IMG/VR virus record: IMGVR_UViG_3300033388_005341
Coordinates: 1-42,661 of that record
Reading direction: 5' to 3' (one strand)
Length of the DNA stretch: 42,661 nt
From: a virus
Under the pieces are notes generated by a model. That model made no database searches and was not told the origin of the DNA. It saw only the letters and a program-made list of their open reading frames with translations. This document shows, piece after piece, positions 1-42,661 of the stretch; the first letter of the stretch is position 1; each line of letters begins with the position of its first letter. Made by a program: the position numbers and the translations under genes.

Positions 1-2
1 AG

Positions 3-221
3 ATTTTCAAGATAGTTGATTCACTTTATAAAGTACTTGAAAATAACGATACACCAGAGGATGGTGGGCCTTCTGTTTCGGATAAAGTAAGAGCCGCTAA
101 TACTTTAGCTAAGCTTTTCGATCCGCCTAAGCAATCGAAGAAAGATGATAAGGAAGCTGATCTTGACGATCTATTACGACAACTAGAAGATGACAGGAAG
201 AAAAAATTACTCAAAGAATGA
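3..221 (+). CDS. Terminase small subunit, C-terminal part (5' end outside window)
   Basis: An open frame enters from the left edge and ends at TGA 219-221, giving about 72 residues with no start in the window. The tail is highly charged (runs of KKDDKE and DRKKK), as is common at the C terminus of small terminase subunits. It overlaps the start of the large terminase gene by 32 bases, the usual TerS-TerL arrangement, and the name rests on that position. No helix-turn-helix is visible because the N-terminal DNA-binding part is missing. It could instead be another small gene ahead of TerL. Confidence 0.55.
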   Translation: MFKIVDSLYKVLENNDTPEDGGPSVSDKVRAANTLAKLFDPPKQSKKDDKEADLDDLLRQLEDDRKKKLLKE

Positions 222-1689
222 TGTTTTTAAGATATGTATAGAGTTATCAAAAACTTATAAAGATGATTTTGTCGGATTTGTCAATGATTCGATAAACTTT
301 GATGGTCTAAAGCATAAAGGGCTTACTTTTCAGCAAGACGAGATTGCAGAAAAATTAATAGAAAATAGAAATGTCTGTGTCTCAGCCGGCGGTGGCATTG
401 GTAAGTCTGCGCTAGCTGCACTTTTAACAATTTGGTTTTTACCTACCCATCTATATTCAAGAGTCCCCACAACAGCCCCTTCTAGAAAACAGCTAAAAGA
501 TGTCCTCTGGGCGGAGATCGCCTTTTGGTTAAATCGTTGTAAATACCGTAAAATATACGAGCTTTTCTCGGAACGCCTTTTAATAAAGCACCATCCTGAT
601 TGGTATGCTGTTGCTAGAACTGTTCCTAAAGAAGGGAACGCCGCTTCGATTAATGATACTTTTGCAGGTTTTCATGGAAAGGGAGATGACGATCTTCTCC
701 TGCTGGTTGACGAGGCATCTGGTGTACCCGATCCAGTCTTTACAGCTATTGAAGGCGCAATGACTTCTGGCGCTTATGTTCTTCTAATTTCAAATCCCGT
801 CTCAACTGGTGGCTATTATTACGATACTATCAGTGATCCTAATGGCAAAGGCCGTTCTTATAAAGTCCTTTATTATGATTCTAGAGAATCCCCTCTCGTT
901 GATAAAGATTTTGAGCAAAGAATTATAGAGCGCTACGGTAAAGACTCAGCTATGTATATTTCAAAAGTTACTGGGCGCCCTATTGCTCAGCTAGAAACCG
1001 TAGTTATTTCTCCTGAGAGATTTGATAGGATAGTAGGAGCTAATCGCACAAAGTTCTTAGGTGATGTTATTCTCTCCGTTGATGTAGGTGGGGGAGGAAC
1101 TGACCCTGCCGTTTTCTGCCACAAGATTGGTAAATCAATAGCAAGATGGGATGAATTCCCTTCTGCAAATCCAACCTCTATAGCCGATGAAGTAATCCGA
1201 ATTTACAAACTTCTCTACGAAAGTAAGAATTTCAAATGTATAGTTGATGGTGTGGGAACAGGAGCAGGAACTGTATCAAATCTTCAAAAAGCAAACATGT
1301 TTCCTATTATCCCTTTTATAGGAAGTGAAAAATCAACCAATCCTATCATGTATAACTTGAAAAGAAGTGAAGGTTATTATCAATTATCTAAAAATTTTGA
1401 GTACCTTCACTTTCCAGCTAAACCGCCAGAGCGGTTAAAAAAAGAATTGGCGAATTTATATTTTGACTTTTCGGCCGGGCCTATTACAATGGAACCAAAG
1501 AAAAAATTTATCGCGCGTCTAGGCTTTTCACCCGATCATGCAGATGCTTTAATGATGGCTAATAGTATAGAAATTGCTACTGGTTTAGCTTGTAGACCTT
1601 TTATTGCAAAAAGATCTACAGCAGGTTTAAATATTCTAAATAAAAGACAAAAGTTCGGAAATAAATTTTCTAAATTTCTAGTTCGTTGA
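190..1689 (+). CDS. terL: Terminase large subunit (DNA-packaging ATPase-nuclease)
   Basis: This 499-residue protein is the motor that pumps DNA into the prohead and cuts the concatemer. The ATPase half has a Walker A motif AGGGIGKS (about residues 66-73) and a hydrophobic Walker B strand followed by DEAS (D174, E175), then an SNP coupling motif near 201. The RNase H-like nuclease half has the first acidic strand SVDVGGGG (D298), a second strand IVDGVGTG (D353) and a final PDHADAL motif (about 454-460). Length and motif order fit a complete terminase. The start at 190 lies inside the preceding gene, and no later Met precedes the conserved region. Confidence 0.93.
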   Translation: MTGRKNYSKNDVFKICIELSKTYKDDFVGFVNDSINFDGLKHKGLTFQQDEIAEKLIENRNVCVSAGGGIGKSALAALLTIWFLPTHLYSRVPTTAPSRKQLKDVLWAEIAFWLNRCKYRKIYELFSERLLIKHHPDWYAVARTVPKEGNAASINDTFAGFHGKGDDDLLLLVDEASGVPDPVFTAIEGAMTSGAYVLLISNPVSTGGYYYDTISDPNGKGRSYKVLYYDSRESPLVDKDFEQRIIERYGKDSAMYISKVTGRPIAQLETVVISPERFDRIVGANRTKFLGDVILSVDVGGGGTDPAVFCHKIGKSIARWDEFPSANPTSIADEVIRIYKLLYESKNFKCIVDGVGTGAGTVSNLQKANMFPIIPFIGSEKSTNPIMYNLKRSEGYYQLSKNFEYLHFPAKPPERLKKELANLYFDFSAGPITMEPKKKFIARLGFSPDHADALMMANSIEIATGLACRPFIAKRSTAGLNILNKRQKFGNKFSKFLVR

Positions 1690-1696
1690 TAATATT

Positions 1697-1717
1697 GTAA
1701 GTTGTCATTAACAACAT
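1697..1717 (+). repeat. Junction hairpin, GTAAGTTGT-n-ACAACA family, upstream of portal
   Basis: GTAAGTTGTCATTAACAACA forms a short stem (TTGT/ACAA) just after the terminase stop codon. It is followed directly by the AGGAGG ribosome-binding site of the portal gene. It belongs to a family of near-identical junction hairpins also seen at 22092, 26431, 36987, 37093 and 42279. There is no T-run, so it is not a normal terminator. Its position next to a Shine-Dalgarno suggests a translational or RNA-processing role, which is inference. Confidence 0.6.
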
Positions 1718-1727
1718 AGGAGGCTAT

Positions 1728-3032
1728 ATGTTTAATTTTCTTAAACGAAAGCCGCAAGCTATCTCTAACGCAGATTATAAAAATGTAAAAATAAAGACTT
1801 ATGGATCGGGTGAAATAGAGCCAGCTTTCGATGAAACTCTTCCGGAACTTCGCCCTCCTGCTGGGTTAAGAAAATTTAAGAACATGGAAGATAATGAGCC
1901 TATAATCGGTGGGCTTATGCTTCGTATTACCAACATTTTTAAGACTGCTAGTTATCTTGTAGAAGGCCCAAATGCTAAATTAGTAAAAGATCAATTAGAT
2001 AATCTCCCACATGGAATGATTGGGCTTTTAGAGGATTTTTCATCTGCTTTAACTTTCGGCTTTTCTCTTAATGAAAAGATTTGGAAGAATGAAGGTGGTA
2101 AAATTGTCTTAGCTGATCTTGAGCCTAGATACCAACCAACTATTGAAGAATTTGTATCTGTCAAAGGCATAGATAGCTCAAATCAAATATATGCTAGACA
2201 ATATACTACAGAAAAAGGCCAAGTAGATATTCCCCTTTCTAAATGTATACATTTTACACCGAGGGCTAGAAATCGTAATCCTTACGGGCGTTCGATTTTA
2301 AGATCAGTTTATAAACCTTATTACTATAAAGCATCAATTGAAGCTTCTGAAGCGCAAGGAATCGATAGATCTTTATCGGGTCTTCCAGTAATGACATCTC
2401 CAGAAGGCTTTGATTTTGTAAATGCTGATTCTTCTTCTCCGGGTTATGACGCATACCTTGCTTTAACTTTAGATTGGGCTGAAAATGTTGTTTCTAAAGT
2501 AAGAAAAGATGAGATGCAAGGTGTTGTTAAACCTTACGGGTGGACGCTTGAACTTCTAAAAGGTGAAACTTCAGTAACAGTAGATTCACCTGAAATCTTA
2601 TCTCGTTACAATGTTGAGATCGCAGTCGGTCTTCTCCAAACTTTTGCTGTAACAGGCGGTTTTGCTTCAACAAATAATAGCAATATAGAAGAAATGATTA
2701 ATGATTTTCGAGATTCTTGCGATTCATGGCTTGCTATGATGGCTACGGTTATTAATAAACAGCTAATTCCTGACATCTGCCGCTTAAACCTCAAAAAATC
2801 TTTCCCAAGGCTTCGATTTAAAAGCACCAGTAAAGAACCTATAGATAAACTCGCTGCTTTCGTCGCTCGCCTTGTTGATAAAAATGTAATTGACCCGACA
2901 GTTACTCTTCAAAAAGCAATGCTAGATAAAATCGACGTTGATTATACAGAAAATGACGTAAGACCTCCGGTGGAGAAGGAAAAAGATTCTATAAAACAGC
3001 CTATTCTTCCGACTAAAAAGTTTGAGAAATAA
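1728..3032 (+). CDS. Portal protein (DUF935 / Mu gp29-like)
   Basis: A 434-residue protein with a strong AGGAGG site. It is expected to form the dodecameric ring at the capsid vertex through which DNA enters and leaves. It has features I associate with DUF935-type portals: an early segment DNEPIIGGLMLRI (about 55-67), a central FGFSLNEKIWK block (about 111-121), and the NPYGRSILRSVY signature (about 184-195). The C-terminal 30 residues are charged and probably disordered. Position directly after TerL and before the protease supports the call. The family assignment is from memory of sequence style and is less certain than the portal role. Confidence 0.85.
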   Translation: MFNFLKRKPQAISNADYKNVKIKTYGSGEIEPAFDETLPELRPPAGLRKFKNMEDNEPIIGGLMLRITNIFKTASYLVEGPNAKLVKDQLDNLPHGMIGLLEDFSSALTFGFSLNEKIWKNEGGKIVLADLEPRYQPTIEEFVSVKGIDSSNQIYARQYTTEKGQVDIPLSKCIHFTPRARNRNPYGRSILRSVYKPYYYKASIEASEAQGIDRSLSGLPVMTSPEGFDFVNADSSSPGYDAYLALTLDWAENVVSKVRKDEMQGVVKPYGWTLELLKGETSVTVDSPEILSRYNVEIAVGLLQTFAVTGGFASTNNSNIEEMINDFRDSCDSWLAMMATVINKQLIPDICRLNLKKSFPRLRFKSTSKEPIDKLAAFVARLVDKNVIDPTVTLQKAMLDKIDVDYTENDVRPPVEKEKDSIKQPILPTKKFEK

Positions 3033-3132
3033 AAAAATTTGGTTGGGGCAAAAAATAAATGGATATTTTATATATACTATATAAAAATGATATTAAATAA
3101 TTCGATTTTTAATATTTATGAAGGAAAAATAG
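3033..3132 (+). promoter_or_regulatory. AT-rich gap, possible promoter before protease gene
   Basis: This is the only gap of about 100 bases inside the head cluster. It is very AT-rich and holds TATACT at 3073-3078 within an ATATATACTATATAA stretch that could act as a -10 element. I see no -35 box at proper spacing. AAGGA about 7 bases before the ATG at 3133 is the ribosome-binding site. A late promoter here is plausible but weakly supported. Confidence 0.25.
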
Positions 3133-4623
3133 ATGCCTTACGAAGGGGAACATAGTTGTAGATTAAAAGAACCCTCGCAGTTCGCAGAATTTCGCAGAAA
3201 GAATAATGAACGCTCTTCTGGAGGCAAAAAATATGATGTGATCTACGGAATTAAAAAGGGTAAAAGTGAAGAAGCATCTTATCGATACTCTAAAAAAATT
3301 TGGAGCGAGAAAGAAGCAAAATCTCATTGCTCTTCGCATAAAGGTAGATTTGAACCTGCAAAAAAGGAAACCACATCTATGATACACCTTGAAAAATTAC
3401 ATTGGGCTATTCTAAGTGATGCTCTTACAGATATTTTGAATAAAGCTAATGATAATATTGAAGCTTTTTTTGATGTCGGAGAAGATGCTTTAACGCCAGT
3501 TAAAAAAGATAGCGGCGTGGCTACATTAAATATAAATGGTGTCATCTTTGGGCGCTCTAATATCTTAAGTTTACTTGGTATGGGGGTTTCTATCGAAAAT
3601 CTTGAGCATCAATTCGCTCAAGCTCAAGCTGATACTGATGTAAAAGAAATTAAGTTTATATTTGATACTCCCGGAGGTGTTTTCCAATCAACGAATAAAT
3701 TTGCAGAGAAAATTTTTGCTTCTCGTGGTAAAAAACCAATGACATCGATAGTAACAGGTACTTGTGCTAGTGCCGGCTATCTAATAGCATCAGCCACAGA
3801 TTCAATCCAAGCTACTGATGAAACAAATCTTATAGGAGCAATCGGCGTTATTCTCCCTGTTTCGCCTAAAAATAAAGATGAAAGAGTCTTTATAAGTTCA
3901 AATGCGCCAAGAAAAACTCCTGACCCGGATTCAACTATAGGCTTAGAGGTATATCAAGGAATTGTTGATCGCCTAGAAGCCGTTTTTATAGAAAAGCTAG
4001 CGAGAAATCGTGGCGTTTCTACTTCATATGTAAAAGAAAGCTTTGGTAAAGGCGATATTCTTTTAGCAAAAGAAGCTATCAAGGCTAAAATGATTAACTC
4101 ACTCTCTAATTATAATGGAGGCGATATGGAAATTACTGCAAAAATTTTAAAAGATGATTATAAAGCAGTTTATGATGAAATTGTAAATGAAACTGCTGCC
4201 CAATTCACAGGAAAAGATGAGGAGATTACAGCTCTCAATACTAAAGTTGAAGAGTTAACAGCCGAAATCACGGCGCTTCAGGCAAAAATTCCTGAAGAAG
4301 AATATTCTGACCCAAAGGCTCGTGAAGCAATCGCTAAAGTAGAAAAAGAATTACTTTCTACTAAACTTTCTGGTTGTTTAGAGGATGTTCAAACTGCACT
4401 TGTTAATTTGCATGGGAAAGCTTCTATTGATGAAATTATGGCTATCGGAAAGCTTTTCACAGATATGCAAGCTAAAATTGATGAAATCGGTAAACCATTA
4501 GGTTCTATCTCAGATGAAGATGTCAAGCTCCAAGATCAAATTAATGCTAAAGTTAAAGAACTTACTGATGCCGGTATGTCGCAAACCGACGCTTATACAA
4601 AAGCGTGTGATCTCTATATGTAA
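3133..4623 (+). CDS. Head maturation protease (S49/SppA-like) fused to scaffold domain
   Basis: A 496-residue protein in three parts. Residues 1-75 form a conserved N-terminal module (EHSCRLKEP, DVIYGIKKGKS, SHCSSHKGRFE) that I recall from other phage prohead proteases. Residues about 125-325 are a ClpP/SppA-fold serine protease: oxyanion-side DTPGGVF (178-184), nucleophile Ser213 in CASAGY, and candidate base Lys261 in APRK. Residues about 332-496 are a charged coiled coil (heptads around EEITALNTKVEELTAEI), typical of scaffold. The protein should guide capsid assembly and then digest the scaffold, as lambda C/Nu3 does. An internal start is listed separately. Confidence 0.88.
   Translation: MPYEGEHSCRLKEPSQFAEFRRKNNERSSGGKKYDVIYGIKKGKSEEASYRYSKKIWSEKEAKSHCSSHKGRFEPAKKETTSMIHLEKLHWAILSDALTDILNKANDNIEAFFDVGEDALTPVKKDSGVATLNINGVIFGRSNILSLLGMGVSIENLEHQFAQAQADTDVKEIKFIFDTPGGVFQSTNKFAEKIFASRGKKPMTSIVTGTCASAGYLIASATDSIQATDETNLIGAIGVILPVSPKNKDERVFISSNAPRKTPDPDSTIGLEVYQGIVDRLEAVFIEKLARNRGVSTSYVKESFGKGDILLAKEAIKAKMINSLSNYNGGDMEITAKILKDDYKAVYDEIVNETAAQFTGKDEEITALNTKVEELTAEITALQAKIPEEEYSDPKAREAIAKVEKELLSTKLSGCLEDVQTALVNLHGKASIDEIMAIGKLFTDMQAKIDEIGKPLGSISDEDVKLQDQINAKVKELTDAGMSQTDAYTKACDLYM
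4126..4623 (+). CDS. Nested scaffolding protein (internal start within protease gene)
   Basis: An in-frame ATG at 4126 (Met332 of the protease) is preceded by GGAGG at 4117-4121, four bases away. Starting here gives a 165-residue protein that is almost wholly the coiled-coil scaffold domain and lacks the catalytic Ser/Lys. This matches the lambda C/Nu3 arrangement, in which free scaffold is made in excess of the protease from a nested start. The four-base spacing is on the short side. A ribosome-profiling or N-terminal peptide at Met332 would settle it. Confidence 0.65.
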   Translation: MEITAKILKDDYKAVYDEIVNETAAQFTGKDEEITALNTKVEELTAEITALQAKIPEEEYSDPKAREAIAKVEKELLSTKLSGCLEDVQTALVNLHGKASIDEIMAIGKLFTDMQAKIDEIGKPLGSISDEDVKLQDQINAKVKELTDAGMSQTDAYTKACDLYM

Positions 4624-4632
4624 GGGGGTTCT

Positions 4633-4977
4633 ATGGAAAAGAATGTCGAGAAAGATACTGTCGTCCCTAGCGTTACATTGGTGGGTCAAGAGTATTACGC
4701 CGTCGATTCTGATGGCGCAAAAACAACTTCTCTTGGCCAATGGGCAAAGGGCGTAGTATACGAAGGCCATGCAGCAAACGAAGGATCAGTTATAGTAGTC
4801 CATGGTGAATGCACTGCCAAAGTTTATGGACTTTCTGATAACATCTCTCAAGATGATGCTCTCGTTGCTGGTTCTAGCGGCGTTTTTAAGAAAGCTACAG
4901 TTGGCACACACGATGTGCGAGCTAGAGCACTTGAAGACGTTACAACCGATACCACAGCTTTAATTTTCTTGTACTAA
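4633..4977 (+). CDS. Capsid decoration/cement protein (DUF2190-like)
   Basis: A small 114-residue beta-rich protein between scaffold and major capsid, the standard slot for head-decoration proteins. The segment SVIVVHGECTAKVYGL, then ISQDDALVAGS, and the C-terminal RALEDVTTDTTALIFLY resemble the compact beta fold of DUF2190-type cement proteins. It probably binds the outside of the shell after expansion and stabilises it. The GGGGG-like site AAGGGGG at 4622-4628 is close to the ATG. The role is inferred mainly from position. Confidence 0.7.
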   Translation: MEKNVEKDTVVPSVTLVGQEYYAVDSDGAKTTSLGQWAKGVVYEGHAANEGSVIVVHGECTAKVYGLSDNISQDDALVAGSSGVFKKATVGTHDVRARALEDVTTDTTALIFLY

Positions 4978-4988
4978 GGAGGTAAACT

Positions 4989-5930
4989 ATGAGCGCAAAA
5001 GGAAATTGGTATGATCGCGTTACTTCCCAATTCGTACAGAATGCTGCTAATATTTACCTACAAGAAAGTGGTATTCCTGCTTTTAAAATTTTTCCTGAAG
5101 TCAAATCAGGAAATCTCAAAGGTAAAATTGCAAAGTACGATGCGGACGATTGGTTTTATATTGGCACTGTCGCTGATTACATTCGCAAAGGGGCGACTGA
5201 ATCTGCAGGCGACGATTACACGACAGATTCTCAAGACTACAGCCTTCTGCAATATTCTTTTCATAAAGATGTTACAGAAGACGAAGCTAACGAATATGAA
5301 AGTCCTTTCGGGGCAATTCGTGATGCTGTTCGTTTCGTCTTGAATAGAATCCGTAGAGTAATAACTCTGCATCTTATTCAAAGCTATGTAACAACAGGTA
5401 TTTGGAGTGATGATTTAGTTGGCACAACTGACTTCACAAAATGGTCAGATGCTTCTTCTACTCCTGTTGCAGATGTGTTGAAATGGCAAGAGAATATTCA
5501 GAAAGTAACTGGCTTCAAGCCAAATCGGCTTCTCGTTGCTCCTGATGTTCACCGTTTTCTTAAAACGAATACAGCCGTCACTAATATCATGAAAACAACT
5601 GAAACTAAAGTTGTAACCAATCAGCTTTTAGCTCAACTGTTTGAAGTTGATTCTTATGAAATTCTTGATACTGTTAACAGTGGCGCAACTGGATTTATGA
5701 TGGCAGATAAATTGCTTCTGATTCATACGCCAGATAATCCGTCAGTAATGGAGCCTTCTGCTGGTTATACTATTACTTATCGAAATAGCCAAAACCCACT
5801 TGATGCTACAAAAACAAAGCGTATCGAGATGGAAACAAAGAATAATGCAGTCAGAATCGAAGTTGATGTTCATGCTGCTCCTATCGTTTTGGCTAGTGAT
5901 CTTGGCGTTTACGCGTCAGATGTGGTGTAA
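4989..5930 (+). CDS. Major capsid protein
   Basis: A 313-residue protein with a strong AGGAGG site, placed after decoration and before the connectors. Its layout fits an HK97-fold coat protein of the short type: an N-terminal helix (SQFVQNAANIYLQ), an acidic extended loop (GATESAGDDYTTDSQDYSL), a long spine helix (FGAIRDAVRFVLNRIRRVI), and a P-domain beta region (GFKPNRLLVAPDVHRFL) ending near the C terminus with VHAAPIVLASDLGVYAS. I cannot identify a crosslinking Lys/Asn pair. The fold is inferred from organisation. Confidence 0.88.
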   Translation: MSAKGNWYDRVTSQFVQNAANIYLQESGIPAFKIFPEVKSGNLKGKIAKYDADDWFYIGTVADYIRKGATESAGDDYTTDSQDYSLLQYSFHKDVTEDEANEYESPFGAIRDAVRFVLNRIRRVITLHLIQSYVTTGIWSDDLVGTTDFTKWSDASSTPVADVLKWQENIQKVTGFKPNRLLVAPDVHRFLKTNTAVTNIMKTTETKVVTNQLLAQLFEVDSYEILDTVNSGATGFMMADKLLLIHTPDNPSVMEPSAGYTITYRNSQNPLDATKTKRIEMETKNNAVRIEVDVHAAPIVLASDLGVYASDVV

Positions 5931-5933
5931 ATT

Positions 5934-6263
5934 ATGACTAATGCTGAGTTACTCCTTGAAATAGGAAGTGAAGCTTACGCGGATCTCAGCTCAACCGAGA
6001 TAGCGGCGCTTATTGCAAAATATAGCGCCGCTCAATCTCGCATAGCAGGACTTCATGCTTTTCAACTTTTGATGAAGAAGTTTCAAGCTACTTATCGAAT
6101 GGGGAAAACTTATGAAGCTCTTTCTCATAAGTATGATGCTTATAGAAAAGTATATAATTGGTATTGTCAAACTGTGCAAGCAGGTATAATTACTGCGACT
6201 GATGCTGAGCTAGATGATGTCGCAACAATAGATAATAATAAGTTTGCCGCCGATGAGAACTAA
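5934..6263 (+). CDS. Head-tail connector / adaptor protein
   Basis: A 109-residue mainly helical protein directly downstream of the major capsid gene, where adaptor proteins (HK97 gp6 / SPP1 gp15 type) normally sit. Predicted helices include STEIAALIAKYSAAQ and a long central helix with aromatic residues (YEALSHKYDAYRKVYNWY). It would bind the portal ring and extend the DNA channel. No catalytic motif is present. The last 11 bases overlap the next gene's start. The call is positional. Confidence 0.6.
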   Translation: MTNAELLLEIGSEAYADLSSTEIAALIAKYSAAQSRIAGLHAFQLLMKKFQATYRMGKTYEALSHKYDAYRKVYNWYCQTVQAGIITATDAELDDVATIDNNKFAADEN

Positions 6264-6558
6264 CGATACTATCTCAATTTATAAAGTCGTAAAAGATTGG
6301 AAGGGCGTTATATCTTCTTCCACGCTTTTAGGGGATTATGAAGTTTGGCGAGAACACGGCGAATGTTTTGAGTTTAAAACTTATAATTCGCAAGTTATTA
6401 GACACAAAGTAGGAGATGGGTTTTTCATAATGAAAGATGACATTGATTTATCTGATACTTATACAGTAATTGATGGAGTTCGTTATGAAATAGCACCTTC
6501 TGAAAAACTTTATAAAAGGAACGGCGACTTTCATCATGCCGAAGCTTATTATAAATGA
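6253..6558 (+). CDS. Head closure / stopper protein
   Basis: A 101-residue beta-rich protein in the position of SPP1 gp16-like head-closure proteins, which plug the channel after packaging. Alternating beta residues (DYEVWREHGECFEFKTY; DTYTVIDGVRYEI) fit the small beta-barrel of that family. I chose ATG 6253 over an in-frame TTG at 6244. Neither has a clear Shine-Dalgarno, and translation is probably coupled to the preceding gene, which it overlaps by 11 bases. The call rests on synteny. Confidence 0.55.
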   Translation: MRTNDTISIYKVVKDWKGVISSSTLLGDYEVWREHGECFEFKTYNSQVIRHKVGDGFFIMKDDIDLSDTYTVIDGVRYEIAPSEKLYKRNGDFHHAEAYYK

Positions 6559-7025
6559 AGTACACAGCAGGAAGGGTCTTTGGTGGCGATGATGGGGGTC
6601 TCGATAATTTATCTGATAAGATCAGAGAAAAAGTCGCACTTAAGATATATGAGCTTATAAGAAAGCTCAAAGATTCTGGCGAATTTCCTTATGATACTTA
6701 TACCACGAAAAAAGGAAGAAAACGTACAGAAGACACAAGAAAAAAATGGAAGTATCCTTGGCATCTTTGGTCTCGTGGTGCTGTTTTTGTAGGAAATAAA
6801 AAACTAAAAGGCCCTTTTTATAAAGGCAAATTTCCTGCAAATGCTAAAGATAAAATAGAAGTTGTTTTTTCAAATGTGAAGGAACAATCACATAGAGATT
6901 TCGATTACGCTTTTATTAACTTGGAAGAACGCTTACATCTTTTCGATCATTATCCGACTGATAGTGAGATAAGACATATCATAAATGAAGCAACAAAAGA
7001 AGTTTTAGCAGGTTTAACTAAATGA
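6555..7025 (+). CDS. HK97 gp10-like tail completion protein
   Basis: A 156-residue basic protein overlapping its neighbours by four bases on each side (ATGA). It is in the slot of HK97 gp10-like proteins, which help join head and tail. The start (LSDKIREKVALKIYELIRKL) is a helix, followed by a very basic loop (TTKKGRKRTEDTRKKWK) and a beta section (KIEVVFSNVKEQSHRDFDY). It ends in a helix. I do not see a definitive family motif, and position is the main evidence. Confidence 0.55.
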   Translation: MKYTAGRVFGGDDGGLDNLSDKIREKVALKIYELIRKLKDSGEFPYDTYTTKKGRKRTEDTRKKWKYPWHLWSRGAVFVGNKKLKGPFYKGKFPANAKDKIEVVFSNVKEQSHRDFDYAFINLEERLHLFDHYPTDSEIRHIINEATKEVLAGLTK

Positions 7026-7390
7026 GCAAGGAAATTGAAGTAGCTGAATGGCTCGCATCTGAAACTCCTGATTTAACTACTGGTGATAATTTATTTTTAA
7101 TTAATCTATTAGAAACTACACAAGAAGGAGTTTGTGTACTTTTTTATAGAGAGGTTCAAATTGAAGGCTCTTTTAGCAGAGAGCTTTTACAAATTTTAAT
7201 TTTTTATCGCGACTACGTTGTTGCGAACAACTTACGAAAAACTATCGTCGATTTACTCGATGGTAGACGTGGGACAGTGGATGGAACATGGACAGTTTCT
7301 GATATAATAAAAAGTGAGTTTATGGGAACTGATCCTCACGAAAGAAACATATTTTCTATAATTACTGAAATAGCTTATAAGGAGGCATAA
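7022..7390 (+). CDS. Tail terminator / minor tail completion protein
   Basis: A 122-residue alpha/beta protein just before the tail-tube gene, the standard position of the tail terminator (lambda gpU / SPP1 gp17 type) that caps the growing tube. The order helix (VAEWLASETPDL), strand (VCVLFYREVQIEG), helix and strand (GTWTVSDIIKSEFMGTD) fits that small fold. A junction-hairpin-like sequence occurs inside it on the opposite strand at 7216-7235. Overlap with the previous gene is four bases. Confidence 0.55.
   Translation: MSKEIEVAEWLASETPDLTTGDNLFLINLLETTQEGVCVLFYREVQIEGSFSRELLQILIFYRDYVVANNLRKTIVDLLDGRRGTVDGTWTVSDIIKSEFMGTDPHERNIFSIITEIAYKEA
7216..7235 (-). repeat. Intragenic copy of the junction hairpin (reverse strand)
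   Basis: Read on the minus strand this is GTAAGTTGTTCGCAACAACG, with a perfect GTTGTT/AACAAC stem and a three-base loop. It matches the hairpin family seen between genes at 1697, 26431, 36987, 37093 and 42279. Here it lies inside the tail-terminator coding sequence. It may be chance or evidence that the element is a DNA site independent of transcript direction. Confidence 0.35.
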
Positions 7391-7392
7391 AT

Positions 7393-7893
7393 ATGTCGAA
7401 TTATTATCTTGGGCCTTGCCAAATCATTTTTAAAGGATCTGATTTAGGTAAAACTGAAGGTGGGATAAGAGTTACTGGTACTCAAACAACAGCAGAAATT
7501 CATACCGATCAAGACGGCGAAACACCTGTTGATGAATATAAAACTGGTACGAAAATAAGCGTAACAGGGTCATTAGCTGAGATTACACTTGAAAACTTTG
7601 CTAGCATGTTCCATACGACAGTACAATCATCTGACACTAAGCAAAAAGTTGAGGTTTCTCCTGGCATTGGTACATCTCTATTTGATCAAGGCGGTCGGCT
7701 CGTTGTTAAACCTTATGTATCAGGTGTTATTACTACTGATAAAAACAAATGGATCACTCTTCATCAAGCAGGAATGAAAGCTAATATTGATCTTGCTTAC
7801 AATCGAAGCGATCAGCAAGTAATGGCATTTGAAGCCGTTGGGTATCCTGATTCTGATTCTCTTATTGCCACTTTTGGTGATACTACATTCTAA
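7393..7893 (+). CDS. Major tail tube protein
   Basis: A 166-residue beta-rich protein with an AAGGAGG site, located between the tail terminator and the chaperone. It should polymerise into the tube of a long non-contractile tail. The N-terminal block GPCQIIFKGSDLGKTEGGI is shared with the next gene, showing they are paralogues. The rest alternates strands (TKISVTGSLAEITL; RLVVKPYVSGVI), as expected of the tube fold. No sheath gene follows, which supports siphovirus morphology. Confidence 0.78.
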   Translation: MSNYYLGPCQIIFKGSDLGKTEGGIRVTGTQTTAEIHTDQDGETPVDEYKTGTKISVTGSLAEITLENFASMFHTTVQSSDTKQKVEVSPGIGTSLFDQGGRLVVKPYVSGVITTDKNKWITLHQAGMKANIDLAYNRSDQQVMAFEAVGYPDSDSLIATFGDTTF

Positions 7894-8273
7894 TGATATT
7901 CTACGGGCCATGTACAGTTAAGCACGCAGGTAGAGATCTAGGTAAGACATTTGGTGGTGTTTCATTATCCTTGAAAACCGTCACTCGTCGCCCTGTAGGT
8001 GAATACAATGTAGAAGAAATAATAGTGGGAGGAGAGGGGGCAGCTAATTTTTATAGTTGGCCTTCTACCCTCTCACTAAATTCTACAACTTTACTGTATG
8101 ATTTTAACCAAGTTATTTTAGAAGGGCCAAAATATAAAATAACATTATATTCTTGTAAAATACTTTTTGATGGCGATTCAATGAACTTTGGAATAGAAGA
8201 GCAAAAGCCTTTAAAAGCTAAGCTTATATTTAAACCGGACGCTTGGAAAAACGTAATTAAGATAGAAACATAA
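7893..8273 (+). CDS. Tail-tube paralogue
   Basis: A 126-residue protein that starts on the last base of the tail-tube gene's stop codon. Its N terminus (FYGPCTVKHAGRDLGKTFGGV) aligns with that of the upstream tail-tube protein through GPC, DLGKT and GG, so the pair arose by duplication. It then diverges and is 40 residues shorter. It may be a minor tube ring, an initiator at the tail tip, or a second tube subunit. Function beyond tube-fold paralogy is inference. Confidence 0.65.
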   Translation: MIFYGPCTVKHAGRDLGKTFGGVSLSLKTVTRRPVGEYNVEEIIVGGEGAANFYSWPSTLSLNSTTLLYDFNQVILEGPKYKITLYSCKILFDGDSMNFGIEEQKPLKAKLIFKPDAWKNVIKIET

Positions 8274-8282
8274 GGAGGAAAC

Positions 8283-8600
8283 ATGGCTAAGGAAAAAATT
8301 TTTGATGTAGATGATTATTTAAAAACTAACGGTGTCACATTAATTATTAAAGGGAAGAAATTTACAGTAGAGGATATTTCATATGATGTCCAAGCAAAAT
8401 TTAAAAATCTTGGCGAAGAAGTCGATAAAGAAACTGATGAAGAAACAGTCACGAAAAGTGATGAGCAAAAAGATTTACTAGTCGAGATCGTAGGTTGTTC
8501 TAAAGATGATTTAAAAGGTTACGGAATGGTTGCTATAAATTCAATGATAAGGTACTTAATGGAAAATTTATTCCCGGAGCCTTCTCAAAAAGTTCAGTAA
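8283..8600 (+). CDS. Tail assembly chaperone, short form (gpG-like)
   Basis: A 105-residue acidic protein with AGGAGG eight bases before its start. It lies between tail tube and tape measure, as lambda gpG does. It would coat the tape measure during tail assembly and leave before completion. Basic and acidic helices (FTVEDISYDVQAKFKNLGEE) and a C-terminal helix (VAINSMIRYLMENLF) are visible. Near its end a slippery heptamer allows a -1 shift to a longer form, annotated separately. Confidence 0.75.
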   Translation: MAKEKIFDVDDYLKTNGVTLIIKGKKFTVEDISYDVQAKFKNLGEEVDKETDEETVTKSDEQKDLLVEIVGCSKDDLKGYGMVAINSMIRYLMENLFPEPSQKVQ

Positions 8601-8884
8601 TTCGTCTTGAGAGAGCAGGCTCCGTATCTCACATCCTAAATATAAATATAATTGACGCTTTATCATTATCAGATAGAAAACTTTATATTCTTCATAATGA
8701 AGCTAGACGACAAAGAGCTCTTGATCTTATTAATACAGCAAAATCATGGGGAGCAAAAGAACATCAAAACGAAATAGAAGATGCTCTTCATATTCACGGT
8801 CCTTATACGGAAAATTTTTATGATGAACAATTGGACTCACTTTTTAAGGATATGAAATGTCAGACCAAGCCGCATTTAAAATAG
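8283..8884 (+). CDS. Tail assembly chaperone, long form by -1 frameshift (gpGT-like)
   Basis: The -1 frame is open from well upstream of the short form's stop to TAG at 8882-8884 and would otherwise leave a 256-base gap with no gene. A slip at the AAATTTA heptamer (8564-8570) gives about 200 residues. The added part contains SDRKLYILHNEARRQR and a long helix typical of the T domain that recruits the tail tube. It overlaps the tape measure start by 28 bases. This is the conserved programmed frameshift of siphovirus chaperones, and no independent start with a ribosome-binding site is seen for the second part. Confidence 0.78.
8564..8570 (+). promoter_or_regulatory. Slippery heptamer AAATTTA for -1 frameshift
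   Basis: In the chaperone's zero frame this reads A AAT TTA, a canonical X XXY YYZ heptamer: tRNA-Asn and tRNA-Leu can re-pair on AAA TTT. Slipping here enters the -1 frame that stays open for over 300 bases. A weaker alternative is the A-run at 8587-8591 (CAA AAA G), 17 bases further on. A clear stimulatory pseudoknot was not identified. Confidence 0.7.
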
Positions 8885-11800
8885 CTCTTGATGTTGTTGC
8901 AAAACTTGATAAGCTCGATAAAGAGTTCGTTAATTTCGGGAACCGCATTGAGAAAATAATGAACAATGCGGTTTCCCGTGCTTTCGCCAAACCTAAAACA
9001 ACTTCTTTCAAACCCATAGTAGACCAAGCTCAAAGATCTGTTGAGAAGATAAATAGATCTTTTGGTGATCTCTCCATAGAAAAATCCTTAAAAACTCAAT
9101 ATACTAAAGCTAGAAAGATTTTTGAAGATTTAATTAAGCTTCAAGAAAAACTTGTTAGACCTAAAGGGATTTCTGGGCGCGCGATTTCAAATCAAGAAAG
9201 AGATTTAAGAATAGCAGTAGAAAAAAATAAAAATGCTGTAGATGCTTATATAACTACTTTGAAGAAAAAAATCTTAACTGAAAATAAAGCAACTGCTTCT
9301 GAAGTTAAAGCGAAAGCTAGCACAAAAAAGCTTAAAAATGAGATAGCTAGATTAAATCAAGAAGTAAAAAAGCTTAAAGACGACATAACTAAATTAAATC
9401 AAAAAGTAAAAGCATCACATAAACCAGCTGAAGATTTTGATAATATCATAACTAAATGGTGGAAAACTTTTGGTAGAGTAGCTATAGGTTTTACAGTTGC
9501 TTATCGAGCAATGAACGCTTTTGAAAAAAGTATTAGTACTACTATTGATTTAGTTAAAGAAGCTATAATTGACTCTGGGGAACTTTCTGCGCTTCAAGGT
9601 GAACTTGCTACATATTATATGATAAGTGGCGGTTCTATTGAAAATTATAATAAATATCTTGAAAGAGCTGTTGTTAATGTAGAAGCATTACGTTTAGTTT
9701 CATTACATTCAATGGCAACTATCGAAGAATTATCTGTTGCTTATAGCGAACTCGCACAACACGGTGTTTTTATTCAGCCAGAAGAAATGAATAGATTCGC
9801 TGCTGTAAATGACGGTCTTATTCAAATCGCAAAATCAACTGGAGATAATGTTAAACAGATACGTTCTGAGTGGCAAGGTCTTTTAGATGGTCAAATGAAA
9901 GCCACTAATGCTTTTGTAAGATTTTTAAAAACAAGTGGTGTAATAACTAAAGAACAAGTTAAGCAACTTAAAGGACTTGGTAACAAAGGTGCTATTGTTC
10001 GTGGTATTTTAGAATCTGCCGGCGATGCTTTTCTTAAAATGCAGGAAACAATGCTTCGCTCAAAACCAGAAGCAGCATTAGCTAAATGGCGAGATGCTCT
10101 AAAAAGTGGGATTCTTCTTGCTATTCAAGATGTAAGTAAAGATAAAGGACTGCAGGGAACTAATATATTTGCTGAAATCCTTGTAGACCACATAGAAAAT
10201 TTAAATAAGTTATTTTCTGATAGAACTGCGAGAAGTGCTTTTAAAGATGGTATAGACGCAATAGCAAGTAGTCTAGATAAAGTCCTTACTATGATGGAAG
10301 GTTTTATCATAAATACAGTTAAATTTAGTTCTTGGCTAGCACAAAATAGTGAGCAACTAATAAAATGGGGTAAGGTATTAGGAACAATAATTTTATATAA
10401 ATCTGTTGCTGGTGTTTTAGTTGATATAGGGACTAAAGTAAGACTTTTAACAACAGAACTTACTACCAGTGGAAAAACAATTCGATCTCTCATGACTGGT
10501 TATGTTGGCATCGCTGCTCTTGGTGCTATTATAGCAGCATCATTAGGATCAGCGTATGCTAGTTTAAAATTATTAGCTGATTTAGAACTTTTACCGGATA
10601 AAATAGATAGAGTAAAAGATAAATTAAAAGGGCTAAATAAAATTATAGCTGATGAAGAATCAAAAACACCATCAGATGTTTATGGTATAAAAATAAGTTC
10701 AGAACTAGTAAAATTAAAAACCCTAAAAGAAGAAACAATAAAAACTTTAAATGAACTTCAGGCAAGATATGATAAGGCGGCAAAAAAAGACCCGATGGCA
10801 AATGCTATTGAAGGCATTACCAAACCTTTAGAAGCTTCATGGAAAGCAATTAAAACAATTCTTGATAAAATGCTTCCAGACCTTAAACTTTCATTTGCTG
10901 ATTTTGATAAAACAGTTAATGATGCGCTAACTGATACAATGGGAAAAACATCATGGAAAAATGTTTTAGAAGGAGAATTAAAAGCCGCCACGAAATTTTA
11001 TGATGATTTTATTCAAATAGTAAAAGAAGGCAACATAGAAAAATATGAAATTTATAAATATTATGCTCAACAAGAACTTAAAGATCAGATAAAAGTTCAG
11101 CAAGATAAGTTAAAAGTCGCTACTGATGCTATGTATGATTTGCTAAAAGTAACTGATTCATTAGCTATCTTAAAACCGGCTTCATCAGTTTTTGAAGCAA
11201 CTGATTTAGATATTTTTGTGGAAAATGCAGACGATGTTAAAATTTTAGATATAGCTATAACAAATCTTATTAAAACTATTGGAGAACTACAAGATAAACT
11301 TAATAAAGTAGATGCAAGTATACTAGAAACAGAAATAAATAAATTATCAGATGATCTAAATACAGAATTATTAAATGTAAAAATATCTTATGCTTTCGAT
11401 ACAGAAGGTTTTGAAAAAGAATCAGATAAGATTTTAGAAATTTATAGAGATAAAATAAAAGCTATAATAGCAAATAATAAAACTTTAACTGATGGGGAAA
11501 CTAAAGCTATTGTAGAATTTTTAGATAAAGTCGATGCAGCCATAAAGAAAGTTACTGAGACAGAAAAAGAAAGAATAAAACTAATTGATGATTATCTAAA
11601 TAAAAAAAGTGAGTTTAGTTTTGCGGATGACGATCTTTCTCAAACCGCAAATTTGGTAAAAGGGGTGCAGAACATAACGGACGCATGGGAGAAACAGGCA
11701 GAAGTATTGAAAGCTATCAAGGAACAATATGGTGAAATAACAAAAGGTGCAGTTTTATCTGCCGAAGAAAAGAAAAAAGCATTAGAAGGTGCAACCAAAG

Positions 11801-14800
11801 CTGCTGAAGTAAATGAAAAAGCATTATCCACTCAGCTTGCCGGATATAGTAATTTAGCGGATGTGATGTCTAATTATTTTAAAAAAGGATCAGAAGGGCG
11901 TAAAAGGCTGCATCAATTAGAAGTTGCATTTGGCGCTATTGAATTAGCCATGGAAGCAAAAAAGATGGCAACTAAGATAGCTGATACAGCGATTAGCATT
12001 GATCTTGAATTATCAAAAATGCCAACGCTGGCAGCTAATGCTATTCTAACCCAAGGTGCAGGCGATCCACTTACTGCATTCGCTAGAATGGCGGCAATGA
12101 CCGCATTGGTTGGCGGGATAATAGCTGCTGCCGGTGGTGCGTTTGGTGGCGGCGGCGGTGGGCATACATCCCATGCAGCTATAACCGGAACAGTTCTTGG
12201 GTCAGACGAATCAAGCAAATCTCTTGAAAATACAATAGACATGTTAGAAGAGTTTAGGGATGCGAATATCGCAAAATTAGATAGTATTTATAAGGAAATG
12301 CAAGATTTGAATACTAATATTTCAGGTCTTGCAAATTCGATTGTTAGGAATATCGGCGATATTCCGATTGCAAAAATGGGGGAACCTATCGCTGGAAAAA
12401 TAGCTGGGGCGCAAGGTCGGATTATTGGTGATCTTTACGAGAGGTTTGTTCCTGTTTTCGGTGTATTCGTTAGCAAAATTTGGCATGCTGTAGGCGATGT
12501 AGCTAGTTGGGCAGCTAATGCCGTTTTCGGCGGAAGAAAGAGAATAACTGCACAAGGTATTAGTATTAAGGAATCTACTATAGCTGATATACTTGAAACT
12601 CAAGCAGTTGATACTAGAGCCTATTATATAACAAAAACGCATGGTGGATTATTAGGGCATACAAGAAGAACCCCCCATTATCGTGATCTTGATGAAAATA
12701 CTACTGATCTTCTTAACAAACTTTATGTAAGCATGAGCACATCTTTAGTTACATTAGCTGAAGATTTAGGGACATCAGTACAAGATGCGCTTGATTATTC
12801 TTTTGAAGAAGTTAAACTTAATTTTAGGAAATTGTCCGGTGAAGAAATACAAACGAAACTTTCAGCTTTTATATCTACCACAATGGATAAAGCTACTGAT
12901 GAAATTTTTGGCAAATTTCTTCGTAAATACCAAAAAATTGATGAAGGCTTGATGGAAACAGGGTATAGATTAATCACCACAAAAGAAGTTTTATTATCGG
13001 TATTCGAGGATACGGGACAGGCGTTTGAGTTAGCTACAGCAAGTATCAATGAGTCAAATCTCGTTGGTTTGTTTTCGGGCGGGATAGTAAAACTTTTAAC
13101 AGTTGTCAAAAAAAATATATTTGATTTTACACAAGCGATCGCTGATTCATTTGGTGGATTAAAAGAAGCGTATGATGCTATTTCAAATTATGCCGATAAA
13201 TTTCTTACCGAATCGGAAAAACAACAGAATGTCATAAAACACCTAACTGATGTATTTGATAATGATACTATGACAAGTTTAAATTTGGCGCTCCCTCAAA
13301 CCAGAGATGAATTCAAAAAGTTAGTTAAAAGTCTTGATATAACGACCGAAAGTGGATTAGCAGCATATACAACATTAATAAAAGCAACGGATTTAGCAGA
13401 TTCTTATTACAGTATATTAGAAGAAAATAGAGAAAAAGCTCAGGATATTGTAAAGACAACGGCTGATATGGCATATGAACTTAGTCTTGCTTCCGGTGAA
13501 ATATCTCAATATGAACAGAATATTTTAAATATTCATAAAAAAAGCGATGCTTATTATGATTCTTTAGTTGACAACGGCGTGTCTCTTGAAGAGGCCACTG
13601 CCAAAACAACCGAGTGGGCTGCTGCTATGTCTGAACTTACCAAGCAGGAAATGATAAACAACACCACCCGGAACTTAACCATTCAATTGTTACAAGCACA
13701 AGGGGAAACAGAAAAAGCTCTGACTATGCAACGCGAAGATGAAATTAATGCACTACGAGATACGTTCGGTGATTTAGCCGATCCGATGATAGAAATCCAA
13801 CGTGAAATATGGAATCTTCAAGATGCATCGGAAGTAGCAGCTTCAGCAATGAAACGGCTTGCAAACGTTATGTCGGATTTTTCCATTGCTTCAAAGGTAG
13901 CAGATATATCGGGCTTATCTGATCAATTTCAACTGCAGCAAGTTGCTCTTAACTTAGGATGGCTCGAATCCGGAATTCCTTCAATCTCGGATATTAGAGA
14001 CTTTGTTGAAGGTGTTTTAAGTTCATCTGTTTCTGAAATTAGAGAACAAGCCGTTTCATTCGGCATGTCCACTTCCGATTATCTTGATAATATCGGTTTT
14101 CTTTATTCTGGTCTTCAGAAAATGGATGAAGCGATTGCTCAGGCAGGTGATACATCCAAACGGGCTGCGGCGGCATTACGGGATTATGCAGATAATCTAA
14201 AATCTCAAATCAGCGCAGTAGAAAGTATACAAGATCTTCTTAATAATATCAGGGGCGAAGGTAACCTTGCACCGGTTCAAAGTATGGAGTATTTTGAAAA
14301 CAGATATGCCCAACTTCGATCTGAGGCTATGTCCGGTGGGGAGAGGGAAACGAAAATTTTTACTGATTTCACCACAAAATATCTTGAATTTGCCCAAAAT
14401 TACGGAGGTGATTATCAAAGTGTTACAGATATGGTTATCGGTGACTTGGAAGATTTGCAAACATCTATTGCCGGGGATAAAACTTTAGCTGATTTATACG
14501 ATCAATTAGAAAGAGTTAATGCCAGATTGGATGCTGTAAGCCATAATACTTATGCGACAGCTACCGGTATTGCCGACGCTATTGGTAAAACTATGGAAGC
14601 ATTATTGGAAGGCTTTAAAGATCAGAGTCTTCCATGGGAAGATTGGATGAAGGAAACTCGGCAGGATTTTTATGGGATTTTGGATTCTTTTAGAAATGTA
14701 ATGGCAACAGGTATACTAAATATTGGAAAAGGATTTGAAGCTGGTAAAGGATGGTTAGGGGAAGGAAGCGGCATAGATATAATTGAACTTGCCACAGGGG

Positions 14801-15246
14801 CGTATCAGGCTTCCATATATGGTGAAGGTGGAGATAAACTATATGATATGATCTTTGAGAATGTTCAGGCCATAACAAGTAGTTTGCTATGGCGTATGAT
14901 GGAACAAACCCCGGAGATTATGACTAAATGGACAGAAGCACCACAGCATCATTTTGCCTCAGGCACAGATTCTGCTCCTGGGGGCTTAGCATGGGTGAAT
15001 GAAGAAGGCCCGGAACTGCTCAACTTGCCACAGGGAACGCAAGTAACAAGTCATTCCGACACCATTAAAATGATTACTGACGCAGTAGGTAATGCAATCG
15101 AAAATACCGCCCCCGGTGGACAAAAAATAACAGTTTTAGTAAATGTCAAAATGGGAACAAAAGAATTTAAAGACTTTACTGCAGAGACTATACGAGTTGA
15201 TAAGGAAACACAAAAACAGATTAGAAGGGTTGCAGCAAATGGGTAA
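8857..15246 (+). CDS. Tail tape measure protein
   Basis: At 2129 residues this is the largest protein in the window. It sits directly after the chaperone and sets tail length: at about 0.15 nm per residue the tail should be near 320 nm. The N-terminal 200 residues are coiled coil rich in Lys/Glu (KLKNEIARLNQEVKKLKDDI). Hydrophobic segments follow (GYVGIAALGAIIAASLGSAY near 550; AALVGGIIAAAGGAFGGGGGG near 1090), which could insert in the host membrane during DNA ejection. Base composition shifts inside the gene at roughly 11.6-13.5 kb. No lysozyme motif was recognised. Confidence 0.92.
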   Translation: MSDQAAFKIALDVVAKLDKLDKEFVNFGNRIEKIMNNAVSRAFAKPKTTSFKPIVDQAQRSVEKINRSFGDLSIEKSLKTQYTKARKIFEDLIKLQEKLVRPKGISGRAISNQERDLRIAVEKNKNAVDAYITTLKKKILTENKATASEVKAKASTKKLKNEIARLNQEVKKLKDDITKLNQKVKASHKPAEDFDNIITKWWKTFGRVAIGFTVAYRAMNAFEKSISTTIDLVKEAIIDSGELSALQGELATYYMISGGSIENYNKYLERAVVNVEALRLVSLHSMATIEELSVAYSELAQHGVFIQPEEMNRFAAVNDGLIQIAKSTGDNVKQIRSEWQGLLDGQMKATNAFVRFLKTSGVITKEQVKQLKGLGNKGAIVRGILESAGDAFLKMQETMLRSKPEAALAKWRDALKSGILLAIQDVSKDKGLQGTNIFAEILVDHIENLNKLFSDRTARSAFKDGIDAIASSLDKVLTMMEGFIINTVKFSSWLAQNSEQLIKWGKVLGTIILYKSVAGVLVDIGTKVRLLTTELTTSGKTIRSLMTGYVGIAALGAIIAASLGSAYASLKLLADLELLPDKIDRVKDKLKGLNKIIADEESKTPSDVYGIKISSELVKLKTLKEETIKTLNELQARYDKAAKKDPMANAIEGITKPLEASWKAIKTILDKMLPDLKLSFADFDKTVNDALTDTMGKTSWKNVLEGELKAATKFYDDFIQIVKEGNIEKYEIYKYYAQQELKDQIKVQQDKLKVATDAMYDLLKVTDSLAILKPASSVFEATDLDIFVENADDVKILDIAITNLIKTIGELQDKLNKVDASILETEINKLSDDLNTELLNVKISYAFDTEGFEKESDKILEIYRDKIKAIIANNKTLTDGETKAIVEFLDKVDAAIKKVTETEKERIKLIDDYLNKKSEFSFADDDLSQTANLVKGVQNITDAWEKQAEVLKAIKEQYGEITKGAVLSAEEKKKALEGATKAAEVNEKALSTQLAGYSNLADVMSNYFKKGSEGRKRLHQLEVAFGAIELAMEAKKMATKIADTAISIDLELSKMPTLAANAILTQGAGDPLTAFARMAAMTALVGGIIAAAGGAFGGGGGGHTSHAAITGTVLGSDESSKSLENTIDMLEEFRDANIAKLDSIYKEMQDLNTNISGLANSIVRNIGDIPIAKMGEPIAGKIAGAQGRIIGDLYERFVPVFGVFVSKIWHAVGDVASWAANAVFGGRKRITAQGISIKESTIADILETQAVDTRAYYITKTHGGLLGHTRRTPHYRDLDENTTDLLNKLYVSMSTSLVTLAEDLGTSVQDALDYSFEEVKLNFRKLSGEEIQTKLSAFISTTMDKATDEIFGKFLRKYQKIDEGLMETGYRLITTKEVLLSVFEDTGQAFELATASINESNLVGLFSGGIVKLLTVVKKNIFDFTQAIADSFGGLKEAYDAISNYADKFLTESEKQQNVIKHLTDVFDNDTMTSLNLALPQTRDEFKKLVKSLDITTESGLAAYTTLIKATDLADSYYSILEENREKAQDIVKTTADMAYELSLASGEISQYEQNILNIHKKSDAYYDSLVDNGVSLEEATAKTTEWAAAMSELTKQEMINNTTRNLTIQLLQAQGETEKALTMQREDEINALRDTFGDLADPMIEIQREIWNLQDASEVAASAMKRLANVMSDFSIASKVADISGLSDQFQLQQVALNLGWLESGIPSISDIRDFVEGVLSSSVSEIREQAVSFGMSTSDYLDNIGFLYSGLQKMDEAIAQAGDTSKRAAAALRDYADNLKSQISAVESIQDLLNNIRGEGNLAPVQSMEYFENRYAQLRSEAMSGGERETKIFTDFTTKYLEFAQNYGGDYQSVTDMVIGDLEDLQTSIAGDKTLADLYDQLERVNARLDAVSHNTYATATGIADAIGKTMEALLEGFKDQSLPWEDWMKETRQDFYGILDSFRNVMATGILNIGKGFEAGKGWLGEGSGIDIIELATGAYQASIYGEGGDKLYDMIFENVQAITSSLLWRMMEQTPEIMTKWTEAPQHHFASGTDSAPGGLAWVNEEGPELLNLPQGTQVTSHSDTIKMITDAVGNAIENTAPGGQKITVLVNVKMGTKEFKDFTAETIRVDKETQKQIRRVAANG

Positions 15247-15272
15247 TATTTGTCATGTAGGAGGTTGCTAAA

Positions 15273-15746
15273 TTGGCCGCAAAGGAAATGCATGATTATC
15301 TATCAGATGTAGCTGCCGATTGTGTTACGACTTTATCCGTAACACCTGATGCAGTCCTTACTGAAAAAGGACGGAAACATCAAGTTCTGCATATATTTGA
15401 CGATGCTTCTGTTGTTGGAGTATCAATCAATGACGACTCTTACTTTGAAGTGACTCTTCAATGGGATGTAATATCCGAATCCGATGCCGGATTAATTTTA
15501 GATATGTGGCATGATAAAACCAAAGCAAACGGCATAGAAAATATGTTTTATTGGGTTCATCCGATAGACGGGCATACATATACGGTACGATTTTTAACAG
15601 AAATTGAAAGGGCTTATTCACAGGCGCTTGGAATTATGCAAAGAGTTTCTCAAGTTACGTTACGTGTTGAAGGGATGAAAAGTTTATTTGAAACTTTAGC
15701 AGTAATCGGTGATCATGCCATTGGCGGTATTGGGGAGGAAAATTAA
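15273..15746 (+). CDS. Minor tail protein (tail tip, distal-tail-like)
   Basis: A 157-residue protein between tape measure and hub. A TTG start at 15273 is chosen because AGGAGG (15259-15264) is eight bases away. The first ATG (15288) would be 23 bases from it. Alternating beta strands (DSYFEVTLQWDVISE; HTYTVRFLTEIERAY; QVTLRVEGM) fit a distal-tail protein that caps the tube and anchors the hub. No enzyme motif is visible. It could also be a lambda gpM/gpL-like tip protein. Confidence 0.6.
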   Translation: MAAKEMHDYLSDVAADCVTTLSVTPDAVLTEKGRKHQVLHIFDDASVVGVSINDDSYFEVTLQWDVISESDAGLILDMWHDKTKANGIENMFYWVHPIDGHTYTVRFLTEIERAYSQALGIMQRVSQVTLRVEGMKSLFETLAVIGDHAIGGIGEEN

Positions 15747-15749
15747 GAT

Positions 15750-18494
15750 ATGAGTATAAGTTGGCTATTTGAAATTAATTCTTATAGATATTCTACCAAA
15801 ACAACTACGTATAATGGCGATTCGTATCTTGCGAAGATTATACCTGATTCTTTTAACGGGGTAACAATGCGGTGCAGTATTGATGGTCATTTGCTTGCAC
15901 CGAACGATGTTGAGTTCGAGATTAGTAATGCCGATGGTGGTTTAAGCCGATCTGATGTTGAAGGTTATGATTGTATAATCAGAAAGATTACCGGGACGGC
16001 GCAAAGTCGGGTATGGAAGTTTAAAATCAAAAGAGCTGTTCCATATTACGGCAAACTTAAATGTTATTGTGTGGATTTTTTGCAGGAATATCTTGAGGGG
16101 ACTTGGCCTAAAACATTACATCCTAAAGAGATTTGGCCGTCAGATGATTTTGACCCGGATACTTTGAATGATTTTTGTGTTCCGGTGGTGTTAGGAACAG
16201 CATACATTCCAATTATGTCAGTCAATACAGGAACTGAGAGATTCTATGTTATAGGGGATGATACCGCCCCGACTTATACAATATCTGAAGTAACAGATCC
16301 CCACGAATGGCCGGGTGTAAGTGTTTACGACAGCGGGTCTTATACTTTTAATCAGTCGGATAATAACGGGTATAAACTGGCTCAATTTTTAATCCAAGAC
16401 GGTAATAACGGATTATTTTCAGCAGGCGACGGGTGGTACCCACCATTGGTTAAGTTTTCCCGGAGCGATACTGTTTCCCTCACCAGTCCTGAAGAATGGC
16501 TTGAATATATCCTTGAAGATTTTGGTGTGGCATCCGCTGATATTGATACTGGTGAAGGCAGTTCTTTTGTTGCTGCCGGAGATATTTATGCAGCTCGTTC
16601 TCAAACTTTTAACGGTGGATTTTGGAAAAAGGAAAACAGAGAATCTTTAATTGCTAATTTATTAAGCAATTGTGATTCAATGCTTGTTGTAACAGATAAG
16701 ATTGAATTACACCCGTTTGACAAAACATCAGTAAAGACATTTACCAAAGCGGATGTTATAGAGAATTCTTTCTCATCTGCTCCCATCACACAATCTCATT
16801 TTGATGGAGGTCGGGTAGCTTGGCCGAATGCGGATAAACCGCAAGATAAGTTTCCCGGTAAAAGTGTAGTTCCTTTATACACTGCGCAGACTTCCATAAC
16901 CAATCCGGCAGGAGATGTTTTTTATTACCGATTTGATTCCACAAGTCAAAACGCTCAAGATGCAAGTGTTTTACATTTTGCTAAACAATATTTACAAAAA
17001 GATCAGATTCGTTTTGAATCGGAATGCTCCAAAATTTCCAGCATTGATACCATACGTCCGGGGCAGGTAATTACATTAAATGATGCTATTTTCGGCGCTT
17101 CGTTTGATTTGATTATTGAATCTATATCATTTAATTATGACAATTCCGTTAGTATCGAAGGTGTGCGGCTTTTATATCTTGAAGACTGGAATGATATGAG
17201 TTCAAGCGAAATTACTATTACCGGTGATTCAAGCTCAGGTTGGTCGGTCGCAATTATAGGAGATGCCGGTGTTTTACAAGGGGATGTAAATTGGTCAGCA
17301 GTGCAAGATGATGATAGTAATAAACCTGAGGATAATGCTGATGTCACCTCCCAGCATGCCGGGAATTTAGTTGACAACCCGAATTTCGAGGCCGGGGATG
17401 TTGGATGGACATATATATATTCGGGTTGGTCGATTGAAACCGGAAATCAAATGTTAGGCACGTATTGTGCTGTTAATAATGGTAGCGATGCTCAATTACA
17501 TAACAATAATAAATTTCCTGTAGGCGCAGAAGAGCGATATTTAATTCAAGGATGGGTAAAAGCCGATGCAGATGCGGATGGCAGTGGTACTATTCGCCTT
17601 CAATATTATACAGATGGAGATGAATTAATATCCAATAGTGTTTTATATAGTGCCGCTTGTAGTTCTTGGCCTACAGCATGGACGTTTAAAAGAGCAACTG
17701 CGATAGTCCCGGCAACGGCGGCATATGCTATAATGACATTCCATCGTTGGGATACCTCAACTACAGGTAATATTTATATTGATAACGTATCCTGTTCTCA
17801 AATTCTTATAGACGCCGATGTTGATGTATTGCAGACAACCAATGCCCCTGCGGCTGCTAATGCTGATGTCACCGGAGACAATACGGCGAATGATGTTGAA
17901 GTTGGTGGTGGTAGAAATGTAGCGGAAGCTGGGGCTGACGTCACCGGAAACAATACGGCAAATAATACCACTTATGTGCATGGATCACAGACCCTATCCG
18001 GGAATCAGTATGGAGTTTATGGCGATCTCAAACTTTATGATGGCGCGGATTTAATTTTTTATGACTCCGCATCTACATCGGTGTTCAGAATATACAACGA
18101 TCCGGATTGGATATACATCGCCTCATCGAAAGATTTAAACTTTCAAGTAAACGAGTCCCATCAAATGCACATCTGCGCCGGGCTGGGGACAGACATTGAG
18201 ATCGATACCGACTATATTGATATTTGGGTGGATCATTATTCATGCATTAAGTTTGAATATGATTACATCACTATTTATACGCCTGAAATCAGCTGCACCA
18301 ACGTTGTACCGAGAGCAGATAATACCTATCATCTGGGAACTTCATCAGCGGCATATACGTATATCTACACATATGATCTTTATATAAAAGGCAATGTCAG
18401 CATTAACGGCAATGCCGGATGGAATGGAACCTTCACCAATGGAGATGGTGCCACTGTAACAGTAACCGAAGGAATAATAACAGGAGTAGCCTAA
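15750..18494 (+). CDS. Tail hub / tip attachment protein with carbohydrate-binding-like module
   Basis: A 914-residue protein following the distal-tail gene. The first ~480 residues look like a baseplate hub: beta domains with charged loops (NDVEFEISNADGG; DTIRPGQVITLNDAIFG). A linker with PEDNADVTSQH (about 525-536) is of the kind seen in tail-tip proteins of other phages. Then comes a jelly-roll-like segment opening with LVDNPNFEAGDVGW, a pattern common in carbohydrate-binding modules. Two copies of ADVTGxNTAN (about 705 and 729) are a short tandem repeat. The C terminus resembles a fibre tip. It probably mediates host recognition. Confidence 0.72.
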   Translation: MSISWLFEINSYRYSTKTTTYNGDSYLAKIIPDSFNGVTMRCSIDGHLLAPNDVEFEISNADGGLSRSDVEGYDCIIRKITGTAQSRVWKFKIKRAVPYYGKLKCYCVDFLQEYLEGTWPKTLHPKEIWPSDDFDPDTLNDFCVPVVLGTAYIPIMSVNTGTERFYVIGDDTAPTYTISEVTDPHEWPGVSVYDSGSYTFNQSDNNGYKLAQFLIQDGNNGLFSAGDGWYPPLVKFSRSDTVSLTSPEEWLEYILEDFGVASADIDTGEGSSFVAAGDIYAARSQTFNGGFWKKENRESLIANLLSNCDSMLVVTDKIELHPFDKTSVKTFTKADVIENSFSSAPITQSHFDGGRVAWPNADKPQDKFPGKSVVPLYTAQTSITNPAGDVFYYRFDSTSQNAQDASVLHFAKQYLQKDQIRFESECSKISSIDTIRPGQVITLNDAIFGASFDLIIESISFNYDNSVSIEGVRLLYLEDWNDMSSSEITITGDSSSGWSVAIIGDAGVLQGDVNWSAVQDDDSNKPEDNADVTSQHAGNLVDNPNFEAGDVGWTYIYSGWSIETGNQMLGTYCAVNNGSDAQLHNNNKFPVGAEERYLIQGWVKADADADGSGTIRLQYYTDGDELISNSVLYSAACSSWPTAWTFKRATAIVPATAAYAIMTFHRWDTSTTGNIYIDNVSCSQILIDADVDVLQTTNAPAAANADVTGDNTANDVEVGGGRNVAEAGADVTGNNTANNTTYVHGSQTLSGNQYGVYGDLKLYDGADLIFYDSASTSVFRIYNDPDWIYIASSKDLNFQVNESHQMHICAGLGTDIEIDTDYIDIWVDHYSCIKFEYDYITIYTPEISCTNVVPRADNTYHLGTSSAAYTYIYTYDLYIKGNVSINGNAGWNGTFTNGDGATVTVTEGIITGVA

Positions 18495-18790
18495 TGGAAA
18501 TAACATATGGGAATCAGGAAATAGTCCGTTTTATGTATGACGTGGTTGATAAAAAACTGGTGCTTACCGTCAAGCAGGAAATTCTTGAAGACGGGGTTTT
18601 AAAAGATCATATCATGCCCTCAATTGTTGCACGAAATGAAGATTTTGAGCCACTTCTTGAAAGACTATTGCCAGTTACCGATGGAGCTCGGAATAAAATT
18701 GAAACAGAAGCTAAAAAGATATTGCAGGAATCTTGGGAGAAGAAAAAAGATCAAAGAAAAAATGGAAAAGCAAATAAGGAGATGGTATAA
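18494..18790 (+). CDS. Small protein between tail hub and fibre, unknown
   Basis: This 98-residue protein starts at ATG 18494, sharing one base with the hub's stop (TAATG), so it is probably translated by coupling. Strands at the start (VRFMYDVVDKKLVLTVKQEI) are followed by a highly charged helix at the end (KILQESWEKKKDQRKNGK). The same frame is open further upstream inside the hub gene, but that part is a shadow. I recognise no family. Position suggests a tail-associated or assembly role. Confidence 0.65.
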   Translation: MEITYGNQEIVRFMYDVVDKKLVLTVKQEILEDGVLKDHIMPSIVARNEDFEPLLERLLPVTDGARNKIETEAKKILQESWEKKKDQRKNGKANKEMV

Positions 18791-18945
18791 TGGAACAATC
18801 ACAACCCGCAGTACCGCTGGAAGAGTTAGCAATTGTATCTTTCAATAAAGATATTCAATTAGCCATATTGCAAAAACAATTAAAAGAAGCAAATCGACAA
18901 ATTCAAATTTTAGAGGCAAAATTAAAAGATACGAATAAAAACTAA
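18790..18945 (+). CDS. 51-residue coiled-coil protein, unknown
   Basis: It starts on the last base of the preceding stop (TAATG at 18788-18792). The protein is 51 residues, and its second half is a clear amphipathic helix (QLAILQKQLKEANRQIQILE), probably a coiled coil. A hairpin follows at once. Coupling and the hydrophobic heptads argue that it is a real gene. It may be a small fibre chaperone or spanin-like partner, but nothing proves this. Confidence 0.55.
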   Translation: MEQSQPAVPLEELAIVSFNKDIQLAILQKQLKEANRQIQILEAKLKDTNKN

Positions 18946-18946
18946 C

Positions 18947-18965
18947 TTGCAGGTGCAGCCTGCAA
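18947..18965 (+). terminator. Hairpin after small coiled-coil gene (weak terminator)
   Basis: TTGCAGG and CCTGCAA form a perfect seven-base stem around the five-base loop TGCAG, right after the stop codon at 18943-18945. The downstream bases are AATAATTG rather than a T-run, so termination would be weak. It may partly insulate the fibre gene from upstream transcripts or protect mRNA ends. Confidence 0.4.
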
Positions 18966-18987
18966 AATAATTGCAGAGGTAAAAAAA

Positions 18988-20742
18988 ATGGAATACTTTG
19001 CGGATAGAGTGGGAGAAACCACTACTACGACCGGAACAGGAACAATTTCGTTAGCTGGAGCAAAACCGGGATACAGAACATTTGTGGACGGGATAGGTAA
19101 CGGTAATGCCTGCAAATACCTTATTATTAATTCATCAGGCGATTGGGAAATCGGATCGGGAACGGTTACAGATGCCGCTACGGATACATTAAGTCGTGAT
19201 GCTACCCCTGACAGTTCAAGTAATGCTGGAGCACCGGTTGATTTTCCCACCGGGACTAAGAGTGTTTATTGTATTGTAAGCGCTTCTCAGCTTTCGGGGA
19301 ATATAGAAATTGGTGCACAAGCAACAGGAAATCGTGCTGCTTACATAGATTTTCATGGTGATGATACTTATACTGATTACGGTCTTAGGTTAATAAGAGA
19401 CGATACTGGGGCAAATGCTCCTTCAAAATTGATACATCGAGGAACAGGGAATTTACAATTGTACATACAAGAAGCCGGTGACATGGAGTTTTTTACAGAT
19501 TCATCTACAAGAGTAGTAATAGATAGTACTGGCAACGTCGGCATCGGGACGACGAGTCCAACACCAGCCTATCGATTAGATGTATATGGTAAAACACGAA
19601 TACATGGGAATCAATTAATAATTGAACAATCACAATCATCTTTAACTAATACACAGATACAGAGTACGGGCTTTTCGTGGGTTGGAATAGTTTTAGGATC
19701 CGGTAATGGTACAGATGAATACGGGAGTCTCTCTTTGGGAGGAACCTACCGTTCCTCTGGTTCACCGATGGGAAAATTAGGATTTCATTCTTTTAATACT
19801 GACAACAACTTGGCCGCTACTGTTGGGGCATTGATTTGTTCGCTTAGTGATAATTCAACACTTACTGATTATGGAATGCACTTAGCTTTTCACACGAGAG
19901 AAAGTGGTGGGTCTTTAGCGGAAAGGGTAAGAATTTTAAATAACGGCAACATCGGCATTAATACATCAACTCCTTCTGAAAAATTATGCGTACCTGGCAA
20001 CATGGTGGTCGGGAACGCTGCTGTAGGCACTTCAGGAACAAGAGTTCTCATGCTCACGAATGGCGCAGTCCCGACTTCAAGCCCGGCTAATGCGGTTCAG
20101 TTGTATGCGGAAGATGTGACAAGTTCCAGTGAATTGAAGGTCAGAGATGAGGCGGGGAACGTAACCACTCTTTCTCCCCATAATTTCAATTTGTTTACTC
20201 CCGATTCTTCGTATGAGCTTCCCTGGTCATATTACTCGAGAAACGAATATATCGGCAAGGAAATTAATATTGATATGTACGGAGCGATTAAAGCAATTGA
20301 AGAATTGGCGGGGAAGAAGTTCATTTACACGGTTGATATTCCCAAAAGAGATTGGAATATTGATCAAGAAAAAATTAAAAAAGATAAAGATCAACAAGCT
20401 CTAAAAGAAGCTCTTGAAGAAGAAATTGAAATTCCGCTGTCAGATGCTATGGAAACGGTGGAGGAAACAGAACGGATTGAAACGGGTAAAAAGACAGAGA
20501 TAGGCTATGAACTTGATCTTGAAGCGGGAGAGGTGAAAGAGGTGGAAAAAGAAATCCCGGTTTACGAAAATCAACCTACCGGGAAAATAAAGAAACAGTT
20601 AAAACCCGGAGTTAGATTTGATGAAGCAACCGGTAAATTTTTCAGGAAAAAGACTGAAGCAGACGTTACAATAACATCGTATATTGAAAAACAACCACCC
20701 CAATGGATTCAAGATAGAATCGGGGATGCTAAAACAAAATAG
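18988..20742 (+). CDS. Tail fibre / receptor-binding protein
   Basis: A 584-residue protein rich in Gly, Thr and Ser. The first 100 residues resemble fibre N termini (DRVGETTTTTGTGTISLAG; VTDAATDTLSRDATPDSS). The centre contains GNVGIGTTSP (about 184-193) and the related GNIGINTSTPSEKL (about 325), motifs common in beta-helical or trimeric fibres, where they stack as short repeats. The last 170 residues change character to charged helices (KIKKDKDQQALKEALEEE), possibly a trimer-forming or chaperone tail. It probably binds the host surface. Confidence 0.72.
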   Translation: MEYFADRVGETTTTTGTGTISLAGAKPGYRTFVDGIGNGNACKYLIINSSGDWEIGSGTVTDAATDTLSRDATPDSSSNAGAPVDFPTGTKSVYCIVSASQLSGNIEIGAQATGNRAAYIDFHGDDTYTDYGLRLIRDDTGANAPSKLIHRGTGNLQLYIQEAGDMEFFTDSSTRVVIDSTGNVGIGTTSPTPAYRLDVYGKTRIHGNQLIIEQSQSSLTNTQIQSTGFSWVGIVLGSGNGTDEYGSLSLGGTYRSSGSPMGKLGFHSFNTDNNLAATVGALICSLSDNSTLTDYGMHLAFHTRESGGSLAERVRILNNGNIGINTSTPSEKLCVPGNMVVGNAAVGTSGTRVLMLTNGAVPTSSPANAVQLYAEDVTSSSELKVRDEAGNVTTLSPHNFNLFTPDSSYELPWSYYSRNEYIGKEINIDMYGAIKAIEELAGKKFIYTVDIPKRDWNIDQEKIKKDKDQQALKEALEEEIEIPLSDAMETVEETERIETGKKTEIGYELDLEAGEVKEVEKEIPVYENQPTGKIKKQLKPGVRFDEATGKFFRKKTEADVTITSYIEKQPPQWIQDRIGDAKTK

Positions 20743-20787
20743 CAAAAACGACAACTGAAACCGGATTAACTGAAAAGGAAAATGTGC

Positions 20788-21030
20788 ATGGCTAATGGGA
20801 TAATATCCAAAGAAGATTTTGAAACGATTGGGGATACAAATATTAAATTAAATATTCTCTTTGGGACTATGATTGATATAAAAAATATTATGCACAATCA
20901 GGATAAAAAGATAAAAAAAATTGAGAATCGACCATTATATGACAAAGTCAGCTCATTTGCAGGGGGTGTCATAGGCGGAATTATTGCGATGCTGGGTAAA
21001 ATTTACTTTGATTTATATGACGGAGGATAG
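20788..21030 (+). CDS. Holin-like small membrane protein (XhlA type)
   Basis: Eighty residues starting at ATG 20788, eight bases from AAGGA. An in-frame ATG at 20782 is too close to that site. The N-terminal two thirds is a charged helix (IDIKNIMHNQDKKIKKIE). The C terminus is one membrane segment (FAGGVIGGIIAMLGKIYF). Coiled coil plus a single C-terminal membrane helix is the plan of XhlA-like lysis proteins. It lies four bases upstream of the endolysin candidate, which fits a holin role. Confidence 0.65.
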   Translation: MANGIISKEDFETIGDTNIKLNILFGTMIDIKNIMHNQDKKIKKIENRPLYDKVSSFAGGVIGGIIAMLGKIYFDLYDGG

Positions 21031-21034
21031 AAAA

Positions 21035-21481
21035 ATGACTCCGTTCAAACCTTATTACTTTGATCTCCATGAGTTCCTCCCAAAAGAAACTTATCAGGAA
21101 TTGTATCCTGTATATGGTGAGAAACTTTGGAGAATGTTTCCTTTTGAGTTGATCTGGACGGTAGATCAGCTTAGAATGAGATATGGTAAAGGATACGGAA
21201 ATGATTGGCATTGGCGGAAGAATGACCCGGAAGCTAATCAATACAGGGGTTGGCGGCCGATGGATTGTCCGGTGGGGGCAAAACTGTCTCAGCACAAATT
21301 TTACCGGGCTTTCGATTGGATGCCCGATAGAACGACAGCAGATGTTATCAGATGGGATTGTTTGCAATATCCATTTGACCCACCTTTTATGTATATTACT
21401 GAAATTGAAAAGAATGTTCCTTGGTTTCACTTTGCAATAGGGACACACGATAAACATCTGGGCGGGATTACGATAATATGA
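21035..21481 (+). CDS. Endolysin candidate, peptidase M15-like
   Basis: A 148-residue protein that starts at ATG 21035, eight bases from GGAGG. Reading frames continue upstream but without a better start. SQHKFYRAFDW (S85 to W95) matches the SxHxxxRAxD zinc site of M15 D,D/L,D-peptidases. A later EKNVPWFHFAIG contains the third ligand candidate H132 and catalytic Glu candidate E123 or E125. It would cut peptidoglycan cross-bridges at the end of infection. It has no signal peptide, so it depends on the upstream holin. The family is divergent. Confidence 0.68.
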   Translation: MTPFKPYYFDLHEFLPKETYQELYPVYGEKLWRMFPFELIWTVDQLRMRYGKGYGNDWHWRKNDPEANQYRGWRPMDCPVGAKLSQHKFYRAFDWMPDRTTADVIRWDCLQYPFDPPFMYITEIEKNVPWFHFAIGTHDKHLGGITII

Positions 21482-21885
21482 AACATGATAAAAAAGTATC
21501 TTTTCTAACAGAACTGGATGCCGTGCTTATAGATAATGATGTAGTGTGGGAACTTAGGGAACCACTGGCATATTACAGCAAAATAATAAACCAAATTATT
21601 ATCATCCCTGCCGGTTTTCAAACAGATTTTTCCAGCGTTCCCAGAATCCCGATTATTTATTTTTTCTATGGAAATCGAGCACACAGAGAAGGGGTTTTAC
21701 ATGATTATCTTTATCGTATTGACAGCAAGCCAATAGTAACAGAGCATGTAGCAAATATTATTTATCTTGAAGCTATGAAAAGCCGGAGCAAATCATGGTT
21801 TATTCGTTATAGCATGTATCTAGGGGTATGTATCGGCGGTTTTACCGCTTATCATAAAAGGTTAGTTAATGCGAAACTTATTTAA
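21478..21885 (+). CDS. DUF1353 family protein
   Basis: A 135-residue protein overlapping the endolysin candidate by four bases (ATGA). It carries the DUF1353 hallmarks: IIPAGFQTDFSSVPR (about 42-56) followed by AHREGVLHDYLY (about 68-79). DUF1353 proteins are common near phage lysis genes. Their function is not established, and a role in peptidoglycan or lysis is inferred from context. Hydrophobic residues near the C terminus (YLGVCIGGFTAY) could be a membrane contact. Confidence 0.8.
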   Translation: MKHDKKVSFLTELDAVLIDNDVVWELREPLAYYSKIINQIIIIPAGFQTDFSSVPRIPIIYFFYGNRAHREGVLHDYLYRIDSKPIVTEHVANIIYLEAMKSRSKSWFIRYSMYLGVCIGGFTAYHKRLVNAKLI

Positions 21886-21903
21886 TTAAAAGGAGATTAA
21901 ATT

Positions 21904-22038
21904 ATGGCAACAAGAAATAATCGTGGCAATTCCGGACGTGGGGGAAGAGGAACTTGTGGTGGAACTCGCAGACGGGATGGAAGTGGTAGAGGAGTTGGTA
22001 ACCGGGGAACATCAAGACAAGGGACAAAGAAAAAATAA
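21904..22038 (+). CDS. 44-residue Gly/Arg-rich basic peptide
   Basis: AAAAGGAGA lies upstream of ATG 21904, and the frame ends at TAA 22036. The peptide is almost entirely Gly, Arg, Asn, Ser and Thr, with one Cys and a KKK tail. RGG-like repeats (GRGGRGTCGG, GSGRGVGNRG) suggest a disordered nucleic-acid- or polyanion-binding peptide. It ends the lysis cluster. A strong ribosome-binding site and clean stop argue for a real gene, but low complexity makes homology tests hard. Confidence 0.6.
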   Translation: MATRNNRGNSGRGGRGTCGGTRRRDGSGRGVGNRGTSRQGTKKK

Positions 22039-22091
22039 TCGAGTCAGCTACTCCAATTTCAAGCAAGGCGTGATGGAAAATAGTTAAATGA

Positions 22092-22116
22092 TGTATGTTG
22101 CTACTAACAACATACA
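22092..22116 (+). repeat. Junction hairpin with perfect 9-bp stem
   Basis: TGTATGTTG and CAACATACA pair perfectly around the loop CTACTAA. It lies between the lysis cluster and the glycosyltransferase cargo. The GTTG...CAACA core relates it to the other junction hairpins. No T-run follows directly, though TTTTTTT occurs about 40 bases later. It may mark the end of the late transcript. Confidence 0.55.
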
Positions 22117-22221
22117 CCAGTAAAAATTTTACCGCGCATCAATGAAAAACCACTTTTTTTGCATTATATATTTTAAATGAGGAAGTTTTTATTAAATTAA
22201 ATTTACACGAGGAAACTTTAC

Positions 22222-23352
22222 ATGTATATATTTATTTACTCTCATAGTATCTGGGCTCCAAGCGGCTACGGACAACAAACTGCTCAACTTGCAACACACC
22301 TAGTAAATGCCGGTCATAAAGTATCGATAGTCGCAATAGATTATCATTCAACGCCGCTTAATTTTAATGATATAAAAGAATTTCCAACGCGACCTGATGT
22401 AATAAACTCGTATCAAGATCTATATTTCTGGGTTGGCGAAGAAAAACCCGACATAGTTATACAATTATTCGACGCTTGGGTAATAGGTAAACCGTGGATA
22501 GATAAAAATAGTGTGCCAATATACACGTTCAATCCAGTTGATTGCTCCGATCTTCCACGAAATTTTATAGCATCATGTAAAAACTCTTCGCTTCATATTG
22601 CTATGAGTCCCAATGCTCATAAATTGTTTAAAACACATTCACTAAAGCCTAATACCTATATCCCACATTCTATCGATACCACATTTTTTAAGCCGATGAA
22701 TAAAAACAAAGCAAAGCAAAGATTCAATTTTCCTGCTGGTAGTTTTATTTTTGGCATAGTAGGGACGAATTTAACTGCTAGAAAAAATCTTCCGGGGCAA
22801 CTTCTCGCTTTCTCTCATTTCTTGCAAATAACTAAAGCTAAAAATTGCTTCTTATATTTACATACAGCAATATATGAAGAAATTGCATCTTCTTTTGATA
22901 TTCAATATTTGATTGAGACTTTAAATATAAAAGATAATATAATAATACCGAGACCTCAACAATATCTACTTAATAACATTGCAAATAATAAAATGCTTGA
23001 TATATATAATTCAATAGATGTTTTAATGAATTGCTCCTACGGAGAAGGATTCGGCATACCTATTATAGAAGCGCAATCTTGTGGAAAACCGGTCATAGCT
23101 ACAAATTGTTCTGCTATGCCATATACTTGTGGTAAAGGCGGAATTTTAATAAAAAAGATACAACCCTATTGTGATAGTGGCCATATGGGATGGTGGGGTA
23201 TCCCCGATGTAGGCGAAATCGTGGAAGCTATGATTATGCTCTATGAAGATAAAGAGCTAAGAAAAGACCTTTCACATAAAGCTATAGAAAATGCTAAAAA
23301 ATATGACTGGAAAATTTGGATTCCAAAATGGCTTAAGATTCTCGAAGCCTAA
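22222..23352 (+). CDS. Glycosyltransferase family 4-like (GT-B fold)
   Basis: A 376-residue retaining glycosyltransferase of GT-B type. The N-terminal Rossmann half begins with SIWAPSGYGQQTAQLATHL, the Gly-rich loop where acceptors bind, and GHKVSIVAID. The C-terminal half starts near 172 (FIFGIVGTNLTARKN) and holds the E-x7-E donor site (E275, E283 in GEGFGIPIIEAQSCG), which binds a nucleotide sugar. It transfers sugar to an unknown acceptor: glycan, protein or modified DNA. It is paralogous to the gene at 24190. It opens the cargo island after a 183-base gap. Confidence 0.85.
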   Translation: MYIFIYSHSIWAPSGYGQQTAQLATHLVNAGHKVSIVAIDYHSTPLNFNDIKEFPTRPDVINSYQDLYFWVGEEKPDIVIQLFDAWVIGKPWIDKNSVPIYTFNPVDCSDLPRNFIASCKNSSLHIAMSPNAHKLFKTHSLKPNTYIPHSIDTTFFKPMNKNKAKQRFNFPAGSFIFGIVGTNLTARKNLPGQLLAFSHFLQITKAKNCFLYLHTAIYEEIASSFDIQYLIETLNIKDNIIIPRPQQYLLNNIANNKMLDIYNSIDVLMNCSYGEGFGIPIIEAQSCGKPVIATNCSAMPYTCGKGGILIKKIQPYCDSGHMGWWGIPDVGEIVEAMIMLYEDKELRKDLSHKAIENAKKYDWKIWIPKWLKILEA

Positions 23353-23575
23353 AATATGTGCATGCGGAGCTACTTTTTACGGGCCTAGTAAAGAGTGCGA
23401 TGAATGTTACTTTAAACAGAACTATTTAAAAGTTGGTAAATGTATAATTGAAAACGCGCCCGGAAGATGTGAGGAAACTGATCTTACTTGCGAACATTAT
23501 AATGAATGTTTAGATGCCGCAAACAAAAATAATTGGATTGGATGGAGAAAGGTAAAAAATGGCAATCAAACTTAA
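23291..23575 (+). CDS. Cys-rich zinc-ribbon-like small protein
   Basis: The frame yields up to 94 residues, but the start is uncertain because the first ~20 codons overlap the glycosyltransferase gene and lack a ribosome-binding site. ATG 23303 is another option. The body has Cys pairs (CACG, CDEC) and a second cluster (GRCEETDLTCEHYNEC), so two metal sites are likely. It may bind zinc or an Fe-S cluster. Function unknown. Confidence 0.5.
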   Translation: MLKNMTGKFGFQNGLRFSKPKICACGATFYGPSKECDECYFKQNYLKVGKCIIENAPGRCEETDLTCEHYNECLDAANKNNWIGWRKVKNGNQT

Positions 23576-23768
23576 TATAATTTGTACAGCAGCTAAAACT
23601 TGTGCTCAAGGTGATCGTTGTCTTATAGTTAATCCAATCAAAGTTTTAGACCCTAAAGATGCCGGTGGAGATTTTTGCCCGGTTTTAAAAACTAGATTAA
23701 TAAGGCGCGATCTACAAATAAGATGTTTTTCATACACAGAAAAGAGAGGAACCTATAATGAAAGATGA
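23559..23768 (+). CDS. Cys-containing small protein, unknown
   Basis: A 69-residue protein starting inside the previous gene's end with AAAGG before the ATG. Four to five Cys are spaced CTAAKTC, DRC, FCP and RCF. Both this and the preceding gene look like short metal-binding accessory proteins of the glycosyltransferase cluster. No family recognised. Basic C terminus. Confidence 0.5.
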   Translation: MAIKLNIICTAAKTCAQGDRCLIVNPIKVLDPKDAGGDFCPVLKTRLIRRDLQIRCFSYTEKRGTYNER

Positions 23769-23982
23769 AAAAGAGAAGACTAAATTTCCGAAAGAAAAAA
23801 TAATAACTAGAAAAGAAATGTTCCGTTGTAAAAAATGTAATCAATTTAAACCTTTAAAAGAAATAAGTTATCTCGAAGTGACTCAAAGAAATCGGCCATT
23901 TGCTTTTGAACATATCATTTTTAACTCAAAAGCAAGTGTAGCTATTTGCCAAAAATGTCGTGAAAGTTTAAGACGAGGATAA
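23758..23982 (+). CDS. Zinc-ribbon protein, two CxxC pairs
   Basis: A 74-residue basic protein with GAGAGGA upstream. One CKKC pair (about 24-27) and one CQKC pair (about 66-69) make a classic zinc ribbon with a 40-residue insert. A DNA- or RNA-binding role is plausible. It starts within the last codons of the upstream gene, so the two are probably co-translated. Confidence 0.6.
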   Translation: MKDEKEKTKFPKEKIITRKEMFRCKKCNQFKPLKEISYLEVTQRNRPFAFEHIIFNSKASVAICQKCRESLRRG

Positions 23983-23986
23983 GAAA

Positions 23987-24199
23987 ATGAGTGGAAAAAT
24001 ATCTGAAATTATCGCAAATAACACGAAACAAACAACAATAAAGATAACAAAGGAAATGCACCAGAAGCTTAAAATGTTAGCTTACGCTAAAGATTTAAAG
24101 ATTTACGAGCTTATGTTTAAAGCTCTCGATGTGTATATCAAAGAGAATGAAAAAATCTTGAAAACCTTTTTATCAGGTGAAAATGAAGAATGCGAATAA
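23987..24199 (+). CDS. Ribbon-helix-helix-like regulator
   Basis: A 70-residue protein. A strand (QTTIKIT) is followed by two helices (KEMHQKLKMLAYAKDLKIYELMFKAL, split here at AYAKDLK), the plan of ribbon-helix-helix DNA-binding proteins. Acidic residues end the chain. Such proteins bind palindromic operators as dimers. A candidate target is the palindrome at 25353-25369, about 1.1 kb downstream, which is speculation. Overlaps the next gene by ten bases. Confidence 0.55.
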   Translation: MSGKISEIIANNTKQTTIKITKEMHQKLKMLAYAKDLKIYELMFKALDVYIKENEKILKTFLSGENEECE

Positions 24200-25305
24200 T
24201 AATATACTCACACCCGACATATGCTCAGACAGGCTTTGGTAAAGTTGTTAAAAATCTCGCCTCTCATCTATCGAAAAATCATGATGTCTTTATTGCTCCT
24301 ATTGTAGGGCATGGTGGTAGCGCCACATTTGCTGACGGCTATCAACTTCTATCTATTCCGGGGCAACTTGACTTTACGCCTAGATGGATAGCAAAATGGG
24401 CGAAGGATCTAAAAGCTGATCTTATCATACAACACTTTGATATATGGATGCTTAAAGCTGGTTGGATACTAGATATGCCATGCCCCGTTATTACTTATTC
24501 TCCGGTTGATTGCTACCCTTTACCGAATAATTTTGTAGAGGCAGTTCAAGGGGCTAAGATAAATGTTGCCATGAGTAACCATGCAGAAATGTGTTTTATG
24601 GAAGAAGATTTGCCTTCTATTTATATCCCACACGGAGTCAATCTTGATCTTTACAGTTTTAAAAAAGATGCAAGAGAAAAAATCGGAATGCCACAAGATT
24701 CCTTCATAATTGGAATGGTGGTTACAAATGGAAGCACTAGAAAAAACATCGGGGGTCAAATCGAAGCTTTCGCGGACTTCATAAAAACATCGAACATCGA
24801 TGCTTATCTTTATATACATACGCAAAGCCTTCAAACTACTCCAGAATCATTTGACATAAATGTTCTTGTTGAGAAGCTTAATATAGTAGGGAAAGTAATT
24901 CTACCTGACCCAGATACTTATGCTATCGGCTTCGCAGAAGATATAATGCCTTACATATACAGCAGTTTTGATGTTCTTCTTCAATGCACTTTAGGCGAAG
25001 GTTTCGGGCTTCCTATCATTGAAGCCCAATCATGTGGCGTCCCTGTTATAGGCACTAATTGCTCAGCTATTCCAGATATTATCGGAGAAGGTGGAGATAT
25101 TATTTTCAACGGCACTTCTCTTATGTTACCTTATTCTTTATCAAATTTTAGAGTACCAGATAACATAGAAATAAGTAATACCCTTTTAACTTACACGAAT
25201 AAGAAATATCTAAGCAGAAAGAAAAAAGCAGCTTTAGAAAATGCCCAAAAATACTCTTGGGAATTAGTATTTTCTAAATGGGATGAGCTTTTAGCTTCGT
25301 TGTAA
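24190..25305 (+). CDS. Glycosyltransferase family 4-like (GT-B fold), paralogue
   Basis: A 371-residue enzyme clearly paralogous to the one at 22222: same opening (YSHPTYAQTGFGKVVKNLASHL), same SPVDCYPLPNNF acceptor-side block, same E-x7-E donor motif (E270, E278 in GEGFGLPIIEAQSCGVP). The two probably add successive sugars or use different donors. The start at 24190 overlaps the regulator gene by ten bases. It ends a transcription block, as a 188-base gap follows. Confidence 0.85.
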   Translation: MRIIIYSHPTYAQTGFGKVVKNLASHLSKNHDVFIAPIVGHGGSATFADGYQLLSIPGQLDFTPRWIAKWAKDLKADLIIQHFDIWMLKAGWILDMPCPVITYSPVDCYPLPNNFVEAVQGAKINVAMSNHAEMCFMEEDLPSIYIPHGVNLDLYSFKKDAREKIGMPQDSFIIGMVVTNGSTRKNIGGQIEAFADFIKTSNIDAYLYIHTQSLQTTPESFDINVLVEKLNIVGKVILPDPDTYAIGFAEDIMPYIYSSFDVLLQCTLGEGFGLPIIEAQSCGVPVIGTNCSAIPDIIGEGGDIIFNGTSLMLPYSLSNFRVPDNIEISNTLLTYTNKKYLSRKKKAALENAQKYSWELVFSKWDELLASL

Positions 25306-25352
25306 ACGGCGATTTTAAGGGCGATAATTTTTGGTAATATATGGGTATTATA

Positions 25353-25369
25353 TAAACGATAATCGTTTA
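25353..25369. promoter_or_regulatory. Perfect palindrome TAAACGATAATCGTTTA, operator candidate
   Basis: TAAACGAT and ATCGTTTA flank a single A, a perfect eight-base half-site palindrome in the 188-base gap between two cargo genes. The size fits a dimeric repressor site, for example for the ribbon-helix-helix protein at 23987. The gap also contains ATATGGGTATTATATAA just before it, which could hold a -10 box. No ORF of note is in the gap. Confidence 0.45.
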
Positions 25370-25493
25370 AAAATAAACGAATGGTTTGTCCCCCCGACGA
25401 AATTTTAAATAATATAAGGGTAAAAATACCAAACAAAATGTCATAGGCAAGAACATAAAAACCCCCAAACATTAAATCAATTAAAGGTGCTAA

Positions 25494-25688
25494 GTGGAAA
25501 AACTTGTTCGACAGCTAACTTGTGATTATTGCAAAAGGAAAGAAAATGTATCAGCTATAGGTGTTTTAACTGGTCTTTTAGATTGGAGAAAAATCAAACC
25601 TAGCGGCATGACTTTACATTTTTGTTCAAATAGATGTGAGAGAAAATATCTAGAAAAATGTACTAACACTGATCTTAAAAGGAGATAA
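25494..25688 (+). CDS. Small zinc-finger protein
   Basis: Sixty-four residues from a GTG start, with AAAGG weakly upstream. CDYC (about 10-13) and CSNRCERK (about 44-51) form a four-Cys zinc site of the type seen in MYM/TRASH-like fingers. It is placed just before the first radical-SAM gene and may be an accessory or regulatory factor. Function unknown. Confidence 0.5.
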   Translation: MEKLVRQLTCDYCKRKENVSAIGVLTGLLDWRKIKPSGMTLHFCSNRCERKYLEKCTNTDLKRR

Positions 25689-25690
25689 GA

Positions 25691-26434
25691 ATGGGCTATA
25701 TTGAAAATCCTAAAACTAAAGGTTCAGGTATTTTTTGTGTCATTCCGCAAAAAGAAAAATGCCCGGCTGGTTGTAAAGATTGCTTCTTTCAATCAGGCAG
25801 AAGCTATCTTGAACCTCTAGAGGAGAATCTACCGAATATCCCTGAAGTCAAAGAAGGCGTGGTTTATAGGATAAATGATGGCAACGATTCGTCAATTGAT
25901 ATAGATGATGTGCTAGAGGTTTCCGCAAAATACCCAATGAAATTTTATAACACCAGCTTTTTGACTGTGATAGATAGCTTCGATGCACCAGTCGTTTTGA
26001 CTATAAATCCTGATGAGATGACAGATAAGAGTTTTCATAAATGCGAAAGCAATAATTTGATGTTTGTTAGATTCAGATGCAACACTTGGAATTTTCGCTC
26101 TCTCGGAACTAGAGCTATTATGTGGTATGTTGAGAGAGAAGTTCCGGTAGTTTTAACTTTTATGGCTTATCATTCGAGAGATAATATTCCTGAAATGCAT
26201 CGAGAGAAGTACATCAGAGCTAAGAGAACTATTAATGATTATTGGGTTATTAGGAATAGAGAATGGAAGTTGATAATGGATAATTGCAGAGCTATGAGCT
26301 TTGGGAAATACATTTATAGCTGTGGGACTAGCGATGTGCATGAATGTAAGTTTTGCGGGAATTGCTTGCAGCACTATTTTAGAAAAATAACTGAGATGAA
26401 AAATAACAGCCAAATCAATCATGATAAAGAGTAA
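25691..26434 (+). CDS. Radical-SAM-like enzyme with C-terminal Cys cluster
   Basis: A 247-residue protein. Residues 24-31 are CPAGCKDC, the CxxxCxxC motif that binds the [4Fe-4S] cluster in radical-SAM enzymes, followed by the usual aromatic (F32). A barrel-like middle alternates strands and helices (VVLTINPDEM; PVVLTFMAYHSRDN). A C-terminal group of Cys (CGTSDVHECKFCGNC) could hold a second cluster as in SPASM/Twitch proteins. The substrate is unknown. Its stop codon lies inside a junction hairpin. Shorter than most radical-SAM proteins. Confidence 0.68.
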   Translation: MGYIENPKTKGSGIFCVIPQKEKCPAGCKDCFFQSGRSYLEPLEENLPNIPEVKEGVVYRINDGNDSSIDIDDVLEVSAKYPMKFYNTSFLTVIDSFDAPVVLTINPDEMTDKSFHKCESNNLMFVRFRCNTWNFRSLGTRAIMWYVEREVPVVLTFMAYHSRDNIPEMHREKYIRAKRTINDYWVIRNREWKLIMDNCRAMSFGKYIYSCGTSDVHECKFCGNCLQHYFRKITEMKNNSQINHDKE

Positions 26435-26451
26435 ATTGTTAGGAACAACAT
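26431..26451 (+). repeat. Junction hairpin covering stop and next start
   Basis: GTAAATTGTTAGGAACAACAT has a TTGTT/AACAA stem with loop AGG. Its TAA is the stop of the radical-SAM gene and its terminal ATG (26450) starts the next small gene. The AGGA in the loop is that gene's only Shine-Dalgarno candidate, so the fold could control its translation. Same family as 1697, 36987, 37093 and 42279. Confidence 0.6.
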
Positions 26452-26626
26452 GCTATATTTAAAACAATTTAATATAAAAAGTGCCGCTTTTAAGATAAAA
26501 GCCCTTGAAAAAGATCCTAAAATAACTTATCGCTATCCTTCCTTTTTTAAAGGACGCAATCATATTTGTACTTTAATTATTCATAATCGAGAAATAAGGG
26601 CGTTTGTTTGGCATAGGAGAATTTAA
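26450..26626 (+). CDS. 58-residue basic protein, unknown
   Basis: It begins at the ATG embedded in the junction hairpin and ends at TAA 26624. Composition is basic with aromatic residues (KITYRYPSFFKGRNH; REIRAFVWHRRI). The C-terminal half looks like two beta strands. Position between a radical-SAM enzyme and the GT-A gene suggests that it is an accessory, but there is no recognisable family. Confidence 0.5.
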   Translation: MLYLKQFNIKSAAFKIKALEKDPKITYRYPSFFKGRNHICTLIIHNREIRAFVWHRRI

Positions 26627-26627
26627 A

Positions 26628-26771
26628 ATGTTTACGATTAAATGGCAAGTAAAAGATAAAACTGAAAAACATACATCGCCAAATATTTTTACTGAAGAAA
26701 GAGCCGAGTATCTTTGCAAAATGGCGAATGAATTTTTTGATCAAGCATATCATTGGATGGAGCAAATATGA
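26628..26771 (+). CDS. 47-residue protein, unknown
   Basis: AGGAG is eight bases before ATG 26628. The protein has a beta start (FTIKWQVKDK) and a helix (ERAEYLCKMANEFFDQAY), and its stop overlaps the next gene's start (ATGA). Clear translation signals make it a likely real gene. The pattern resembles many tiny phage proteins of unknown role. Confidence 0.5.
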   Translation: MFTIKWQVKDKTEKHTSPNIFTEERAEYLCKMANEFFDQAYHWMEQI

Positions 26772-27616
26772 TAATTCTAGTCGTCGGTTATAATAGACCA
26801 CATTATTACGAGAAGTGCATAAATGCTATTAAAGCAAACTCCCCTAAAAGAGTTATCGTCTCAGTTGATGGTGGAGATAAAGAAGCGCAAGCGGAATATA
26901 GAAGATTAACACCATCAAACTATGAGTTCATAGCGCATCCTGAAAATCTAGGGATAGCACATCATCTCTTTGAAATGCGTGATCTTGTCTTTGCGCAAAC
27001 AGATCGGATGCTTATAATTGAAGATGATGTTATCGTCGCGCCTAATTATGTTGCGTTTATAGAGCAACTTCTTGATTGGAGTGAACAATTTGATGATGTC
27101 GGAGCGGTTACTGGCTGGAAGCCTTGTTTTCTCGAAAAAGATGAAAAAAGAAAGAAAGCCCGCTTAGTCGGAATGCACAATACGAACTGGATAACTTATG
27201 GGATGAAACGCCGATGCTGGTTTGACATCAGAGATGATATGCAAGAGTATCTTGATAGATTTATAAGAAAAGGGCATTATAGACAGAGGCCTAATCAAGC
27301 TATAAGAGATTGGGGAACGGAGAAATTTGTAACCCCTGAGAAGATCTGCGATAACCCTTTTCCTAGACATAAAGGTGCGTTCTGGGCTCCTGGAATGTTC
27401 CAGCGAGCTGTATACCCATCCTCACAAGATGGCGTGTTAGTGGGGAGCTTTCATTTGCGAGGATGGAAAAAAATTAACACTATTGTTAATAGGTGTATTT
27501 ATATAGGAGAAAAAGGTGAGCATGGAACTCCGCAACATTTTCGCAACAGGAAGTTTGGAGAGATGAAGCTTGATGTTTTTAAAGAAACTGGAAAATTTAA
27601 AGCTATAGGAGGATAA
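26768..27616 (+). CDS. GT-A-type glycosyltransferase
   Basis: The start at ATG 26768 overlaps the previous stop and has GGAG seven bases upstream. The product is 282 residues. It opens with a nucleotide-sugar-binding fold (MIILVVGYNRPHYYEKC; RVIVSVDGG) and has an EDD triplet at 85-87 (LIIEDDVIV), the metal/nucleotide-binding DxD equivalent. It resembles GNT-I or family 2-like transferases in the loop IAHPENLGIAHH. The acceptor is unknown. Together with the two GT-B enzymes this makes three sugar transferases in one cluster. Confidence 0.8.
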   Translation: MIILVVGYNRPHYYEKCINAIKANSPKRVIVSVDGGDKEAQAEYRRLTPSNYEFIAHPENLGIAHHLFEMRDLVFAQTDRMLIIEDDVIVAPNYVAFIEQLLDWSEQFDDVGAVTGWKPCFLEKDEKRKKARLVGMHNTNWITYGMKRRCWFDIRDDMQEYLDRFIRKGHYRQRPNQAIRDWGTEKFVTPEKICDNPFPRHKGAFWAPGMFQRAVYPSSQDGVLVGSFHLRGWKKINTIVNRCIYIGEKGEHGTPQHFRNRKFGEMKLDVFKETGKFKAIGG

Positions 27617-27617
27617 A

Positions 27618-27761
27618 ATGAGCTTAGTTCTTATTTTGATGCTAGTTATTATAGGTGTTTATTTACTTTATCCTATTTTTTACGCGCTAACTCATAGTTG
27701 GCTTGAAAGAAGAATAGAAAAATGGATGAAGGAACAAGTAAAGCAAATTAACCGGAGTTAA
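27618..27761 (+). CDS. 47-residue single-pass membrane protein
   Basis: AGGAGG precedes ATG 27618. The N-terminal half is one membrane helix (LVLILMLVIIGVYLLYPIFY). The C-terminal half is charged and amphipathic (ERRIEKWMKEQVKQ). The stop overlaps the next start (TAATG). It may anchor cargo enzymes at the membrane, which would favour a cell-envelope glycan as their substrate. This is inference. Confidence 0.6.
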   Translation: MSLVLILMLVIIGVYLLYPIFYALTHSWLERRIEKWMKEQVKQINRS

Positions 27762-28297
27762 TGAAGAATCTAATGAAAAAGCTAATGAAGATTGAAATAG
27801 GCCCTGGTAAAAAACGACTCTCACCTGATTGGATAACGCTAGGCTCGAATCTAAGAGATGATATTGATTATCATTATACTTGGGGCGATGGGCCGACTCA
27901 CTTTGAAGCAGAAACAGTAGATCTTATTTATACTAATCATGTTCTTGAGCATATCGCTTGGCATAAAACAGAGATTGCTCTTAGAGAAGCTTATAGAATC
28001 TTAAAAATCGGTGGTATCTTAGAAATTTGGGTTCCTGATTTCGAGCAAATAGTTCATGGTTATTTAAGGAGAGAATGTTTAGACAACTTACGTCATTTTA
28101 ATCCAGAAGGCGATTTTATGAAGTGGGTTAATGCAAAAATCTTCCGCCATGGGGAGGAAGGTGAGAGACATTTTTGCGTTTTCGATCAAAGTTCGCTTAG
28201 AAGGATATTAAAAAAAGTTGGTTTTAAGACCTTTTTGCTTGACTCCCCTAGAGGAAATAATCACGGGACTAATCTTGGAGTAGGAGGTGAGAAATGA
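27761..28297 (+). CDS. Class I SAM-dependent methyltransferase
   Basis: A 178-residue protein. Motif I is degenerate but present (KIEIGPGKK, residues 10-18). The post-II region has VDLIYTNHVLEHI, and motif III is EAYRILKIGGILEIWVPD. These are hallmarks of small Rossmann methyltransferases acting on sugars or small molecules. A Met-rich N terminus (MKNLMKKLMK) offers alternative starts: Met5 or Met9. The substrate is unknown. It is translationally coupled on both sides. Confidence 0.75.
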   Translation: MKNLMKKLMKIEIGPGKKRLSPDWITLGSNLRDDIDYHYTWGDGPTHFEAETVDLIYTNHVLEHIAWHKTEIALREAYRILKIGGILEIWVPDFEQIVHGYLRRECLDNLRHFNPEGDFMKWVNAKIFRHGEEGERHFCVFDQSSLRRILKKVGFKTFLLDSPRGNNHGTNLGVGGEK

Positions 28298-28950
28298 TTT
28301 TGCCACCCAAAAATCTGCGAAGATGCGGAAAAGATTACCGAGAGGACGATGCTAACTATGCAAGACTCTCTTTGATAGAAGCTGATCGAGTTCTAAAACA
28401 AAAACATAAAAAAATCCTCGATATAGGTTGTGGAACAGGCCGCCTTTATATGGCGCTTCAAGAAAAAGGTTGGAGAGGTGAATATGTTGGTGTAGATCCT
28501 GATGAAATTCCTATAAACTGGGCGACGGCGGCTTTTCCAGAAGTTACGTTTAGAAGAATGAATTTTTACAACAAAAGATTCAACCCTACAGGAACTATCT
28601 ATCCGTATGAATGGAAGTTTCCAAAAAATGAAAAATACGATTTTGTTTACATGTATGCTATTTTTCTCCATATGACGCTAGATGATATTATTTGTTATCT
28701 CATCAATATCTATGAAGTTTTAGCTAAAGGCGGAAAGTTCTTCTTTACGATTTATGCAGAACCTAACGTTGAAATTATAAATATAAATGCGCCGAACTAC
28801 CCACCGGGTTATGGGATAGAAAATTCACCGCTTCATCATGTTAGATATAATGAAGATTTTCTTAAAAAGGTTTTAGCTCTTCTTAATTTTAAAATTTTAG
28901 ATATAACAAAAGAATGGAACTCTCAAACAGGATATTTGGTGGAGAAATGA
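28294..28950 (+). CDS. Class I SAM-dependent methyltransferase
   Basis: A 218-residue protein overlapping its neighbour by four bases. Motif I is canonical (ILDIGCGTGR, 41-50), followed by acidic loop GVDPDE, and motif III region (VLAKGGKFFFTIYAE). It is a complete small-molecule or sugar methyltransferase. It is distinct from the preceding gene in sequence, so the pair probably acts at two sites. It belongs to the glycosyltransferase/radical-SAM cluster. Confidence 0.8.
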   Translation: MILPPKNLRRCGKDYREDDANYARLSLIEADRVLKQKHKKILDIGCGTGRLYMALQEKGWRGEYVGVDPDEIPINWATAAFPEVTFRRMNFYNKRFNPTGTIYPYEWKFPKNEKYDFVYMYAIFLHMTLDDIICYLINIYEVLAKGGKFFFTIYAEPNVEIININAPNYPPGYGIENSPLHHVRYNEDFLKKVLALLNFKILDITKEWNSQTGYLVEK

Positions 28951-29819
28951 ATATTTCACTTGAGTTTACAAATCATTGTAATTTTAGATGCTATTTTTGC
29001 CCTCATTCTCTTTATAAAACGAAACATGAAGGTAATCCGTTTGATAGAGAAAAGGGATTTTTGAAAAGGAAAACTTTTCGCAAAGCCCTTGAGTTTATCA
29101 AAAAGAAAGCAACCGCAGTTACTATCGGATACTTCGGGGAACAGCTTCTTCATGAAAGATTTAATGAGTATGTTACTTTGCTTGATGAAGATAGGAAGTT
29201 TAAGCTTGTTCTTAATACTAACTTCTCTTTAGTAACTGATGAGCATCTTAGATATTTAAATAAATTTGATAGAATAAGAATATCTCTAGACGCTACAGAT
29301 TCAGAAACCTTTGAGAAACTTTGCCCAGGCGGGGCTATAAAGACTTTCGGGGGCGCTAATACTTTTAACCGCTTCGAGAGTTTAGTTAAGAAGATAAGAG
29401 AATATTTGAAGATGGAGGAGAGACCCTCAGTCCGGCTTATCTTTGTAAAGTCAAGATTTAACGAGGGGAAGGAAGAGCTTTTTGAAGAACAATGGAAACC
29501 TTATCTTAAAACTTCTGATATTATCACTTTCAAGAGTGTTTTATCTTATGGCGGCGTCATTCAAGATGGAATTGTAAGAGAAGGAGGCTGTGCTATCGCG
29601 AATGGAAATGTCGGGATTATCTCTTGGGAAGGAGATATAACACCTTGTAATCTTGATGTTAATATGGCGATGAAAAGCGGAAATGTTTTTGATAAGGAAT
29701 TTCCAGATAAAGCACTTTGGGGCGCCGCGCTTCATAGCATTAGAAGAAACGAGGGAATTTGCCAGAAGTGCGTTGACGGCGGTAATCATTCTCAGAGGAG
29801 TGTTTATGGGATGTTATGA
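28947..29819 (+). CDS. Radical-SAM enzyme with SPASM-like C terminus
   Basis: It starts at ATG 28947, overlapping the previous stop (ATGA). The product is 290 residues. CNFRCYFC (C11, C15, C18) is a textbook CxxxCxxC site. The strand RIRISLDATDSE and GG motifs follow the usual barrel. C-terminal Cys (GGCAIANG, CNLD, CQKC) fit a SPASM-type auxiliary cluster. Enzymes of this build modify peptides, sugars or nucleotides by radical chemistry. The substrate is not predictable from sequence. Confidence 0.82.
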   Translation: MNISLEFTNHCNFRCYFCPHSLYKTKHEGNPFDREKGFLKRKTFRKALEFIKKKATAVTIGYFGEQLLHERFNEYVTLLDEDRKFKLVLNTNFSLVTDEHLRYLNKFDRIRISLDATDSETFEKLCPGGAIKTFGGANTFNRFESLVKKIREYLKMEERPSVRLIFVKSRFNEGKEELFEEQWKPYLKTSDIITFKSVLSYGGVIQDGIVREGGCAIANGNVGIISWEGDITPCNLDVNMAMKSGNVFDKEFPDKALWGAALHSIRRNEGICQKCVDGGNHSQRSVYGML

Positions 29820-29847
29820 AACTTTATGAGCTTAGGAGGAAAGATCA

Positions 29848-30051
29848 ATGTTTCTAACGAAAGAAGAAAAACAGTTTATTTATGCCAATATGATAAAGAT
29901 TTTAAGTGATTACTATATAGGCGATACAGACGGAGTTATGTTAGAGATAGCAGACATTTTGCTATTTGAGATAGACGCATATTTCACGGATCTAGATGTT
30001 ATCTTAGCACAAAGAGTTGCGTTGAAAATGAGGGAGGATTTAGATGCTTAA
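29848..30051 (+). CDS. 67-residue acidic protein, unknown
   Basis: AGGAGG lies upstream and the end overlaps the next gene by eight bases. The protein is all-helical and acidic (IADILLFEIDAYFTDLD). No motif is recognised. It could be a small partner of the phosphoribosyltransferase-HAD protein encoded next to it. Confidence 0.55.
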   Translation: MFLTKEEKQFIYANMIKILSDYYIGDTDGVMLEIADILLFEIDAYFTDLDVILAQRVALKMREDLDA

Positions 30052-30865
30052 GTATCGTAATTATCAGGATATGTATGTTGTTATCTGCAACAATCTCATG
30101 CCGAAGCTTTATGACCTCGGCGTAAACGCGGTTTTTGCTGTTCCGCGCTCCGGCGCCATCCCCGCTGCTATGATAGCTACGCTTCTTCACGTCCCTCTTG
30201 GTTTCGCGGGACAAGACGCTTTGAGCGGAAGGAGAATTAAGCTTTATCCTGGAAACTCCGGAGATAAAGTTCTTATAGTCGACGACTCCATACATGGCGG
30301 GCGCGCAATGCAAAGAGCGATTAAAACGCATTCAAGTAAGGGGCGAATAATCTCATGCGCCATTTTCGCTTCTCCTCATTCAAAAGATAAAGTAGATTTC
30401 TTCGGAGAAATTCTTCCAGCTCCGCGCCTTTTCGAGTGGAATATGTGGGGCATAGAAGCTACGACTCATTTCATGTGTGATATGGATGGCGTTCTTTGTA
30501 AAGACCCGAAACCTTATGACGATGATGGACTGCTTTATCAGAAAGCTCTTGAAAATGCTGCCCCGAAGTTTCTTCCGAAAGTTCCTATTCACTCTATTTG
30601 TACTAATAGGATTGAAAGGTGGAGAGGGATAACTGAAATTTGGTTGAAGCGCCGCAAGGTGGATTATGGCGAGCTTATTATGCAGCCTTATAAAACTGCG
30701 GCTGAGCGCCGGAGGATAAGCGATCCTGCTAAGTTTAAAGCTTCTATCTTTGAAAAAAGAGGGGCTTTCGTTTTTATCGAAAGCCACGATCATATTGCCG
30801 CTAAAATGATAAATTACACTGAGAAACCTGTGCTATCGATTCAGAGCGGGAAAGTTTATGGATAA
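30044..30865 (+). CDS. Phosphoribosyltransferase-like domain fused to HAD-like domain
   Basis: A 273-residue protein of two parts. Residues ~1-125 look like a type I phosphoribosyltransferase: FAVPRSGAIPAAMIA, then the PRPP-binding loop VLIVDDSIHGGRA (76-88). Residues ~140-273 begin with MCDMDGVLC (D146, D148), HAD motif I, a nucleophile Asp followed by the second Asp. The combination would attach or remove a base or phosphoribosyl group and then hydrolyse a phosphate, perhaps to make or salvage a nucleotide or sugar. It is rare as a fusion. A junction-hairpin-like sequence lies at about 30065-30088. Confidence 0.72.
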   Translation: MLKYRNYQDMYVVICNNLMPKLYDLGVNAVFAVPRSGAIPAAMIATLLHVPLGFAGQDALSGRRIKLYPGNSGDKVLIVDDSIHGGRAMQRAIKTHSSKGRIISCAIFASPHSKDKVDFFGEILPAPRLFEWNMWGIEATTHFMCDMDGVLCKDPKPYDDDGLLYQKALENAAPKFLPKVPIHSICTNRIERWRGITEIWLKRRKVDYGELIMQPYKTAAERRRISDPAKFKASIFEKRGAFVFIESHDHIAAKMINYTEKPVLSIQSGKVYG

Positions 30866-30938
30866 AATGTGATTTTACCAAAATCAAAATGTTACTATGA
30901 AACGTATCTTGTCGAACGCTTTGTAGAAAGGGTTTAAA

Positions 30939-31112
30939 ATGAAATGCCAATTTTGTGGGAGTATTAATCTAGGTGAAATACAAACAGACATAGTGTCTGA
31001 ATCTGATGATCCTCAATATGCAGAATTTAAAGAAATTAAATATAGAGATTGCCTTGATTGTGGTGAACTTGCCGCATGGGTTGAATCAGATGTAAAAGAG
31101 GGCTTAAAATGA
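30939..31112 (+). CDS. Zinc-ribbon small protein
   Basis: It starts at ATG 30939 with GAAAGGG upstream and ends at TGA 31110, overlapping the sulfotransferase-like gene (ATGA). It is 57 residues, with CQFC near the start and CLDC later, a four-Cys zinc ribbon. The remainder is acidic. Function unknown. Confidence 0.6.
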   Translation: MKCQFCGSINLGEIQTDIVSESDDPQYAEFKEIKYRDCLDCGELAAWVESDVKEGLK

Positions 31113-31615
31113 GAATCTTTGTCTTAGGGACAGGCCGTTGTGGGAGCACAACATTTTCAAAAGCTTGCTCTCATATCACAAATTATACGAGCGGGCATGA
31201 AACATGCAGAGGACAAGTCAATATTAAATATCCTGATAATCACATTGAAATAGATCCCCATCTTGTTTGGAATCTACCTCTTTTAAAACTTAAATATAAA
31301 GGTGCTTATTTTGTTCATCTACTCAGGGAGAGAGATGCTTGCATCGCGTCACTTTCAAGAAGAGTTTCTACTAAGAACCTTTGGATTCCTTTCGTCTATC
31401 AGAAGAAAAGCCCTTCTCCAGAGGAGATTAAAAAAGCTGCGAGTAATTTTTATGACAATATAAATTTAAATATTAGTATTTTATGCCCTGAAGCTTTTAT
31501 TTTTAAACTTGAGACTTGGAAGATTGCTTTTCCTAGATTCTGGCGCGTTATCGAAGCTAAGGGTGGGTTGGGTGAGGCTCTAGCCGAGTTCAAAATCTTT
31601 TATAACAAAGATTGA
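31109..31615 (+). CDS. Sulfotransferase-like P-loop protein
   Basis: A 168-residue protein. GTGRCGSTTFSKA (7-19) is the 5'-phosphosulfate-binding loop of PAPS-dependent sulfotransferases. LLRERDACIASLSRR (about 72-86) matches the 3'-phosphate-binding RDP...S element. It is shorter than most sulfotransferases (~250) and may be a minimal form. It would transfer sulfate to a sugar or other hydroxyl made by the cluster. A kinase with a similar P-loop is the alternative. Confidence 0.68.
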   Translation: MRIFVLGTGRCGSTTFSKACSHITNYTSGHETCRGQVNIKYPDNHIEIDPHLVWNLPLLKLKYKGAYFVHLLRERDACIASLSRRVSTKNLWIPFVYQKKSPSPEEIKKAASNFYDNINLNISILCPEAFIFKLETWKIAFPRFWRVIEAKGGLGEALAEFKIFYNKD

Positions 31616-31634
31616 AATGTTTTTGGGAGAAATT

Positions 31635-31811
31635 ATGATTTTATATGATAGTTTTACAGATGAAATTCTTGGAGAATTTATATTTGATAACCTTTTCTTT
31701 GGGAAAAGATTTTTCTTCGAGAACGCTTGGTGGAAGGTTTATGGGATGAAGGTCAAGAAGAAAATAATGGGCGTTTACGTCATCAGGAGTTATAAAACTG
31801 AGGGGATTTAA
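31635..31811 (+). CDS. 58-residue basic protein, unknown
   Basis: I chose ATG 31635, preceded by GGGAG at proper spacing, over an upstream in-frame ATG (31617) that adjoins the preceding stop. Aromatic and basic (FFGKRFFFENAWWKVYGMKVKKK). No family recognised. Confidence 0.5.
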   Translation: MILYDSFTDEILGEFIFDNLFFGKRFFFENAWWKVYGMKVKKKIMGVYVIRSYKTEGI

Positions 31812-31813
31812 AG

Positions 31814-31957
31814 ATGAGAGATAACCTTGTTAAAGAAATAATGAAAATGGGCGCAGATGAAAAAGACGCGCAATATTTCGTAGATGCTATCATCCTGATT
31901 TTGAAAAAGTGGCATATTCATGATATTTTAACTTTACTGGAGGATTGGAATGATTAA
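31814..31957 (+). CDS. 47-residue helical protein, unknown
   Basis: It starts at ATG 31814 three bases after the preceding stop and overlaps the next gene by eight bases. It is helical and acidic (QYFVDAIILILKKWHIHDIL). Tight packing supports it. Function unknown. Confidence 0.5.
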   Translation: MRDNLVKEIMKMGADEKDAQYFVDAIILILKKWHIHDILTLLEDWND

Positions 31958-32372
31958 AAACTCAGCTTTAGCGATGTTGACGCCAGAAGAGATTTATAAA
32001 CTGAATGAGATTTCTTCTTCTTTTGAGAATATCTTTAATAAGTTTATGAAAGAAAATGGGATTGAGGATATGGCTATAGTCTTCGCGCACCTTCTCGGAA
32101 AGATGATTGATTATTCTTGCGGAGAAGTTAAAAAAACTCCCGATGAGTTTAAGAATGTTTTGCGGTATCATTTTGGAGAACAGGGGGGAAAATATCATGG
32201 GATTTTGATAAAGCTCTTCAACGCGGTCTTCGCGTCTTTCGGGCGAACAGATGCTATGCTCGTGCAAGTCTCAGTGCAGCTTCTGATAGCGAAACTTCTG
32301 GAAGGGGAAGCCCCGGAGAATGTTAAGATTGAGGGAGATGCTCTTTATATTAGGAAGAAAAGGAGATTTTGA
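31950..32372 (+). CDS. 140-residue helical protein, unknown
   Basis: GGAGG lies upstream of ATG 31950. Long helices (VFAHLLGKMIDYSCGEV; AMLVQVSVQLLIAKLLEG) make up most of the chain, with a basic end (YIRKKRRF). No enzymatic motif. It may be a structural or regulatory helical-bundle protein. Confidence 0.55.
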   Translation: MIKNSALAMLTPEEIYKLNEISSSFENIFNKFMKENGIEDMAIVFAHLLGKMIDYSCGEVKKTPDEFKNVLRYHFGEQGGKYHGILIKLFNAVFASFGRTDAMLVQVSVQLLIAKLLEGEAPENVKIEGDALYIRKKRRF

Positions 32373-32373
32373 G

Positions 32374-32565
32374 ATGAAAAAATCTTTACATGGATGGGCG
32401 AAGGCGCTTTTAGCGCTACCTGATAAACCCTTCATTATCTCGGTTGATATTTCGACCGGGGAAGATGATGCAGGTGATCGAGTGTTCACAGATGAATTTT
32501 TAGGGGTTAGCAATATAAATGCAGAGGAATTGGTGTTACTTTTCTCAGGGACTATCAATAAATAA
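32374..32565 (+). CDS. 63-residue protein, unknown
   Basis: It starts at ATG 32374, eight bases from AGGAG. The upstream in-frame extension has no ribosome-binding site and overlaps the previous gene. It is beta-rich (PFIISVDISTGEDDAGD) and ends in a hydrophobic strand. Unknown function. Confidence 0.5.
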   Translation: MKKSLHGWAKALLALPDKPFIISVDISTGEDDAGDRVFTDEFLGVSNINAEELVLLFSGTINK

Positions 32566-32585
32566 TATAAAACGAGGAGGATGTG

Positions 32586-32732
32586 ATGAAAGATATCAAG
32601 TTCGATATTAATTCTCAACCTAAATTATCAAATTGGTCATGTTATATGTTCGGTAGTAAACCTGAAGAAAACGGAGGTTTTATATATACTCCAGTGGAAA
32701 AAACTTACCGAATAAATTTGTGCGATACTTAA
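32586..32732 (+). CDS. 48-residue protein, unknown
   Basis: AGGAGG (32575-32580) is followed at five bases by ATG 32586, and the frame ends at TAA 32730. It is polar with several aromatic residues (NWSCYMFGSK; GGFIYTPVEKTYR). An 18-codon frame (ATG 32732 to TAG 32788) follows by TAATG coupling but is too short to claim. It closes the cargo cluster. A 104-base AT-rich gap follows. Confidence 0.45.
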   Translation: MKDIKFDINSQPKLSNWSCYMFGSKPEENGGFIYTPVEKTYRINLCDT

Positions 32733-32892
32733 TGAAAATATGCTTTGCTTGCACTTGGATAAAAAACGATAATGAAGAAATTAAGTAGATTATTAATTAT
32801 TGAAGATGAAATATAATCAAAAATTAATTATACAATATTTTATATCATTGATTTATTGTATGACACTTAATGGTTATATTTAGGGGGTAGCT

Positions 32893-33258
32893 ATGAGTTA
32901 CAATTGTGGTGTATTTAATTTGAAAAAAATAGAAAATTTTATTATTCCGGTTGATAGTCTTTTTAAAAGTGCCCGATCTGATTGGCACCCAAAACGAATT
33001 AATAACTATGACGGCTCAGTAACCTTTTCTTTTGGAGAATCAGAGCTTAACGGCCTGATAAAAGGCAAAATATTTGTATGCGATAATATTAGCTGTTGTG
33101 GTGAAGGGAGCGGGTTTTTTATGAATGAAATCCTTGAACCAGCGTTTAAAGATAGTACTGGGACGCTTATCGCTTCACTTGTATGGGAAGGTGGGGACTC
33201 AATCAATCGCCTTACAGTTGAAGACGGTAATATTTTATGGGAAGATATTGAAATATAA
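32893..33258 (+). CDS. 121-residue protein, unknown
   Basis: AGGGGG lies shortly before ATG 32893. The protein is beta-rich and acidic with three Cys near the middle (CDNISCCGEGSG), resembling a small beta-barrel. It opens the patchwork of small orphan genes. Upstream lies the 13-base repeat ACACTTAATGGTT (32863) that recurs at 35991, and downstream the 28-base repeat at 33255. Confidence 0.5.
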   Translation: MSYNCGVFNLKKIENFIIPVDSLFKSARSDWHPKRINNYDGSVTFSFGESELNGLIKGKIFVCDNISCCGEGSGFFMNEILEPAFKDSTGTLIASLVWEGGDSINRLTVEDGNILWEDIEI

Positions 33259-33282
33259 CCAGAAAATGCGCAAGATGGCAAA
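33255..33282 (+). repeat. 28-bp repeat, copy 1 (second copy at 35449)
   Basis: ATAACCAGAAAATGCGCA followed by AGATGGCAAA matches 26 of 28 bases with the copy at 35449-35476. The two are 2.2 kb apart and both directly follow a gene end. It continues into GC-rich sequence with GCCGCC (33284-33289). The setting recalls recombination sites between gene cassettes, though that is not proven. Confidence 0.55.
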
Positions 33283-33355
33283 CAGCCGCCTCCGCAAGAA
33301 AGGAACTTTATGTATATAGTAAGCATGTCTTTTTTTCTAAGCCACTTGTACGGCG

Positions 33356-33571
33356 GTGAACTGCTATTCTAAGGGGTACGACTTCGGCGGTATTTACGAT
33401 TGGATGCCGTCAAAACGGGTGAGTTGTTGGAAATGCCTGAAGCAATCAAAAGCAGATTGGGCTGCTATCCGCAAGCACCACCCGGAATTTTTTGTGGCTA
33501 ACCAATCGCTGGACTCTGACGGCGAAAAGCAGCGGCAAGTTACCCCGATCGTTATAAGGCAGCAACCATGA
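33356..33571 (+). pseudogene. PAPS-reductase-family fragment (C-terminal remnant)
   Basis: The frame 33356-33571 (71 residues from GTG) contains CYSKGYDFGGIYDW and RVSCWKCLKQ, then IRKHHPEFF. This matches the C-terminal region of phage PAPS-reductase-like proteins (usual pattern CY..GYDWGGLY, RVSCWCCPLQ, LRK.FPELW). The adenylyl-binding N-terminal domain is absent, and the upstream sequence is not open in frame. Base composition is GC-richer than its neighbours. I read it as a truncated remnant. A small stand-alone protein is possible. Confidence 0.55.
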
Positions 33572-33771
33572 GCAGAACATACAAAGACACCCGCAAATGG
33601 AAAGAAAAAATCGCAGATAGTTGTAATTTTTGTAGCTGTTGCATCGGCGGGATGGATTCGCAATGGAAAAAACTGCGTAGAAAATCACGCAGAGCGCAAG
33701 TTAAAACGGCATTGCGGCAGGGGAAAGAACTGCCAAGGTTTAAAAAAACGAACTTATATGATTTTTGGTGA
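33568..33771 (+). CDS. 67-residue basic Cys-containing protein
   Basis: It overlaps the remnant's end by four bases (ATGA). The chain is strongly basic (KLRRKSRRAQVKTAL) with CNFCSCC in the middle and a LPRFKKTNLYDFW end, a pattern I recall from many phage hypothetical proteins. It could bind nucleic acid. Its stop adjoins a perfect hairpin. Function unknown. Confidence 0.5.
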   Translation: MSRTYKDTRKWKEKIADSCNFCSCCIGGMDSQWKKLRRKSRRAQVKTALRQGKELPRFKKTNLYDFW

Positions 33772-33796
33772 TCTCGCGGTGTCGGTGATGCGAGAT
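33771..33796 (+). terminator. Perfect 7-bp hairpin after orphan gene
   Basis: ATCTCGC and GCGAGAT pair perfectly around a 12-base loop, starting on the last base of the preceding stop codon. AAAAGG rather than T-run follows, so it is a poor terminator. The following gene's ribosome-binding site (AAAAGGAA) is just downstream. Confidence 0.4.
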
Positions 33797-33809
33797 AAAA
33801 GGAAAAAAG

Positions 33810-34244
33810 ATGAGATTGATTGATACTAATGATTTAAGAAAGGCGGCACAAGTCGTTTATTTAGTTACAGATAAAAATCTTGGAAATGTTATATCAAGCA
33901 AACTAAATAAAGCAGCTACAGTCATAGATGAGTTACAAGACTTAGTAGTCTGGATGACGGGCTGTGGATATGATTTTTGCCAGCATAAATATTTTCGTGA
34001 TAAAGTTGATGAATTGTTAGAGATATATTCAGATTTAGAAAAGAATCAGGTTGAAGATGTGAAAAGTTTATATGCTATGGGGACTGTTTGTCGTGTCGAG
34101 GAGTCTACATATGATTATGCTGATGTATACGAAGAAAATTACAACTCAATATTGACTATTCCTCTTTTGGAATTTGAGGGCAAGCGTGTTGAGGTTACAG
34201 TTAAAGTAATAGAAAAAGAAATACTAAATGGTCAAGTCAAATAA
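33810..34244 (+). CDS. 144-residue acidic protein, unknown
   Basis: AAAAGGAA lies upstream. Helical N-terminal half (VIDELQDLVVWMTGCGYDF; KVDELLEIYSDLEK) and beta C-terminal half (ILTIPLLEFEGKRVEVTVKVIEK). No known motif. Very acidic, as many phage inhibitors of host proteins are, but nothing specific supports that. Confidence 0.55.
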   Translation: MRLIDTNDLRKAAQVVYLVTDKNLGNVISSKLNKAATVIDELQDLVVWMTGCGYDFCQHKYFRDKVDELLEIYSDLEKNQVEDVKSLYAMGTVCRVEESTYDYADVYEENYNSILTIPLLEFEGKRVEVTVKVIEKEILNGQVK

Positions 34245-34256
34245 AAGGAGGATATT

Positions 34257-34403
34257 ATGGATACGATGGAATTAATTCAAGAGGCTTATACAAAGGTTGC
34301 TGATGGCATGAAACGAGTCGACCTTGAAAACAATGAAGGTGTGTCGGTTAAAGCATACCGAGCGGGTGCAATTATTAGGATAGATATTAAAGAAGATGAA
34401 TAG
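34257..34403 (+). CDS. 48-residue acidic protein, unknown
   Basis: AGGAGG precedes ATG 34257, and the stop TAG leads straight into the next gene's AGGAGG. A short helix then beta strands (RAGAIIRIDIKEDE). It probably belongs with the following gene. No family. Confidence 0.5.
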   Translation: MDTMELIQEAYTKVADGMKRVDLENNEGVSVKAYRAGAIIRIDIKEDE

Positions 34404-34413
34404 GAGGCTAGAT

Positions 34414-34680
34414 ATGTATAAAACGAAATTAATAGCTTTATTAGAGGGGTTAGAATGCCAGAATATAGGAAGATTGATAGAGACATCATCTGAACACCTG
34501 AGAACAATAGGAATCACGATAGCAAAATATGCTAAAATTGGCGCCGAAAGTGATACTGCTGATATAATCAACGCTATGTACTCGGATGATGAGAGATCGG
34601 TGCGAGATTTGGAAAACATATCGGGTGCTCATAAAAACGCGCCATATACCAAAACCGTCAAGAAAAAAAAGTATGGATGA
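34414..34680 (+). CDS. 88-residue protein, unknown
   Basis: I chose ATG 34414, seven bases from AGGAGG, over an upstream ATG inside that site. It is helical with a basic tail (TKTVKKKKYG). No motif. Followed by a 97-base gap with GC-rich imperfect repeats (GGCCAGTATTGGC at about 34695-34707). Confidence 0.5.
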   Translation: MYKTKLIALLEGLECQNIGRLIETSSEHLRTIGITIAKYAKIGAESDTADIINAMYSDDERSVRDLENISGAHKNAPYTKTVKKKKYG

Positions 34681-34777
34681 GATCAACAGACGATTGGCCA
34701 GTATTGGCATATAGCCAGCTATTTCAGCAGAGCAGAAAGCCGTTTTTGCAGACTAAAATATCATCTGGAGCAACTAT

Positions 34778-35026
34778 ATGATTTCAGATTATGAGATAGA
34801 TATGATATTGGAAAAGGCGGAAAGTTGCTTCAACCAAACATCTGGATTTCGAGGGAAATGCAGGAGAAAATATTTCCTTGAGTGCCTTCGCATCTCACTG
34901 CACGATACGCAGTCGGGGATGAATGTTGGGGTATGCCATAGTTGTCTCGGCACAGGATATGATGAGTCGGTGGGTAGCCAAGCGTTTGGCTGCGCCTCAG
35001 ATGCAAAGCGCCAGCTTTCAAAATAA
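34778..35026 (+). CDS. 82-residue Cys-containing protein, unknown
   Basis: GGAG lies upstream. CHSCLGTGYDE (about 53-63) is a DnaJ-type CxxCxGxG half-site, and two further Cys occur earlier (CFNQ, CRRKYFLEC). A single zinc site is plausible. No family recognised. It is followed by AGGAGGT and the next small gene. Confidence 0.5.
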   Translation: MISDYEIDMILEKAESCFNQTSGFRGKCRRKYFLECLRISLHDTQSGMNVGVCHSCLGTGYDESVGSQAFGCASDAKRQLSK

Positions 35027-35047
35027 CAAAAAAGGAGGTGGATAAAA

Positions 35048-35221
35048 ATGGGAGAGAGATCATTTAATAAGTACGCGAATTTGACCAAGCTATTTTGGTT
35101 GCTTTTCAGGCCGTTATTTGTAAAAGCGGCCGCATCGTCTGACTCAGATATAGATGATGAAATGATTAAAGTTGCGGATGCCGTTATGAATTCGGGCATA
35201 ACGTATGATGATATTAAATAA
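35048..35221 (+). CDS. 57-residue protein, unknown
   Basis: AGGAGG precedes ATG 35048. A hydrophobic N-terminal helix (LTKLFWLLFRPLFVKAAA) could be membrane-associated, and an acidic helix follows. A perfect hairpin lies just after the stop. Function unknown. Confidence 0.5.
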   Translation: MGERSFNKYANLTKLFWLLFRPLFVKAAASSDSDIDDEMIKVADAVMNSGITYDDIK

Positions 35222-35224
35222 GAT

Positions 35225-35264
35225 AGCTGTGGGTGAGCCGGTTTTTGCTCACCTGCAGGTCAGC
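35225..35264 (+). repeat. Two-stem hairpin after small gene (attC-like shape)
   Basis: The inner stem GGTGAGC/GCTCACC (35232-35238, 35247-35253) is perfect. An outer TAGCTG/CAGCTA pair encloses it with unpaired bases between. Imperfect, nested stems after a gene end resemble integron attC sites in outline, and TCAGCTAA recurs near 36246. It could equally be an mRNA terminator or stabiliser. Confidence 0.4.
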
Positions 35265-35294
35265 TAATCATTATATATTGGAGGAAAATTTACA

Positions 35295-35408
35295 TTGAAA
35301 TATCCTAATTTTGAAGAATATATAGAATGCCCAAATCACGATAGTGGGTATGGATGGTTCACTATTACACCTATATTTGTAGGGTTATTTATTTCTATAA
35401 GAAGTTGA
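35295..35408 (+). CDS. Possible 37-residue protein (TTG start)
   Basis: GGAGG (35280-35284) is ten bases before TTG 35295, and the frame runs to TGA 35406. It encodes a polar start and hydrophobic end (PIFVGLFISI). The non-ATG start, long spacing and short length make it doubtful. Confidence 0.3.
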   Translation: MKYPNFEEYIECPNHDSGYGWFTITPIFVGLFISIRS

Positions 35409-35448
35409 CAGGCAAGCCAGTAAGCATAACTTGGTACAAACTATAAGC

Positions 35449-35492
35449 ATAACCAGAAAATGCGCAGGATGACAAAAGCTGCGCCGTTGAAC
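35449..35492 (+). repeat. 28-bp repeat, copy 2, with adjoining inverted repeat
   Basis: 35449-35476 repeats 33255-33282 with two mismatches. It continues into GCGCA (35462-35466) paired with TGCGC (35480-35484), then GTTGAAC (35486-35492), which fits the GTTRRRY core of integron attC sites. The upstream ATAAC would be the imperfect partner. Reported as attC-like only: no integrase or full consensus was seen. Confidence 0.4.
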
Positions 35493-35522
35493 TAAATTGT
35501 TATATTGCTTAGGAGGTAAAGC

Positions 35523-35813
35523 ATGAATAAATACTTTACGTATGACCCAGAAAATAATGCATTTGAAACATATGCAACATTTGAAGAACAAGCAAAGGCC
35601 GCTGAGGAAATAATAAAAAGTTATCTGGATGCTGATAATAGTTGGCCAGAAGAAGTTACAGGAATTATATACGGCATTGTTACAGGAAGAGCAACAAAAT
35701 GCGATGTTGTAAACCGGCCTGAAAAACTGGATGATGATGGCTATGATGAAGAAGGACAATACTGGCCAGAAGAAATTGACTATTTTTGTAATTATGAGAT
35801 GGCTGCAATATAA
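35523..35813 (+). CDS. 96-residue acidic protein, unknown
   Basis: AGGAGG is ahead of ATG 35523. Highly acidic with an N-terminal YDPENNAFETYATFEEQA and a middle GIIYGIVTGRATKCDV. Resembles small phage or cassette proteins that I have no name for. Flanked by GC-rich intergenic repeats on both sides. Confidence 0.5.
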   Translation: MNKYFTYDPENNAFETYATFEEQAKAAEEIIKSYLDADNSWPEEVTGIIYGIVTGRATKCDVVNRPEKLDDDGYDEEGQYWPEEIDYFCNYEMAAI

Positions 35814-35880
35814 TCAGGTGCTTGATTCAGGTGGCAAGAAGCCGCCGCAAGGCAGCTAAAACGCTATGCAAGAAGGACAA

Positions 35881-35991
35881 ATGAGATATAAAATAAGAGA
35901 AAGACATTTCGGTCATTTGGCGCAGGCTAAAAATGGCGCAGATGAAAAATGGTGTAAAAAACACAAATATGAGATTGAAGAGGTTACATAA
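35881..35991 (+). CDS. Possible 36-residue basic protein
   Basis: AAGGA is only three bases from ATG 35881. The frame ends at TAA 35989, which is followed at once by the 13-base repeat ACACTTAATGGTT (35991-36003). Basic, with HFGHLAQAKNGADEKWCKK. Short but plausibly real. Confidence 0.35.
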   Translation: MRYKIRERHFGHLAQAKNGADEKWCKKHKYEIEEVT

Positions 35992-36028
35992 CACTTAATG
36001 GTTGAGATGCCGAAAATGGAGAAGGAAA

Positions 36029-36262
36029 ATGATTAAAAAATTGACACGCGAAGAACTTGATAAAATATGCGACATAGTATGGTGGCTTAAAGGATTCGAG
36101 GCAGGCACGAACGGCTCTTTCAAATCATGCGCTTTTGATAAAACTCACCTTGGGGCATTAGAAGAAGCATTAAAAAACGAAAAAGAGTTGACATATGGGT
36201 CGCCTGTCTTGCCGTTGAACCCAGCAGCAAAAAACAGCCCTGACAAGTCAGCTAAACCGTGA
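36029..36262 (+). CDS. 77-residue protein, unknown
   Basis: I chose ATG 36029 with AAGGA upstream. The further upstream in-frame ATG (36002) overlaps the repeat and has no ribosome-binding site. Helical start (LTREELDKICDIVWWLKGF). The last 20 residues derive from the GC-rich repeat-like sequence that includes CCGTTGAAC, so the C terminus may be a read-in of that element. Confidence 0.45.
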   Translation: MIKKLTREELDKICDIVWWLKGFEAGTNGSFKSCAFDKTHLGALEEALKNEKELTYGSPVLPLNPAAKNSPDKSAKP

Positions 36263-36279
36263 TATTTTGAGAGGGAAAG

Positions 36280-36954
36280 ATGAATCTCGTAATTACAAAA
36301 ATTGACGCCGTAGACATCCAAGATGCGTGGTTTCAGTGTATCGCTAGAATACTGGAGGACGGTTTTAAATATGAAATTCAACACGGCTCTTACATAGGGC
36401 AGACACGGCTTGAGTTCGATCATATCGTCATATACATCAAACATCCTTATTCAGAACCTTATGACACTATGCTCCCTCAGATACCGATTCATCTGAATAT
36501 TCCAAATCCTGTGGCAAACGGATATGTGGAGCAATACCTGCCGTATCTGATGACGGATCACATCGAATCGGGTGAACAATATACTTACGGAGCGAGAATT
36601 TGTGGGCAAATCCCCCACTGGATTGACGTGCTTAAAAAAACTCCAAACACCAATCAGGCTGTTTTGCAAGTCGCCCGGCAAGATGATTATCAGCTAGATG
36701 ATCCCCCTTGCCTGCGGCACATTGATATGCGGATTAGAGAAAATGCGTTAATTTTTTACCCTTATTTTCGATCTTGGGATTTGTGGGGAGGATTTCCCGC
36801 GAATCTCGCCGGAATCGCCGTAATGCAGAAAACCATGGCAGATGAGATCGGTGTTGTGGCAGGTCCGATCGTGGCGGCTAGCAAAGGGCTGCACATTTAC
36901 GGCTACGTTGAAGAACTGGCGAAGATCAGGGCTGGAAAATCCCTTTTCCCCTGA
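36280..36954 (+). CDS. Thymidylate synthase-family enzyme (dUMP C5-modifying)
   Basis: A 224-residue protein aligning with the second half of thymidylate synthases: nucleophile C144 in DPPCLRHID, phosphate-binding R164-S165 with D167 in YFRSWDLWGGFPANLAG, N175 at the place of E. coli Asn177, and H205-x-Y207 in KGLHIYG. Known family logic is that Asn here selects uracil, whereas dCMP hydroxymethylases have Asp. It should therefore act on dUMP to give dTMP or a 5-hydroxymethyl product. It is GC-richer than the phage average and shorter than classical TS (264), like archaeal and some phage forms. A terminator follows. Confidence 0.8.
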   Translation: MNLVITKIDAVDIQDAWFQCIARILEDGFKYEIQHGSYIGQTRLEFDHIVIYIKHPYSEPYDTMLPQIPIHLNIPNPVANGYVEQYLPYLMTDHIESGEQYTYGARICGQIPHWIDVLKKTPNTNQAVLQVARQDDYQLDDPPCLRHIDMRIRENALIFYPYFRSWDLWGGFPANLAGIAVMQKTMADEIGVVAGPIVAASKGLHIYGYVEELAKIRAGKSLFP

Positions 36955-36986
36955 AAAAGAACCTCCCCTTTTTTCAGGGAAAAAGA

Positions 36987-37007
36987 GTAAGTTGTTGAAA
37001 ACAACAT
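36987..37007 (+). repeat. Junction hairpin downstream of TS-like gene
   Basis: GTAAGTTGTTGAAAACAACA has a GTTGTT/AACAAC stem with a four-base loop. It lies 33 bases after the TS-like stop and before the terminator. Another copy is 100 bases on (37093). Same family as 1697, 26431 and 42279. Confidence 0.6.
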
Positions 37008-37038
37008 TCTTTTCTTTTAAAAAAGGTTACTTCGGGGG

Positions 37039-37075
37039 GCGCCATTTCTCTAGAGAGGGATGGCGCTTTTCTTTT
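37039..37075 (+). terminator. Intrinsic terminator after TS-like gene
   Basis: GCGCCAT (37039-37045) pairs with ATGGCGC (37060-37066), with CTCTAGAG in the loop able to extend the stem. TTTTCTTTTTC follows. This is a clear rho-independent terminator for rightward transcription of the orphan-gene region. Confidence 0.8.
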
Positions 37076-37092
37076 TCTTCCTCACGATTATT

Positions 37093-37115
37093 GTAAGTTG
37101 TTTCTAAAACAACAA
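37093..37115 (+). repeat. Junction hairpin, second copy in gene-free region
   Basis: GTAAGTTGTTTCTAAAACAACA repeats the 36987 element with a longer loop. No gene adjoins it, which argues against a purely translational role. An A-rich stretch and AAAGGCCTTTC-like inverted sequence follow. Confidence 0.55.
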
Positions 37116-37269
37116 AAAAGGCCTTTCTCTTTTTTAGAGAAAAAGGGAAAAACCTTTTCTAAAAAGGAAAAAAGGGAAAGTTTTGGCGTTTTTCTAGAGT
37201 TTTGTTAAACAAATTGTTTGCGCTTAAACCCCTGTTTTTATTGGCTTTTCTTTTGTGAAGAAAAGCCCT

Positions 37270-37606
37270 CCCTATATCCAAAATCAAAACAAGCTTCCCC
37301 GAAAATCGTTTAACAAAGCTCTAGACCCTCTCAAGGCCTAGAAGGCGCTTTTGAGCGAGCTCTAGCCGCTCAAAAGGCCTAGAAGCCTCTGAGAAGGCTA
37401 GAGGGTTGAGGCTGAGACTAGAGCTCTGTTTCTTTTATTTATTTTTTTTTTTTTTTTTTTTTAATATATAACCTAGATCTAGCGTTTTTTCGCCTAGAGC
37501 TCTTTTTCTAAAACTAGAGATTTTGAGAGAGCCTAGAGCTCCTCAGGGGCCTAGAGCTCTGTTTAACAAAATATCGGGAAGCTTGTTTCAAAATGGGATA
37601 TGGGGA
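37270..37606. repeat. Imperfect inverted repeat with ~55-bp arms
   Basis: The arm 37270-37324 (containing AACAAGCTTCCCC and GTTTAACAAAGCTCTAG) is the approximate reverse complement of 37551-37606 (CTAGAGCTCTGTTTAACAAA then CGGGAAGCTTGTTT). A third related copy in direct orientation lies at about 37628-37682. The interior carries a nested perfect stem CTTTTGAGCG/CGCTCAAAAG (37348-37357, 37367-37376) and the 21-T tract. Confidence 0.6.
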
Positions 37607-37860
37607 CTCCTTTTGTTTTGGCCGAAAACCCCTATAAAATCAACCACTTACCCGTAAACAAAACGTTAAACAAAGCTCTAGCCTCCTCCCCTCAAAAAAG
37701 AGCGCCAAAATTTTTTAAAATCTAGAGCTTCTAAAACTTCTAGAAAGGGATTTTTGAAAACTCTAGAACGCTAAAAACTCTAGAACGGGATGCTAGCGAT
37801 ACTCTCGACCAAAAAAACTACTAGTCTAACTAATCGAACCTTCTTCCTTTCGGAAGAGCT

Positions 37861-37966
37861 CTAGGAAAGCCCTTTGCTCTCTAGGAAGAACTATCGCAAA
37901 GCCCTTCGGGCGTCGGGCGCTAGGAACTAGGAAAGCCCTTCACTCCCTAGGAAGAACTATCACAAA
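37861..37966 (+). repeat. Tandem 40-bp direct repeats
   Basis: 37861-37900 and 37927-37966 match at 36 of 40 bases (both begin CTAGGAAAGCCCTT and contain CTAGGAAGAACTATC). Diverged partial copies follow near 37993 and 38055. Spacing is 66 bases. They look like a decaying tandem array, possibly binding sites. Confidence 0.65.
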
Positions 37967-38429
37967 ATCTCTAGGTTTCTCGGGCGCCAAGTTCTAGGAA
38001 GGGCTTTCGCTCGATTTTCCGGGCGCTCTTCGGAGCGCTTCAGTTTTCTCAGAATCTAGGAAGAACGCTCCCCAGCTCTAGGGCAAAGCCCCAACCCTTG
38101 TAAACTGGGGCTTTGAGCGATGTAGTTTTCTAAAGGAAAAATGTAGAACAAAGCGCCTGAGCTCTAGGACAAAAAGCGCCTGAGATGTAAAATGGGCGCC
38201 CGCCCTACAAAGCTGGGGGTTTGAGAGATGTAAGTAGAAAAAATTGCCTAGTATTTTGTTAGACAAAAAGTAGGAAAAGTTTGTAGGATGAAAAAATAAA
38301 AAAATAAATGAAAATTGAAAGGTTGAAAACCTCAACTAGTTTTGAGCATATACCCGAAATGCAACCAAAAACCCTAAGCTGTAGAATTCTACAAGAAAAT
38401 CTCTAGGCTGAAAATCTCAAAATGTAAAG

Positions 38430-38612
38430 TGACCGGGTGGTCATGATCTAGCTGTTACTTTGTGGTACTGTCACTTTGTGGCACCCGAAAAAAGGGGTCA
38501 AGTCCACTCTTGACTGCAACTTTTTTTAAACTTAACGTTAACGTCAACTAGAGGTTTTTTCAAAAAACTGGAGGTTTTTAAACCTCGAAAACGGTGACTG
38601 ACACGTCAGTCA
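38430..38612. repeat. Cluster of perfect palindromes
   Basis: In 183 bases there are five inverted repeats: TGACC-GGGT-GGTCA (38430-38443), GTCAAG-TCCACT-CTTGAC (38497-38514) followed by a T-run, TTAACGTTAA near 38535, GAGGTTTTTAAACCTC (38571-38586) and TGACTGAC-AC-GTCAGTCA (38595-38612). A direct repeat ACTTTGTGG occurs near 38457 and 38473. Such density is typical of origins or regulatory hubs rather than filler. Confidence 0.6.
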
Positions 38613-38631
38613 GTTTCAGCCCCACAAAAAA

Positions 38632-38661
38632 AAGGCGCCGGAGGAAAACCCCCGGCGCCTT
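38632..38661 (-). terminator. Intrinsic terminator for the leftward genes
   Basis: AAGGCGCCGG pairs perfectly with CCGGCGCCTT around a ten-base loop. On the minus strand the stem is followed by a run of nine T (plus-strand A at 38625-38633). It ends leftward transcription of the three minus-strand genes. Confidence 0.85.
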
Positions 38662-38739
38662 CGATTTATCAAATGCAAAAATCCCCGAAAACCGTTGATC
38701 TAGGCCACCTCAACAACCTAGGCCAGTCATAAACTGTAA

Positions 38740-38907
38740 TTAGCGATACCGCAATCCATAGTAGCGTTCGTAATGCCGATATGTAGTAAAACCGGCTTCC
38801 ACCAACCACATTAATCCTGCCGTTATATCCTCAAGCTCCAGCTCACTCACAATCCTACCCGCAATCTTACTCACAATCTCATCCACAATCTCACCCATAT
38901 CTTTCAT
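38740..38907 (-). CDS. 55-residue minus-strand protein, unknown
   Basis: It starts at ATG 38907-38905 with AGGAGGG upstream and ends at TAA 38742-38740. It overlaps the previous leftward gene by four bases (ATGA). N-terminal amphipathic helix with Ile/Val every third to fourth residue (IVDEIVSKIAGRIVSELE), then aromatic-rich end (YRHYERYYGLRYR). Unknown. Good translation signals. Confidence 0.6.
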   Translation of the reverse strand: MKDMGEIVDEIVSKIAGRIVSELELEDITAGLMWLVEAGFTTYRHYERYYGLRYR

Positions 38908-39080
38908 TTCAAACTTCCCTCCTTTCCCTCATGTGCCATCTTCATCCTAGCAAGCAGTATTTTCCGATACTCCTCGCACAGCGCTAAAATGTAGTGATGC
39001 CCGATTCCTTTCCTAGCCGCTAACTCAGGCACTGGAGTGTGAATATGCTCCAGCGCCGTCTCAACCGTAATTTTTTTCAT
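38904..39080 (-). CDS. 58-residue minus-strand protein, unknown
   Basis: I chose the ATG at 39080, with AAAGGA upstream, over an in-frame ATG about 50 bases earlier that lacks one. Helical, basic (HIHTPVPELAARKGIGHHY; EEYRKILLARMKM). The middle ALxxAxRKGIGxHY part hints at a helix-turn-helix, not firmly. Middle gene of a three-gene leftward operon. Confidence 0.55.
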   Translation of the reverse strand: MKKITVETALEHIHTPVPELAARKGIGHHYILALCEEYRKILLARMKMAHEGKEGSLK

Positions 39081-39161
39081 TTCATATCCTTTATATAAGG
39101 GTTTATCCGACCGGAGTAATCTAAGCATCACCCCGGTCGAAAACGAGCTAAAGACAAGCGC

Positions 39162-39557
39162 TTACGTTTCTTCAGCAGTCAATTTTTTATATAACGCCAT
39201 AGCCATTGCGATATTTTTTCGCCTTGCCATATCCATAATATCTACGACGTTTTGAAGCGTCAAAACGCCGTCATTAACTCCGTCAATACATGCCTGTTTC
39301 AATGTGTCAATAGCTCCACCAGATGCAAACTCAATTTGAGTGAAGTATTGCGTTACCTTTTCTTGTGCATCCGCTTGAGATTTGATGCGAGGACGCAAAG
39401 TTACATCAAAGTTACTTTGTTTCACGGCAATAGCAAACAATACCTCATTGATTTTACTTCCATACAGCTTAAGAGCATCGTCATAGTTAGCTGGTACATC
39501 GACCTTTACGCTGCTAAATTTTGCTTTTGCTTGGTGGTTTTTAATTGTTCTTTTCAT
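39162..39557 (-). CDS. 131-residue minus-strand protein, unknown
   Basis: The start at 39557 has AAGGA seven bases upstream. The frame is open further upstream but without signals. N-terminal basic segment (MKRTIKNHQAKAKF), then helices (YDDALKLYGSKINEVLFAIAV) and a C-terminal helix pair. First gene of the leftward operon, with a promoter at 39705-39733. Possibly a regulator opposed to the rightward anti-defence operon, by position only. Confidence 0.6.
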   Translation of the reverse strand: MKRTIKNHQAKAKFSSVKVDVPANYDDALKLYGSKINEVLFAIAVKQSNFDVTLRPRIKSQADAQEKVTQYFTQIEFASGGAIDTLKQACIDGVNDGVLTLQNVVDIMDMARRKNIAMAMALYKKLTAEET

Positions 39558-39660
39558 CGGTCTATCCTTTATATATAAGATTATGGTTACATATGCTCGC
39601 AGTGATTGCATCACCATCATATACACGTTACATAACCATGTATATTGCTTTGTACTCAAA

Positions 39661-39735
39661 GCTTGACAATACATGGCAAGCGCCATTTATCTCAGTTGAT
39701 TTCACATATAACAAGGGGGTTCCTAGTTGTCAAGC
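39661..39735. promoter_or_regulatory. Inverted repeat GCTTGACAA ... TTGTCAAGC flanking leftward promoter
   Basis: GCTTGACAA (39661-39669) and TTGTCAAGC (39727-39735) are exact reverse complements 57 bases apart, one containing the leftward -35 box. A regulator binding both could loop the DNA and shut the promoter. Confidence 0.45.
39705..39733 (-). promoter_or_regulatory. Sigma-70-type promoter for leftward operon
   Basis: On the minus strand TTGACA (39733-39728) is a perfect -35, spaced 17 bases from TATATG (39710-39705), a four-of-six -10. The start of transcription would be near 39698, about 140 bases upstream of the 131-residue protein's ATG. Confidence 0.65.
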
Positions 39736-39898
39736 ATTTTTTTCAATATTTTTTTATTTTTTTTATTACTAGCCTTAACCCCGATAACTAGCTAAAATCA
39801 TTGAGAAAAAATTGCATTTTTTCTTGACTTTTCCACAAAACCTTGGTATCAGTGGATTCATGGACAGATATTGTTTTAAAAATTTAAAGTTTAAAAAC
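39736..39898. other. AT-rich gap upstream of sigma-54-like promoters
   Basis: This stretch has T and A tracts (39738-39768) and no credible gene. It could hold an activator-binding or bent-DNA region upstream of the -24/-12 promoters, as such promoters usually require an enhancer-bound activator 80-150 bases upstream. I see no clear activator palindrome. Confidence 0.35.
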
Positions 39899-39914
39899 TG
39901 GCACAATTTTTGCT
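39899..39914 (+). promoter_or_regulatory. Sigma-54 (-24/-12) promoter, first copy
   Basis: TGGCACAATTTTTGCT fits the consensus TGGCACRNNNNTTGCW at every position, with GG and GC correctly ten bases apart. The preceding base C also fits. It points rightward toward the operon at 40198. A near-duplicate lies 80 bases downstream. Confidence 0.7.
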
Positions 39915-39932
39915 ATGCAATTTCCATGCCAA

Positions 39933-39949
39933 ATGACGCAGTGCGTCAT
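39933..39949. promoter_or_regulatory. Perfect 17-bp palindrome ATGACGCAGTGCGTCAT
   Basis: ATGACGCA and TGCGTCAT flank a single G. It lies between the two sigma-54-like promoters, starting 19 bases past the first -12 element and 30 before the second -24. This is a natural place for a repressor or activator dimer. Confidence 0.6.
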
Positions 39950-39978
39950 AAAAAACTTTTTTCTCGATTTTTAAAAAT

Positions 39979-39994
39979 TGGCATGATTTTTGCA
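39979..39994 (+). promoter_or_regulatory. Sigma-54 (-24/-12) promoter, second copy
   Basis: TGGCATGATTTTTGCA matches the consensus except T for C at the sixth base, a common substitution. The surrounding TTTAAAAAYTGGCA and a downstream CCATGCCA are shared with the first copy, so the unit was duplicated. The start would be about 195 bases ahead of the ATG at 40198. Confidence 0.7.
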
Positions 39995-40083
39995 ATACCA
40001 AAAACCATGCCAACAAAAACTCACCTAGGCGAAAATTTTCCGCTAGTAAAAATCCCAGAAAATTCAGGCGCAAAAATATTTTA

Positions 40084-40160
40084 CTGTCGAGACATCGCCT
40101 GGCTGTCGATACTCGATCTGTCGGGTGTCGAGACATCACCTGTCGAAAGCCCATCTGTCG
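40084..40160 (+). repeat. TGTCGA repeat array in leader
   Basis: Six TGTCG units occur in 77 bases (40085, 40104, 40119, 40126, 40141, 40156). Two are in the longer repeats TGTCGAGACATCGCCTG and TGTCGAGACATCACCTG. The array lies in the 5' leader between the promoters and the first operon gene. It could bind a regulator as DNA or RNA. Confidence 0.5.
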
Positions 40161-40169
40161 GGCTTTTCG
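40144..40169 (+). terminator. Leader hairpin, possible attenuator
   Basis: CGAAAGCCC pairs with GGGCTTTTCG around ATCTGTC, with one bulge. It ends 28 bases before the ATG at 40198, and the CTTTTT run after it gives a terminator-like outline, so transcription could be attenuated before the operon. Strength is uncertain. Confidence 0.45.
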
Positions 40170-40197
40170 GCTAACTTTTTAAAAAGGAGGTTAGAAA

Positions 40198-40458
40198 ATG
40201 AGAAAAATTTATTTAGCAAGAAATGAAGAGGTTGCTATCTATGTCGATGGCAAGAAAATGTTGGGGATTGATCAGGTGTCTGATTCAGATTGTTTAAATT
40301 GTTACCTTTATTCAGATTACTTGCTGGAGGATACAGCTTCTGATTTGAAAGGGCAAAAAGGTTTTATCGGTGAGCTTTTAGCTGATCACCCCAATCAAAA
40401 AGTCACCATTTTAGACGTCTCAAGGGAAGGAGCGCAGTATGTGGATAGTAATAAATAA
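40198..40458 (+). CDS. 86-residue acidic protein, first gene of anti-defence operon
   Basis: AGGAGG precedes ATG 40198. Beta-rich start (YLARNEEVAIYVDGKKM), acidic middle, and KVTILDVSREGAQYV end. Small acidic early proteins are often inhibitors of host enzymes, but nothing specific is visible. Unknown family. Confidence 0.55.
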   Translation: MRKIYLARNEEVAIYVDGKKMLGIDQVSDSDCLNCYLYSDYLLEDTASDLKGQKGFIGELLADHPNQKVTILDVSREGAQYVDSNK

Positions 40459-40618
40459 TAACAATTTAAGGATGCGTCGATTTAATAGTCGCATCAAAGC
40501 AGTACACGCCGTCAATAAATTAACCGACGGCACTCTGAAAAAAGATGGTGTGGTAATATATCACACCAATTTTAAACGACACAAACCCAAGCAAGGAGGA
40601 AAAGAAGATGAAAATTGA
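40439..40618 (+). CDS. 59-residue basic protein, unknown
   Basis: GGAAGGAG is seven bases ahead of ATG 40439, and the frame ends at TGA 40616. It overlaps the upstream gene by 20 bases and the next by 11. Strongly basic (NNNLRMRRFNSRIKAVH; FKRHKPKQGG). Probable nucleic-acid-binding protein. Confidence 0.55.
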   Translation: MWIVINNNNLRMRRFNSRIKAVHAVNKLTDGTLKKDGVVIYHTNFKRHKPKQGGKEDEN

Positions 40619-41060
40619 AACCAAAAGATTAGAAGAAGAATTTTCGCTAACGAAAGTATTGGCGAAGAAACAAGAACTTGGTGAGATAATTGCTTTAGAG
40701 TGGTTGGAGGAAAAGATGAGAAAATTGTATATCACAACAACAATCTCCCCTATGATGATGGGGGAGGGGGCTCGGATGATAGTCAAGGAGGTTGGTCATG
40801 ATTACATAGAGGCCAACCGAAACATGTGGCTAACCCGGCGTGAGATTATACACGCCGTAGGCCACGCAGTCACAGCGCCGTTTGTAGACGCTGCGACTGG
40901 GATTCCAGGAACTCACGCCAGAATAAATGTCCCCGGAGACGTCGGGGACACTATCCTGGCCGTGATACCATCAATCAGATTTGCTGAAGCCCGTGAATTT
41001 ACACGGGCTGAAGTAGAAGAGGCCGGCTACAAAATCTATGTAGCCGATATTATAGCATAA
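40608..41060 (+). CDS. DUF1874 / AcrIII-1-like ring nuclease (type III anti-CRISPR candidate)
   Basis: A 150-residue frame whose last 114 residues resemble AcrIII-1 (SIRV1 gp29, DUF1874): KLYITTTIS at the start, IIHAVGHAVTAPFVDAATG in the middle, GDTILAVIPSIRF and KIYVADIIA at the end. Catalytic His candidate H86 lies in the AVGH motif (His47 of SIRV1 gp29), and R124 with E127 fits the R85/E88 pair. That family degrades cyclic tetra-adenylate and so blocks type III CRISPR signalling. The domain begins at Met37 (ATG 40716), which has its own GGAGG (40706-40710), so the shorter form is probably the active protein. Confidence 0.75.
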   Translation: MKIETKRLEEEFSLTKVLAKKQELGEIIALEWLEEKMRKLYITTTISPMMMGEGARMIVKEVGHDYIEANRNMWLTRREIIHAVGHAVTAPFVDAATGIPGTHARINVPGDVGDTILAVIPSIRFAEAREFTRAEVEEAGYKIYVADIIA

Positions 41061-41075
41061 GAAGGGAGGGAAAAG

Positions 41076-41447
41076 ATGAAACGGTTAGATGATTATCTAA
41101 GAGATGTTCCTAATGAGTTAGAAGCCCCAGCTGGTTCTCTAACAGAACAAGCACTTTGGTATCAGCAAAAGCTTGAAAAACTTGCTCCAGATTATCACGA
41201 AGTTTCTGCGGTTTATCGAGAACTCAAAAACGCTTGGGCTACACTTCACAGATTCAAGTTTAGCGTGGAGCGGAAGCTAATCGAGATTGAGGAGCTAGAA
41301 CCGATTCTGGAACCAAAAGAGCAGAAGAAAAGGGGTTCTAAAAAAGGAAAGGCGCTAGATGCTTCTTTAAAGTCTAAACTTAAAGGTTTAGACATCCCAG
41401 AAGAGGATAAGGTGAAACTGGCGAGGACGCTTGGCATAGAAATTTAG
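41076..41447 (+). CDS. 123-residue coiled-coil protein, unknown
   Basis: GGGAGGG lies upstream. The first half has helices (LTEQALWYQQKLEKLAP; AVYRELKNAWATLHRF). The second is very charged with KEQKKRGSKKGKA and ends in a small helical domain. It is co-transcribed with the two anti-defence candidates, so it may act against host defence, by association only. Confidence 0.55.
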   Translation: MKRLDDYLRDVPNELEAPAGSLTEQALWYQQKLEKLAPDYHEVSAVYRELKNAWATLHRFKFSVERKLIEIEELEPILEPKEQKKRGSKKGKALDASLKSKLKGLDIPEEDKVKLARTLGIEI

Positions 41448-41463
41448 AAAAGGAGTTTAGAAG

Positions 41464-42282
41464 ATGAAGGTAGCAGAGATAGTAACCCAGAAGATCCTTG
41501 AAGAACTTGAGAAAGGCGTCGCTCCTTGGCATAAACCTTGGAAAGCCCCTTTCCCGATGAATCTAAAGTCCGGGAAAGCTTACAGGGGGTTGAATCCTCT
41601 TATCTTAGGTTTAGCCCCTTTTTCCTGCCCTTATTGGGTTACATATCGGCAGGCAAAAAGTCTCGGCGGTTACGTCAAGGAAGGCGAGAAAGGGGAGTTT
41701 ATCACTTTCTGGAAATCGTACCAGAAGAAAAGCGACTCTGATGAAACATATCGAGTTCTTCGATACTATCGAGTTTTTAATCTAGAACAATGCGAAGGGA
41801 TCTCAATTCCAGAAGGCGAGAGGAAGAACAATCCCATTGAGTGCGCTGGCAATCTCGTCGCTAATTGGAAGGAAAAGCCAGAAATTGTCGGGGACGTTGC
41901 TAACGCTTTCTACAATCCTATAGAAGATAAAGTTTACGTTCCTTCCATTGAATCTTTTGATTCTTCCCCTCAATATTATCGAAGTCTTTTTCATGAGCTG
42001 GTGCACTCAACTGGGCATCCTTCTCGACTTCACAGGTTTGAAATCAGAGGAAGAACGTTGAAGGAGGATTACTCGAAGGAAGAGCTTGTGGCAGAGCTTG
42101 GTGCCTCTTTTTTATCTGCTCATTGCAGCTTAGATATTGAGATTAAGGAATCTGCAGATTATATCGGTGGGTGGATTAAGAGCTTGAAAGGCGATAGTAA
42201 TTTGATTGTAAAGGCGGCTAGTTGCGCTCAGAAAGCAGTTGATTTGATAAGAGGCGTTTCTTTTGAAGAAGATGAAAAGTAA
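41464..42282 (+). CDS. ArdC-like antirestriction protein with zinc metallopeptidase domain
   Basis: A 272-residue protein. Residues 1-120 form the ArdC N-terminal single-stranded-DNA-binding domain (KGVAPWHKPW, GKAYRGLNPL, YWVTYRQAKSLGG, KGEFITFWKS). Residues ~140-272 are a zincin: HELVH (H177, E178, H181) with STGH, and ELVAELGASF supplying the third ligand Glu. ArdC proteins protect incoming DNA from restriction. Full length for the family (about 290). It ends inside a junction hairpin. Confidence 0.85.
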   Translation: MKVAEIVTQKILEELEKGVAPWHKPWKAPFPMNLKSGKAYRGLNPLILGLAPFSCPYWVTYRQAKSLGGYVKEGEKGEFITFWKSYQKKSDSDETYRVLRYYRVFNLEQCEGISIPEGERKNNPIECAGNLVANWKEKPEIVGDVANAFYNPIEDKVYVPSIESFDSSPQYYRSLFHELVHSTGHPSRLHRFEIRGRTLKEDYSKEELVAELGASFLSAHCSLDIEIKESADYIGGWIKSLKGDSNLIVKAASCAQKAVDLIRGVSFEEDEK

Positions 42283-42298
42283 ATTGTTAGAAACAACA
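42279..42298 (+). repeat. Junction hairpin at ArdC stop codon
   Basis: GTAAATTGTTAGAAACAACA overlaps the ArdC stop TAA (42280-42282), as the copy at 26431 overlaps the radical-SAM stop. The next gene's AGGAGG follows 11 bases later. TTGTT/AACAA stem with a four-base loop. Confidence 0.6.
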
Positions 42299-42320
42299 AA
42301 CTTTAAAAAAGGAGGAAAAG

Positions 42321-42661
42321 ATGAAATATTATGTAATGCCAGAAAACGAACTCGGTCAGAGAGCGGTAATAGCAGAAACCAAAGGCAAACCAGCCAATAT
42401 AGTAGGTGTTGACGTCATAAACCTGCCGGCAGGGAAAATGTTGACTGTAAAAAGTCGTAATAAAAAATTCCTGGCACACAAAGTAGCATGGGCTGTCGCA
42501 TGTGGGCAAATATCTATTGACGATGTAGAAAATGAGGAAAAGACGAGAAAACCAAACACCAGAAACACCCTTCTAATATCTGGAATGGAGCTTCTTGAGC
42601 TTTTAGAAGATGAAGGGAAGATTTCAAACGCAGAAGCTCTTTATCGGGCTGAATATCTTTG
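42321..42661 (+). CDS. Partial CDS running off the right edge, unknown
   Basis: AAGGAGG is seven bases ahead of ATG 42321, and the frame is open to the end of the window (113 codons). The first part is beta-rich (RAVIAETKGKPANIVGVDVI). Helices follow (ELLELLEDEGKISNAEALYR). It continues the anti-defence operon. Unknown function. Confidence 0.65.
   Translation, partial: MKYYVMPENELGQRAVIAETKGKPANIVGVDVINLPAGKMLTVKSRNKKFLAHKVAWAVACGQISIDDVENEEKTRKPNTRNTLLISGMELLELLEDEGKISNAEALYRAEYL

Follow-up and report, generated by a model that had tools for sequence, protein, structure and literature searches.

Between two convergent operons of a tailed phage we found a non-coding, repeat-built region of about 1.7 kb in which the tetramer CTAG is concentrated and which is organised around a long imperfect palindrome, and from its sequence we tentatively propose that it acts in cis, as a DNA array of protein-binding sites centred on CTAG and of an origin-, operator- or partition-like kind. 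The window (the whole stretch of DNA analysed) is a linear record of 42,661 bases encoding a terminase, portal, head protease, major head protein and tail fibre, together with glycosyltransferases, methyltransferase-like and radical-SAM-like genes and, at its right end, an ArdC-like gene. Relatives of the terminase encoded in viral contigs are 49-72% identical to it; those in genome contigs, spread over various phyla, do not exceed 36%. For the genes at 39162-39557 and 40608-41060, viral contigs yielded no confirmed relative. A near-identical phage fragment, L001, extends 2.4 kb beyond the window start on the upstream side. This extension carries a gene for a primase-like protein and small genes of the ribbon-helix-helix (RHH) type at L001 1093-1569 and 1747-2130, the latter assigned to that type by eye alone; the fragment and the window are further distinguished by indels of about 42-44 bp at ~9028 and ~9695, inside the tape-measure-sized gene 8857-15246. 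In another relative (L002:80-2659) a DNA polymerase-like gene carries an apparent intein-like insert (HACVDNETEILTPDGW...VTGNTHYL).

The flanking operons are convergent and terminator-ended, with a thymidylate-synthase-like gene (36280-36954) on the + strand and small genes on the - strand (Table 1). No open reading frame of at least 90 amino acids (translation table 11) lies in the stretch and the shorter ones match no family, in agreement with the sequence-only reading, in which no protein accounted for the region. Treating TAG as a sense codon was rejected, as the longest resulting frames (108 and 142 amino acids) also lack a family match. Since the CTAG enrichment begins within the first terminator and extends to the end of the - operon, the region looks like one continuous intergenic region and not a chimeric insert.

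Table 1. Features of the CTAG-rich region and of related sequences, in window coordinates
Feature	Position	Strand	Details
Small RHH protein gene	23987-24199	+	PHROG Arc-like repressor, E 5e-6; putative candidate binder
Whole intergenic region between convergent operons	36955-38739		38 CTAGs; repeat-built, non-coding
Intrinsic-terminator-like hairpin closing + operon	37034-37071	+	CTCTAGAG within stem, then T-rich tail
Terminator-like hairpin	37122-37146	-	
Imperfect palindrome, 488 bp	37194-37681		RNA fold z -10.4; DNA fold z -8.5
Element 1, 131 bp	37194-37324	+	CTAG at start and end; 17-bp terminal inverted repeats (CTAGAGYTYTGTTWAAC)
Left CTAG array, 6 sites	37321-37421		Spacings 17, 24, 17, 19, 20; two 33-nt direct repeats 41 nt apart
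A/T tract, 43 bp	37429-37471		98% A+T; near palindrome centre (37437.5)
Right CTAG array, 6 sites	37473-37554		Spacings 6, 15, 20, 19, 18
Element 2, inverted copy of element 1	37551-37681	-	CTAG at both ends
CTAG sites	37722-37824		Spacings 18, 23, 17, 13, 28; includes short tandem repeat ACTCTAGAACG
Direct repeats, units beginning CTAGGAA	37861-38081	+	40-nt pair, 90% identical, 66 nt apart; 18-nt family, 4 copies
Strong intrinsic-terminator-like hairpin closing - operon	38631-38662	-	14 pairs, T tail
CTAG pair, divergent control region	39769-39791		19 bp apart
CTAG-ended imperfect palindrome, divergent control region	40025-40046		CTAGGCGAAAATTTTCCGCTAG

The enrichment itself is pronounced. 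Thirty-eight CTAGs start within 37050-38718 (37 lie wholly within 37050-38720), compared with 3.2 predicted by the CTAG density elsewhere in the window (12-fold; Poisson P about 1e-27) and 7.7 expected from the dinucleotides of the region itself, which bears out the earlier count of about 38 in 1.7 kb. Other palindromic tetramers are less enriched, the next being GCGC (13 seen, 3.4 expected), GGCC (7 and 1.9) and AGCT (16 and 9.0). Many bacterial genomes contain little CTAG, and why this is so is still debated. Its supposed rarity holds weakly in this phage, where it is not avoided outside the region (78 seen versus 90 expected by a Markov estimate); its density there is 1.9 per kb for genes and 1.8 per kb for the remaining non-coding sequence. 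Along the window, most other genes carry about 2-3 CTAGs per kb and the eight kb of late genes at 13001-21000 carry none. Selection for stop codons, which CTAG would supply as TAG on both strands, was dropped because TTAA, which would likewise supply TAA on either strand, shows no excess (11 seen, 13.3 expected).

In the densest parts of the region a CTAG occurs about every 20 bases, and between the palindrome arms and the A/T tract mostly every 17-24 bp. Over the whole region 17 of the 37 consecutive spacings fall in this 17-24 bp range, compared with 4.3 under random placement, a regularity that is partly due to tandem duplication; no clear 10.5-bp phase was seen among the sites. With both strands merged, the flanks favour A, G, C and T at positions +1 to +4 (P 3e-4 for A+1, 2e-3 for G+2 and 9e-4 for C+3), giving a palindromic tendency, AGCTCTAGAGCT. 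A masked-repeat test of CTAG conservation yielded too few informative columns. As to the earlier suggestion of a decoy for a CTAG-binding or CTAG-cutting host factor, the regular spacing and shared flanks would fit a putative binding array.

The outer arms of the palindrome are the two inverted 131-bp elements, which align without a gap and are identical at 91 of 135 positions (67%; E 8e-14), the aligned stretch on the side of element 2 being 37547-37681. Long inverted repeats and 40-base direct repeats had been described from the sequence and are real (71 nt at 73% and 40 nt at 90% identity, respectively), and this inverted 135-bp pair exceeds the longest repeat claimed there. Masking CTAG before the alignment leaves the limits of similarity between the elements in place: on each side they coincide with a CTAG, except that three G residues just beyond one end are also shared. 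Mismatches between the copies are clustered (P 0.0014) and are rarer in the terminal repeats (4 of 34 positions) than in the interior (~40 of 97; P 0.001). The 17-bp terminal repeat has no match with up to 3 mismatches elsewhere in the window outside the region, within which partial solo element ends occur at 37418 and 38248. At the centre, a 50-bp stretch in the A/T tract is the fourth least stable duplex in the record. CTAG sites lie at roughly mirrored distances from the palindrome centre, and the intervening halves are not homologous; a search for residual homology between these inner halves returned none beyond CTAG placement, and the mirror symmetry is not a proof in its own right, being non-significant in permutations that keep the spacings (P 0.24).

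One reading of the defined element ends, which we consider unlikely, is that the two copies are non-autonomous, MITE-like mobile elements that inserted at CTAG with duplication of CTAG or TA as target, the solo ends being decayed remnants and many of the CTAGs scars of insertion or excision. CTAG-type target duplications are known from IS5-family elements, and the 131-bp elements share with MITEs and REP/BIME palindromes their terminal inverted repeats and defined ends; each copy has 17-bp repeats and is bounded on either side by CTAG, which may be a target duplication. The onset and end of similarity essentially at CTAG, the better conservation of the terminal repeats and the partial solo ends also argue for mobility. 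Unlike MITEs and REP/BIME, however, these elements have no dispersed copies, the two sitting in this region only with no further copy in the window or in 103 loci (about 2.6 Mb), and no transposase or RAYT gene was seen. Nor was a homologue found in phages or plasmids, and most of the CTAGs are not element ends.

Folded alone, the palindrome is far more stable than its shuffles both as RNA and as single-strand DNA (Table 1), and the sequence-only reading had included a large structured RNA among its possibilities. Such a non-coding RNA would be several hundred nt long and, as a T22 tract would disrupt a + transcript, most probably transcribed from the - strand; it is a doubtful explanation. 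Phages do carry RNAs of this kind, GOLLD and ROOL (PMC12286853), which resemble the present region in being non-coding with extensive predicted pairing over several hundred nt, and the stems here are concentrated in blocks. The two strands of the palindrome nevertheless fold equally (-175 versus -180 kcal/mol), as with any inverted duplication, and G-U-compatible mismatches favour neither (7 versus 10); the palindrome fold is by itself no evidence for RNA, because values of this size follow from an inverted duplication at 67% identity even if RNA is not under selection. In 500-base windows only about 36600-37700 is unusually well folded within the region, so that the claim of structure stands mainly there, with folding little better than chance at 37700-38600. 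Rfam returned no family match and none at gathering score, with GOLLD and ROOL also absent among hits with E up to 5; whereas these RNAs often lie near phage tRNA genes, the window contains none, and no promoter excess was found in the region. The presence of CTAG inside stems, previously taken as a sign of selection, is to some extent expected, since the tetramer is its own complement and any inverted repeat brings a second copy; short CTAG-to-CTAG units fold no better than shuffles. We likewise rejected the idea that each small hairpin stands on a CTAG foot, because among these units only the terminator segment and the pair of large elements beat shuffles.

A further folding outlier in 500-base windows lies outside the region at 40600-41300. 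Here strong hairpins recur every ~35-50 nt over 40470-41055, from non-coding DNA through the whole of gene 40608-41060 (STIV B116-like / phrog_5063), with z down to -11.6, stronger than in the CTAG region; a coding sequence so rich in hairpins is unusual.

Pattern and similarity searches of viral contigs, phages, plasmids and related loci returned no relatives of the region, the matches being at chance level or to unrelated coding sequence, and relatives with RHH genes showed no CTAG clusters in the fragments compared. Nothing directly relevant emerged from the literature on phage regions rich in CTAG, on target duplications of CTAG or on operators that contain it. The 103 loci contain one other non-coding CTAG cluster, in an unrelated high-GC phage represented by the near-identical L021 and L027, where 14 CTAGs fall within about 420 bases that separate convergent genes (L027:13268-13681 and the same place in L021; P 6e-14, uncorrected for choosing the maximum). 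This cluster is built of 79-nt tandem repeats with an inverted copy (folding z -10.7), and L027 and L021 differ by exactly one such CTAG-bearing repeat (3 versus 2 copies), showing that regions of this type can change fast. Rapid gain and loss of repeats may in turn explain why relatives are hard to find.

The same gain and loss, in a similar place in an unrelated phage, keeps alive the reading of our region as an unconstrained spacer between terminators that grew from a seed with CTAG through slippage and duplication and does no more than insulate the convergent operons. Nested repeats of several sizes and the position between convergent terminators also suit such a spacer. We give it a low probability, for the 131-bp elements have remained gap-free at 33% divergence with clustered mismatches, and the CTAG enrichment covers several unrelated repeat families as well as a separate control region.

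That control region, the divergent one at 39558-40197 (640 bases), contains 5 CTAGs compared with 4 in all other non-coding DNA (9 in total), and these include two CTAG pairs 18-19 bp apart (P 0.003). It also carries iteron-like CTGTCGA repeats at 40085-40162, which are a rival candidate for an origin or operator. GC skew gave no origin signal beyond gene strand; because its changes follow gene strand, it lends no independent support to an origin, which had been among the earlier proposals. What favours that proposal is the build, as the core is origin-like in its symmetry and has an A/T-rich, easily melted tract (37429-37471) with CTAG arrays, putatively binding sites, on both sides.

Repeat-rich viral origins and enhancers composed of imperfect palindromes include the baculovirus hr regions and herpesvirus oriL/oriS. 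The present region is like these by build alone, being non-coding with repeated imperfect palindromes, a short palindromic core and symmetric sites round an A/T-rich centre, and it is unlike them in belonging to a phage, in its CTAG core and in being a putative origin. MetJ boxes, the Arc operator and the plasmid omega and ParG sites are operator or centromere arrays bound by RHH proteins. With these the region has in common short palindromic sites at regular spacing (partly via duplication) in a phage that encodes RHH proteins; in contrast to their contiguous boxes, the CTAG spacing is about 20 bp and binding here is putative.

A protein-bound, cis-acting array is the reading that best accommodates these observations, because it combines the symmetric A/T-centred core, the regular CTAG sites with palindromic flanks and the constrained element length, and also because CTAG pairs recur in the control region and the phage has RHH genes. 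The array would have been built by repeated duplication, and a phage or host DNA-binding protein, for example one of the Arc/RHH-like proteins of the phage, would bind as a multimer to the CTAG sites that recur every ~20 bp in the symmetric core, between its inverted 131-bp elements and the A/T-rich centre. Its likeliest use would be in replication initiation, or in partition or operator control, beside the early control region. Against the cis-acting array stand the lack of relatives of the region in the collections searched, the absence of a GC-skew origin mark, a spacing that partly results from duplication and shows no clear 10.5-bp phase, the non-significant mirror symmetry, the RHH-bearing relatives whose compared fragments have no CTAG cluster, and the iteron-like repeats as a competing origin candidate. 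A broader and rather improbable extension is that symmetric CTAG-core arrays with an A/T centre, bound by protein and acting as an origin or a partition or control centre, represent an undescribed class of phage cis-acting region between convergent operons, for which the L021/L027 cluster would be a second, independently evolved CTAG array.

If the region is neutral repeat debris, it matters little. For a phage lineage without close relatives among cultured phages, though, the 12-fold concentration of CTAG in one symmetric non-coding region marks a place to seek a CTAG-recognising protein, and it may equally be a lead on how this lineage starts or controls replication.
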